Program-made: the position numbers and the translations under genes
The notes under the pieces: generated by a model
What the model was told of the DNA's origin: nothing
What the model saw: only the letters and a program-made list of their open reading frames with translations
Database searches by the model: none
Shown here: one piece after another, positions 1 through 64,000 of the stretch
How positions within the stretch are numbered: position 1 is the stretch's first letter
Layout: each line of letters starts with the position of its first letter
NCBI RefSeq assembly: GCF_026210795.1
Contig: NC_089454.1
Span: forward strand, 1,860,001-1,924,000
Length of the DNA: 64,000 bases
Direction of reading: 5' to 3'
Origin: Rhizophagus irregularis
Lineage: Eukaryota > Glomeromycota > Glomeromycetes > Glomerales > Glomeraceae

Positions 1-654
1 CAACTTTTCTCGCACTTCTCTTACGGTAATCTAACACCATTGCCCAAAAAACGTCAGTAAATCAAAATAATCTTTTCCTTTATTTCTTTGATATACATAA
101 CTTCTAATTTTACTAATATTTAATAAATTATTTCATAATAAAATATTGCAAAAAAAGAAATTATTTCTTATTATTGTAGAAATTAATAAACTAATATTAT
201 ATAAATATTATCATAATATTTTATATTTTATATACTGTATGTTTACATATTAAATAATATTAAAAAGATAATAAAATAAACAATAGTTTAATATTGAATA
301 GAGGGGTAAGCAGTTTGGACCATTTATATCCAATAACTATACAGTATACTGTATATCCAAAATCATAATAAACTCAATTAACTTTAATTTATAGTGAAAT
401 TTTAATATACAATTAATTTTACATCTCTTAGGATTACCAGGGTTATGCTTATTTATAATAAAAGTTTCCATAAAAAATTTTAGTAATTTTACCAGTGATT
501 CTATTGGTTAACTGTTTAAAAAAAAAAAATTCAAAATAACTTAGTATGAGTCTGTATAATATTTTTTTTTTATATGTAATTTATCTATAGTATATAGTAG
601 GATCTTTAAAATTTTTTATATATAAATTTTCTTATAATTCTGGCATGGTGATCT
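1..654. other. AT-rich stretch, no gene seen
   Basis: I see no coding region. The part from about 480 to 650 resembles 7415-7560 (same order of the words attggtta, tatatagta, tctttaaaattttttata), so it is a dispersed repeat rather than unique sequence. Confidence 0.5.
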
Positions 655-1183
655 TTCTATGAAAAGTCTTTATACTTAAAATATACTTAAAATTTTATTA
701 AAATATACTTGAAATAAGTATCAATTTTTAATTCATGATATACTTTATAATATACCTAAAAAAATATGCCTAAAATACTCTTAAAATATACTTTTGATGT
801 ACTTGTTTTGCTCAAGTACTTAAATTATACTTAAAATATACTTAAACTAGAATTTAAGTACAATATAAATGTATTTTTTACATGTTTAAAATATTCTTAA
901 AATATGTTTAAATTAAAATTTAAGTACAATATAAGTGTATTTTTCATATACTTAAAATATACTTAAATTGACATTTATATTATACTTAAATTCTAGTTTA
1001 AATATATTTTAAGTATAATTTAAGTACTTAGGTAAAAAACAAATACATTAAAAATATATTTTAAAAGTATTTTAGGCATATTTAAGTATATTATAAGTAT
1101 ATTGTGAATTAAAATTAATACTTATTTTAAGTATATTTTAATAAAATTTTAAGTATATTTCAAATATAAAGACTTTTTATGCA
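655..1183. repeat. Long imperfect palindrome (foldback MITE-like)
   Basis: The left half (about 661-860) reads as the reverse complement of the right half (about 980-1180). Outer ends are aaaagtctttata on the left and tataaagactttt on the right. The arms are rich in variants of the word tatacttaaa. Each arm is about 200 bp with only scattered mismatches, and a central spacer of about 120 bp separates them. I found no clear target duplication, so the superfamily is unknown. Confidence 0.75.
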
Positions 1184-1319
1184 GCTTTGATTAAATAAGG
1201 AACTTGGTATGATTATAATAAGATAATAAATTTATTAATAAAAATATTAATTCAGTATTTTAATAATATTTATATATACATAAATTAAAGAATATAACTA
1301 ATTTAGAGTGATTTTAATT

Positions 1320-2945
1320 ATTTTCCTTTAAGGTGATTTAACCTGATAATTTTATATAACAGATAATTTACCCAGTGATATCACCTCATTATTAAATTTG
1401 TACACGTGCACCTTATTAAATTTTATTGGCTAATTAATGTGCTGATCATTTTCAGCTTATGTTTGTTTATTTTTTTTAAATGTACTTGGATAGTTGAATA
1501 ATCTTTTTTTTAGGTCGGTTTACATTTCCTTCTGGCATCAGTACGTTTTCTTTTTTTCATTTTTGCTTAAATGCATTTTATTTTTTCTCTTTAACTTTAT
1601 TTCATTTTTTAGGTCCTTTGGCTTTTTTGGTTTTGCAATTAAGTATGTCCAGCACTACATGGTCGTTTTTCTTATTTTTTATTTCGTTCTTGAATTTCGT
1701 TTCTTACATTTTGTATTTTGTTCTTTTTAAGCCTTTTCAGTTCTTCTCTGCAACTACTAAGGTATGTTTTTATTTTTTGTTTTCGTTTATTTATTATATA
1801 TAATCTCTGTTCCCTACTAACTTTATTTCTTCTTTTATTTTATGGGTTTAGTTGTTACTTGGTCCCCTATTTATCTCATTTTCGTTCCTTCTCCATTTTT
1901 TGCTCTCTTTTTGCCTCTTCATTTCTTTTGCTCTTTTTGTTCTTCCCTTCCTTCATTTTTTCCGTTATTTTTATTTCCTTTTGGTCTTTTCATTTTTTTT
2001 TGTTTTTACTTTTTTTTGTTTTTACTTTTTTTTGTTTTTACTTTTTTTTGTTTTTACTTTTTTTTTGTTTTTACTTTTTTTTTGTTTTTACTTTTTTTTG
2101 TTTTACTTTTTTTTGTTTTTACTTTTTTTTTGTTTTCACTTTGTTTTTTTTATTCCTTTCTTTTTTTTCGTTCCTATTTATTCTTTTTCATATCTCTCAT
2201 TCGTTTTTATTTCATTTCCACTTCATCTTTTTCGTTCCTTTACACTGCCCTTCGTTACTTTCATTTTTTTCTATTCCCACTTTATCTTTTTCATTCATTT
2301 ACACTATCCTTTGTTATTTTAATTTTTTTTTCATTCCCATTTCATCCTTTTCATTTCTTTACACTACCCTTTGTTCCTTTCATTTTTTTATTTCCCTTTG
2401 CTCCATTTTGTCCCCCTTTATTCTTTTCATTTTTTTTCATTCCTACTTTATCTTTTTCGTTCCTTTCGTTCTTGCACTCTCTTTTTGCTCCATTTCATTC
2501 CTTCTTTACTTCCCTTCATTTCTTTCATTCCCTTTCACTCCCTATTTTTTTCATTTACCCTCATTCTTTTTTCCCTTTTTCATTCATATATTCTTTTTTC
2601 TTTATCATTGTGACTCATTCTTTTTATTATTCCTATTAAAAAATTTAGAATTTTGGATAGTATGAGTTTGTTTTTTTCAATCAATAAATCATGTAATCTA
2701 TTAAAAATTAATAAATTGTTATAAACTTTTAGTGCGAAAGTATTTTAAGCACATTTATTATACAGTATATTTAAAAAAATTTAGCCAATCAAAAAATTTT
2801 AAAAAATTTACAGAGGATTTATATGCCAAATTATGAAGTGAGAAATATTAAATTTACACTAATCAAATTTAATAAATTTAATAAATTAATCGTGACCTAG
2901 GTGAAATCACCTTTAAGTGATTTCACTTCGAATGCAAATTAGCAA
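1320..2945. mobile_element. Pyrimidine-minisatellite element, copy 1
   Basis: A pyrimidine-rich core (about 1490-2640) contains a short tandem repeat of about 15 bp (tttttgtttttac-like, 1995-2135). It is flanked on both sides by short gtgaaatcacc-type motifs (1330-1390 and 2900-2930). The right flank word aaatcatgtaatctattaaa at 2682 recurs as aatcacgtaatctgataaa beside the similar core at 15.7-17.3 kb, so the two belong to one family. No transposase is present. The exact ends are not resolved. Confidence 0.5.
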
Positions 2946-2949
2946 CATT

Positions 2950-3355
2950 CTAAATTAAATATAATTATATATATAAAAATTTATAAAAAAATTTATAATA
3001 TAAAATATACTTAAATTTATTTACTTGTTACAAATATTATAAGATTTTTGAAAAATAAAAACTTTTTTTATTATTAATTCGTAATTTATCGATCATGTGT
3101 AGCACGTGCATATAAGCCACGTAATTGATTTTCGGGTTAATAACTTATAATTTTTTCATATTCTTCGTGAATCTCAAGAAACCCATAGTGATTCTGTGTT
3201 TGTTAAGGCTAGTTTCGTTATAGTTAACAATTTTACATATTAAATAATAATCATATAAATATACAAATAGTTATTGTTTAAAAAATTGTGTAAATATTAT
3301 CGTACTTTAGGATAAAACGACGCGAACTAGCAGTTACGTTAGTTTCGTGGAATAA
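2950..3355. other. AT-rich stretch, no gene seen
   Basis: Nothing coding recognised. It may contain the 5' flank or promoter of the decayed transposase gene that follows. Confidence 0.4.
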
Positions 3356-6300
3356 TTGAAGCTCCACTTACATTATGGACCGTTTTCACGAAACTGGTGG
3401 TTTATTCCAACAATAAAAAGTAGTAATGATATAGAAATGATGTATCATATTCGGATTGGTATGAGAACACAAGTAGAAATAAATGGAAAAAAATTTACTA
3501 TGCGTATTTTAGAAGGAAACAAATTTGATTTGAACCAACCTGGTTATACTTGTCAATGTGATTCGATTCCAGTGAAATTGAAGATAATCCAACTAATGCA
3601 ATTACTTCTTTATATGTACAAATTTTCAAAACTCAAACAAAAATTTCGGGTTCAATGGTTATGGGTTTTGATAAGGATTCAATATTTACCAAATTATTAC
3701 AAAGATATGAATTCGCCCTTATTCTATTAAGATAGCGATAAACGACTATTATAGTTTTCAGCAGGTGTTCTTAAAAAGAAAGTTGGTTGGTATTTGGAGA
3801 AGATATATGGCTTCTTTTATTCATATTTTTAGAAAAGAACGTTGTATTTTTCGTTCAAAAATTTATAAAAAACAAGTCCATAGTAGAAGTATGGAATAAT
3901 AGCTAAAATTTCACATTATGAAGGTAGTTCACCTGTAGAAGTTTGGCAAAAAATTGGAATTTTGGGAAAATTCAAGGTACGCAATTATTTGAAACAGCGT
4001 CATATACGCGATGCGTTATGACGTATATTAAAGTGTCGAACCATCTCAATAGAGTAATGAAGATCTAATGAATAGTTTATACGAATATCATAATCAAAAG
4101 ATGAACTATTGTTGGAATAAATTGGTTACATTTATTTAAACAGTGGGAGTCTGGTGGAAATATTATTGAAATAAATACAATCCTTACAAATTTATATCCA
4201 AAAAATTACCAATTTAGTGATTGTGAAATGCAAGCTTGGAGCTCTATGCTTAAAGCTGCTGGTTGTACAGATATAACACCTTTTAATAGTGAAGTATCTC
4301 GGTAATTGTATTTTATAATTGATTTATCTCGTCTTACATTAGGAATTATCAAAATTCATATAAAAAACAGCATAAATTTTGGTCACGATCTTTAGATCCT
4401 ACAGATGATAAAAATGCTTTGAAGAATCTCTCTTTCAATAGGCTTTTTAAATCCATATCCATCAAGTATTAATCAATCACAAATATTTTGGGATTGTTTT
4501 GCGAAAAGTTTAACATAAAATCCAAAAAGTCCTGATGGGATACGACGAATTTTATCCGATTATTGCATCAATTTTCTTATCAGGAATTACAAAATAGACT
4601 TGGAGTAAATATAATATGAACTATATTCTTGTATATCTTCGTGAAATATTCTAAATAAATTTGATGATATTAATTTAGGTTTCACTTTCAGAACTATTAA
4701 TGCGGCAAGAAAATATGCTACACTCGATGGTTCAGGATGCTGACAAATAAAAAAACCTATAATTATACGTAGCCCACCTTTTACTAAAGAAATAGAAGAC
4801 CAATTTGAAGCTTTTTTTTCAGACAAAGTAAATGTTAGTATGAGTTCGTATAAGGTTGATCCAAGAACTAATCATCCGATTCTTTACCTGCTTGATCAAA
4901 AAGAATCATTATGGAAAAGATTTTCAGAAATTTATCCTAATGGTATGAAAAGAACGGCATTTATAAGACGGATTGAAGATGGTCCATATAGGTATCGTAA
5001 AGACTTGGGAGGGTTGTGTTCAATTTGTCTGAGAATACGGATATGAAGTATTTGATGATTTAGCTAAAATTATAAGATTGCATGTTGAAAATCTTTCAGT
5101 TCAAGTATGTAATTTACATAATTTCCGTACTTTATTCATAAATTATTTTTTACATTTTTTTTTTTTTTTTTTAAAAAAAAAAATATAGAATAAATTATTA
5201 CAAGATGTAGAACTAATTAAACGTTATATGAAAAGAGAATATGTACGTGAAATTAGCGTTGAAAGTAATGAAAGTAAATGCTGAACATGATGAATGTATT
5301 GATCACTGCTTACCTTATGCATTTGGTGAATGTAATAAGATGCATAGTATAAGGTGTTCGCATTGTCCAAAACTTTATTCATTTTTTGATAAATTGGAAT
5401 CAATTCTTCCAGCTGAAGAAATACAACTTATAGACGATAAAAAAAAAAAATTACTTCATTATTTGGCACATCAAACGCGAAAAGTATATCTTAATGCACA
5501 GGTTCAAGTAAATTTATTAGAATTAGATAATGATGGGGCTATACTTAATTGTTGACTATAAGATGCGTATCTTACCAAAATCGTACTGAGAATCCAAAGT
5601 CTAAATTTTTTGGAAAAAAGGGTTGGACTTTACATTCTATATTGATGTATACCAAATCAGAAAATGAAAAACTAAATGTGGCCGCATTTGACCACTGGTC
5701 AGCAGATACAAGACAGGACGCATGGTTTACTGCTTCTTCACTTCACGCAGTATTTGAAGTTATGGACAATAAGCCAAAATGGGTTACATTAATCTCAGAT
5801 AACGGACCTCATTACCACGAACAGTGAAATGATGATTATAATGGCACATTGGAAGGATTGGTACGATATTGAAGTAAAGAGTTGGATTTTTTTGGAGGCT
5901 GGAGAGGCAAAAACGGCTATAGATTCTCACCACGCACGGTGGATCTAATAAATACATAACAATTATTATTTTTTTAGAGAAGTAAAAATGGTTCGCATAG
6001 ATTGCGCATGCCATTAAAAGATATGTTAGAATTGGGTTTGAAATTAGAGAAGGCAGTGATATAGAAAATTCAATCAAAGATCTATGTAGTACATCAGTAG
6101 GGGAAATAAATCCTAATCGTGAAAAAACTGATAAAAAGATAAAATCATTGGTTGGGATATCTAATATGAATGAATGGAAATGGCCAATCAATGGGCCATT
6201 TGCAGGGTCTATACAAGCACGTACCTTGCCAAATATAGGTAGTTTTACCAATTATTCTCCTATACAAACACGAAATTCATCAAAAATTGAAATAACGAAA

Positions 6301-6925
6301 CCAAATCCAATGATTTCTACACCTTCTATGCCAAAATCTTTGTGGACTATACCAGTGCCGAATTCTGGTGATTTTTTTCTAATTTGTTACTCTATAAACC
6401 CAATAATTGCTAAATTATTCAATTTTTAGATACCTCTTCTAAGCGTCTACGAATAAATACACCTAATGAAAATTTAGTGCAAATTAACAATGGAATTGTA
6501 GATACAGAAAATAATTTCAAGTAAGAAAACCAACCTTATTTTATATTACTTGTTTTTAAACTGAGTTATAAAATAATTAGATTGACTTCTGCTTATATTA
6601 TAGTGTTAATGCAGAATTTCAACTTGCATCTGGATGGGCGTTAAAAGCAAATCAAAAGTTTGGAAAAAAAGGTGGAGCAAGAATGTCGAAAAAGGTTATT
6701 GCATTATTGCAAGGTTTTTAAATGCAGGTAATGCTGATAAAAGTGATCGATCTCGGCTAATGATATGTTATCGAGGCATCGTATAGGCAAATAGTGGAGA
6801 GTTGGATCCTGAAATAATACCAAAAATAGAAACAATTGAAAATTGGATTAGTAGATATTCTGCAGCTTTGTAAACGTGAAATGGCGGCTATAGCTTTAGA
6901 GCGTCAAGTGCAAAATCAGCCATAG
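3356..6925 (+). pseudogene. Decayed DDE-type transposase gene with introns
   Basis: Fragments in successive frames read as one protein of a fungal/animal DNA-transposase type that I recognise only by its motifs. In order: a WWFIPTI segment near 3390; a Cys/His-rich segment with CxxHCxxLY spacing around 5350 (SIRCSHCPKLYSF); DYKMRILP near 5555; ISDNGPHYH near 5800; and LEAGEAKTAIDSHHA near 5895. The D, D and E in the last three blocks are good candidates for the RNase H-fold catalytic triad (inference). Intron-like gaps are visible at about 5105-5188, 5945-5980, 6370-6430 and 6522-6602. Stops and frame changes occur throughout, especially 3730-4850, so it cannot encode a full protein. Terminal repeats and target duplication were not identified, and the superfamily is undecided. 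Confidence 0.6.
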
Positions 6926-6929
6926 TACT

Positions 6930-7560
6930 TACGTTAATAATACATAAGTTTTGAATAAAACAATATTTCAAAAATACAAATTTATATACAAAAAATGGTT
7001 ATAAACTTATAAATTATAAATAGAAGTTAAGTAAATTAATTTTCAGTTTATTCAGAGCGAAATTGTTAAAATATTATATATAGCGTCATTGCTGAAATCC
7101 ACAGGTGCCCCAAATAAAACATAAAAATGAACATATAAACAAAAAATTTTTTTTTCGTCTAAAAATGATACACGTTTCACAAACAACACATGTGATTTTT
7201 AGTACAATTGGATTATTCTAGAAAAATTTTTAATAGTATGGTATTTCTTGTATTTGACGATCATTTGCATCTATAAATAGTAAAATCCCCCGAAAATTAA
7301 TTATAAAAATACTACACGTGATTGCCGAATTACGAATTAATTCAAAATATAAACATTTCACTTATTTATAATAGAAATTTTTATAAAAAATTTCAAATTT
7401 ATTAAATTTATTAGTAATTTAATAGCAATTTTATTGGTTAATTAATTTAAAAAGAAAATAATTTAATGTAGTATTTCTTTTTTATATATAATTTATTTAT
7501 ATATAGTAGAATCTTTAAAATTTTTTACATATAAATTTTATTTTATAATTTTAATAACCT
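6930..7560. other. AT-rich stretch with a dispersed-repeat copy
   Basis: No gene. 7415-7560 is a second copy of the repeat at about 480-650. A word ttattagaagtaagtt near 7565 matches the right end of the element at 11.1-12.85 kb. Confidence 0.45.
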
Positions 7561-7761
7561 TTATTAGAAGTAAGTTGATTTATGAAGTTTACCATAAATT
7601 CCCAATAACTATAATATTGACAGTCTATAATTTTGACATTAAAATCCTGATAAACCTAAATTCCAGTTGAAACAAAATCACAGGTCGAAAAGTGAAAAAT
7701 CAGGCATCAATCAGTCACCAATCAGGCACCAATCAAATACCTGATTGGTCACCGATTGGTG

Positions 7762-9385
7762 TAAGGTTGCTTGCCAAAACTAGGAGGTTTCGGCAGGATG
7801 GCATATGCGAAACTGCCAAAACTAGTTTCGCAAAATTGGTCTAAAATGTTGAAATGCTATAACTGCTGAAATCTGCCAAAACTGTCTAAGTTGCCATAAC
7901 TGTTTCGGCATAGTACATTATATGATATACATATAGTTTCGGCAATATTATGAATTATGATCTACTGATCAGATATAAAAAATAATCTTATACTTGTCTG
8001 CGAATTAATTACAGTTTCGGCATTACGTCTGTAAAAAATACGCTATAATTAATTTCAGCATGGATTTTTTTTTGACACAATAATGCCGTATTTAGCTGTA
8101 TTGAATTTATACAGACGTAATTGCCAAAATTTGCTGAATTTATCGAATTGTCAATGATTTACGCCAATCTAATACAGGAAAGTTAGATTATCAAACAGAT
8201 TGCGTAGTACAAATCATCTGATGATCTATTTTTTCTTGTATTGAGGTTTCTGGACAAAAATTATGAGGTAAACAACTAAGAAGGGTCTGGACATGAAGTT
8301 TTTATTTAAAAAATGTAATAGTTTATTTTTCATTTTGTAGCAGGGTTGCCAGACAAAAAGTATGACCAGACTTTTTGAAGTAAGAAAGGACCAGAAAATG
8401 GTCCATTTTAATAAATTTATTTATTTTTTCTTTATTGTAAGGTTGCTGGACGAAAAATATGACCGGACTTTGGAAATGAAGTAAGGAAGAGTTGAGGGAA
8501 AGGTTTTTCGTTGTTTTTTATTTTAATAAATTTAACTAATTTATTTTTTTCTTTTTTGTAGTGTTGCTGGACGAAAAACATGATCGGACTTTGGAATTTA
8601 GATAAAAGAGGGGGCTGAAGAAAGGTTTTTCATTGTTTTTTTATTTAATAAATTTAACTTATTTATTTTTTTCTTTTTTGTAGTGTTTTCAGACGAAAAA
8701 TATGACTGGACTTTGGGATTTAGGTAAAGAAGGGGACTGAGAAAGGTTTTTCGTTATTTTTTTATTTAATAAATTTCTTATTTATTTTTCTTTTTGTAGT
8801 ATTGCCAGATGAAAAACATGTACGGATTTATAAATTAAGGTAAAGGAGGACCAGTGAAAGTTTTTCGTTAATTTTTTTCATAATTTATGAAAAACATGAC
8901 CAGACTCTTAAAATTAAGGTGAGGGAAAGTCGGAAAAGGTGTTTTCATCATTTTTTTTTAATAAATTTAATTGATTTTTTTTCTTTTTTGTAGAATTGTC
9001 GGATGAAAAAATATGACCGGACTTTTGTAATCGAGGTAAAGTACGGGAGAAGGATTTCGTTATTTTTTTTTTTGATAAATTTAATTAATTTATTTTTTTT
9101 TATGTAGAATTCCTAGAAAGAATATTACAACGTTGTTTAATTACATGTAAATTTATTAGAGACTGAAATTAAAAATAAAATATTAGGAATGCTGTAATTA
9201 TGCCGAAATTCATATAAAATAATATTATTTATTATGCTGAAACTACAGATAAACTCGTTATAAAGGTTTCGCAAATTTTGGCAGTTTCACAAGTTTTAGC
9301 AGTTTCGCAGTTTCGCAGTTACGGCACTATATGTGAAGTTTCTCCTTTCAGCATTAAGCCAAATAGGTTTCGGCAGGCAACCTTA
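7762..9385. mobile_element. Non-autonomous hAT element, TAAGGTTGC family copy 1 (1.6 kb)
   Basis: Terminal inverted repeats taaggttgcttgcc / ggcaggcaacctta. A perfect 8-bp target duplication gattggtg lies at 7754-7761 and 9386-9393. Eight-bp duplications are the hallmark of the hAT superfamily. The inner part near both ends repeats gccgaaact-like words. The middle (8330-9115) is a tandem array, annotated separately. No transposase frame, so it must be mobilised in trans. Confidence 0.93.
8330..9115 (+). repeat. Tandem array (about 110-120 bp) of intron-like units inside the hAT element
   Basis: About seven units. Each has a polypyrimidine run ending in gtag (8340, 8561, 8683, 8799, 8993, 9107), a block of about 40-45 nt beginning like tgttgctggacgaaaaa, then a donor-like ggtaaag/gtaag (8379, 8478, 8722, 8838, 9036), and an AT-rich spacer containing tttaactaat/tttaactta ahead of the next pyrimidine run. 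This order matches exon, donor, branch point and acceptor. Some units have lost the GT. Splicing is inference; the ordered signals are visible. Confidence 0.7.
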
Positions 9386-10384
9386 GATTGGTGACTGATT
9401 GGCATTTTTGCCAAATACTGTCACCAATTAGGCAGTTTGCTAACTTTTGATCCAGTGATCAGAAAAGAATGAAATATAGCTCATTGGAATCGTCTCAACA
9501 AGGCGAATCTAATGGTAGTAAAATCGCATTTCTAGGATTAATACTTGATGAGAAATTAAGTAAAATATAAAAATAAAAATGTATCATTTATATTTATTTA
9601 ATTATTTATTAACTATTAATCCTAAAAATTTGATTTTACTACCATTAGATTGAGACGATTCCAATGAGCTATATTTCATTCTTTTCTGATTACTGGATCA
9701 AAAGTTAGCAAATTGCCTAATTGATGACGGTATTTGGCAAAAATGCCAATCAGTCACCGATTGGTGACTGATTGATACCTGATTTTTCACTTTTCAACCT
9801 GTAAATTCCAATAATCACAAATCCTAATAGTTAAAATTCTTGATGATCAAACCCCGAATTTTTTTTTTTTATAAATTTTTAATTAAACAAATATGGCAAA
9901 ATATTGTAAATTTTATTAATACAATATATGCACATTTTATTAATATTAATGCAAATTAATTAATATTACTATATTATAATAAATTAAAAGGAAAAATTTT
10001 TTATTTTAATTTTTAATTGAAAAAATTATATATAGTATATTACTAGATTACTAAAATTAGAAACAATTGTATTAAAAATTAACTAATTCCAGTCAAAAAG
10101 GATTTTAGCTATCAAGATTTTAAATCATTAGGATTCTATGATTATTAAGATTTTTATTCAATCAGAATTTGCATTTATTAGAATTTTGGTATTAGAATTA
10201 TAAGCTGTTGATATTATAATTATCAGAATTTTTGAGAAATCTCATTCTATATAAATATAATATATATCTTATAAATAAGATTAATATTTTAACTGTTTTT
10301 AAATAGTTGTGAAATTACAGCTATATAATAAAATTTAAAGTTGCAAGTTGTAAGTTAATTGTAAGTTGCAATTAATAAAATCTA

Positions 10385-10554
10385 CAGTCAAACCTTGATA
10401 TAACAAACCCTTGATATAGTGAATTTTTCAGACAACTATGATAAATTTCCTCTTGCTATAATGAATTAACCAATCAAATATCTTAAAATCTTTACTATAA
10501 CTTTATAGCAAAGTTGAAGTTTGAAGCTACAGAGTTCATTATATGAGTTGACTG
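10385..10554. mobile_element. Tc1/mariner-type MITE (170 bp)
   Basis: Ends cagtcaaaccttgatataac and ...gagttgactg are inverted, and both are flanked by TA (10383-10384, 10555-10556), the target duplication of the Tc1/mariner superfamily. No coding capacity. Confidence 0.85.
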
Positions 10555-10848
10555 TAGTTGTAATGTCATTTTTATTTATATATAGTTTGATAATAATCTA
10601 TTTTATAATAATTAAACTAGTAACTTTTTATTTTATATATTAATAGTATAAATTAATAAATTTATTTTCTAATTATTAATTATGAATTAAATAGAATTTT
10701 GAATAATACTAAAAAAACTTAGATTTAAATTCTAGTTTAAATATATAAAATTATAATATTTTTTTAGCTTTAAATTTACTATTTTAAAAATTAATAATTG
10801 GATTTTAATGATGTTGAACTTGTTAAATTTATTTTATTAAGCCAAATA

Positions 10849-11045
10849 CAGTTAGACCTCTATATAATCACACTTCATATAGTCACATCATATAAAATTC
10901 CTCTATATAATCACACCTTTAGGGAATACCAATATATATAATTACTATATAAAAAAACCTTTGTATAATTACATCATAGTAAAAGCCTCTATATAGTTAC
11001 CGATTTTTGTAGAACTGATTAGATGACTATATAGAGGTTTGACTG
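10849..11045. mobile_element. Tc1/mariner-type MITE (197 bp)
   Basis: Ends cagttagacctctatataat and atatagaggtttgactg are inverted repeats, with flanking TA on both sides (10847-10848, 11046-11047). It is full of tatagtcac-type words and is a second mariner MITE subfamily, related to the partial one near 30865. Confidence 0.88.
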
Positions 11046-11099
11046 TATTTTAATATTTATTTTATTTTTATAAATGCTATGATATATTGATCAAGATAA

Positions 11100-12850
11100 G
11101 ATTCCGCTTACTTCTAATAGAAGTCCACCATAATTCTAAGGTAAAAATTATATAGAAAAGTCAAAAAAACTGGTTGAATTAAAGTTTCAAATGGGTCAGG
11201 TCAGGTCAGATTAATTGATAAACCTGACCTGAAATTTTTTTTCAGGTCAGGTCAGGTCAGGTTATATCAGGTTGTATGTTTGACTTGTCCTGACCTGAAA
11301 CCTAAAAAATTTCAGGACTATTTTTATTAAAATATTGAAAAAAAATGGTACAAACCTTTTTTTTTTAATATAATATTATGAAAAAAAATGTTTTTGCAAC
11401 ATTTTTTATTAAAATATTGAAAAAAAATATTGCAATCCGTTTTTTTTAATATAGTATTATGAAAAAAACGTTTTCGCAACATTTTTTCTCAAAATATTGT
11501 GATTCAACATTTTTATATTAAAATCATATAAAAAAGTAAATTGCAATACGCAACTCACTTTTTTATATAGAATCTATATAAAAAATTGAATCGCAATCTT
11601 GCAACTCACTTTTATTATATAAAATCAATATAAAAAAGTGAATCGCTACTGCAACTCACTTTTATTACATAAAATCAATATAAAAAAGTGAATCGCAATA
11701 CTGCAACTCACTTTTATTATATAAAATCAATATAAAAAAGTGAATCGCAATACTGCAACTCACTTTTATTATATAAAATCAATATAAAAAAGTGAATTGC
11801 AATACTGCAACTCACTTTTATTATATAAAATCAATATAAAAAAGTGAATCGCAATACTGCAACTCACTTTTATTATATAGTAGAATCAATAGTTTCAGGT
11901 CGACAGGTCAATCGAGTCAGATCGAATCTTCATACCGACCTGAATTTTTTCAAAATCTACATACCTGACCTGAATTTCAGGTCAGATCAGGTCAGGTTAC
12001 CTGAATTTGGCTGACCTGTTCAGAGCTCTAGGTTGAATTCATAAGGTAAAATTCTTTATAAATTAAAAAAAAGTAAATGTAATTCTGTGGTAAGTTTTTT
12101 TTATGTAACTGTAAGTATATGGTAAAATTAAACAGAATTTTAAAATGTAACTTGTAATTATAAGGTAAAATTTATGATTTTGTAAAATTTATTAGTATAT
12201 ACTATTTTTAGCACAAAGTTTATTACACAGACACGTAAAATTTTATTACACAAATACGTACAATTTCATTACACAAACACATAAAATTTATTATATTATT
12301 TTAGTATAATTTATTATACGAACACGTAAAATTTCATTACACAAATACAAACACGTACAAATTTATTACACAAACACGTAAAATTAAAAAAATAAATATG
12401 TAAAAAAGAATTTTTTATGGATATCTGTGTAATATAAAAAATTATAAAATAAAGTAAAGAACAGAAAGGGTAGATGGTTAGGATGGTAGGTAGGATAAAT
12501 TAAAGTTATTTTTATTTATTTTTTTTTTGTTAAAAATAATATATATATTTGTAATTATTGATCAATTTTAAATAGGAATTTTTTTACATTTTTTTAAAAT
12601 AATTATATCTAAAAATTAGGCCAATTTTAAAAGAAATAAAAAGTACTAAATATATAAAATAAATTATGTTTTATATAATCTATAATTATAAATGTTACTG
12701 AACTTGTAAGGTAAAATATATATGATTTAAAAATATAACTGAAAAAATGGTAAAATTACTTAGTAAAAGGAAAATTCGAAGTAAAGTAAATCTATATATA
12801 AATCTTAAAAATTTTACGGTGACCTCTATTAGAAGTAAGTGGAATTCTAC
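11100..12850. mobile_element. Larger TIR element enclosing a hAT MITE
   Basis: The left text attccgcttacttctaatag (about 11100) is the inverse of tctattagaagtaagtggaa (about 12820-12843). The body is AT-rich with tandem words such as attacacaaacacgtaaaat (12190-12390) and no gene. It was later hit by the hAT MITE 11180-12030. Target duplication not resolved. Confidence 0.55.
11180..12030. mobile_element. hAT-type MITE with internal minisatellite
   Basis: A perfect 8-bp target duplication ggttgaat lies at 11172-11179 and 12031-12038. Ends are taaagtttcaaatgggtcag and ctgacctgttcagagctcta. Subterminal parts repeat the word gacctgacctgaa in both orientations. A tandem repeat of about 53 bp (cactttt...aaaagtgaatcgcaatactgcaactca) occupies 11520-11880, and each unit is itself partly palindromic. 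Its right end matches the end at 54619. Confidence 0.88.
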
Positions 12851-13680
12851 TAAAATATTTTATTTTAAAATTTTTATTATATGGAATTTGAGTTATCTTA
12901 ATATTATTTAAAATTAAACAGTATTTTATCTATATTATATATAAAATTGAAATTAAAAGTTAAAAGTTGAAATATTTCAGTTTTAAAAATCTAAAGTTAA
13001 AATATCATATAATTTTAAATAGTTGTGGAATAATAAAAACTTTAAATTGTAATAATTTTATCAATATATGGGATTTTTACAATAAAAAGGTATAAAACTC
13101 AAAAAAAATTTTAATTTTACTTTATATGTTAATTATGTTTTTTTTACTAAAATAAATGCAAATTTAATATTAATTCAATTTTTGATATTTTTTGAGTTTC
13201 ATACCTTTCATTGCATAAAATAAATATATATATATATATTTTTTTTTTAATGATTTATATATGCTTTATTGATATTAAGTTTATATACCATACAAACAAA
13301 TTATCATGAGCTATATTCACCCACAAAGACCCATATATTAAAGTTATAAATATAAAATATATATTATTTAAATTTTTTTCAATAAGATGAATCAAATAAT
13401 CAGAATCTAATTATTAGTTATTAAGATTATAAGTAAAATATTTAAATATGTAAGTAAGAATAAATAATCAATATTGATCTTATTAATATAATCTTACTAC
13501 TATTTAATTCATCTTGATTAGAATTTTTAAATAAACTATAGTCTGCTTATAGATTAATAAATTTTAATTATTAAATACCAAGATATTTTTAAAATAATTT
13601 TATTATTAAATTTTAATAATTGTAGATAATTATTCAATACCTAATTTGACTAATTTAACTTTTAAAAGATTAAAATTAAA
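12850..13680. other. AT-rich stretch, no gene seen
   Basis: Only AT-rich, low-complexity sequence on both strands, including a short (ta)n run at 13226-13239. Confidence 0.5.
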
Positions 13681-15480
13681 CTAGGAAAACGGGAACTGTT
13701 GTAAGTCTGGAGCAATAAGTCATTTTGTCACCCAAAAGCTGCCTAAAATCTGTAACTAAAGAAACAAACAAAATATTAGCAGACATTACATTTTGTTAAA
13801 AATAAAAAATAAAGACAAAGAAAAAATATTTAAATACATACCGTAATGCATCTAGGGAGAACCAGATTTCCAACCTTACCAAAATTCATGTCCATAGATA
13901 TTTGAAGAAACTGTCTAAAAAAAAGTAATAAAACGAAATGTTACTACAGTCAACTCTTAATATAATGAAGTGGGTGTTCGGGCTGATCAGACCTTCGTTA
14001 TAGAAATATTCGTTAATATGATGGTGAAATCTGGTACAATCCAGAAAATTATGGTATATTGTGGTATATTGTTGTATAATAATTGTATTTTATAATGCAA
14101 AAATGCAAATTACACAAAATATCTTCGTTATATTGAAAAAAAATTTGTTATAAAAGAAAATTCGTTATTAAAAGGGGCGTTTTTTATATACGCTTTATAA
14201 AATTTACTTCATTAAATGGTATATGGCATTTAATTAGTAAAATTCGGTATAATGAGATTTTTTTCATATGTTAAAATCTGTACCATACTGAAGATCTGTT
14301 ATATTGTAAAATTCGTTATATCAAAATTTGTTATAAGAAGAGTTGACTGTAGTAAAAGTTTTGTTATTTTGTTAAAACAAATAGCAAAGTAAAAAAAAAA
14401 TATCTTACTTAAATCTAACGCATTCAGATAACTTTAAAAAAAGTGAAGATGAAATATTAGCAAATATTTCGCTAAAAGAATTGATTTAAGTAAAAGGAAT
14501 ACTTCACTTATTAAAATATATGTCCAAGAGACTCAAAGAATCACCCACAAAAGAAAAAAAGAAAAGAACTATTAGTAATATTTCATTAAAAGAAAAATAA
14601 AAAAAAAGTCTGAAAGGGCCAAGTTTACACCAAATTTATTCATAAAAAACCATTTTTCCTTAGCACTGCTGGTAACTTTCAGTATTTTATTTTAAACATC
14701 AACCATCTAAAAAAAGAGAAAAATTGAATGTTAACAATGCTTTGTTAGAATAAATAAATTTGAAAAAATACATTTTCAGATGTTCTCACCAAGTTTTTAT
14801 GTATCCAAAGGGCTAAGAAACAATACCTAAAAAAGAAAAAAATGTTAAAACCCGGTCATCAAGATAAAAAAATTAAAGAAAAAAAATGAAAACCTGAAAT
14901 ATCACGTTCAAGAAAACTAAACATCAGAAAAAGTAAGAAAGAAGTAAGAGGAAGGGTAAGATGAAGGAAATAGGAAAGTACAAAAGAAAGGGAAAAGAGA
15001 AAAAAGGGAAGAACAAAAGAAAGGAGGGAAGAACAAAAAAAAATGCAAGGCTTTTTTTTCATGTGACTTATTTGTTTGATTATTAATCTTATCAGATGTG
15101 ATACGCAGAGTAATGCAACATGACAAATTTTTTTCAAATACAGGTCTTTTTTTTTTATATATAATGAACATGATACATTTTGCTTTATCAAGCAAGTAAT
15201 CAAGAACATTAAATACTGATATTCTTAAAAATAAAAAGTATAAAGGGAAATAAAGCGGGAGGGGCATTATGTTTAAAAAGGAAATTGTGGTGATGACGTA
15301 GATGAAAGAAAGGAAAATTACATGGGTTAAACTGGTACTACAAATTTATCTATTCTAAGTAACAAATAATGTCCATTCGCTACGCTTTGAACAATTAATT
15401 TTGGCTATTTTGATTATTTTAAAGATCAAAATTAATCTAATTTTAGTTTATGTATAATTTATATATTTTATATAATAATT
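13680..15480 (-). other. Unassigned repeat-like region with a mariner MITE and a purine-rich tract
   Basis: No protein is recognisable. On the minus strand there is a pyrimidine-rich tract (14985-15050) followed by several polypyrimidine-AG sites (around 14905, 14828, 14708), reminiscent of the start of the intron-like arrays at 38.7 kb. The open frames here are low-complexity and I do not count them as genes. Whether this is a spliced noncoding transcript or a transposon remnant cannot be decided from sequence. Confidence 0.35.
13947..14349. mobile_element. Tc1/mariner-type MITE (403 bp)
   Basis: Inverted ends cagtcaactcttaatataat and ttataagaagagttgactg, flanked by TA (13945-13946 and 14350-14351). 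The interior repeats ttcgttata/tataacgaa words. No coding frame. Confidence 0.88.
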
Positions 15481-15489
15481 AGGATTAAT

Positions 15490-17460
15490 TTTACATTCAC
15501 CTCCAGTGAATTTCACCAGGGTGAATTTCACCTTGATCTGCAAATTATTAAAATTTTAATTTTACCCCAGTAAAATTCACCAGGTGATTTTGTACTATAC
15601 ACTTTTTATACGTTAAAATATTTGTTTTGAAAATAGATTTTTTTTATTTTTTTTGCTTGCTTTTTGCTAACTTCGTCTTCTTTAGATAACAATAATTTCA
15701 AATAGTTTCAAGGAATTTAAGGTAAAGTTTGCTTTCTTATTACTGTTTTATTGTTATTGTTTTTTTATTACTAAACAGTAGTTATAGTACTAATCAGTTT
15801 TTTATTCTTTTTATTCTCTATATCATTCCTTTTGCTTTCTCTTTGTTTTATCATCATTTTCTTATCACTATCACTTTGTTTCTTTTATACTTTTATTATT
15901 ACTTTCGCTCCTTCATTATTCCTTCATCCCTTTTACATTCTTTCATCATTTATTATCACTTTCTCATCATCTATTTCGTCTCTTTACATTATTTCATCAT
16001 TATTTTCGCTCCCTCATCATCTATTTCGTCCCTTTACATTTTTTCATCATTATTTTCACTTCCTCATCATCTATTTTGTTTGTTTACGTTTGTTCATCAT
16101 CATTTTTACTCCCTCATCATCTATTTCGTCCTTTTACATTATTTCATCATCATTTTCACTCCTTCATCATCTATTTTATCTGTTTACGTTTTTTTATCAT
16201 TATTTTCACTCCCTTATTATCTATTTTGTTTGTTTATGCTTTTTCATCATCATTTTTACTTCCTCATCATCTATTTTGTTTGTTTACATTTTTTCATCAT
16301 TATTTTCACTCCTTTATCATCTATTTTGTCTATTTATGTTTTTTTATTATCATTTTTACTTTTTCATCGTCTATTTTGTTTGTTTATGTTTTTTCATTAT
16401 CATTTTCACTCCCTCATCATCTATTTTGTCCCTTTACGTTATTTCATCATCATTTTCACTCCTTCATCATCTATTTTGTTTGTTTATGTTTTTTTATCAT
16501 CATTTTCACTCCTTCATCATCTATTTTATTTGTTTATGTTTTTTCATCATCATTTTCACTCCCTCATCATCTATTTCATCCCTTTACGTTATTTTATCAT
16601 TATTTTCGCTCTCTCATTATCTATTTTGTTTGTTTGTATTTTTTCATCATCATTTTCACTCCCTCATCGTCTATTTTGTTTGTTTACATTTTTTCATCAT
16701 CATTTTCACTCCCTCATTATCTATTTTGTTTGTTTGTATTTTTTTATCATTATTTTCACTCCTTCATCGTCTATTTTGTTTGTTTACATTTTTTCATCAT
16801 CATTTTCACTCCCTCATCATCTATTTTGTCCCTTTACATTTTTTCATCATCATTTTTATTCTCTCATCATCTATTTTGTTTCTTTACGTTTTTTCATCAT
16901 TATTTTTACTCCCTCATTATCTATTTTGTTTGTTTGTGTTTTTTCATCATCATTTTTACTCCCTCATTGTCTATTTTGTTTGTTTACGTTTTTTTATTAT
17001 AATTTTCACTTCCTCATCATCTTTTCGTCCCTTTATGTTTTTTCATCATCATTTTTACTCTTTCATTATCTATTTTGTTTCTTTACATATTTTCATCATC
17101 ATTTTCACTCCCTCATCATCTATTTTGTTTCTTTACATGTTTTCATCATATTTTCGTTTCTTTATCATTACTTTTGCTCTTTTACCATCATTTTCACTCT
17201 TTTTACATTTTCATTATTATTTTCATTTTTTTATCATTACCTTTACTCTCTTATTATCCATTCAAGTTTATTAAATCATTTGATTATTTAACAATTAGTA
17301 TCAATAATGTAATATACTGTATATATGCATTGCGTTATAATTAGAGATGTTAAAAATTAAAAATTGTACTTTGTTCAAAACGAATTTTAATAAAAATAAT
17401 TATAAATCACGTAATCTGATAAAAATCATCTTTGGTAAATTTCACCTCCAGTGAGCGTTA
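15490..17460. mobile_element. Pyrimidine-minisatellite element, copy 2
   Basis: Flanking motifs are acattcacctccagtgaatt on the left (15493) and aaatttcacctccagtgag on the right (17440). The word aatcacgtaatctgataaa (17405) is shared with the element at 1.3-2.9 kb. The core is the pyrimidine minisatellite annotated separately. Just before it, a donor-like aaggtaaag lies at 15719-15727. Confidence 0.5.
15900..17240 (+). repeat. About 60-bp pyrimidine minisatellite, open in all three frames
   Basis: More than 20 tandem units of the type ttcatcatcattttcactc followed by cctcatcatctattttgttt and gtttacatt. Purines on the plus strand are restricted to a few fixed positions, so almost no stop codon can form. 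Frames of 520, 480 and 308 codons overlap on the same strand. I read this as a by-product of base composition, not a gene. Any translated product would be a hydrophobic Phe/Leu/Ile/Ser repeat. Confidence 0.85.
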
Positions 17461-19165
17461 AAATAGTCCTAATAATTATATATAAATTAAATGAATTATA
17501 GCAATTCAAATTATAATTATAGAATTCTAAAATAATTTGAGTAGTATATATATAAATTTAAATTGACATTTAATGAGAAAAGTTTAATTTAGTTTTCTTA
17601 TTAGGTTAATTCAGATTATTAGTTAGTTAATAATTTAATAAAGATTTTAACAGTTGAATAGTGGATTGCTTAAAGGGTTTAATAATTAAATAATAGATTA
17701 CTTAAAAAGTTTAATGGATTAATAATAGTTTTAGCTTTAAATATAGATTTTTTATTTTTTAACTAATTTTTGAATTTAAATAAAATCTATTAAAATTATA
17801 AACTTGATATTAATAAATATTTATTATAATTTATTAATAATAGATTATGGATCTGAATACTAGCTTTAAAAGTTATATTTTAATTTAGTCCAAATTAGTT
17901 TATACATTTTTTATTATTTTTATTATTTATAATTTTATATAATTCATTTAGAAATTCTTCAAATAACTGTTAATAAATAAAAGTAAAGTTATATATTAAT
18001 TTAAAGGATTCGTTTACAATTGGCTCTTATTTTAATATAATGTATTATTTGGTATAACAAATCTTTAGTATTGTACCAATTTTAATATATAAAAAAAAAT
18101 TTGCTATAATAAATATTACTAATTAAATGCTGTATATTGTTTAACGAAGTAAGTCTATAAACTATACATAATAAAATGACTCATTTTATACTGAATTTCT
18201 TTTTATAACAAATTTTTTTTAAATACAATAATAATATTTTATATAATATATATTGTACGTAGGACCCCAGATATCTAATATAAAGGTCATAATGGACTTT
18301 TGGCCAAAAACATTCCTTTTTGCTGAAACTAAAAAACCGTTTTTTGTAAATATCTCAGCATCCAGTGATTCAATTTTAATGAACTTTTTTTTATTTTGAA
18401 ATTTCTATTTCTCTACAATTTAAAAAAAGTTCATCAAAATTGGATCACTAGATGCCAAGATATTTACAAAAAACGATTTTTTGAGCCCTGAAAAATGGGT
18501 TAATCTGCCGAAAGTGTGACTTATGACCTGTTTTGGAGATATCTGGGGTTCTTTGTACATAATTATAATATATCATAATATACCAAAGCTTCATATATTA
18601 TACCAGATTTTTCCATTATATTAAAATTCGCTATATTTTATTCTTATAATGAAGGTCTGATTAGTCAAACCATCAACTTCGTTGTATAGCTAGTTTAAAT
18701 ATAATATTATATAATTGCAATAATTTTAAATATATAAAATATATAAATAAAAATATTAGTAATAATACTAGTAGTTAGATTTTTAATTTTAACTAAAAAT
18801 ATATTGTAATTATTATTACTATAATATTTAATTAATAATATTAAATATTATATATAATATACTAGTATATAATATTAATTAAAATATTTTAACCTATTTT
18901 CTGTATTTTCTATGGTGTAGTAATACCTATTTTATATGAAGCCAAGTGTCAAAATTAATAAACTTTAAATTTTAAAAAAAAAAAATTAAAGTATTTTAAA
19001 TATTAATTTATTTGATTTAAAATATTCAGATATACTAAAAGTTTAATATATAAAAAATAGAAGTAACAGCAAGTTGATTACTTATTACAAATTGTAAACA
19101 AATTTGGTACAGCTTTCAATTTACAAGATTTCACTAGGAATTAGCAGTAATATTATACTTCCAAT
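17460..19165. other. AT-rich stretch with degenerate mariner-type repeats, no gene
   Basis: Words such as ttataacaaattt and cgttatatt between 18010 and 18690 suggest an old mariner MITE, now interrupted by the foldback at 18260-18558. No coding region is recognisable. Confidence 0.4.
18260..18558. mobile_element. Foldback MITE with GACCCCAGATATCT ends
   Basis: The whole 300 bp folds on itself. Outer ends are gtaggaccccagatatct and agatatctggggttcttt. Inner arms pair gtaaatatctcagcatccag with a partner near 18445-18470, and aatgaacttttttt with aaaaaaagttcatc. The flanks show gtac on both sides (18256-18259 and 18559-18562), a possible 4-bp target duplication. The superfamily is uncertain. Confidence 0.7.
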
Positions 19166-19441
19166 TTGAAAAAAAGAAGGAATTACTATCAGAAGGTAAA
19201 TTTGAATATTAATTCCAAAGTTTTGAAGAAAATTACTAATATAAACCAGTTAAATAAAAAGCAAAAAATAGCTAAGCAAATTAAAAAGATTGACAAATCC
19301 TTAAATAATATTGACAAATTAATGGTTTTAATTGAAATTTTTGATGTTAAAAAAACTGGAAGTATTTTGATAAATTCAATAGAATGTCCAAATTGTCCTT
19401 GTTTTAGGAGTATAGATGTTGGTGAAAAGCTTTATTATTAA
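19166..19441 (+). CDS. Small lysine-rich ORF, unrecognised
   Basis: A 91-codon frame starting MKKRRNYYQK with one CPNC motif near residue 75. The C-terminal half is less low-complexity than neighbouring frames, but I recognise no family, no intron signals and no partner gene. It may be a remnant of a transposon-borne gene. Treat it as hypothetical. Confidence 0.2.
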   Translation: MKKRRNYYQKVNLNINSKVLKKITNINQLNKKQKIAKQIKKIDKSLNNIDKLMVLIEIFDVKKTGSILINSIECPNCPCFRSIDVGEKLYY

Positions 19442-19529
19442 CTGATGCCTTTTATATTTCATTTTGTTTTTTTTCTTATTTCTTTTAGTTTGTTTTAATA
19501 CATTTTGTACTGGTATCACTGGATATTTC

Positions 19530-19920
19530 TAGTGATACCTGGCTAAACTCTTTTTACCAAAAATTTCAGTTTCGTCACCAACTAGTTTCGGTTTCATCAT
19601 TGACTAAACTATATAGTAATATTTTTTAAGTTTAAATTTTATTTATATAAAATTATAATTTTATTATAAAAATATATTAAATTATATTATACATAAAATA
19701 GTTTTATAAATTCCTTTAAAAAATATTATATTTTAATATAAATTTGTTATTTTTTTTTTATAAGTAATTATTATAATTAAAAATCCATGGAAATCCATAA
19801 AAAATCCACGGAAATACTATGGAATATTGAATTTCGGCATTTCGTCTTTTAATTTTAAATGTCTAAACTATTTCGGTTTAGTCAAATGACTAAATATTTC
19901 GGTTTCGCCCAGGATCTCTA
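19530..19920. mobile_element. hAT-type MITE (391 bp)
   Basis: An 8-bp target duplication gatatttc lies at 19522-19529 and 19921-19928. Ends tagtgatacctggctaaac and gtttcgcccaggatctcta are imperfect inverted repeats. Subterminal words tttcggttt recur in both orientations. Confidence 0.88.
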
Positions 19921-20299
19921 GATATTTCTATTGTATAGTAGAAATGGAATCTTACTAATTTTATGTAATTGAATACAATTGCTATAAACTAAATAAAGGC
20001 TGCCCAGTTATACTTAAAAATATATATATATATATATATAAAATTAAATATTTATCTTTTATAAAAATATTTATATTTATAAAAATACCATATATTTTTT
20101 CAATTTACTTGATTTATAAAAAAATAATTATAATAAATAATATTTGTAATAAATATAAAAATCAATTATTAATTTATACAAAATTTAAAATCTAGGATTG
20201 TAAATATTTACTGTATATAAATTTGCATTATATCAATCATTTCATTATTGTAAAATTACAAATTAACTAAAATAGTTCAACCTGAATAAATTCCAAATT

Positions 20300-21885
20300 T
20301 TAATTTCCAATTGATAAATCATTAAGTGCTACACAGATAGCAGCTTTATGATGACCATTATACTGTCTTATTGTTTCTCCTTGTTGTAATTCCCAAAGCC
20401 TTGCAACATGATCTGAAGATGCTGTTTACCAATAATATAAAATACATTATCAATCAAAAATTTTAACAATAAAAGGTTCAACTTATAGGAATATTTACCT
20501 GTAACAAGATAAGCAGAATCAGCAGAAAATGCACAATCCCAAACCCATCTTTGATGACCTTTTAACTCTTTATCTAATTTGAATTCATGATTTGTAGCAG
20601 ACCATATTTTAACCGTGGTATCTGCAGAACAAGTCGCCAAATGCCTTCAAGAATAATATAATTGTAATTTATAAATATTAACATTGCAAATAACCGTTAT
20701 AAATATAAAACATACTTGACATCAGGACTCAATAAGCACCGAGTTATATATCTCTTATGTGCCGAGAAAGTAGTTATGGGCTGCAAATCCGTAAAATCTC
20801 GTGCATTCGACATTTTCCATACATAACAATTACCCTATAAATTAAAAGGTTAAATATATTTTTTCAAAAAAACAAAATATTATTATGTAATTATTTTTAT
20901 TACTTTGTTATTGGCTGCAACTAGCATGGATCCATCAATAGCAACAGTAACTGAACGCAATGGGACATCTTCTTCTGGAACCTACAAATTAATATAAATA
21001 AATTATTCACAACAAAACGTGATATTAAAAATAAATAAATATACATACCAATTCATGAGTGCAAGAATTTTCACCCAGATCCCAAATCTTTATGCTACCC
21101 TTTTGGTCACAAGAAATCAATTCACCTTGATTTGGATGAATAGCTACATCATTAACAGGTACTTTATGGTCATAATTACGTTGTATTGATGGCGCTCTAT
21201 AGAAATCATTAGCTTTTTTATTGCATGAAATAAGAATATGATTAAAATTAAGATTTATTACCTTTACCTTGTATCCCAAATTTTCAAGGTGCCATCTTCA
21301 CTACCGGTTACCATCCATTTTCCTTCACAATGAAATCCGACAGCTGTTACATTTCCCGTGTGTCCATCAAAGGAAGTTATCTAAATAAAACAATTTTGTC
21401 TTGATTCAGTGAGCAAAAAAGTGGATTAATCATAAACTATAAAATTTACCGGATTAGGATTAGGACTATTAATATCGTATAATCGGATATGCTGGTTTCC
21501 TAAAATAAATTTGGTATTTAATAATTATTTTTGTAACAACTGTTTATAATGATACTGAAAAAAAAAATAACCTGCTGCAGCAAGATATCTTTTATCTGGA
21601 GATATACATAACCTGTTTACTTGCTAAAATATATCAATTTTTTATATTAGTATTTTTCATAAATAAGGGAATAATATGAAAATTTACCGAATCAGGATGT
21701 TGAATGGTCCTTGAACAAATACCACTCAGGGCTTCCCAAAAGCGTATGGTATGATCATATCCTGCAGTTACTAAAATTACTGAGTGAGAGTCTTGAGGTT
21801 GGTTATATTGATGTGCATAATACTGTTGTTGTTGGGCCTGATAACTATTATAATGTGGTCTTGTATGGTGCTCTGCTCGTTTCAT
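20300..21885 (-). CDS. LST8: Target of rapamycin complex subunit LST8 (WD40 protein)
   Basis: Nine exons: 21885-21688, 21623-21572, 21499-21450, 21380-21268, 21196-21049, 20981-20904, 20834-20716, 20644-20499 and 20421-20300. They join in frame with GT-AG introns to 341 residues (family usually about 300-330). A short Gln/Tyr-rich N-terminus ([13 protein letters not shown]) precedes a seven-bladed WD40 propeller; blade ends are visible as TIRFWE, HIRLYD, LKIWDTR, IKIWDLG, CYVWKMS, VKIWSA and ARLWELQ. The segment [17 protein letters not shown] and the following [14 protein letters not shown] are typical of LST8. The protein is a constitutive, cytoplasmic/vacuolar-membrane subunit of TORC1 and TORC2 that binds and stabilises the TOR kinase domain (family knowledge). 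I chose the ATG at 21885; an upstream in-frame ATG at 21909 would add eight residues. It is divergent from the EDEM gene. Confidence 0.93.
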
Positions 21886-22053
21886 AGTTAAGATAAATTT
21901 ACACACCAAAAGCAGTTCTATTACCAGTTAAAAACACGAAGTCAATCTATCAGTTAGAGATGGATTATCCGATCACTAACGGATCGGACTGATCCGGATA
22001 ATTGGGAAAAATAAACTATTACCTTATAGAAACGTTACTATTTCTTTGTTATA

Positions 22054-22294
22054 CAGTCGCCATTTACTCTGGTTATACCGAATTTTCATAATAGAATGTA
22101 ATACAGAAACCCTAAGCCAAATTTATAGTGCTGGCCAGAATTATCAGTAATATTTCGAAGTTCTATGTTAAATGAAAGTATAATTCTGGCCAGCACTACA
22201 AATTTGGTCTAATTACTTGGAATAGATAGCTAGTTCGGTATATATTATATAACAAATTCTGGAACGAAAGGTTCGTTATATCCAGTGGCGACTA
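22054..22294. mobile_element. Tc1/mariner-type MITE in the divergent promoter
   Basis: Ends cagtcgccatttactctggt and ...ccagtggcgacta are imperfect inverted repeats, with TA on each side (22052-22053 and 22295-22296). It is interrupted by the 73-bp element at 22126-22198. Confidence 0.75.
22126..22198. mobile_element. 73-bp MITE nested in the mariner MITE
   Basis: Near-perfect inverted ends tagtgctggccagaattat / ataattctggccagcacta make up half the element. The 8-bp flanks are caaattta and caaatttg (7 of 8 identical), suggesting hAT-type insertion. Confidence 0.8.
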
Positions 22295-22542
22295 TATAAG
22301 ACCTTTGAACTTAATTTTCGGTATAGAAGAAAGTCCTGTAAATTACTTCGTAGATATTTGTGATTCAAATGTCAGCAAGAAACGAGAAATTACATGAGAA
22401 TCAGATATCCGATCTCATCCGATTACCGATTCCGGATTTATTTTAAATCGGATTTTGCGCATCATAAAATCTCATCCTGACCGCATCTTTCAACGTTTTT
22501 GTTTTTTTCAGTTCAAACTTACATAAAAGAATAAGAGAAAGG

Positions 22543-25539
22543 ATGCAACCATTAAATAGACCTTCTCATAAAAGAGCATTTCATTATATTTCTTTATATA
22601 ATTTTGCTTATATAATTTTTTGGATAATATTTATGTTATCGGTAGTGGTGAATAAAGTTAATGGAATGAGTGAACAGAGAAGTAACGATTTGAAGTAAGT
22701 CGTTTTGTAGTTTAATAGGGAGTAAATTTGTTTAATAAGTTAACAAAAATTTCTAATAGATCACAAGCAAAGGTATAATGAGTCAATTTTTGCTTTTTTT
22801 TAATGAATCTTATCAAATGAATTCGTGGAAGTCAGGAATTGTGTCTGGAAATAAAACAAATTGTATACATTGTTAAGAAAAATTTGTTTGTTTATTATTA
22901 TTTAAGTTTAAATTCTTGTACAAAATTTTTTTTATTTTTTTTTAAAAAAAATTCATAGGATATGTTTTATCATGCGTTTAATAATTATATGAAATATGCT
23001 TTTCCGGACGATGAGGTAGTTATTGTGTAATTTACCTTTCTTTTAAGTTGTTTTCTTATTTATTTTCATTCTATAAATTCTAGTTAAATCCTTTACAATG
23101 TACTGGTAGAGGAAGTGATAAGAATGATCCGCAAGTATAGTCAATTTCATCTTTAATTCGTTAAATTTTTAATATTTTGTATTCATCTATGATCTTTATT
23201 GATTCGATTTTTATTTTGTCTTCAAATAAATTTTAGACATAATACTATAATAAATGATGTGTTAGGAGACTATTCATTAACGCTAGTAGATTGTTTGGAT
23301 ACGTTTGTTGTAATGTGTTGTTCTTATTTTGAATAGATCAAAAGGAAAATATATTTATTAAAACATATATAAAATTAATTTATTATATAGGTATTTAATG
23401 ATAGGAAAGGATTTGAGAAAGCAGTCCGTGATGTAATAAAATATGTATCATTTGATCAAGATAATAAAGTACAAGTATTTGAAGTGAATATTCGTGCATT
23501 AGGAGCATTGGTATGTGATAGTGTGTTAAATCATTTGTATTAACTTTGTATAATTTATTCGTATTTTAATATATTATTTTATGAAAAAGTTGTCGGCGCA
23601 TTTATTCATTACAGATCCAAGATTTGGCTATAGTATAAAAGGATATAATAATGAGTTATTGAAACTAGCTCACGATTTAGGTAAAAGGTTATTACCTGCT
23701 TTCCAAAAATCAAAGACTGGAATTCCTTATGCTAGGGTTAGTAAGTTAAAGGTATTAAATTATAATTCTTCAATTTGATAATGGAAGGTTTTTTTCTTTT
23801 ATCAATTTGGATGCGAAATATAGGTTAATCTAAAGTATGGAGTACCTATAAACGAAACACATGAAACTTGTACTGCTGCCGCTGGCACATTAATTATAGA
23901 ATTTGGTGTTCTGAGTAGATTAACAAATGATACTAGATTTGAGGTAAAATAATAATAATAATAAATAAATAAATAATAAACTAATAATTTTATTATTGTG
24001 AGTATAATTATAATGTAAAAAAAAATAACTATGTTATTAGGACGCGGCAAAAAAGGCTCTGTTCGGCTTATGGAATCGACGAACAGATTTGAATCTTCTT
24101 GGGAATGTAATAAACGTACAAACAGGACAATGGATACATACAGCATCTAGTACAGGAGCAGGAATAGATTCATTTTATGAGTACTTGTTAAAAGCCTACG
24201 TGCTCTTCGGAGAGACAGAATATTTGGATATGTTTAATGAGGCTTATAATTCTGTTCTCCGATATGTTAAAGATGAAACAGGATATCTGTATAGGAATGT
24301 TAATATGATGAATGGGGGATTAATGTCTAACTGGGTGGATAGTTTATCTGCCTATTTTCCAGGTTTGCAGGTAAAAGAATAAATAATTTTAAAATTATGT
24401 TTATTTGATAGATATAAAGAATTTATTATTTTTTTTTTTAGGTTTTGGCTGGTGATTTGGACAATGCCATAAAATCCCATTTATTATATTATAACATTTG
24501 GAAAAAATACAATGCTATGCCAGAAAGATTTAATTTTCATTTAAGAAATGTTGAATTGGCAACTTATCCGTTACGTCCTGAATTTATCGAATCTACTTAT
24601 TTTCTTTATAGAGTATGTATAAATATAAAATATTATAATGGTTTATAAGAAATTTTCGGAATTATTTTTATTTACCTTCTATTCGTTAGGCAACAAGAGA
24701 CCCATTTTATTTGCAAGTTGGGGAAATGGTTCTTAAAGATCTTGAATATTATGCACGTGTTAATTGTGGATTCGCAAGTATTAAAGATGTGTTAACAAAA
24801 AGTCTTGACGAACGTATGGAAAGTTTTCTTTTAAGTGAAACTTTCAAATATTTATATCTGTTATTTGATACTGGTAATTATTTGGCACCTAAATTTTTTA
24901 TTAAAGACTCTTAATTATTTTGACTAATTTGTTTATTTAATTTTTTTAAACAAAAAAGAAAACAAAATAAACAGTATGGACGACAACTTTATCTTTACTA
25001 CTGGTAGGCATTAATTTTTGTGTATTTTTGGAATTTATGTTTCAATCCTTGTGAATAACCATCTTTTTTAAATAATTAGAGGCGCATTTAATATTCTTAC
25101 CACAAAAATATCTCAAAAAACATTCAAAAATACGACCTAGTATGAGTGGGGCTGAGCGTTCATTTTGTTCTATTTATGAAAAACCGTCACCTTCGAAACA
25201 TTTATTCACTACTTCAGTAATAACGTCAAGATCAGATGCAGATTTTGCAAGAGAACTGGTTGGATTTGAGGAACGAACTTTACCACTTTTGGATCCTAAG
25301 GGTATATGTGAAGTACCAAAATCAGATCCACAAGTGATAGAAGTTAGTTTTGGAGGTCTGCAAGAATCTCATGAAGATGATTTGATTTATCAAGGACAAG
25401 AACAACAACAACAAATTATAAAGTACGTTGATGGTTTAATTGCTAATCGGTTAAAAGGGCTGAAATTAGAACTGACAAAACGGGTTGATAAAAAAGGGTA
25501 TGATGTTACAAAAGGTATGTAATAAATTTTTTATTTATA

Positions 25540-25577
<38 letters not shown>

Positions 25578-26428
25578 TTTTCTTTTCTTTTTAAGAAATC
25601 ATTAAATAATATGTTTTTTATTTCTTATTTCCTTTATTAGTTGATAATTACAGGTATACATTTCGCTATTATAGTAAATTGAATTGTTTAAATATAATGA
25701 TTATTTTTTTATAGTGTTACATTTAATTTTATTATATTATATTAACTTCATTCTTTTTATTTAGAGTCTTCCCTGGACAAACTTTTGAAATAAGAGATCC
25801 AGCAGTAAAAGATTTTTGGGTAAAACAACAAACATATCAAACATCGGTCCTTCGAGTTTACTTTTATAATGAGAATAATTATAATGCTTACAATTATGCA
25901 GACTATATTGCAGCTGTAGCATCTTTTGGACCTAAAATTACTGGCGAACTTCCCATAAGAACACTTGTAAGTGTATCATCATCGCTTTATGGATGCGTGG
26001 ATTATAACATTGAAGAAACAAAACTTATTGAGGGTAATATAATATTCGTGAAAAGAGGAAATTGTACTTTTGTAGACAAAGTATTAAAAGCTCAACAAGC
26101 TGGAGCTAAAGGAATTGTTATTTGGAGTAATGAGAATTATTTATTTCAACCTGCTAGCGCAGCAGAAAAAAATGATATATGGAAATTTGAAATACCATGT
26201 GTACTGATTACCTATGAAAATGGTGTTGAATTAAGTAGAATATTAGAAGAAAACGAGAAGTATATACAAGAAGGAAAAAATAGTAGTAATATTAAGGTTA
26301 AAATTTTGTCCCATGAACGTGAACCTACTACAAACATTAAAACCAATGAAAATAATGAATTATTATTAACTATTTATGGACATGCTATACGTAATATTAG
26401 ATTAAATCTAAATCTTAATGGAAATTAA
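22543..26428 (+). CDS. ER degradation-enhancing alpha-mannosidase-like protein (GH47 plus PA domain)
   Basis: Fifteen exons join in frame to 856 residues: 22543-22694, 22760-22772, 22959-23015, 23084-23130, 23237-23309, 23391-23510, 23590-23736, 23824-23943, 24041-24370, 24442-24612, 24690-24873, 24959-25003, 25080-25514, 25641-25653 and 25765-26428. A hydrophobic N-terminal segment (about residues 20-37) is a signal anchor or signal peptide. The GH47 barrel spans about 50-475, with [55 protein letters not shown] and [13 protein letters not shown] carrying the acidic residues of the family. A protease-associated (PA) domain follows (about 690-800; [18 protein letters not shown]), as in EDEM3. 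These proteins trim mannose from misfolded glycoproteins in the ER lumen and so mark them for ERAD. No HDEL-type tail is seen. Intron 4 needs a GC donor (gcaagt at 23131), and exons 2 and 14 are only 13 nt. Confidence 0.92.
25537..25577 (+). repeat. (ATT)n microsatellite in an EDEM intron
   Basis: About a dozen tandem att triplets lie inside intron 13 of the EDEM gene. It is likely length-polymorphic. Confidence 0.9.
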
Positions 26429-26898
26429 ATTAATAGAGATACAAAAAAGACTCTTAAAATTTAATGTAATATGAAATTTTTGACATACTTCAATATTTAT
26501 TTATAAAATTATAAAATTAATTCAATTCCTGCATTGTTCAAAATTTAAATTATTAAAAAATTTTTTCTTTTACTTTATTATGATTATTATTATTTGTTTT
26601 AAATTCTTTTTTTTAAAAAAAAATGTATATAAAAAGTGGGGAGTGAATTTTTAATTTAAATGTTAACCTTTTCAAAAAGGTAGACTAAAATAATAAGTTA
26701 TATATAATAGGAAAAAATGTCCTTTGTACAAATTTTAAAACTTGATGATACATACAAAATAAATACTTTTTGCAACTATTTAATAACCTAAATCAAAGAA
26801 AAATGACCATTATAGGCACATTTTTCTTTTTATTAAATGAAACCTATACATATATATGCAATAATGAAAAATTCCTTTCATCAACCAATTTTTTCAGT
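26429..26898. other. Convergent 3' intergenic region
   Basis: The two stop codons (26426-26428 plus, 26899-26901 minus) face each other over 470 bp of AT-rich DNA, which must hold both 3' UTRs and poly(A) signals. No other feature seen. Confidence 0.6.
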
Positions 26899-28333
26899 CT
26901 ATCTCAACGAACCAGCATCAAATGACCTCGGTCCAGTAAATCCAATTAAACCTAAATATTGAAGATCAATATTATCCGCGTCGCCTTCCGCTCGAAGTAA
27001 TTTTACCAAAATATATTTACCCGATCTTTTAAAGATGAACTTTAGTATATAATTTAATTAATTAGAAAAAAAAGAAAAAATTTATTTGCTTACCGATTAG
27101 GTTGCAAGATTTGAGTCGTCATATTTGTTCTAGAATCTAATCGGAAAAATGCTGCAGGCCAGGAATCGTCTACGTTGCCACTTTCATATAATGCTCGGTA
27201 ATCAGCTTCAGTAAAATCATCATACTTTAACGTGGCTATTTATAAAAGATGAACAAATTAATATAATTAAAAAAAGGAAAGTATATTATTATAGATTTAT
27301 CTTACCTTCAATTGATATAGGATCATGAGAGACAAAAACTAATCCTTCTTTACCTATCAAACAAAAAAAAATGAATATAATTTTCGCATAATATTTAACA
27401 ATATGCTAAGTTAAGTATTAAAATTGAAAACATACATGGAGCGGTAAAACCATGTGTAGGAGCTTTTACAATAACTTTTGAAAGTACAAATGCCGGATCC
27501 ATAACTCCCAAGATAGGATCACTGAATCTTAGTATAATGTTAACATTGTTACTCTTCTTTGAACTAATTATCGAAATAATCATTAGCAATTTTAATCGTA
27601 AACAAATTGAAACATAATAATGGAAAGAAAAATTACCAGTAGACTGCAGTATCATTTTTTAATATGTTATCCACGTTATATGCCGGACTAAAATAAAATT
27701 AATTTAAAATAAGTAAATATTCGACTGTCTGGAATTAATTTTTTTTGCCATTTCTACTAATGCTAATATTGAATAACTGACTGAGTCGCGAATCTATAGG
27801 TAAATTCAAAACCCTCGTTCACGAATGTAAGACGTGTATTTTTACAAGCATTACATTCTCTTGACGTCTCTATGGTTTGAATGTTTACCTAATACCATGA
27901 CACTAGCCTAAGTTCGAAATTATTGCTATAAACTTGCAATCGCTCGGACCAATTAGAATAGTACCGCAACATACCTGTAATTACCACCGTCACAGTACAC
28001 GATTTCAAATCCTAATGCAAATTCTCCACTAGTACCATGCGTGTTTCTCCATTTCCTTTTCATCGCTCTGTGATCCCTTGCTGAACTTCTTCTATGTAAA
28101 GACAAAGTTCCAGCCCTACTAGTCGGTCTGCTTGTGGTAGCTGCATGCTGCAGTATCCGTGCGTTAAATATTTCGTCCAACCCGTCACTCCTACTGGACG
28201 AATTGTTATTATTTAGTGATTGAATCAAGGTTGCGAAAGTATTTGAACGAGATAATTGTTGTATTACAGAAGAAAAGGGAGAAGGAGAAGGAGCTCGTGT
28301 TGTAGAATTTGTTGGATTAGAGGAGACTCGCAT
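26899..28333 (-). CDS. Conserved protein of unknown function, 284 residues
   Basis: Six exons (28333-27975, 27687-27637, 27563-27436, 27353-27306, 27235-27094, 27025-26899) join in frame with GT-AG introns to 284 residues. The N-terminal 115 residues are Ser/Thr/Asn-rich and look disordered. From about residue 100 the sequence is compact and non-repetitive. Motifs such as VMDPAFVLSKVIVKAPTHGF, GLVFVSHDPISIE, DDSWPAAFFRLDSRTN, GKYILVKLLRAEGDADNID and YLGLIGFTGPRSF suggest a folded beta-rich module. The last segment vaguely recalls DOC1/galactose-binding-like folds; that is a weak impression, not an assignment. No membrane segment or signal peptide. The clean exon structure argues for a functional gene. 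The ATG at 28333 is the first Met after an upstream in-frame AT-rich tract. Confidence 0.75.
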
Positions 28334-29668
28334 ACTTTGTGGAAAAAAAAAAAAAATATTGTTTATTTATGTAATTTAAGTAAAACTGTATTAGTTGAGT
28401 TTGAATTTTTTTCTTTTTGTTTTAACCTTTAATAGCACAGACTCATGTTGTATTATATATGTATACCTAATTTAGATTTTAGACTACGTATAACTTACAT
28501 AAAAATAGTCAATTTCTCCCGGTTAATCCCCCCGAACTTTCCATTGTTCGAGAATTTTTTTGACGGAGCAAAAAAATCAAATTCTTCCTTTTCAAAAGGA
28601 ATTCTATTAAATTATTTATAAATAGATTTATTAGCTTTTGCTTTATATATTTTATTTAGAGAATCTTTTCGTAGAAAAAAAAAAAATAAAAATAATCTAT
28701 CAAAAACCCGCCCCATAAATCTATGTAACCGGAAAATTATTCGAAAAAAAAACAAAAAAATTCATTTAAACATGGAAATTTTGATAAATGATACGTGTCA
28801 CCAAACTGTCAATGAGCATTTGCAAATCACTCTTGATAAAAAAGATCGTTTAAATAGTTTATTCGGTTCCAAGGAATTGGTAACTGTTTCGTATGCATAG
28901 TTGCATACCTGTAATTCCACGTGATTCATTATAGATAAAGAATCACAATCCGTAAAAAATACTATTATTTGATGTTGAATGAGAAGTTATATCGTGGGAT
29001 CATATTGTGATATTTTATGATCAATCATTTATGTAAAATAACAATTTGATTTGTAATTATATTGTATATTTAATTTATTATATAACCTATTAAAAGTAAT
29101 TTCAGTTTCTTATATTTTCAATTCAGATATTTCATATATTTGACATACATTGTTGTTTATAAATGTACGACGATGAGCTATCTGATTATCTGAATTCGAT
29201 TTTCTTAGTCAATAATTAATTAAATAAATTTTTTTATTATATTAGTATTTTTGATAAATTGATAAATTAAATTATATTTAATAATTCACTACTAATTACA
29301 AATTATTACTTTTTTCATCACATATATTAATTTATGATTTATAGTTTTGGACCTTTATTAAGGTTATAACTTGATATATTTTATCGAAAATATAGAAAAA
29401 TAATATGAAAAATATATAGAATTTTTTTATAAAATCCAAATAATTTATTAAATAGCAAGTATAGAATTAATTTAAAAAGATTTAATATGTAGTATTATAA
29501 AGATCTATTATAATTATATATTATATAATCTTTATATAATTATAACAAATTAATTATAATTACTAATTACTATTATCACAGATTTTTTAATTTATATATT
29601 ATTTTATTAGTAACTAAACTTCCTTATAATTACTAAAATTTAATTATAAATATTGTATATAATTATTA
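28334..29668. other. AT-rich stretch, no gene seen
   Basis: It contains the upstream region of the 284-residue gene. Beyond about 28.9 kb there is only low-complexity AT sequence on both strands. Confidence 0.5.
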
Positions 29669-29821
29669 GAAAATTGCTAAAGCTCACCAGCAGTGATTGT
29701 CACTATACCAGCATTAAGATGCACTTTTGGCCTGAATTAAAATTTAATAAAACACTGACCGGCATTACATCATAAATCCACCACTGGTGACCGTCACCAC
29801 TGGTGATATTTAGCAATACCC
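29669..29821. mobile_element. MULE-like MITE (153 bp)
   Basis: A 9-bp target duplication taattatta lies at 29660-29668 and 29822-29830, typical of Mutator-like elements. Ends gaaaattgctaaagctcacc and gatatttagcaataccc are inverted. Inner arms carry caccagtggtgac-type palindromes. Confidence 0.8.
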
Positions 29822-29830
29822 TAATTATTA

Positions 29831-30860
29831 TAGATTAAAGTATTCAAAATATAATATAAAATCTGAAAAGTTGACTTTGTATTAGGTGACATAATATTAA
29901 AAAATTGTTTCTCATAACTGCTGACTTAGTTTTAAAAACTTACAAAATAAATTTAATATTAATAGTTAGTAGGTTATTTAAAAAAGAAAAAAAAAAAATT
30001 TTAAATTTAGGATTACTATTTTTACTTTACAAATATATAAAATTTTAAATAAAATACTAATTACCAACCTTAAAATTTTAAATCCATGAAATAAAAACCA
30101 ATTTTTTAATATTGTATTGCTTTACCATATTTCTTCTATAAATTTTTACTATTAATATAAAATGTTTAAAATTTGTATAATAATTAGAAAAATATTTGTA
30201 TGAACTACTTGGATAAAATTAAATTATTTAAATAACAAATTAATAGAAAAAGGAGATTACTTTTAAGTGAAAGAGAGAAAAATATTATATATAGTAAAAA
30301 GAAAATATTTTAATCTATAATATGATATAATAATAGTTTAATTTGAATTAATAGAATAATTCAACTAATTTAATTTTAAAACTAATAATAAACTAATTGG
30401 TTTAATAAAATAATTAATTAATTTATCTTTTTATTAAATTGATAAGCTGATTATAATAAATTAATAAATTTATGATAAAAAAAAATTTTTTTTTAATAGT
30501 AAAATAAACAAATCAAATCAGAAATTTTTTTATAATTAATTACAGAAAACCACAATTTAGATTACAATTTATAAAACCAATTGATTCTATCTATCTAATT
30601 TTAAACTATAAACTATTTTAATTTTAGCTATATGGAATAATTTTGGTCAAATACTATAATTTTGATCAGTATTATAAAATAATACAATTTTTTCTATATA
30701 TGATTTGGCAGAACTGAAAAGATGATTTTATAAAGATTATAAAGATTTAATTGTATTTTAAATATCTTTAAAAATTAAATTTTATTGAATTATTTTAAAT
30801 AAACTTAAAATTTTAAATATATTATAATTATTATATATACTTTTTTATTATTTTTCTGAT
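29831..30860. other. AT-rich stretch, no gene seen
   Basis: No coding or structured repeat signal recognised. Confidence 0.5.
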
Positions 30861-30864
30861 ATAC

Positions 30865-31110
30865 AGTTAACTTCCTCTATAGTTATTTCCGTTATAGTCA
30901 CATTCTACTATATAGTCACACCAGTTGAATGTTCAAAATACTTTATTATTAAAATCTATCCTATATAGTCACAATCTATCTATAATCACTATCACACCTA
31001 TCCTCAAAAATCTTATATTAAAAAGAACCGTTTATAATTACAGTTATATAAAGAATATATTAAATAACTTGACATATAATGATCGTACAAAAATGTACCA
31101 TAGCTTGTTA
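30865..31110. mobile_element. Partial mariner-type MITE
   Basis: Begins after TA with cagttaacttcctctatagt and is full of tatagtcaca words like the MITE at 10849. The matching right end is missing; the sequence passes into the 145-bp repeat at about 31110. Confidence 0.5.
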
Positions 31111-31840
31111 GAATCATCTCACTGAGACGAATCGAATGGTAGTAGTTATACATGCCACCCAAATTATTTTAGACTGCCGTAATTATAAGTAAAATCCCAA
31201 ATTCAATTATGGCATCCCAAATTATTTTGGCACTTTACATAGTAAATTATATATAAACTGAATGAATTATGGCATCCCAAATTATAATTATGGTATCCCA
31301 AAATAATTTGGGCAGCATGTATAGTAGTAGTTTTATCTTTTTATGATCACTGGTTGATGAGTTATTCAACAAAATGTTTAACATCGGCATTATAATATTT
31401 CTTGATTTACGTTCTTGCGCCAATTTAACATTTTGCTAAATTTCTTAATATTTTAGTGATTATAAAAGATGATTAATAGCTTTTTGGAATCGCGCCATGA
31501 GATGAATCGAATGGTAATAAGATCGTATTCCTGTAGTTAATATTGACGAAGTTATTACTTAAAAACCATTTAATATTTTTTAATTTCAGAAATTGATCTA
31601 GTGATTGGATTTCGATGTATCTTATATCATTAGATTCGTTTCATCAAGACAAATCGAATGGTAGTAAGCTCATCGCTCTAAGATCAATATTGGCAGAGTT
31701 ATTACACAAAAACCATTAATATTTTTTTAATTTCAAAAATTAATCTAGTGATTGTATTTCGATGTATTTTATACCATTAGAACCGTCTCATCAAGACAAA
31801 TCAAATGGTGGTAAGCCATCTTTCTGTGATCAATATTGAC
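31105..31840 (+). repeat. 145-bp tandem repeat, about four degenerate units
   Basis: Units share cgaatcgaatggtagtaa (31128, 31496, 31649, 31798), then gttatta...aaaaacca, ttttttaatttcagaaatt, ctagtgattggatttcgatg and accattagaaccgtctcatc. A MITE (31147-31323) sits in the first unit. The last unit is split by the CACTA element and continues at 38461-38540. Related words occur in the foldback at 9480-9660. Confidence 0.8.
31147..31323. mobile_element. hAT-type MITE (177 bp) in the 145-bp repeat
   Basis: An 8-bp target duplication gtagtagt lies at 31139-31146 and 31324-31331. Inverted ends are tatacatgccacccaaatta and taatttgggcagcatgtata. The interior repeats atggcatcccaaatta. Confidence 0.88.
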
Positions 31841-32043
31841 GGACACTAGTCGAACGATGTTAAATCGGGGACCAATCAAGTGACCGAATTCAAATCTTCC
31901 GATTGCCATACATTTTTATTTAAAAATTTACGAAAATTTACGATTTTATTTAAAATATTTAAAATATTTAATATACTAAAAAATCGGTTTTATTGAAATA
32001 CCGATATTGCTAAAATTGTTATTTATATAATTTGACTACTCCA

Positions 32044-34168
32044 CTATTCGCTGCTGATACTATCATATTCAGAGGAAACAACACTAACACCTCTTTTATT
32101 TTTATTTTGATCCTCTTCTTCGTCTTCCTGATTTTCGTTAACTTCTTCTTGATTTTCTTCAACTTCTTCTTGATTTTCGTCAACTTCTTCTTGATTTTCG
32201 TCAACAACTTCTTGATTTTCATCTTCTCCGACCTGATCATCTTCTTCCAGTGGATCCTGGTTTTCGTCAGCTTCTTCCGGAGGAGAGCATTTATTTTCAC
32301 TATATTTCTCGATAAGCTGTTTTAGGGATCCATTGTAGCCGTCTTTAGTTCATCGTGGGGCGTTAATTGGCACATCGATTTCATTAGTTGCGTAATTACC
32401 ATACTCCTGATTTCTTACACGTCAAGACTTTGATAAAGCCACACTATCGACATAATTTCGAAGAAATGTATGTAGCTATACAAATAAAAATAGTATTAAA
32501 TTAAGATACACCGATTGGTAAAAATTACTCGAATACTTACAGAAGACGATCTCCATTTGAGATCTCGGATGACGATCTTATGTTTGTTTGGGTTGTCTTC
32601 ATCGGTCTCCGATTCCTCCGGACTGTGGTATCGATTTTCAGTCTGAACAGGTCAGAGCTCGTCATCGTAGAATTTATCTACCAATTGGTCCTTTAACGTG
32701 GTTAGTTTGTCGATGATTTTTGATCTTCTTTTACGTTTCTAAATAAATAATAGGAAATATTTATTAATAAGAAAAGGTAATATCAAATAAAATAATTTAA
32801 TATTTACATCACTTCGTCGGGAATTTGCGTGCCGCCTTCTTTTATCATTTTCTACCCAATTTGCACCTCGTCTTGCATTAAGAAGTTCCTCCCGTTAGTA
32901 CCGATGACGTTCATGAATGACATGTTTAATGACGCCATCGGTCACCGGAAAGAACTTCTTATTAATTGATTTTTGAACAACCAAGATGATATTATTCACT
33001 TTTTTTCGTTGACTTTCAAAGGTTTTTTTATATTTAGACTTTTATCGTCTGGAAGTCGGTCCATTATTCCGACTATTTCACCCTAATCGTGAGATTATCA
33101 TAATTGATTAGCAACAATTTGGATAATTAAAACGAATTAAAATAAAATACGGTTCATAATTGATTAGCAGCAATTCGGATAATTAAAATGAATTAAAATA
33201 AAATACGGTACTCTTAAAGCATTCCTCTGATCCCTATTCATTTCTTCGTAATAAAGAAACGATGATGAATTTGAGGATGGCGCTGAATTTGAGGATGGTG
33301 CCGATTTTGAGGATGGTGAGGATGAAGTTGATGAAGATGAAGAGAGGAAGAGGATGGGGATGGGGATGGAGATAGTGCAGCTTCGCCGCTTTTTGATGAT
33401 CCTGGTATACTGTATTTTTACACATATTTAGGTTTATTCATGACCTGGTCGCGTACAGGTTCTTTGAAGCTCTTTGGACCTTGAGTTTCCAGATCCACGT
33501 TGGACCAGTTAATAATATTTTCTTTTGGATCAGTTACCTTCTGCTTTCCTTTCGTAACAGTTTTAAGCAGGCGAGTCAACTCCTCAACCTGCATCTGTAA
33601 AGCTACAAAAGGAAATCAGGTTAAAACTAAATCGATTTGTGATAGTTTTTCATATAACTACATACCGGATTCATTGGAATCATTATTTCTCTCATTCTGT
33701 TGAGTCGATTGGTCATTATTTCTTTCATTCTGTTGAATCGTATCGTCATTTCCTTCGTCGTCTTCGTCAACTAAATCAATAAAAATAGGCTTTTTGCCTT
33801 TCATTATTTCACATCCTTTAGATTCGTGATATATTGAATTCAATCGCGCATGATTAACGTAAATTTTCAAAATATACTACTCTTTCCTTTGTCCTGAACA
33901 ATGTCAATTAAAGCGGGCTTTTGTTTTTTCGTAGGTTCTGATCGTTGTCTTTTTGTACGTCTTAACTCAGGATCACTTTCATTAGATATCGATTGTGAAG
34001 AATAAGTAATATATTGAGAAATTAAAGAATTTGATAAAAATCAACCAAATTAAATTACCCTTGTTTGGTATTACTCTGCTTATCAGATTTTCTATTCGAA
34101 TCACTATCTGAATGGTGACGTTTTTTAGATTTTTTTGACTTTTTGACTTTTTTATTTTTATTAGTCAT
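32044..34168 (-). pseudogene. CACTA accessory gene (TNPA-like position), decayed
   Basis: Read from 34168: a Lys/Ser-rich start (MTNKNKKVKKSKKSKKRHHS), a segment with KKPIFIDLVDEDDE (about 33790), a short amphipathic coiled-coil-like stretch LQMQVEELTRLLKTV (about 33590), a Ser-rich run (33300-33360), a basic block near 32870 (ENDKRRRHANSRRSD), a segment FLRNYVDSV (about 32460), and an acidic C-terminus with about five tandem DENQEEV repeats (32110-32250). Introns separate these blocks. Stops occur at about 32895, 32660 and 32420, so it is broken. It lies head-to-head with the transposase, as accessory (TnpA-type) genes often do. A paralogue with matching blocks is at 63303-64000. A DNA-binding role at the subterminal repeats is inference from CACTA biology. 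Confidence 0.6.
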
Positions 34169-34788
34169 ATTTGAATGTATTTACAATTTCGGTAAATTTT
34201 TATGTATAGAATAATATAGGATTTTTTTACAAAAATCGGTAACGAGCGAAAGAGAAAAAAAAAAGTCTGTCTAAAAATTAGACTTATATATATATATTTA
34301 ATTAATAGTTTAAAATAAACTTTTACGAACCATTGATATTTATGATTAAACTTAAATAAATCAATTTCATCAATTTTCACCGATTAATAAATAGTATAAT
34401 ATAAAAATAAATTGTATCAAATTTTCGCAAGATTAATAAATTATATACTATTGATATATTTAAAAAATAAATTGTATCAAATTTTCTCAGGATTAATAAA
34501 TTATATACTATTGATATATTTAAAAATAAAAAAATAAATCAATTGATATATTTAGAAATAAATTGTATCAATTTTCGCAATCTCTTTATTAACCGATTAA
34601 AATAAATAGTTTAATTTATCTAATTGTGGTAATATTCGCACAATTCAATTCTGATGTATACAATAATTAATCGCAAAGCCATTTTCTTGCGAACCAACTG
34701 ATTGATATATTTTAAAGAATTAATTGTAAATAAGCTAACTGATTGATGTATTTTGAGGAAAATTTGATTACAAATTGACAGATTGAAG

Positions 34789-37700
34789 ATGACAAAATCA
34801 AAGAAAAATCGCATTAATAAATATCGTACGAAAGTTACTGATAGTGTACCTAAAACTAGAAAATTTGTCGAATGCAATTGTTTGTTGCATTGTGGTGGTG
34901 GTAAGTTAGTGAATCCCAGAACATTCAGAAGACATCAAGAAGAAGTTAACTGACTTCAAACAATTGCTTCTAGATCTCAGAGTTCTTCAAAACTAAAAGG
35001 TACCAGGAACGAACTGTATAGTGTAGAATCATCTCCAGATGAAAAAGGAAAAAAAAGAATTAGAGTGGTAGAGAATACATCAGATGATGATGATGGCGAT
35101 GATGATGATGATGGTGATGATGGTGATGAATCTCCCGATGAAAGAGGAAAAAGAAGAATTAGAGCGGTAGAATATTCATCAGATGATGATGATGAATCGC
35201 TCTAAGCGATAATGAACCAATGCCAGAGAGACCAGGAAGACGAAAGCGTACCAATAAGATTAACGATATGATTCTGATGACGACGATAGTGATGGTTCTT
35301 TGACAGCAGGTCTTTAACAGAAAGTGACGATAACGAATCGCTGACAGAAGATGATGATGAGGCTTCGAGGTATCTGGAGATGATGACCGTGGTTTAAGTG
35401 AAGATGAAGTTCCGATTGAACAATTTACAGCTTCTGATTTTGATGACTATAATTATGAATCAGATCTTAGAAATCTTGACACAAACATTGACTTTAACGA
35501 TTCGTGGATACTTTTATGGATATTCAAATATCAGGCAAGATTTCGTCTTTCTGATATCACCATCGATAAACTTATTAAATTTTTTAAGATAGTTTTATTG
35601 GATGCTGATAAACGACGATTTGAAAGATTCCCTACATCATCTTATTTGGCGAAAAAACTTTTAAAGATCGTTAAGCAAGAAAAGACATACGCAGTATGTC
35701 CAGATTGTAATACTTTGTATAAAGTTTCAGAAATTTTGACACAAAATCAAAATGTAGAGTTCAGATGTCGGCCCGTGTGGAGTTTCCGAATCATCAAAGC
35801 GCGAGCAAAAGACAAGCTTGCGGAGCAAAATTAACAAATAAGGTCCCGATAGTTAAGGGATTTGCCAGAAAACCTAAAATGTTATTTCCGGTACCTTCTC
35901 TAAAGACCCAAATAATATCGATGTATCGGCGCCCGGGTTTTGTAGAGTTACTTCAAAAATGGACAAATCAGGTTAATATAGCAAATTTATATACCGATAT
36001 TTATGATGGAGAAGTATGGAAAACATTTCCGTCTTCCCTAGACAACCCGGATACTCGATTTTTTACAAATGAGACAGCCGATTCTAATCTTGGAATCATG
36101 ATTAATTTAGACTGGTTCCAACTATTTAATTCGTCAGCTTACAGGCTCTGGTGTTATCTATGGAGTCATATGTAATCTTCCCTGTGATATTAGATTTAAA
36201 CGAGAAAACATGCTATATCTTGGACTTCTACCAGGACTGGAAAAGGTAAAATTACACAAGATAAACCATTATCTTAGTCCAATTGTTGACGAATTGTTAG
36301 AATTCTGGGATGGTGTTGATTTACCTTCTACCGATTTGCATCCAACTGGTAAAAAAATCCGGATAGCAGTAATTTGCTGCAGTAATGACATACCGGCTGC
36401 TAGAAAATTATGCGGTCATATTTCAGCATTAGTTAGCTGCCATCGATGCTATAAAATAGCTAACATCAGCAGAAGAAAGCTTAATTACGGAGGGTTTGAT
36501 GACATGACCGAGTGGTTCGTGCAAAAAGATCTAAATGAACATCGACGCAATACCGAACGTTGGCGGTTGTGTAAATCTAAGTACGAAAGAAAAAAACATA
36601 TTTCTGAAACTCACGTACGTTGGTCAGAGTTGTTAAGATTGCCGTATTTCAACCCGATCAGATTTCTTGTGGTTGATCCAATGCATAATTTATTTTTGGG
36701 AATCGCGCATTAGATCGTGAAAAGGTTGTGGATAGATGGCGGGAAAATAACAAAAACCCATCTTAAATTGATGGAAAAAAGAGCAAAAAAGATCCAAGTT
36801 CCGGTTGATTTAGGAAGGATACCTTCTAAAATAGCAACCGGAGAAAGATTTTCTGGATATACAGCTGATCAATGGAGGTCGTTTATTATGATTTATGCAA
36901 CACCGATTATGTGGGATCTTTTGGACGAGGCTGATCGGAAAATTTTAGCAAATTTTGTAAGAGCCTGTACTTTGCTTGTTTGTCGAATTGTTAACAAAAG
37001 CGCACTGCTCGAAGCTCATTACTGACTGCACCAAGTAGCTCGTTTAATTGAGGAAAATTACGGACAGGAGAAAATAACTCCAAATATCCATTTATCTCTC
37101 CACATCGTTGAATGTTGCCAAGATTATGGACCGCTTTGTTCGTTCTAGTGTTATTCATTTGAACGAATGAATGGCGTATTAGGTAAAACACGTTGATTGT
37201 TGAAAATCAAAATTTTTAATTGGCAAATTGGTAACGGATAAACTTATTGTTTAAATAGGTTCCTTTCCTAATAGTAAACGTACTATTGAATTAGAATTGT
37301 TGCGAATCATCATGCAAAATTCGCGGTTAGACAGCTTAATATCCGCCCAATCAGATAATGCAAAATTGATGAATGCATTACCTTTGGTTCAATCTCGATT
37401 AACAACTGGAAGTTTAGCAGCTTATGATGGGTTTGATTTTAATGAACTTTACCATTTTATGCAAAATTTTCATCAAAATATCGATAACACGATTACTACT
37501 GGTAGCGAAGAATTTCCGGAAGAGATGCTTACTCCAAGAAATCGAGTATCGTTACCAAATGCCACATATGAACTATTGGTGAAATATTATAATGATATAT
37601 ACGATTGGAATTTTACATCAATTGCTGATTTAGCTTCGAGTGATTTATCGTCAGGAGATTCCAATCAATCAATTGTTGTATTGCCAATCGTAATCCAGTT

Positions 37701-38133
37701 TGGTCGTATTCGGATTGCTGCCAAAATTTTTGGGTCAAAAAGTGCACCCCGATATCAAAGAAGTTCATATATTCTGGCCAAATTTATACAGGACGATGAG
37801 TCCATAGACATTTACCCTGGTCATGTTCAGTATTATTTCGAGCATACAGTTCAGCTGCCAATCGGTCCTAAGACGCATCGGCTCGCTTTTGTCAACTGGT
37901 ATTTATGGGCACCAAATGAGAAAACAAGGTTTCATTGCAGAATCGGCAATTGGGATGATAAAAGTTGCAACGTTGAATTGTGGAAATATGATTTCCACAA
38001 ATTATCTAGAGATGCCATCATGCCGATTCATAACATATACAGTCAATTCTTACCTAGCAAATTTACAGTTGGCACACGAAATCCAACTACTTATATGGCA
38101 GTCATACCAATTAATAGACAATTTCATTTGTAA
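34789..38133 (+). pseudogene. CACTA transposase (tnp2 family), decayed
   Basis: The N-terminus ECNCLLHCGGGKLVNPRTFRRH (about residues 28-49) is typical of these transposases. Asp-rich linkers follow, then a CPDCNTLYKV zinc-like motif (35698) and the tnp2 domain with LGIMINLDWFQLF (36090), HISALVSCHRCY (36420), VVDPMHNLFLGIAH (36670) and GVLG...SFPNSKRTIE across a short intron (about 37184-37256). The C-terminal region to 38133 is open and intact. Damage: a stop after HQEEVN (34950), loss of frame around 35200-35600, frameshifts near 35775 and 36150, and stops at 36712 and 37022. Catalytic Asp residues of the first two blocks remain. The enzyme would cut at the CACTA ends and subterminal repeats. 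The 59.5-60.8 kb fragment is a second copy of its C-terminal part. Confidence 0.85.
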
Positions 38134-38460
38134 TAAAACAGAGTTCATTTACGTTTAAAATAAGTTATCTGATAAATAAATTTATAATTTACTAACAATC
38201 AGATTACAATTTGTTTTAAATTTATAAATTACTAACAATCGGTCACTATTTGTTTTAAAGAGAGCAATCGGTAAATTAAACTAAACGATAGTTATCAATC
38301 GGTAAATTTAAACTAAAAGATAGTTATCAATCGGGTATTAATCTGATTGATACCCGATCGAAGTGTACATCAATTTCTAACTATTGAATAAATCAGGTGA
38401 CCGATCAAAAAAAAAGTTACCAATCGGGTAGGTACCAGATTGGTCAGCGTTTTACCTGTG

Positions 38461-38540
38461 GGAGTTATTACTTAAAAACTATTTAATATTTTTTAATTTC
38501 AGAAATTAATCTAGTGATTGGATTTCGATGTATTTTATAC
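38461..38540 (+). repeat. Right half of the split 145-bp repeat unit
   Basis: It continues the unit interrupted at 31843 (ttattacttaaaaactattt...gatttcgatgtatttta) and is itself cut at 38540 by the next CACTA-type end. Confidence 0.8.
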
Positions 38541-38905
38541 CACTAGTCGAAAAAGGAATATTCGGCCTTAGTAAAATTCAGCCTATATTCGACTAAAATC
38601 AAAAATTCGACCATGATCTATGATTAGACATTGGTCGAATAACCATATCACACGTTACGCACATCAAAAGTTTAAAAAAGGATCATTTTTTTTAAACTTC
38701 ACTTTCCCTTTCACTTCGTCTCTTCTTCCCCTTCCCTTTTGTCCTTCCCTTCTCCTTTCATTCTCCCTTTTCTCACACCTTCTTCTGCCTCTTTTTCTTG
38801 GAAGTAATGTAAGTTTCGTTTCGAAACTTACATATTTTTTTAAAAAAATTTTTTATTTTATCTTTTTTCTTTAAATTTAAGAAACGAATTAACGTTTCTT
38901 TATTA

Positions 38906-41083
38906 TTTTTTTTGTAGGACGCCAGCTTGTTCATGAAACTGGGCTTTAAGGTAAAAAATGGGGAAAGGGGAAGGAGGATGGGGATTTAGACCATGATTCT
39001 TAAGAATCTTGATTTTTATTTTTTTTAATATTATGGAACGGTTACTAATAACCGTTCCTTTCTTTTTTATAGGTTTCGGGCAGGCTTTCTGGTTCCGAAG
39101 AATGGAAAAGAACCAAGATTCGTAAGTAAACGAATTTTGGTCTAATTTTTTTTGTTTTTTTCATAATATTAACGAACAGTTACTAATAACCATTTTTTTC
39201 TTTATTATTTTAGGATCGGGTTGGCTTCTGAGTTCCGAAGAACGGAAAGAACCAAGTTTCGTAAGTACGAGTACGAAACTTGGTTATTTTTTATTTTATT
39301 TTTTTTCTATTATATGAACGGTTACTAACCGTTCCTTTCTTTTTCTTATAGGTTCAGCCATTTGGGTGAGTTTCTGAAGAACGGGAAAAAACTAAGATTC
39401 TGTACTATGAATCTTAGTTTTTTTTTTCTTTTTTTAATATTTGGAACGGTTATTACTAACTGTTCTTTTTTATAGGTTTAGTGTTTCAGGTGGGCTTCCG
39501 AAAAATAGAAGAACCAAGATTCGTAAATAAGTACGAATCTTGGTTCTATTTTTATTATTATTATTATTACAAACGGTTTACTAACTGTTCTTGTATATTT
39601 TTTTATAGGTTCAGTGGGCTTCCAAAGAACGAAAACCCAAAGATTCACGTATAAATCTTTATTTTTTTTATTTTTTTAATATTATGAACGGTTATTAATA
39701 ACTGTTCTTTTCTTCTTTTTTTAGGATCAGGTAGGCTTCTGAGTTCCGAAGAATAGAAAACTAAGATTCATAAGAATTTTAGTTTTTTTTTTTGTATTTT
39801 TTGTAATATTAATGAACGGTTACTAATAACCGTTCTTTCTTTTTTTTAGGTTCGGGTGGAGTGGGCTTCCAACCTTCGGGAAAAGAAGAACCAAGATTCG
39901 TACTAACCAAGATTCGTAAATACGAATCTTGATTTATTTTTTTATTTTTTTTTAATATTACAAACAATTACTAATAACTGTTTTTTCTTTTTTTAGGTTC
40001 GGGCAGGCTTCTGAAGAACGAAAACCCAAAAATTCATAAGTATGAATCTTTAATTTTTTTTTTATTTGTTATTACGAATGGTTTACTAACCACTCTTTCT
40101 TTTTTTTTATAGGTTTGTGGGCTTCCGAAGAACGAAAACCCAAAGATAAAGATTCGTAAGTACAAATCTTTTAATTTATTTTTTATTTATTATTATTACA
40201 AATAGTTTACTAACCATTCTTTCTTTTTTTTAGATTTGGGTGGGCTTCTGAAGAACGAAAACCCAAGATAAAGATTTGTAAGTATGAATCTTTTAATTTA
40301 TTTTTTATTTATTATTATTACGAATGGTTTACTAACCATTCTTTCTTTTTTTTAGATTCGGGTGGGCTTCTAAAGAACAAAAACCCAAAGATAAAGATTC
40401 GTAAGTACGAATCTTTAATTTTTTTTATTTATTATTATTACATATGGTTTACTAACCATTCTTTCTTTTTTTTAGATTCGGGTGGGCTTCTGAAGAATGA
40501 AAACCCAAGATAAAGATTCATAAGTACGAATCTTTTAATTTATTTTTTATTTATTATTATTACGAATAGTTTACTAACCATTCTTTCTTTTTTTTTTAGA
40601 TTCGAGTGGGCTTCCGAAAAATGAAAACCCAAGATAAAGATTCGTAAGTACGAATCTTTTATAAATTTTTTTTTTGTTTTTTTTTATTACAAACAGTTAC
40701 CAATAACCGTTCTTTTCTTTATTTTTTAGGTTCGGGTGGGCTTCCGTGTAGAAAAACTAAGATTTATAAGTAAGTATGAATCTTGGTTTAATTTTTTTAA
40801 TTTTTTTTAATATTAATAAATGGTTACTAATAACCGTTCTTTCTTTTTTTAGGCTTTGGGTGGGCTTCTGACCTTCGGGAAAAGAGGAACCAAGATTCGT
40901 AAGTACGAATCTTGGTTTATTTTATTATTATTTTATTATTATGAACGGTTACTAACTGTTCTTTTCTTTTCTTTTTTATAGGTTTGATATCTCAAGTGGG
41001 CTTCTGAAGAACAGAAAAAAACAAAGATTCGTAAGTGGAATCTTAATTTTTTTCTGCTTTTTTTAATATTATGGAATGGTTAC
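38906..41083 (+). repeat. Tandem array of intron-like units, block A (about 17 units)
   Basis: The unit is about 115-135 bp. Order in each: a block of about 40-48 nt like ttcgggtgggcttctgaaga followed by acggaaaa...aagattc; the donor gtaagtacgaatctt; an AT-rich spacer; gaatggtttactaaccattc or gaacggttactaataaccgt; a pyrimidine run; then tag. The donor lies in the palindrome aagattcgtaagtacgaatc (tt), and tactaac/tactaat lies in the second palindrome. A clear example is 40232-40374. It is preceded by a pyrimidine-rich leader (38690-38800). It has no consistent reading frame. Confidence 0.88.
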
Positions 41084-41365
41084 CACTAGTCAAAATAAGG
41101 CAAATCAGCTAAAAATCAGATATGTCAAATTACGGCTTAAATATGTCTGATTTTTGCAAAAAAAAATATATTCTGATTGTTATCCGATTGACTGCCAATC
41201 AGATGTACTTCAGAACTTAAATCGGACATAAATTAAAACTAAATCATACTAAATTTGGACGGTCAATTAGATGTACTTCAGAACTTAAATTGGACAAAAA
41301 TTGGACTATTTTTTTCTGAATTTATTTCAATTTTTATTATCAAATTTTTTAAATGTATTTATTAA
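41084..41365 (+). mobile_element. CACTA-type terminus inside block A
   Basis: cactagtcaaaataaggcaa starts at 41084 directly after ...ggttac of an array unit, so it inserted into the array. Subterminal words aaatcagctaaaaatcaga and gattgactgccaatcag follow. The matching right end next to array sequence was not found; the closest relatives are the ends at 51583 and 53339. Confidence 0.6.
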
Positions 41366-41914
41366 CCCAGTAAAAAGTTATTGTTAGATTTTCGTAGAAA
41401 AAATGTAATGTTACAATTTTAGTACAATTATGAGCATCCATTCGTACAATATTTGTAATTAATTTGTAATAAACTTGTAAGGTTTTCATAATAAATTTGT
41501 TATAAACTTGTAAATTTGTATTATTTGTATTTTAAAATTCGCATAATAGGTATTATTTATTGCAAGTTAGTTACATTTTTATTTTACCATAATGAATTTC
41601 TATTTAATTTAAAAATATTACTAAAAAGAAATCTCAAATTCGAATATCCTAAAGAAAAAAATGAGAATATGTAAATATACACTATGATGATACAGTACAT
41701 TAATATTATAATTAAAATTAAGTAGAATAAAGTACTTATATTTATTTATTATTGTAATGTGTTTAAATGCTTAAAATTATTCATGTTGCTTTGTATTTGC
41801 GAGCGGGAAATTTACTGATGAAAAGGAGTCTTTACCAGTTTTTTGGTCTTGTGCATTAAAATAAAGCTAATTTTTCAATAAAATGTTTCAGTGCAAAATG
41901 TCAATACATAAAAG

Positions 41915-44900
41915 CAGTGTTGGGAATTGTACTAGTACTGTACTAGTACTATACTAGTACAATACTAATACTGCACTGTACTTTTAAAAATTCGGACATT
42001 AGTACATAGTAAATATGACATCATATTATTTTTATTGATTTTTATTGGCTGTACTAAGTACTAGTACTTGTACTAAAATTTATTTCGTACAAACTATATA
42101 GTATATACAGATTATGTAAATTTAACAATTGAATATATTATATTATTTATATACACCTCTACTAATCTTTAAAATGGACAATGCAAATTATCTTTAAACA
42201 TTGTATCTAGTCTCCATTTTGCATCTTTATTTTGTGCTGGATGTTCAATATTTTCGACATTTATATCATCTATATCAAGTTCGTCATCATCATCACCACC
42301 TATTTGGTTTATTTGATTTTGAAATTGTTCTTCTATATTAGTATCGTCATTATCATCATCATCACTTTCTTCACTTTCTGTATGATTTAATTTATCTCTA
42401 TTATTAATATTAGAATCATTTTCCTTATTTTGTTCGTCCAAATTATCTAAATTTATATGTTGTTCTAAATTAATATTAGCTGTAGTTGATTTTAATAATA
42501 CCGATTCTTGTTTGCGCCTTTTGTAAGTAATATCAGCCCGCAATTTTGCCATATTTAATACCCGAGAAAACTATAAATAATAAATTATGATTTAATAATA
42601 TAAAAAAATATAGCATATCGGCAAGGTATTATCAAGTAGATCAGGTGTAACACTATCACATGTTAATATTATGAAAATCTAAGCCACTCTAATAAAATAT
42701 AAAATCTTGTATTTGCGTATTAATATTGAACTAAAAATCAATTACAACACGTATTTAGAATAAACTAAACCTGTCATATGGAATTATTTAATTACCTTCA
42801 ATCGATTCCTAGCTTTTGTATGGAGGAAACCCATACTACTCCATAATCGTTCAACTGATGCGGCATTGACACAGATTCCAAAAATACGTGCCGCAACAGT
42901 TCCAATTTCCGGATAAGCACTTCGAACCCAACACCAATATCTATGAATATCATTTTTAAATTGGCTAATAGATGCATCATCAAAAGGATATTTAGTTCCT
43001 TGCGAAAAAGTCTTCAAATTCTTTAAGGATAGATATAGGATCTTTTCCAGTCAAGCTTTATAATAATAAACTAGCCAGTTGCCGATATGTAAATAGCTGA
43101 TTTGTGATCTTGATGGTAATGTAAAATAATTTGATCTATAAGCCGGATGGAGAAGCCAAGAGAGAATGAGAAGGGGCTGTTCCCATAACTCCCATCTTTT
43201 TTGTAATCGGATTAGAATTCCGTTTGCCATATTATTATCTGGATATTTTTGCCAAAACTGATAAATATAGGCAAATCCATGCAAAACTTCAAACAATCGT
43301 GCCTTATCAGTTTGTAGAATATTAAGAATGGCGCAATAAGGAAGTAGAAGTTGTTCTAATTTTATTAGTGACTCCCAAAAATGTCCATTCATAATTATAT
43401 TATAAATTTCACATGGAATTGTTAATGGATCTGTTGGTCGTCTTTTATTTGTAGAAGTTGAAGGTTCAAATTTCGTAGCTAAAGACTAATAATATAAAAG
43501 TAAATTAAATCAATTATAGTAGTGTAATTACAAAAATTAAATAAGAAAATAATTTTACCCGTAAAGCATTTTTGGTAGCAATTATACTTTTACAGCAATT
43601 AAAGTAACTATTCCATCTTGTATCACCGGGAACCACAGGTTGGATACATTTTCCATATATTTCTGTTTGAATATCTCGGAGTTTTCCAATAAAATATTTA
43701 TTATTTGCATTTTTAAAATAAACTGCAAGTTTTAAAGCCTGTTGTGATGTAGTTTTAAGTTCAGACGAAACTTTAAAAACTTCGCACGCACAAATTAATT
43801 TGGTGTGCGCCACGAGGTAAAAAAACTGTATTTCGATATTGAACTTGAAGTCTTTTTCTATTAATAAAATATATGAATAACATGATTAATTAAATTATTA
43901 AAACAATAATTATTAAAATAAATAGTAATTTATCAATTTATTTACCTTGCTGCATTATAAGCAGGCGCACTATCTGTTACAACAGCTAAAAGAGGTATTT
44001 TGAGTTCATCTAATTGTGACATCATTTCCTCTACTTTTAATCTAACTTCAATATTTGTTACTCTCTCGCTACTTATGTCAGAAGCTTTCCATACATATGG
44101 TTGTCCATCAGATGATGTGAGTACCGTCCCCATTAATTCTTGTTCACGAACATTTGTCCAACCATCAAAAGAAAGGGTAATTCCTACTCTATCTAATACT
44201 AATTTCTCTAACATCTTAATATCAAATTCTTTAACAGCCTCATCTAAAATTTCATTTGATAAGGTTTTTCGATCTGGCAATTTAATTTGTGGATTAAGAA
44301 ATTTAAATAATTCAATTACCTCTGGATTATTTATCCAAGACAGTGAAAATCCACAAGAAATAGTAACTTGTAATAGATGCATATGAAATTTTATTTTATC
44401 TGCACTTGAAAGAGATCGTGTAATAAATGACTCCATGGGGCCATAATTTGACCATTGAGAAGGTAAAGATGTCAATGAAGAGTGTGAAGAAAATGATTCT
44501 CTTCGTTCAACTATTGAATCTAAAGTTGGATCAAAATCATCTACTATTGAAAAAGATGTGTTAAATGTTAATTTTATAGTAATAATGAAACATATCTTAT
44601 ATCTATTTATATAAGAAACTACTTACATATTCTTTTACCCAAAACTGTACTTTTTTGTTTATTAACTGAAAATACTTCATCTTTTTCCTGTTGATTATAT
44701 AAAGACTGAAAGTTTTGACAGTTTTTGAAATGGTTTAAAATTCTGTCAGTCTTGTCTACTATTTTTTTTAATTCGGGATGATTTTCACCAAGCTTACTAA
44801 AACACGCTCTACAATAGCATATTTTATTAGTAGCACCACTTTTTAAGTTTGTTGAAATGATATATTTCTTTAAGCTTTGTACCATTGTAAAGAGATTGTA

Positions 44901-45155
44901 AAAAAAACTTTATGTTAAAAAGCTTTATTTTGTAGAAATTATAGCGGAGACTAAATGAAATTTTTTTTTACGCGTTTCGTTATACAAAAAAAAGAATGTA
45001 CGAAATGTACTAATTTTGTACTAAATTTGATTCGTACAAGTGTACTACCACTTTGAAATGTACGAACATTACTTGTACTAAGTACAGTAGTACTAGTCCG
45101 AGTATTGTACCATGTACTAGAATTTTCTTAGTACATATGTACTACCACAACACTG
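41915..45155 (-). mobile_element. hAT element, 3.2 kb, full length
   Basis: A perfect 8-bp target duplication cataaaag lies at 41907-41914 and 45156-45163. Ends are cagtgttgggaattgtacta and (inverted) cagtgttgtggtagtacata. Subterminal arrays of gtactagtac occur at both ends (41927-42000, 45050-45130). It encodes a hAT transposase on the minus strand. The only defects I see are a few frame breaks, so the insertion is probably young. Confidence 0.95.
42169..44885 (-). pseudogene. hAT transposase, nearly intact
   Basis: Approximate exons: 44885-44631, 44545-43949, 43860-43558, 43485-42785 and 42555-42169. The N-terminus has a BED-like zinc-finger pattern (CYCRACF...HFKNC). The catalytic core shows ITLSFDGWTN (first Asp), LLAVVTDSAPAYNAARR (second Asp), VPGDTRWNSY and the C-terminal dimerisation region ASVERLWSSMGFLHTKARNR with the catalytic Glu. 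The acidic tail (EESDDDDNDD) ends at 42169. Breaks: a one-base frameshift near 43790 between the AHQINLC motif and the following helix, and two compensating frame changes around 43000-43065. The enzyme would excise and insert the surrounding element through its gtactagtac subterminal repeats. Frame breaks could also be sequencing errors. Confidence 0.85.
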
Positions 45156-45163
45156 CATAAAAG

Positions 45164-46190
45164 TGTTAGCTAAATTGGTAATATTACACACAAGTCAACA
45201 ATCAAGTCATATGAACATAAAATCATATAGAACTGAAGGTAAATAAATAGGTTTATCTTCAATTTTATTAACATATCTTTTTTCCATGGATGACTTGAAA
45301 TATGATTACATGACTAAAACTTCTTAACAAGCAATGAAAAGAAGATGATTGTTAACATTCATATTTTTATTAGATATTCAACAATACAGAAGACTTACCA
45401 CTACACAAGGAGTTATAATGTATAACAGCAACTCTAATAAACTCTAGCGAAATCATTTCCAATTCTCTTTTATTATAGAATCCATCAATTAAACCATCTT
45501 AATTGAGGGGAATAAAATGCGCCAATACTGCTGTTGCCTGGATAATGTTCCTGATGTTATTTTGAAATTCCAATATTGCAAGCAAATCATGTTGATTATC
45601 ACAGTAATCTTATGGTAGAAATATTTAAAGACCTTTTGATAAACTCCGTGCTAATATTAAGGAGTGACATAACATGATGGCTCAGTATTACAACCTAAAC
45701 AAAGTCAAATTCAGTTAATGTTTTGGAATATTCTAGCAAAGCAGAATTTATGAATTAATAAAATTAAACATACTAATTGTCTTTCATGTTTGTTAAAAAA
45801 TATGAACAAAATTTGGTTTATACCCACTTTACCATTGCAAACTCCAATCAACTGATCAAAGAAACTTGGTCAGTTATAAAAGGTTAGTTGCTAGAACACT
45901 GTCTTAATTCTAATTCTTTTGCTTGTCATATACTTCTAAGGAAAGTCTACTAATGTGGATTATTTGGTGCTGAAAAAATATAGAGATTTATGTGGTGATA
46001 TATTATTAGTCAAAAAAGATTTCGATATGATTGATAATAATTAACAAAAATACATTAAAATAATAAAATTTACAAAATTTACATAAAAACCTGTCTTAAT
46101 TTATAAGTAAACTATTTAGACATTTACCTTGATTTTTTAAGAAAATTTTATATTAACTATTCACCCATATCATGTTATATAAAAGAAGAA
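45164..46190. other. Body of the TAA element, nothing recognised
   Basis: Less AT-biased than its surroundings, and may be the remains of a gene, but no frame over 60 codons and no motif that I can name. Confidence 0.4.
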
Positions 46191-47090
46191 ATTATGGAAG
46201 GAATGAAATGAGACATAAAAAAAATAGGTATGTAAAATATATAAAAAAAATATAGATAAAATGAGGAATAAAATCAAGACGCGTAAAAAAGGGAAATAAA
46301 GTTAAGAAGAGAGGAAAAATCAAGTGTAAAACAAAATTAAGACACGTAAAAAGAGAAATGTGTAAAAAGGAAATAATAAAATCAAGAAGAAAAAAAAATC
46401 AAATGTAAAATAAAATCAAGACGCGTAAAAAAAGGGGAATAAAATCAAGAAGAGAGGAATCAAGTGTAAAATAAAATTAAGACGCGTAAAGGAGAGATGT
46501 GTAAAAAGGAAAGAATGGAACCAAGAAAAGAAAAATAAAATATAAAATAAAATCAAGACGTGTAAAAAATCAAGAAGAGAGGAAAAAATCAAGTGTAAAA
46601 TAAAATTAAGACGCGTAAAAAGAGAAATGTATAAAAAGGAAATAACAAAACAAGAAGAGAGGAAAAATTCAAATGTAAAATAAAATCAAAACGCGTAAAA
46701 AGAGAATAAATAAATGTGTAAATAAAATAATAAAATTAAGATACGTAAAAAGAAAAATGTGTAAAAAAAGGGAGGAATAAATCAAGTAAAACTTAAAAAA
46801 GGGAAGAATAAAATCAAGACGCGCAGAAAAGAGAGGAAAATATCAAGATGCGTAAAAATAGGAGGAATAAATTAAGCCGTGTAAACAAGATATGTAAAAA
46901 AGGGAGGATACATACTTATAAAAGATAGAAACATGTAAAAAAGAGAAGAATAAGATGCATAAAATAGAAAGAGAAAGATATATAAGAAAGAAGATGCATA
47001 AAGTAAGGATAATTGAATTAATAATTAAGATGTGTAATAAAATATATCAAAAGAAGATGTGTAAAAAAATTTATTAAAAGTAAGCTAAGT
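46190..47090 (+). repeat. Purine-rich tandem repeat with acgcgt words
   Basis: Degenerate units of roughly 50-120 bp built from aaatcaagacgcgtaaaaa, gaagagaggaaaaatcaag and tgtaaaataaaattaagac, repeated more than ten times. The plus strand is almost purine-only. Confidence 0.75.
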
Positions 47091-47439
47091 ATTCCAAGTT
47101 TACCGAATTTCAGAAATAAAGCACAAATTTCTAATGCTAAAATAAACCATACAATTTTCATTTATTAAATATCATAAATTTTAATAAATCTTACAATAAT
47201 TATACGTTTAATTTTACAAAAAAAACAAAAAGTATTTAAATTTAACAAATACTAAACGAAAGTTAGACAATTATTACAAAAACTAAACAAAAACTATATA
47301 AATTTTATACAATGACTTTTTACTGGGTAATTAAATGCTTAAAAACTTTATAATTATATTATTATTATTAGCATCTATCTAAATTACAAATAAATATTGC
47401 TAATTTAAAATTATAATAAAATAATAATAATAAAATAAA

Positions 47440-48316
47440 TCAAGATTCGTACTTATGAATCTTGGTTTTAGTACAAATCTTGGTTTTGGTTTATCCATTC
47501 GTCAGAAATTTACTCGAACCTATAAAAAAAAAGAACGGTTATTAGTAACCGTTCATTAATATTAATAAAAAAAATTTAACCAAGATTCATATATACTTAC
47601 GAATCTTGATCTTTTTCTGTTCTTCAGAACTTGAAAGTCCATCTGAACCTATAAAAAAAAGAAAGGAACGGTTAGTAAACCATTCCAAAATAATAAAAAA
47701 AATAAAAAATAAACCAAGATTTGTACTTACAAATCTTTAGTTCCTTTTCTTCCAATCTTCAGAAGTCAACCGAAACCTAAAAAATAAAAGAAAGGAATGG
47801 TTAGTAAACTGTTCCAAGTAATAAAAAAAAACAAAAATAAACCAAGATTCATACTTACGAATCTTAGTTTCTTTTTCTGATCTTCAGAAGTTAATCGAAA
47901 CCTAAAAAATAAAGAAAGGAACAGTTAGTAAACTGTTCCAAATAATAAAAAAAAAAAAATAAACCAAGATTCATACTTACGAATCTTGGTTCCTCTTCTT
48001 CCGATCTTCAGAAGTCAATCCGAAACTTAAAAAATAAAAGAAAAGAACAGTTAGTAAACTGTTCCAAATAATAGAAAAAAAAATAAAAACAAAATCAAGA
48101 TTCGTATATACTTACGAATCTTGGTTCTTTTCTATACTTTGGAATTTGGAAGCCCACCAAACCTAAAAAAAAGAAAAGTATGGTTATTAGTAACTATTCA
48201 TTAATAATATTAAAAAAAAAAATCAAGATTCGTAATTAGTAGTTACTTACGAATCTTGATTTTCCGTTCTTTAGAATTTGAAAATCCACCTAATTCTAAA
48301 AAAAAGTAAAGAACAG
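47440..48316 (-). repeat. Intron-like array, block B (minus orientation, about 7 units)
   Basis: Same unit as block A read on the minus strand: aagattcgtaagtatgaatc-type donors (for example 47596, 47868, 47990, 48117) and ctaaaaaaaa/cctataaaaa acceptor sides. It is cut at 48316 by the 5.3-kb element. Confidence 0.85.
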
Positions 48317-48869
48317 CCCTATAAAAAATATATATACGGTTAGTATACTGTATTTTCGTATTTTGCGAACAGTATATTTATAGTATTATTACCGTATAAT
48401 TACAGTATTTTTACATACTGTATATATTCGGTATTCTGCACATCGTATCATATATACGGTTTGCATACAGTATATTTTTCCAGTTTCACTCGTATGTTTT
48501 ATACTTGTAAACAGTAGAAAAACCATATGTTTTATACCAATAAACAGTATATTGTTTTATATTTTATATTGCGAACAGTATACTTTTCCAGGATAAACCG
48601 TATATTTTATACTGATAAAAAGTACTTTTTTCCAGTTTAAACTGCATATTTTGTACTGATAAATAGTATATATTATTTAATTAAATCGTATATTTTATAT
48701 TTGCAAACAGAATTTAAAATGCATTTATAATTAATAAAATTTTTATTAAATAATATTAAATATACAAAGATTTTTTTATAAATAATATAAATAAAAAACT
48801 AGTATAAAATAATATATTATTTGTAAAAAAAATAATATTAGCAAAATATAAACAAAAAAAAAAAGAAAT

Positions 48870-49080
48870 TTAATTATTAGTAATGTTATCATTATTTTAA
48901 ATATAAAAAAGGAATAATAAAAGGTTAGTAAAAAAAAAGAAATTTAATTAGTAATATTATCATTATTTTAAATATAAAAAAGGAATAATAAAAGGTTAGT
49001 AAAAAAAAAGAAATTTAATTAGTAATATTATCATTATTTTAAATATAAAAAAGAAATAATAAAAAGTTAGTAATATTATT
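48870..49080 (+). repeat. About 64-bp tandem repeat, three units
   Basis: Nearly identical units containing aaatttaattagtaatatta and aaataataaaaggttagt. Confidence 0.85.
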
Positions 49081-49659
49081 AATATATTAGTTAGATATAA
49101 AAAAGTAATAAAACGATAGTAGTAATGTTAGTAATATATTAAAAAAATTAAATAAAATACATAAAAGTAAAAAAAAAATATAATTAATATATGTTAACAT
49201 ATAATATTAATATAAAAATAAAAACATAAAACGGTGTACATATAGTTGTTTAATTAATATTGTTAAAATTCACCATTACAATTCCAGAGAGATATTAGTG
49301 AAAGTAATTGTTAATTGATATACGTGCATATCACTTTTTGTATAATTAGTAGTTTGGTACAAATATATATATTATATATTATCAAAATAAGTTTTTTATT
49401 TAATTTTTATTATTATATGTTAAAATAATTTTGGTATTCATTTTTATTGTCTTTTTTTTTCTAAAAAAAAAGAAGAGAAAAGAATATTTTTGAAAAAATA
49501 AACAAAAAATAAACAATAACGTGTTATTAATGCATGTGATCGGCGATCAGCTGAATTTTAATTGGTTAAATGTAGAAATGCGAAAATTAAAAAGCAGAAG
49601 TATTTTTTTAAAATTTAAATCATACAGATTGTTTTTAAAGTTTAATTAGTAATTTAAAA

Positions 49660-49940
49660 GTTCTTTTTTTTTAATAAGAAAATTTGTAAAAATTTTTCTT
49701 AATACTGCTTAATTTTTAAATTAAAGCCTTAATACTAAATTAGCTAAATTAGAATTAAGAAAAATTTGTGAGAATTTTCTTTGATACTGCTTAATTTTTA
49801 AATTAAAGCTTTAATATTAAATTAGTTGAATTAGAATTAAGCAGTATTAAGAAAAATTTGCAAGAATTTTCCTTGATACTGCTTAATTTTTAAATTAAAG
49901 CCTTAATACTACTAAATTAGTTAAATTAGAATTAACATAT
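49660..49940 (+). repeat. About 95-bp tandem repeat, three units
   Basis: Units contain agaattttccttgatactgc, ttaatttttaaattaaagcc and ttaatactaaattagttaaa. The same repeat returns at 51040-51375. Confidence 0.85.
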
Positions 49941-51040
49941 GGACTGATTTATGGAATTAAGTTTTTATATTCAAAAAACTAACTTTATTAAGAAAATGCT
50001 AATACAATTTACATGAAAATGATAGATTCACACCGCTGATATAAATAAAATTGATTTGATTATATTATTTTTTGATTTTTTTAATAATATCATTAAAATT
50101 AAAAAATTTAAATATAATTGTCATGACAAAATATTGAACAACTTAACGTGTATGTGTGCTAGACGAATGAATTTATATTCATTAGAAAGAGGTAATCAAG
50201 AGCTATCCATAAACCAAATATCACATGAATTGGATCACAAGTTGCTGAATAATTACGTTCAATATATTTATTTTTAACCTTTGACTTTGATCGTTAATAT
50301 CTTCACATCTAGTAATTCGATTTGAATAATCTTTTTTCGTTCAGGTAGAGTAGATTCTGGGCTTTCATATGAATATAAATATATGTGTTTAGCATACATG
50401 TACGCCGAGATATTAACGATTTTGTTAATTGAATAAAACTCTGACACAAAAATTTTTAAAATTATAATTCTTTTACCAAAAGATGATCTTTACAGGTATT
50501 ATTGGGCTCTTTTTACTTTACTTAACAAGTTTTTATTTGCCATTTCTGTTTTAAATTGAATAAATTAATAAAATCAATTTTAAAAAGTAATTAACAAGTA
50601 GAATAAAATTAGTATAGTAAAAAACAAAAAAAAACATCTCAAAAACTCTAAATCATAATTCACATTTTTATTTTGTATATATTTTTACTAAAAAAAAGAA
50701 GGAAATAAGGTTAAAAATAAATGAAAAAAGATTTTTCTTATTAATAAAAATTATTAATATTTGTTTTCTTACTTACTGATTAAAAAAAACCTGCTATATA
50801 TGCCTATAAACTTTTCTAAGTCACCTAACAAAAATCTGATTGAAAAGTGATTGAAAAGTGATTGAAAAAGAAAGTAGTTGCCATTGTTATTTTTGAATAA
50901 ACGTTAAAAAATTTTTTTTTTATTTTTTGATAGATTTAGATCATCTGATTATGTAACACATACAATTTAAGCTTGTGAAACATAATTCTTGTTAAAATGT
51001 GCAAATCTTTATGTTTGGCTAATTTCACGAATTGGCAGAT
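49941..51040. other. AT-rich interior of the 5.3-kb element
   Basis: A single 73-codon frame (50056-50277) has no recognisable motif. Otherwise nothing seen. Confidence 0.4.
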
Positions 51041-51375
51041 ATAAGCAGTATTAAGAAAAATTCACAAGAATTTTCCTTGATATCTTAATTTTTAAATTAA
51101 AGCCTTAATACTAAATTAGTTAAATTAGAATTGCACAATAACAGTATTAAGAAAAATTGCAAGAATTTTCCTTGATACTGCTTAATTTTTAAATTAAAGC
51201 CTTAATACTAAATTAGTTAAATTAGAATTAAGCAGTATTAAGAAAAATTCGCAAGAATTTTCCTTGATACTGCTTAATTTTTAAATTAAAACCTTAATAC
51301 TAAATTAGTTAAATTAGAATTAAGTAGTATTAAAAAAAATTCATGAGAATTTTCCTTAATACTGCTTAATTTTTA
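51040..51375 (+). repeat. About 95-bp tandem repeat, second cluster
   Basis: Same unit as 49660-49940, about four copies, with cagtattaagaaaaattcgc as the variable junction. Confidence 0.85.
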
Positions 51376-51582
51376 AATTATAATTTATAAAAATGATTTA
51401 TAATTGAGTTTTGAATTTAGTATTATCAATCGGACTTTGAACTTAAAAATTAAACAGTATTAACAAAAATTCTTGTGAATTTTTTAATAATTGTGATTTT
51501 ACATCAGTGAGTTTTTGGGTAGTACATATTAGCAGATACTAGTATTGTTTGATGCTTTAAAGTGTAGAAAAACTTACTCTAT

Positions 51583-53339
51583 CACACGTCAAATAAATAA
51601 AAATTGGCTGATTTTAGCTATATTTGTCCGATTTGTGACTTTTTACAGCCGTATTACCAATTCTTAACCACATTTTTCAGTTTTTTCACTATACAAAAAA
51701 ATTGTATATACATTATGAAATATATATTTTTATAAAAAATTATATTGTAATATTGAATTAAAATTTAAAAAATATTTTATTAAGCAATATTAAATAAAAA
51801 ACTAATCTTAAATAATTAAATTTTAAACAAAATACATTAAGAATATAAATTTACTTGTAATTTAATGTAATACGCACAATTATAAAAAATTAATAACTCC
51901 ACAAATATTAACTGTACCTTCATTAAAATAAATATTCAAGTAGATTCTAAGCTGCTGAACAATTTTTAATTAATAAAAGAAGTCGATTTACTTTGGCTAA
52001 AGTGCTTAAAATACGCTCTGAAGTAACAAAATAGAAAAAATAAAATTCGTAAATGAGTACCATTGTGAAAATCGCGAATAACTCATCAAGTATTAACTGT
52101 ACCTTCGTAAAAATTAATATCCAAGTAGATTTTGACCTGCTGAACAACTTTCAATTAATAAAAGAAGTCGATTTACTTTGACTAAAGTGCTCAAAATACG
52201 CTCTGAAGTGACAAAACGGAAAAAAATAAAATTCGTAAATGAGTACCATTGTGAAAATCGTGAATAACTCATCAAGTATTAACTGTAGCTTCGTAAAAAT
52301 TAATATTCAAGTAGATTTTGACATGTTAAACAACTTTCAATTAATAAAAGAAGTCGATTTACTTTGACTAAAGTGCTCAAAATACGCTCTGAAGTGACAA
52401 AACGGAAAAAAATAAAATTCGTAAATGAGTACCATTGTGAAAATCGTGAATAACTCATCAAGTATTAACTGTACCTTCGTGAAAATTAATATTCAAGTAG
52501 ATTTTGACATGCTAAACAACATTCAATTAATATAAGAAGTTGGTTTACTTTGGATAAAGTGCTCAAAATACGCTCTGAAGTGACAAAATGAAAAAAATAA
52601 AAGTCATGAATGAGTACTGTTGTGAAAATTGTAAATAACTCATCAAGTATTAACTGTACCTTCGTGAAAATTAATATCCAAGTAGATTTTAACCTGCCGA
52701 ACAACTTACAATTAATATAAGAAGTTGATTTACTTTGGCTAAAGATCTCAAAATACGCTCTGAAGGTAAAAAAATTTGTAACTTAATACTACTGTATAAT
52801 ATAAAAAATGTAAATAATTCCAAAAATATTAACTGTACTTTTATGATCTTAACAGTTTTAAACTTACTAAACTACTTTTAATTAAAAGAATAAGATTTAC
52901 TTCAGCCAAAATGCTCAAACCATACTTTGAAATATATGTAAAAAAAATATAATATTTGTTTATATTTTAAATTATGAGTTATTTAATTTAAATGTATTTA
53001 TATTTAAGAAAAAAAATATTTTAATTCTATTTTATAAAGTATTTAAAAAGTATTTTAGTAAAGTTTTTAAGGCAAAAAAATAATTATAACTGAAATAAAA
53101 AAAAATCTAAGTTAATAAATAAATATTAAACCGTAATACATAATCACATGTTATATATTAAAATTGAAAAATCCTATTACAAATAACCAAAAATCGGCAA
53201 TTTCATGTTAAAAATCAGAAATATTATATTAAAATCAGAAATATTTATTAAAATCGGAAATATTATATTAAAATTGCCAAAAAATCAGACAGCCATATTA
53301 AAAAGGGCAAAAATCTGATTTTTATTTATTTGACATGTG
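51583..53339. mobile_element. Non-autonomous CACTA-type element (1.76 kb)
   Basis: Ends cacacgtcaaataaataaaa and inverted cacatgtcaaataaataaaa. Flanking tat at 51580-51582 and 53340-53342. Subterminal words aatcggaaatattatattaa cluster near the right end. No transposase. The body is the tandem repeat of about 180 bp. Confidence 0.88.
51900..52790 (+). repeat. About 180-bp tandem repeat, about five units
   Basis: Units share agtcgatttactttg, aaagtgctcaaaatacgctc, ctcatcaagtattaactgta and attaatatccaagtagattt. The first and last units are diverged. Confidence 0.9.
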
Positions 53340-53660
53340 TATATCTGTAGAAAATACGTTATAAACGTATGAATTTTAATATACTGTAGAATAATACGTA
53401 TACCGTATCCTTTATTTACAATATTTTTGTGAACCGTATACAAAATACTGATATACAGTAGAAATGATATACGTTATAGACGTATGAATTTAATATACTG
53501 TATCACACAGTATGTTTACCGTATACTTTATTGTATTTTTTACTAAGCACATTTTGCGAACAGTATACATTATACTGATATGCCGTATGTAAAAATGCAA
53601 ACTGTATCAAAAATACATATATACAGTATAAAAACCGTATACATATTTTTTATAGGGCAG

Positions 53661-54618
53661 TTATTAGTAACCGTTCATTAATAATATTAAAAAAAAAAAT
53701 CAAGATTCGTAATTAGTAGTTACTTACGAATCTTGATTTTCCATTCTTCGGAATTTGAAAATCTACCTGATCCTAAAAAAAAGTAAAGAATGGTTATTAG
53801 TAACCGTTTATTAATCTATATATTAAAAAACACTGCAATCACGTGGGCGTTATGTTTAGATTAACCATATAAATAAGTCATTTGAATTGTGTAACCCTAC
53901 TCCTATTCGTCCCTAATGTTACACAAGACCAAAAAAGAAATTTTATTTCTGGCGAAAAACTGAAATTTTTGGTTATACAGGATTCCATAAAAGGAAATTG
54001 TCGGTTATGCAAATTTCCAAAAAAGGAAATTTTATCTTCTATTACTTTTCAGAGAAATTAAAAAATTGTATTGCTCAAATTTCCAAAAAAGGAAATTCTT
54101 TGCAGATCTTTTAATTCTGGCCGGAATTACATATTAACTGTTGTCGTAGACAACAGGTGAACACTAGTAATATTAAAAAAAAAAAGAAAAAAATTAAGAT
54201 TCGTAATTAGTAGTTACTTATGAATCTTGATTTGGAATTTGGAAATCCACCTGATCTTAAAAAAAAGTAAAGAATGGTTATTAGTAACCGTTTATTAATA
54301 ATATTTAAAAAAAAAGAAAAAAAATTAAGATTCGTAATTAGTAGTTACTTATGAATCTCTTCGAAATTCAGAAATTCATCCGATTCTAAAAAAAAAGTAA
54401 AGAACGGTTATTAGTAACTATTTATTAATAATATTAAAAAAAAAAGAAAAAAAATCAAGATTTGTAATTAGTAGTTACTTATGAATTTTCATTTTCCATT
54501 CTTTGAAATTCAGAAATCCACCTGATCCTAAAAAAAAAGTAAAGAATGGTTATTAGTAACCATTTATAATATTTTTTTTAAAAAAAAGAAAAAAAACAAA
54601 ATCAAGATTCGTATATAC
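53661..54618 (-). repeat. Intron-like array, block C (minus orientation, about 6 units)
   Basis: Continuation of block B after the 5.3-kb element. Many units carry the variant ttcgtaattagtagttactt in the donor palindrome. Interrupted by the Helitron at 53815-54167. Confidence 0.8.
53815..54167 (+). mobile_element. Non-autonomous Helitron (353 bp)
   Basis: The 5' end is TCTATATATTAAAA and the 3' end ACACTAG, inserted exactly between A and T. Removing it restores ttattaataatatt, the normal array text. An 8-bp perfect stem with 3-nt loop (ctgttgtc-gta-gacaacag, 54138-54156) lies 11 nt before the end, as in Helitron terminators. There are no inverted ends and no target duplication, which also fits. 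The interior repeats tttccaaaaaaggaaat. Confidence 0.88.
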
Positions 54619-55715
54619 TAGAGCTCTGAATTTAACCTGATGAATCGGATAATCTAACGGGTTGACCCAAAAAATTCGGGTTGGGTAGCAAATTTAATGA
54701 CCTGATCTCAGGTTGAGTCAGTCACAGTCGAGTACCTGATCCGATCTATTGACCCGATATATTTTGGGTTAAAAAAAAACGTTTTGGCATTTTTTATATC
54801 GCCAAAATCTGAATCTGACATTTTTTCATTAAAAATAATAATAAAACACGTCTTCTTTTAATAAAATAATTTTTTTTTAAATTAAAAATGTCAAACTCAA
54901 TGTTCTTCATTAAATTAAACAAAAAAAAAAGTTTTTTTAATGAAAAAACGTCAGATCTGACATTTTTCATTAAAAGATACATAAAAAAACTTTTTTTTTA
55001 ATTAAAACGTCAAATCCGACGTTATTCATTAAATTAAACAAAAAAAAAAGTTTTTTTAATGAAAAAATGTAAGATCTGACATTTCTCATTAAAAGAAATA
55101 TAAAAAACATTTTTTTTAGTTAAAAACGTCAAACCTGCCATTTTTTATTAAAGAAACAAAAAAAAAATTTTAATAAAAAAACATCAATCTGACATTTTTT
55201 TATTAAAAGAAACAAAAAAAAAAGTTTTTTTAATGAAAAAATGTCAGATCTGACGTTTTTCATTAAAAGAAACAAAAAAAAAAGTTTTTAATGAAAAAAT
55301 GTCAAACCTGACGTTTTTTCATTAAAAGAAAAATAAAATAACATTTTTTTAATGAAAAAACGCTGAACATGACATTTTTCATTAAAAGAAACAAAGAAAA
55401 AAAATTTTTTTAATGAAAAAACGCTAAACATGACGTTTTTCATTAAAAAAAACAAAAAAACCATTTTTTTTAATGAAAAAATGCCGAACCTGACATTTTT
55501 CATTAAAAGAAACAAAAAAAAAGTTTTTTAATAAAAAAATGCTGAGCCCGATATTTTTCATTAAATGAAACAAAAAAAAAAGTTTTTTAATGAAAAAATG
55601 TTGAATTTGGCATTTTTCCATTAAAAGAAACATAAATAACATTTTTTCATTAAATAAAATGAAAAACGTTTTTTTTAAACATCAATGGGTTGGTTCGGAT
55701 ACCCAACCTGACCTG
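54619..55715. mobile_element. hAT-type end with hairpin minisatellite, right end missing
   Basis: The left end tagagctctgaatttaacct matches the right end of the MITE 11180-12030 (inverted tagagctctgaac). The body 54770-55670 is a tandem repeat of about 58-60 bp whose units contain aaaatgtcagatctgacatt, a palindrome. Subterminal words recur at 55685-55715 (ggttggttcggatacccaac), but no matching terminus or 8-bp duplication follows. The repeat array changes orientation across it. Confidence 0.65.
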
Positions 55716-56527
55716 ATGCAAAAAACATTTTGTCGTAATATATGATATGTAAAAAAAGTGCCAAAATGCCGTTCTTTTTCTTTTTTTTTATAGGTTCAGT
55801 ATTTCAGGAAGGCTTCCAAAAAATGGAAAAACCCAAAGATTCACGTACAAATCTTTATTATTTTTATTTTTTAATATTATGAACAGTACTAACTATTCTT
55901 TTTCTTTTTTTTATAGGTTCAGTGTCTTAGGAGGGCTTTTGAAGAACGGAAAACCCAAAGATTCATGTACGAATCTTTGTTTTTTTTATTTTTTTAATAT
56001 TATGAACAGTACTAACTGTTCTTTTTCTTTTTTTTTATAGGTTCGGTGTCTTGAAAGAGCTTCTGAAGAACGGAAAACTCCAAAGATTCACGTACAAATC
56101 TTATTTTTTTACTTTTTTTAATATTATAAATGGTTATTAATAACCATTCTTTTCTTTTTTTTTAGAATTGGGTGGACTTTCAAGTTCCAAAGAATGGAAA
56201 ACCAAGATTCGTAAGTACGAATCTTGGTTTTTTTTGTATTTTTTGTAATATAAATGAACGGTTACTAATAACCATTCTTTTCTTTATTATTTTAGGATCG
56301 GGTGGGCTTCTGACCTTTGGGAAAAAGGAACCAAGATTCATAAATATGAATCTTGGTTTATTTTTATATATATATTTTTTTAATATTAATGAATGGTTAC
56401 TAATAACCGTTCTTTACTTTTTTTTAGGTTCAGTTGCTTTCGAGTTTCGAAGGACGAAAAAAACTAAGATTCATAAGAATCTTGATTTTATTTTTTTTAT
56501 TTTTTTTTTAATATTAATGAATGGTTA

Positions 56528-56682
56528 GGGCAGTGACATTTATTACGTAATATCCATTTACTATAAGCCCATACTCCCCCACCCCTATGTAATATGAAAA
56601 ATCTTACATTACACTTATATGTTATATGACCTTTAAATACCCTCCCACCCCCTAAAATATTACGTAATAAATGTTACTGCCC
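56528..56682. mobile_element. PIF/Harbinger-type MITE (155 bp)
   Basis: Inverted ends gggcagtgacatttattacg and cgtaataaatgttactgccc. The 3-bp target duplication TTA (56525-56527 and 56683-56685) is the usual Harbinger target. Confidence 0.9.
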
Positions 56683-57479
56683 TTACTAATAACCATTCTT
56701 TACTTTTTTTAGGTTCGGTGGCTTCTGAATTCTGAAGGACGAAAAAAACTAAAATTCATAAGTATGAATCTTAGTTTATTTTTTTTATATTTTTTTTTTA
56801 ATATTACATATAATGAACGGTTACTAATAACTGTTTTTTTCATTTTTTTAGGCTTCGGGTGGACTTCCAACCTTTGGGAAAAAAAAACCAAGATTTGTAA
56901 GTACGAATCTTGGTTTATTTTTTTTATATTTTTTTTTAATCTTAATGAACAGTTACTAATAACTGTTCTTTTCATTTTTTTAGGCTTTGGGTGGGTTTCC
57001 GACCTTTGGGAAAAAAAAACCAAGATTCATAAATACGAATCTTGGTTTATTTTTTTTTATATATTTTTTTAATATTAATGAATGGTTACTAATAACTGTT
57101 CTTTTCATTTTTTTTATAGGTTTGGCTATTCAGGTAGACTTCTGAAGAACAGAAAAAACCAAGTTTTGTAACTTGGTTTTTTTTTGGTTTTTTTATTATA
57201 ATTATGAACAGTTTACTAATCATTCTTTATAGGTTTGGGTGGACTTTTGAAGAACGGAGGAATCAAGATTTGTAAGTAAGTACGAATCTTGGTTTTATTT
57301 CTTTTTTTCTAATATTACGAATGATTTACTAACTATTGTTTCTTTTTTTTTTTATAGGTTTGGGTGGGTTTCAAAAAATGAAAACTCAAAGATTCGTAAG
57401 TACAAATCTTTAATTTTTTTATTTTTTATTATTACAAATGGTTTACTAATCATTCATTCTTTTTTTTATAGGTTCAGGT

Positions 57480-57721
57480 TAGTGTTCTGCACGAATCAAA
57501 TTTTTCCTCTGAAATTTGATTCGATTCAGACTTGATTTGACCTCCAAAAATTATTATTTCAGGATCTAGTGATCCAATTTCAATGATCTTTTTTTAATCA
57601 ATAGGTCTCGTTTCCCTGATCAAAATAAAAAAAAAGATCATTAAAATTGGACTGCTAGATCAAAAGTTATTCACAAAATACGTTTTTATTATTCATGAGC
57701 AATTATTCATGCAGAACACTA
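57480..57721. mobile_element. hAT-type MITE (242 bp)
   Basis: An 8-bp target duplication gttcaggt lies at 57472-57479 and 57722-57729. Inverted ends are tagtgttctgcacgaatca and tgattattcatg-type to gcagaacacta. Inner arms aggatctagtgatccaattt and aaaattggactgctagatca pair and resemble the inner arms of the foldback at 18260. Confidence 0.9.
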
Positions 57722-58213
57722 GTTCAGGTGGACTTTTGAAGAACAAAAACCCAAAGATTCATAAGTACAAATTTTTAATTTTTTTTTATTTTTTATTATT
57801 ACAAATAATTTACTAATCATTCATTCTTTTTTTTTATAGGTTTAGGTGGGCTTCTGAAGAACGAAAATCCAAAGATTCATAAGTACAAGTATGAATCTTT
57901 AATTTTTTTTATTTTTTATTATTACGAATGGTTTACTAACCATTCTTTCTTTTTTTTATAAGTTCGGGTGGGCTTCTAAGGATCGGAAAAAGGAAAACTA
58001 AGGTTCGTTATAAACCTTAGATTTTTTTTAATATTATGAACGGTTTCTAACTATTTTTTTCTTTTATTTTTATAGGTTCGATTGGCTTCTGAAGATTGAA
58101 GAAATTAAGATTCGTAAGTAAGTATGAATCTTGGTTTTTATTATTATTTTATTATTATTATTATTATTATAAATGGTTACTAACTGTTCTTATTCTTTTT
58201 TATAGATTTCAGT

Positions 58214-58435
58214 TAAGGTTGCTTGCCAAAACCTTCTTAATAACTGCCGAAACCTATATGGAAAATGCCGAAACTATATTAAATCATATTAAAAATCCTG
58301 CCGAAACTTTGCCGAAATGCTGAAACCCCCATTTGCCGAAACTGCTGAAACCCTGCCAAAACTATAGTAAACATATAGTAAAATCTTGCCGAAATTTATC
58401 GCAGGATTTTGGAGAGGTTTTGGCAAGCAACCTTA
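58214..58435. mobile_element. hAT MITE, TAAGGTTGC family copy 2 (222 bp)
   Basis: An 8-bp target duplication atttcagt lies at 58206-58213 and 58436-58443. Ends are taaggttgcttgccaaaacc and ttttggcaagcaacctta. The interior is rich in tgccgaaac words, and it is the short version of the 1.6-kb element at 7762. Confidence 0.95.
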
Positions 58436-58500
58436 ATTTCAGTAGGCTTCTGAAGAATGAAAAAAAACTAAGATTTGTAAGTATTACGAATCTTAGTAGT

Positions 58501-59475
58501 TCTTTTTTTTAAAAAAAAGAAACGTTATAATGTATTAACGTTTTTATTTCTTTATTTTGTAGGAACTCCAGGGCTCTTCTCCTCTCACCTTCTCTCTTTT
58601 CTTTCATTTTTCCCTGCCATTTCTCTATTTCTTACTTTTGTAGAACATTTTCTTGGAATTTTCTTTAGCTTCAGTAGATTACTTTAGTAGGACGTGTAAA
58701 TTAGCATCTTGGAATTAGTAAGTTTTTTTTATTATTATTTTTGATTTTTTTTATTGATTTTTTTTATCTTATAATTTGTAAAAATCAACAGTTTCCCACT
58801 TACTGGATCGAATTGGTAAGTTTTTCACTTAAAAACTTTTTAAAAAAATTTTTTTTTTATTATTAATTAATTTTTTTATTATTTTTTTTTGTAATTTTGG
58901 CTTCCTTATCCCAGATAATAGGATTGATTAATAAGTTTCAAAACGGTTTATTTTGAAACTTTTTTTTTAAGGTTTTGTTTTTCTAAATTTTTATTTCCGA
59001 TCGGACTTGGACTTTATTTTTTTTCTTTAGTTATAATGAGACGACTTTTAATATTCGTTCTTTCCAAGATGTGATCATGTGATTGTGAAATTGTGTATAA
59101 TTATTTTATTTATACATTAGATAGATGCTAATATACATGTACTGTATATTTAAGTGTTTTAATAAATTAATAAATTTGAAATGAAAACTAAATTAATAAA
59201 TAAATATTGAGACCTTAAAATTTTGTATCGAATAATTATCTAAACTGTGCCTCAATTTAACATCACTATTAAACCTAAATTTAACCTAGTCAAATTTAGG
59301 TCGAATGGTAGTGTAATGACTAATGATGGTTGAATTTTTTTTCTGAATTTAAGAAGATTGACACCCTAAATGTGCCTGAAAATTTGACCTCAATTTGATG
59401 ACACAGGTTAGATTATCATTCAACCTATATTCAACCTGGTCAAATTTAGGCTGAATTATCCTATTTTAACTAGTG
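58501..59475 (+). other. Right shoulder of the CACTA-bounded region
   Basis: A pyrimidine-rich stretch (58570-58640) and several donor- or acceptor-like junctions, then AT-rich sequence and the subterminal repeats attcaacctatattcaacct before the end at 59475. No gene seen. Confidence 0.5.
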
Positions 59476-60763
59476 TTACCTTTGGTTAATCTCGATTAAC
59501 AACTAGAAGTTTGGCAGCTTATGATAGGTTTGATTTTAATGAACTTTACCATTTTATGCAAAATTTTCATCAAAATATTAATAACACGATTACTGGTAAT
59601 GAAGAATTTCTGGGAGAGATGCTTACTCCAAGAAATCGAGTATCATTATCAAATGCCATATATAAACTATTGGTAAATATTATAATAATACATATGATTG
59701 GAATTTTATATCAATTGCTGATTTAACTTTGAGTAATTTATCGTCAGGAGATTCCAATCAATCAATCATTGTATTGCCAATCGTAACCCAGTTTGGTTGT
59801 ATTCAGATTGCTACCAAAATTTTTGGATCAAAAAGTGCATCCTGATATCAAAGAAGTTCATATATTCTGGCCAAATTTATATAGGACGATGAGTCTATAG
59901 TAGAGGTAGGCTCCGAATCTGGTCAATCCGGTCATCCTAGGATCAATCCGTCTAATAGGCGGATTCGGATTGATCAGATGAATCCGTCAAATAGACCGGA
60001 TGGATGACCGGATATCCGATCAATCCTATACGGGATCGACAAAAAAATTTCCTTTTTAGGAAATTTTATGTTACACGACCGGAAACTAAATTTAGAAAAA
60101 CTGGTTTTTGTGGAATGGGTATCGCCATAAATGGAAATGATCGACATACCCGTGAGTCACGTGACAACAATTAAATACCTAATCATAAATTCCGGCTGAA
60201 ATTAAATGATCGGCGATAAATTTCCTTTTTAGGATTTTTGTGAAACCAAAAATTTCATTTTTGCTGGGAAACAAAATTGCCTTTTTTGGATTTGCGTAAC
60301 GTTACTCATACCCTAAAAAGGATAATTCTATGCCGATTACTTAATTCCGGCCGGAATTATAATCAACCCGGTCAATCCGCGGATAATCCGATGATCCGAT
60401 TTTTTTAATCCGGATTAATCCGTCACGTGATCATCCGGATGACGGATTGACCAGATTCATCCGGAGCGCACCTCTAGTCTATAGACATTTACCCTAGTCA
60501 TGTTCAGTATTATTTTGAGCATACGGTTTAGCTGCCAATCGCATCAGCTTGCTTTTGTCAACTGGTATTTATGGGTACCAAATGAGAAAACAAGGTTTCA
60601 TTGCAAAATCAGCAATTAGAATGATAAAAGTTGCAATATTGAATTGTGAATATATGATTTTTACGAATTATCTAGAGATGCCATCATGCTAATTTATAAC
60701 ATATACAGTCGATTCTTACCTAGCAAATTTACAGTTAGTACACGAAATCTAACTACTTATATG
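59476..60763 (+). pseudogene. Fragment of a second CACTA (tnp2) transposase C-terminus
   Basis: It follows 37376-38100 closely: SRLTT, AAYDRFDFNELYHFMQNFHQ, EEMLTPRNRVSLS, then QRSSYILAKFI and FVNWYLW in shifted frames. Frameshifts and stops (about 59690, 59845, 60490-60660) and a 576-bp MITE (59901-60476) break it. The 5' part is absent, and it starts directly at the CACTA-type end. Confidence 0.85.
59901..60476. mobile_element. hAT-type MITE (576 bp) in the transposase fragment
   Basis: An 8-bp target duplication gtctatag lies at 59893-59900 and 60477-60484. Ends are tagaggtaggctccgaatct and atccggagcgcacctcta. Subterminal words ggtcaatccg and gatccggat recur in both orientations. Confidence 0.93.
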
Positions 60764-61660
60764 TAAGAATGGGTCCGCAAATGATTTTCAAATTCTGCAA
60801 TATTGTGGATTTTGGAGTTGAATTGCGGTTAGTAGCCTGCAATTCTGCAATTTTAATTGCTGCCCATAACTGTCAGCTTCGTACATTTATAAAAATGCCA
60901 GAACTATGGGTTCTAGCATTTTCTTTTAATTTTTTTTACATAAAAATGCTGGAACTATGGATCTGGTATTTTCTTTTAATTTTTTTTTACATAAAAATGC
61001 CATTACTATATATAATTCTGGCGTTTTCTTTTGATTTTTTACATAAAAATGCCAAAACTATGAGTTCTGGCATTTTCTTTTGATTTTTTTTATATAAAAA
61101 TGCCAGAACTATGATTCTGGCGTTTTCTTTTGATTTTTTTACATAAAAATGCTGGAACTATAGGTTCCAGCATTTTCTTTTGATTTTTTTTACATAAAAA
61201 TACCAAAACTATGGTACCAGCATTTTTTTTGATTTTTTTTACATAAAAACGCCAGAACTATGATTCCAGCATTTTCTTTTGATTTTTTTTACATAAAAAT
61301 GCCAGAACTATGATTCTGACATTTTCTTTTGATTTTTTTATATAAAAATGCCAGAACTATAATTTTGACGTTTTCTTTTAATTTTTTTTACATGAAAATG
61401 CCAGAACTATGGTTTTAGCATTTTCTTTTAATTTTTTTTACATGAAAATGCTAGAACTATAGTTCTGGCATTTTCTTTTAATTTTTTTTTATATGAAAAT
61501 GCCAGAACTATGATTCTGGCATTTTCTTTTAATTTTTTTTACATAAAAATGTCAGAACTATGGTTCTGGCATTTTTTTTAATTTTTTTTATGTAAAAATG
61601 CTAGAACTATGGGTTCCAGCATTTTTTTTAATTATTTTTTATATAAAAACGCCAGAACAA
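60764..61660. repeat. Hairpin minisatellite (about 58 bp, about 13 units)
   Basis: From about 60886 units read aaaatgccagaactatggtt then ctggcattttcttttgattt tttacat. The ends of each unit pair (gccagaac/gttctggc). Several units carry compensatory changes on both sides (gctggaac with gttccagc). The flanking 60764-60885 is unassigned. Confidence 0.85.
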
Positions 61661-61661
61661 T

Positions 61662-62601
61662 TAGGGTTGGTAAAGTTCTTATTTCGGACCTAAAGACTCA
61701 GTCTTAAGACTGAGTCTGCAGATCTTTAAGTCCAATTTTTTGGACTAATAAGGAGTTAGTCTTAAATGAGTTCTAACCAATAAAAAGGGTTCTTACATTT
61801 GGTATATATATTACACGGTATTTTTAATTTTTGTTTGCATAAACTTACACAATGAAGCTTTAGGGGATGACAAAGGCTCGATTTTGTTGACTTGGAGAGT
61901 AATGACATTTTGGATAACATATTACGTACTGAAGGAAGTTCTCGAAAAACTTCACCTCTATGGAATTATGTAGATTGCAAAAGCCTAGCTCACCCGGAAG
62001 TACTTGTATGCAAAAGGTGCAATTATGTATTTTCTATTAAGTCAAGTAATACTACTATTGAACAGCATCTTTTAAATAAGCACAACATAATAATTCCAAA
62101 GGTTAGAAAGCAAACAACATTAAATTTCAAATGTACAGACCCTTGGCCTGCAAAAGAAAAATTGGAGCGAGATAAAGCAGTTGTTATTTGGATTATTGAT
62201 AACCAACAACCTTTTAGTGTTGTGGAAAATGAAAAATTTATTGAAATGATGCATATTTTCGATCCTCGTTACAAAATTCCTGATCGACATCAAATAAAAG
62301 AAATGATTATTGATGAATTTAATGAACGTCATTCTAATATTGGCTATGATTTACAAAAAATATCTAGTAAAGTTTCCTTCACTGCCGATATGTGGACATC
62401 AACTATAAGTAGCGAAGCATACCGCCTAACAATTCACTATATTGACCAAAATTGGGTTCTTCGGCATTTTTTACTTGATATTATTCCCTTTAAAGTTCGT
62501 CATACAGGAATCAATATGGCAGCAGCAATCACTAATGTTCTTAATGAATTCAACTTAGCAGGTAAAGCGTTAGCACTTACTACAGATAATGAATCTGCGA
62601 T
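61662..62601 (+). mobile_element. 5' part of a second hAT element
   Basis: It starts with tagggttggtaaagttctta and carries a BED/hAT transposase start. It is interrupted at 62602 by a CACTA element, and its right end must lie beyond the window. Confidence 0.6.
61892..62601 (+). pseudogene. hAT (ricesleeper/Zbed-type) transposase, 5' part
   Basis: The N-terminal BED zinc finger has LWNYVD, CKRCNYVF and HLLNKH (a C-x2-C...H-x4-H pattern, residues about 24-65). Then come DPWPAKEKLERDKAVVIWI, FDPRYKIPDRHQIKEMI and the catalytic block KVSFTADMWTS with the first Asp, and LALTTDNESAI with the second Asp, at which point the CACTA element begins. The C-terminal half with the catalytic Glu and the dimerisation region is outside the window. 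No ATG is in frame at the start of the homology (the frame opens after a stop near 61865), so an upstream exon or loss of the start is possible. It differs from the hAT transposase at 42-45 kb. Confidence 0.8.
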
Positions 62602-62939
62602 CACTAGTCAGAATAGTCCATTTCGTCCAAATTTCAAATTGACGAATGTTGGACGAAAGTTGATCTAACTTTGGCCGATCGTTGCCAAAAAAATCGTCAA
62701 AATTATTATGGACGATTTGCACAGTTCGCCTGCCACTTGGCAATCACAAATCGGTAAAAATTCGTTATTATCAGCAAAATTCGGAAACAAAACTATTTGT
62801 CAAACTTTTAGTTATAAAATATACACAAATCGATCTCAAAACACATTTACGAAAGATTACCAATTTATTTCTTTTGAAATGCCGGATTTAGTTTATTCAT
62901 AATAATAATAACCGATTTTATTCAATAATAAATCAAAAC

Positions 62940-63183
62940 TAAGGTTGCTTGCCGAAACCTAGGGGTTTAGGCAAGATGGCGTTTCGCCGAAAAGCGAAAT
63001 TCTGCCGAAACTATATTAAAGTTATATTAAAAAACTGGCGAAACTTTGGAGAAAGGCGAAACTGCCGAAACTTATTATAAATGCCGAAACTGCCGAAACT
63101 CTGCCGAAACTATAATAAATCTATAGTAAAATTTTGACGAAACTAATCGTAGGATTTTGAAGAGGTTTAGACAAGCAACCTTA
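62940..63183. mobile_element. hAT MITE, TAAGGTTGC family copy 3 (244 bp)
   Basis: An 8-bp target duplication atcaaaac lies at 62932-62939 and 63184-63191. Ends are taaggttgcttgccgaaacc and ggtttagacaagcaacctta. Confidence 0.95.
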
Positions 63184-63302
63184 ATCAAAACAATTAATTA
63201 TATATTTATTTTAATAAAATTTATTAAATTTATTACCAAAAAGCAGTCAATAATAAGAAATTAATATTTCGCAATAAATCTATCATAAAATGATAAAATG
63301 AA

Positions 63303-64000
63303 TCAATCATTATGTTCGGTTTGAGTATTATCATCAGTTTGTGACTGCGATTCACGATTTTCAGCCAGAGTATCAGGACCAGAAAAATCAGTATCGATGG
63401 GCGTATTTTGAGTTTTGTATGCCCATTTCGGAGCATTTTTAGGGTGTCGTAAGGTGATACAATAGCTTTCGTCATCATAGTTTCTCCCCCTCGTTAATTG
63501 CGCCGTCTGTAGAGAAAATACGTGAGTATCCAAGACGTTTCGGAGAAAATTAATAAGCTGTAAAGTCATAAAGTAATTAAAACAAATAAAATTAGTTGAT
63601 GTTTTTAATAAAATACGATAAAAAAAGATTATTATACCTCATCGGAACGCCAACTAAGGTTATAAACGATAATTTTTCTTTTACCATCCAGTTGTTCTTT
63701 ATCCATTTCTGAGTCTTCAGGTGAATGGTAGCAAGTATCTTTCAGAATGTTTAGGACCTCTGTCTTATCATAATCCTTTACTCGATCGTCATTACGTTTA
63801 AAAAGGGAAATAGCACCGGACTCTACGCGATTTTTTTCTGAAATATAATGAATGTTTAGTATCAATTTTGAAATGACAGTAAAAAGACAGATTCTACCTC
63901 GCTCAATCTGTTGTTTTTATGCAGTCTTCTGTTATCTTTATCAATTACACCTCGCTCAACATATAAAAGTCATGCTCTATGATGCTTGTGTAAGGCAGCT
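63303..64000 (-). CDS. CACTA accessory gene, paralogue of the one at 32-34 kb (partial)
   Basis: Exons 63303-63557, 63638-63837 and 63898 to beyond the window edge, with GT-AG introns. Blocks match those of the 32-34 kb gene in order: DKDNRRLHKNNRLSE against ENDKRRRHANSRRSD; YHSPEDSEMD...KIIVYNLSWRSDE against YHSPEESETD...KIVIRDLKWRSSS; LINFLRNVLDTHVFS against LHTFLRNYVDSVALS; and PKNAPKWAYKT against PINAPRTKDGY. The Gln/Thr/Asp-rich tail is shorter and lacks the DENQEEV repeats. A stop near 63955 lies at about the same place as a stop in the first copy. It is presumably a TnpA-like DNA-binding partner of the transposase (inference). Confidence 0.6.

What the first reader, a model, noticed from the sequence alone, without database searches (positions are those of the whole stretch)
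38906..58500. Tandem satellite whose every unit looks like a small exon plus a complete intron
Seen: in blocks A-D, units of about 120 bp carry, in order and with intron-like spacing, gtaagta, then about 45 nt of AT sequence, then tactaac or tactaat, then a pyrimidine run of about 15-20 nt, then tag. For example, the stretch 40271-40354 would be an intron of about 80 nt with a perfect GTAAGT donor and TACTAAC branch point. Exon-like blocks are 40-48 nt and keep no reading frame. The donor and the branch site each sit at the centre of their own palindrome, so both could be hidden in hairpins. Known: these are the consensus intron signals of fungi. Inference: the array may be transcribed and spliced, or the units may propagate as introner-like modules. 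I know of no described element of this kind.
Basis: partly seen in the sequence, partly recalled or inferred. Interest (0 to 1): 0.8.

Follow-up and report, generated by a model that had tools for sequence, protein, structure and literature searches.

The report
Transposons carrying tandem exon-intron cassettes
In the genome of a root-symbiotic fungus, a family of jumping DNA elements carries rows of 4 to about 22 near-copies of a tiny exon plus a complete-looking intron, which would be remarkable if the cell really splices them, but no RNA data could be checked here.

Summary
Blocks A-D hold 101-147 bp units with a GTAAGT-type donor, TACTAAC-type branch site, T-rich tract and TAG. Two exact signatures match 659 times in the 147 Mb genome; the same patterns read backwards match 0 times. 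The arrays are the interior of dispersed, non-autonomous CACTA-like DNA transposons: ends CACT[A/G]GTC, identical 3-bp target duplications in 15 of 15 copies where both ends were found (of 34 loci fetched), 1.4-4.1 kb. The window copies are decayed and interrupted by other insertions: 16 of 39 scorable units keep all three signals. In 30 unit lineages shared by at least 3 loci, GT is kept in 30, AG in 30 and the branch in 28, but palindrome arms are kept as well. Folding predicts array donors more open than in controls, although some leader-intron donors are paired. Joined exons show no convincing reading-frame constraint. No intron-less copy was found. Best reading: an intron-rich, probably non-coding unit moved by CACTA transposase. 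Splicing is inferred from anatomy, not shown; mapping published RNA reads would decide.

The parts
38541..38571 (+). 5' terminal inverted repeat (CACTAGTCGAAAAAGG...) of the block A element; flank TAC
   Evidence: homologous to the start of L001
38686..38801 (+). pyrimidine-rich leader tract, found in 7 of 7 copies checked
38809..38917 (+). leader intron-like segment (109 nt): donor inside a hairpin stem, branch-like motif in a second hairpin, not homologous to the array introns
38980..41083 (+). block A: exon-intron-like array; 16 scorable units, 6 with all signals
47412..48313 (-). block B: downstream part of the minus-strand array
48317..53657 (.). insertion of about 5.3 kb that splits blocks C and B; ends CCCTATAAAAAATA, 3-bp duplication CTG
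53661..54617 (-). block C: upstream part of the same minus-strand array, itself interrupted; C and B together have 9 scorable units, 5 with all signals
55768..58510 (+). block D: exon-intron-like array; 14 scorable units, 5 with all signals
56528..56682 (.). short inverted-repeat insertion (155 bp) inside block D with TTA duplication
59449..59475 (+). 3' terminal inverted repeat (...CCTATTTTAACTAGTG); flank TTA, which does not match the TAC at 38541, so A and D are not shown to be one element

Best explanation
The arrays are the cargo of a family of non-autonomous CACTA-like DNA transposons in Rhizophagus irregularis. Shown: ends CACT[A/G]GTC, 3-bp target duplications, and on one strand a leader, 4 to about 22 exon-intron-like modules and a tail; each module has an exon-like block (mean 44 nt) and an intron-like block of host intron size (median 84 nt) with strong donor, branch and acceptor motifs, the donor and branch each in a hairpin. 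Inferred: the element is transcribed through the array; in young copies at least the modules are spliced as ordinary spliceosomal introns; the product is non-coding or not conventionally coding; unit number changes inside the element; a transposase supplied in trans moves the whole. The likeliest benefit of the introns to the element is better expression or escape from silencing, which is a guess. Old copies, including those in the window, are decaying and are probably no longer spliced as intact arrays.
For: Identical 3-bp duplications in 15 of 15 copies with both ends recognised. L005 is 96% identical to L007 and to L008 over 3.3 kb at other sites. At least 155 matches to the CACTA transposase domain in the genome, so a source in trans exists. 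In 30 unit lineages: GT 30, GTA[AC]G 26, branch 28, AG 30, over about 16 donor-loop forms of 6-18 nt. 659 exact signatures, 0 reversed. Intron-like length fits 13 host introns of 61-119 nt. Leader and tail introns of different sequence repeat the donor-hairpin plan (8 of 9; hand-picked, two homologous pairs). Array donors are predicted to be open.
Against: No RNA evidence. Splice positions are no better kept than palindrome arms. Donor G is lost in old copies at a rate within that of other CpGs of the unit, so nothing keeps it after insertion. No joined-exon copies. The pyrimidine leader is absent from 5 host genes checked, so promoter identity is unsupported. No autonomous partner found. Some leader donors are paired.
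Confidence: 0.6

Rival explanations
1. DNA-level palindrome array: the repeats are protein-binding sites (for example for a transposase or TNPA-like helper) or slippage-prone palindromes that multiply and are kept perfect by template switching; the splice signals come from a captured exon-intron fragment and are not used.
For: Palindrome arms are as conserved as the splice core. Arm positions co-vary (donor pair 7: 325 of 425 Watson-Crick against 171 expected under independence; branch pair 5: 371 against 267), which template switching and shared ancestry also produce. Other palindromic tandem arrays without these signals occur in the window (by eye).
Against: Acceptor AG and T tract are not palindromic, yet AG is modal in 30 of 30 lineages. 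Introns outside the arrays have other stem sequences but the same plan, which a sequence-specific binding site would not need.
Confidence: 0.27
2. Protein-coding array: the exons are translated, in frames that shift from unit to unit, giving a variable repeat protein.
For: One frame is open through all joined exons in 14 of 29 arrays. Exons are poor in stops in all frames: 134 against 241 +/- 10 in 200 shuffles. L012-L017 gave pN/pS 0.20 in the open frame against 0.62 and 1.90 in shifted frames.
Against: Random exon order is as open in 26 of 29 arrays (p<=0.05 in 3). Phase-permutation test on synonymous changes: 1 of 28 rows below 0.05, uncorrected, one at 0.050. ATG is depleted too (61 against 90). 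L007 and L008 have a stop in each frame. No Pfam match above cut-off for three translations. Exon blocks are related, so the stop count is not a set of independent trials.
Confidence: 0.08
3. Introner-like spread: single units insert into genes and become introns.
For: Each unit looks like a complete intron. Among described introner families that could be scored, 72 of 177 show inverted repeats and 49 of 130 target duplications (PMC9860276, passage).
Against: In the loci fetched, units lie in arrays or transposon remnants, the mobile ends enclose many units, and the left arm of the donor palindrome lies in the exon block. A full genome screen for lone units was not done.
Confidence: 0.05

Closest known systems
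CACTA (EnSpm/CMC, incl. Plavaka) DNA transposons, non-autonomous members
   Same: CACT[A/G] ends, 3-bp target duplication, repeated motifs able to form hairpins, many transposase genes in the genome; PMC4219821 (passages) describes CACTA ends, a 3-bp duplication and stem-loop-forming subterminal repeats
   Different: repeats fill the interior and have exon-intron form; no transposase inside; no autonomous partner found
Satellite arrays inside or derived from CACTA elements (Chenopodium; PMC7320549, PMC8978399, passages)
   Same: tandem repeats associated with CACTA elements
   Different: there a monomer from about 40 bp of the transposase gene, or a captured satellite; the word 'splice' does not occur in PMC7320549
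Introners (PMC9860276, passage)
   Same: mobile DNA with splice signals, often with inverted repeats and target duplications
   Different: an introner is one intron in a gene; here one element holds many exon-intron modules
CACTA insertions whose host intron is still spliced (soybean TgmR*, PMC4219821, passages; maize dSpm recalled)
   Same: CACTA element and splicing interact
   Different: there a host intron holding the element is removed; here the element would carry introns of its own
Pack-CACTA gene capture (recalled, no call)
   Same: could explain how an exon-intron piece entered the element
   Different: no source gene identified; the piece is amplified in tandem

Membership tests
CACTA/EnSpm DNA transposon | Terminal inverted repeats starting CACTA or close variant | tested here: met
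   CACTAGTC or CACTGGTC starts with complementary ends, both ends in 15 of 34 loci by pattern
CACTA/EnSpm DNA transposon | 3-bp target site duplication | tested here: met
   15 of 15 copies with both ends; in L011 a second, more distant candidate 3' end did not match
CACTA/EnSpm DNA transposon | Transposase (tnp2/PF02992) in the element or in an autonomous partner with the same ends | tested here: inconclusive
   155 genome matches (nearly all listed); none of the listed ones lies inside the 15 delimited elements; partner not found in two candidate loci
CACTA/EnSpm DNA transposon | Dense subterminal repeats bound by a transposase helper | not tested
   binding cannot be tested here and subterminal repeats were not scored
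Spliceosomal (U2-type) intron | GT donor, branch motif, pyrimidine tract, AG in host-like spacing | tested here: met
Spliceosomal (U2-type) intron | Removed from RNA | not testable with these tools
   no RNA reads available; no intron-less genomic copies found
Introner | The mobile unit is a single intron inserted in genes | tested here: not met
   mobile units are 1.4-4.1 kb with many modules; lone units in genes not screened exhaustively
Satellite DNA | Long free-standing tandem array | tested here: not met
   4 to about 22 units, between transposon ends in the delimited copies
Protein-coding repeat gene | Frame kept across joined exons under purifying selection | tested here: inconclusive
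   mostly negative, with a stop deficit and one lineage (L012/L017) that lean the other way

The most novel reading that the evidence does not exclude
A transposon with a built-in splicing cassette: tandem, interchangeable modules in which hairpins present near-perfect donor and branch motifs, so that one short transcript loads many spliceosomes. Module number and exon phase can change freely because exons are short, poor in stops in all frames and bounded by self-sufficient introns. The cassette would serve to recruit the splicing machinery for expression, export or evasion of silencing, and not to encode a protein.
Probability: 0.3. Interest if true: 0.85.

Novelty: new variant of a known kind. 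Interest (0 to 1): 0.6.

Why it matters
If spliced, these are mobile elements with up to about twenty near-identical introns in under about 4 kb: a natural test bed for how intron number, donor strength and local RNA structure affect expression and silencing of transposons, and a possible source of exon-intron modules for host genes. It may also help to name part of the repeat fraction of R. irregularis that is reported as unclassified (about two-thirds of TEs; PMC11075540, passages). If unspliced, it shows how a full set of strong splice signals can persist through palindrome maintenance alone, a caution for intron prediction.

Tried and rejected
Free satellite: rejected, since in the delimited copies the arrays lie between transposon ends with target duplications. 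Introner as mobile unit: rejected for the sampled loci. Donor hidden in array hairpins: not supported by folding, but true of some leader introns. SP7 effector genes (hydrophilic tandem repeats): considered from passages of PMC11333574 and not pursued; I did not compare sequences. Protein-coding array: a first composition-shuffle test looked strongly positive but was misleading, because exon-order permutation and a phase-permutation synonymous test did not support it. Intron-less copies: the joined-exon search returned 113 matches, each covering one exon and at most a few bases beyond (40 of 127 candidates scored), and a junction pattern with up to 3 mismatches gave 0 (no positive control for that pattern). 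Autonomous partner: two loci fetched; L045 is a 5' fragment without units and L046 another array copy. Promoter: the pyrimidine leader was not found in 5 host chaperonin loci. Host introns: 15 junctions tried in 5 gene regions, 13 introns kept and chosen by me from candidates by frame and profile position; two left out as ambiguous. The nine introns were hand-picked after I had seen the hairpins. The eight splice-core columns were my choice and leave out donor +1 (0.93), +4 (0.89) and two branch columns (0.73, 0.53). One script hit its time limit with fuzzy patterns and was replaced by profile searches.

Full report
WHERE THIS IS. The window is contig C26:1860001-1924000 of a 146.7 Mb, 32-contig genome. 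Contig C13 is 5,085,394 bases long, equal to the scaffold N50 given for the 32-chromosome assembly of Rhizophagus irregularis DAOM197198 in PMC10234402 (passages read). I take the organism to be that arbuscular mycorrhizal fungus.

The four blocks contain units with a GTAAGT-like donor, a TACTAAC-like branch site, a T-rich tract and TAG; 34 units cut by a simple rule are 101-147 bp long. Blocks C and B read as one minus-strand array split by an insertion at 48317-53657 with ends CCCTATAAAAAATA and a CTG duplication. Block A stops at 41084 at another CACTAGTC end. Block D holds a 155-bp inverted-repeat insertion with a TTA duplication. Two exact whole-unit patterns match 235 and 424 times genome-wide, a few places being counted twice; the patterns read backwards match 0 times.

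IT IS A TRANSPOSON. A 251-base query gave 289 matches spread over most contigs (lower bound). I fetched 34 loci. L005 is 96% identical to L007 and to L008 over 3.3 kb at other sites. Elements start CACTAGTCGAAAAAGG or CACTGGTCGAAATC and end ...GACTAGTG or ...GACCAGTG. Both ends were recognised by pattern in 15 of the 34 loci, and in all 15 the flanking 3 bp are identical: CTA, TAG, GAG, GAT, AAA, GTA, CAT, CCC, TTA, ATA, TTG, TCA, TAA, GTA, ATT. Lengths are 1,429-4,096 bp (in L011 a second, more distant candidate end did not match). These are CACTA hallmarks. The genome has at least 155 matches to the CACTA transposase domain PF02992; none of those listed falls inside the 15 delimited elements. 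I found no autonomous partner: searches with the 3' and 5' ends gave 42 and 40 matches (best candidates only), and of two further loci one is a 5' fragment and one another array copy. The window ends 38541 and 59475 have different flanks (TAC, TTA), so I do not claim that A and D are one element.

ANATOMY ON THE SENSE STRAND. TIR, pyrimidine-rich tract (7 of 7 copies checked), leader introns in several copies, in some a purine-rich segment of about 500 nt, 4 (L021) to about 22 (L014) modules, a short tail, TIR. Exon-like blocks: 355, mean 44 nt. Intron-like blocks: 410, median 84 nt, 5-95% 74-95. A related set in which I recognised no TIR (L029, L031, L033) carries the same modules; in L031 they follow about 1 kb of T-rich tandem hairpins.

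ARE THE SPLICE SIGNALS MAINTAINED? Of 425 scorable units (448 aligned, 23 dropped), 410 have a GT in the donor loop, 332 the strict GTA[AC]G, 410 the branch, 407 the acceptor, 311 all three. In the window 16 of 39 are intact, so these are old copies. In the 402-unit alignment, donor G is kept in 284 of 327, with 40 changes to A in a CpG, a rate within that of the other CpGs of the unit; I see no sign of selection after insertion. To look past decay I grouped units at 92% identity and took the 30 groups (of 141) seen in at least 3 loci: the commonest donor has GT in 30, GTA[AC]G in 26, the branch in 28, AG in 30, although the donor loop takes about 16 forms of 6-18 nt. At this level eight splice-core columns average 0.965; 16 of 10,000 random sets of non-palindromic columns reach that, but 5,579 of 10,000 sets of palindrome-arm columns do (my choice of eight leaves out donor +1 and +4 and two weaker branch columns). 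Splice sites are among the best kept positions but not better kept than palindrome arms. This is the main reason why I call splicing likely and not shown.

HAIRPINS. Variable stem positions co-vary (donor pair 7: 325 Watson-Crick of 425 against 171 expected under independence; branch pair 5: 371 against 267; most other pairs hardly vary and say nothing). Shared ancestry and template-switch repair of palindromes can produce this too. In 80 units sampled from 15 young loci the donor hexamer has mean unpaired probability 0.61, against 0.42 with flanks shuffled (40 units) and 0.32 in 13 host introns; the branch A has 0.64, the acceptor 0.37; mean folding z is -4.6 with 20 shuffles each. In the arrays the hairpins tend to present the donor. 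That is not general: in the leader introns of window block A and L030 and the post-array intron of L031 the donor is in the predicted stem. Nine introns outside the arrays, hand-picked and including two homologous pairs, show a donor hairpin (z of -1.8 or lower) in 8 and a branch hairpin (z of -1.5 or lower) in 6.

HOST COMPARISON. Thirteen introns from five host chaperonin gene regions (15 junctions tried) are 61-119 nt long, with looser donors such as GTATGT, GTAAAT and GTGAGC. The element's introns fit the host's size with stronger motifs. The sample is small.

NO CONVINCING READING FRAME. Joined exon blocks are open in one frame in 14 of 29 arrays, but random exon order is as open in 26 of 29. 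A phase-permutation synonymous test gives p below 0.05 in 1 of 28 rows, uncorrected. Two results lean the other way: exons are poor in stops in all frames (134 against 241 +/- 10), and L012-L017 gave pN/pS 0.20 in the open frame against 0.62 and 1.90 shifted. The units are related, so I do not treat these as strong, but the stop deficit is unexplained. Three translations had no Pfam match above cut-off. A joined-exon search and a junction pattern found no intron-less copy.

LITERATURE. Eight full-text searches of the open-access library listed no paper whose title or abstract start describes such an element; most listed papers were not opened, and most subscription papers are not held. PMC11075540 (passages) reports that about two-thirds of R. 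irregularis TEs were unclassified and that Plavaka, of the CACTA/CMC/EnSpm group, is prevalent. CACTA-linked satellites (PMC7320549, PMC8978399, passages), a CACTA insertion whose host intron is still spliced (PMC4219821, passages) and introners (PMC9860276, passage) are the nearest precedents.

VERDICT. Transposon identity: near certain on ends and target duplications. Splicing: more likely than not, inferred. Function of the cassette: open; escape from silencing or better expression is a guess. I call it a new variant of a known kind, with interest 0.6.

Noticed in passing
window 8320-9110 (+): A second tandem array (period about 122) whose units also look exon-intron-like by eye (T-rich run ending GTAG, then a block like TGTTGCCAGACGAAAAACATGACCGGACTTT). 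A leader exon of L023 shares the GCCAGACGAAA motif.
   Followed up: partly
window 54861-55654 and 60889-61658: Two other tandem arrays of short palindromic, T- or A-rich units (periods about 60 and 50) without obvious splice signals, suggesting that palindromic arrays are common in this region.
   Followed up: no
window 42169-44475 (-): Broken gene pieces in the insert after block A; one open frame matches Pfam DUF659 (E 1.4e-8, 35.0 bits, cut-off 34.7). That this goes with hAT-like transposases is recalled.
   Followed up: partly
exon-like blocks of the young arrays: Stop triplets are depleted in all three frames (134 against 241 +/- 10 in dinucleotide shuffles of 252 exon blocks). I cannot explain this; relatedness of the blocks inflates it.
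   Followed up: partly
L031 930-1940 (oriented): About 1 kb of T-rich alternating hairpins between a GTGAGT donor in a hairpin and a TAG, like one long hairpin-filled intron before the modules.
   Followed up: no
G000 C4:2969499-2969957 and C6:4406211-4406657: Two CACTA transposase-domain matches lie within about 0.7 kb outside the 3' ends of two element copies; nested insertion or remnant of a partner was not resolved.
   Followed up: no
L026 1833-5078 (+): A 1081-codon open frame beside an element remnant; to me it resembles a type-B DNA polymerase of a large mobile element (recalled, not searched).
   Followed up: no
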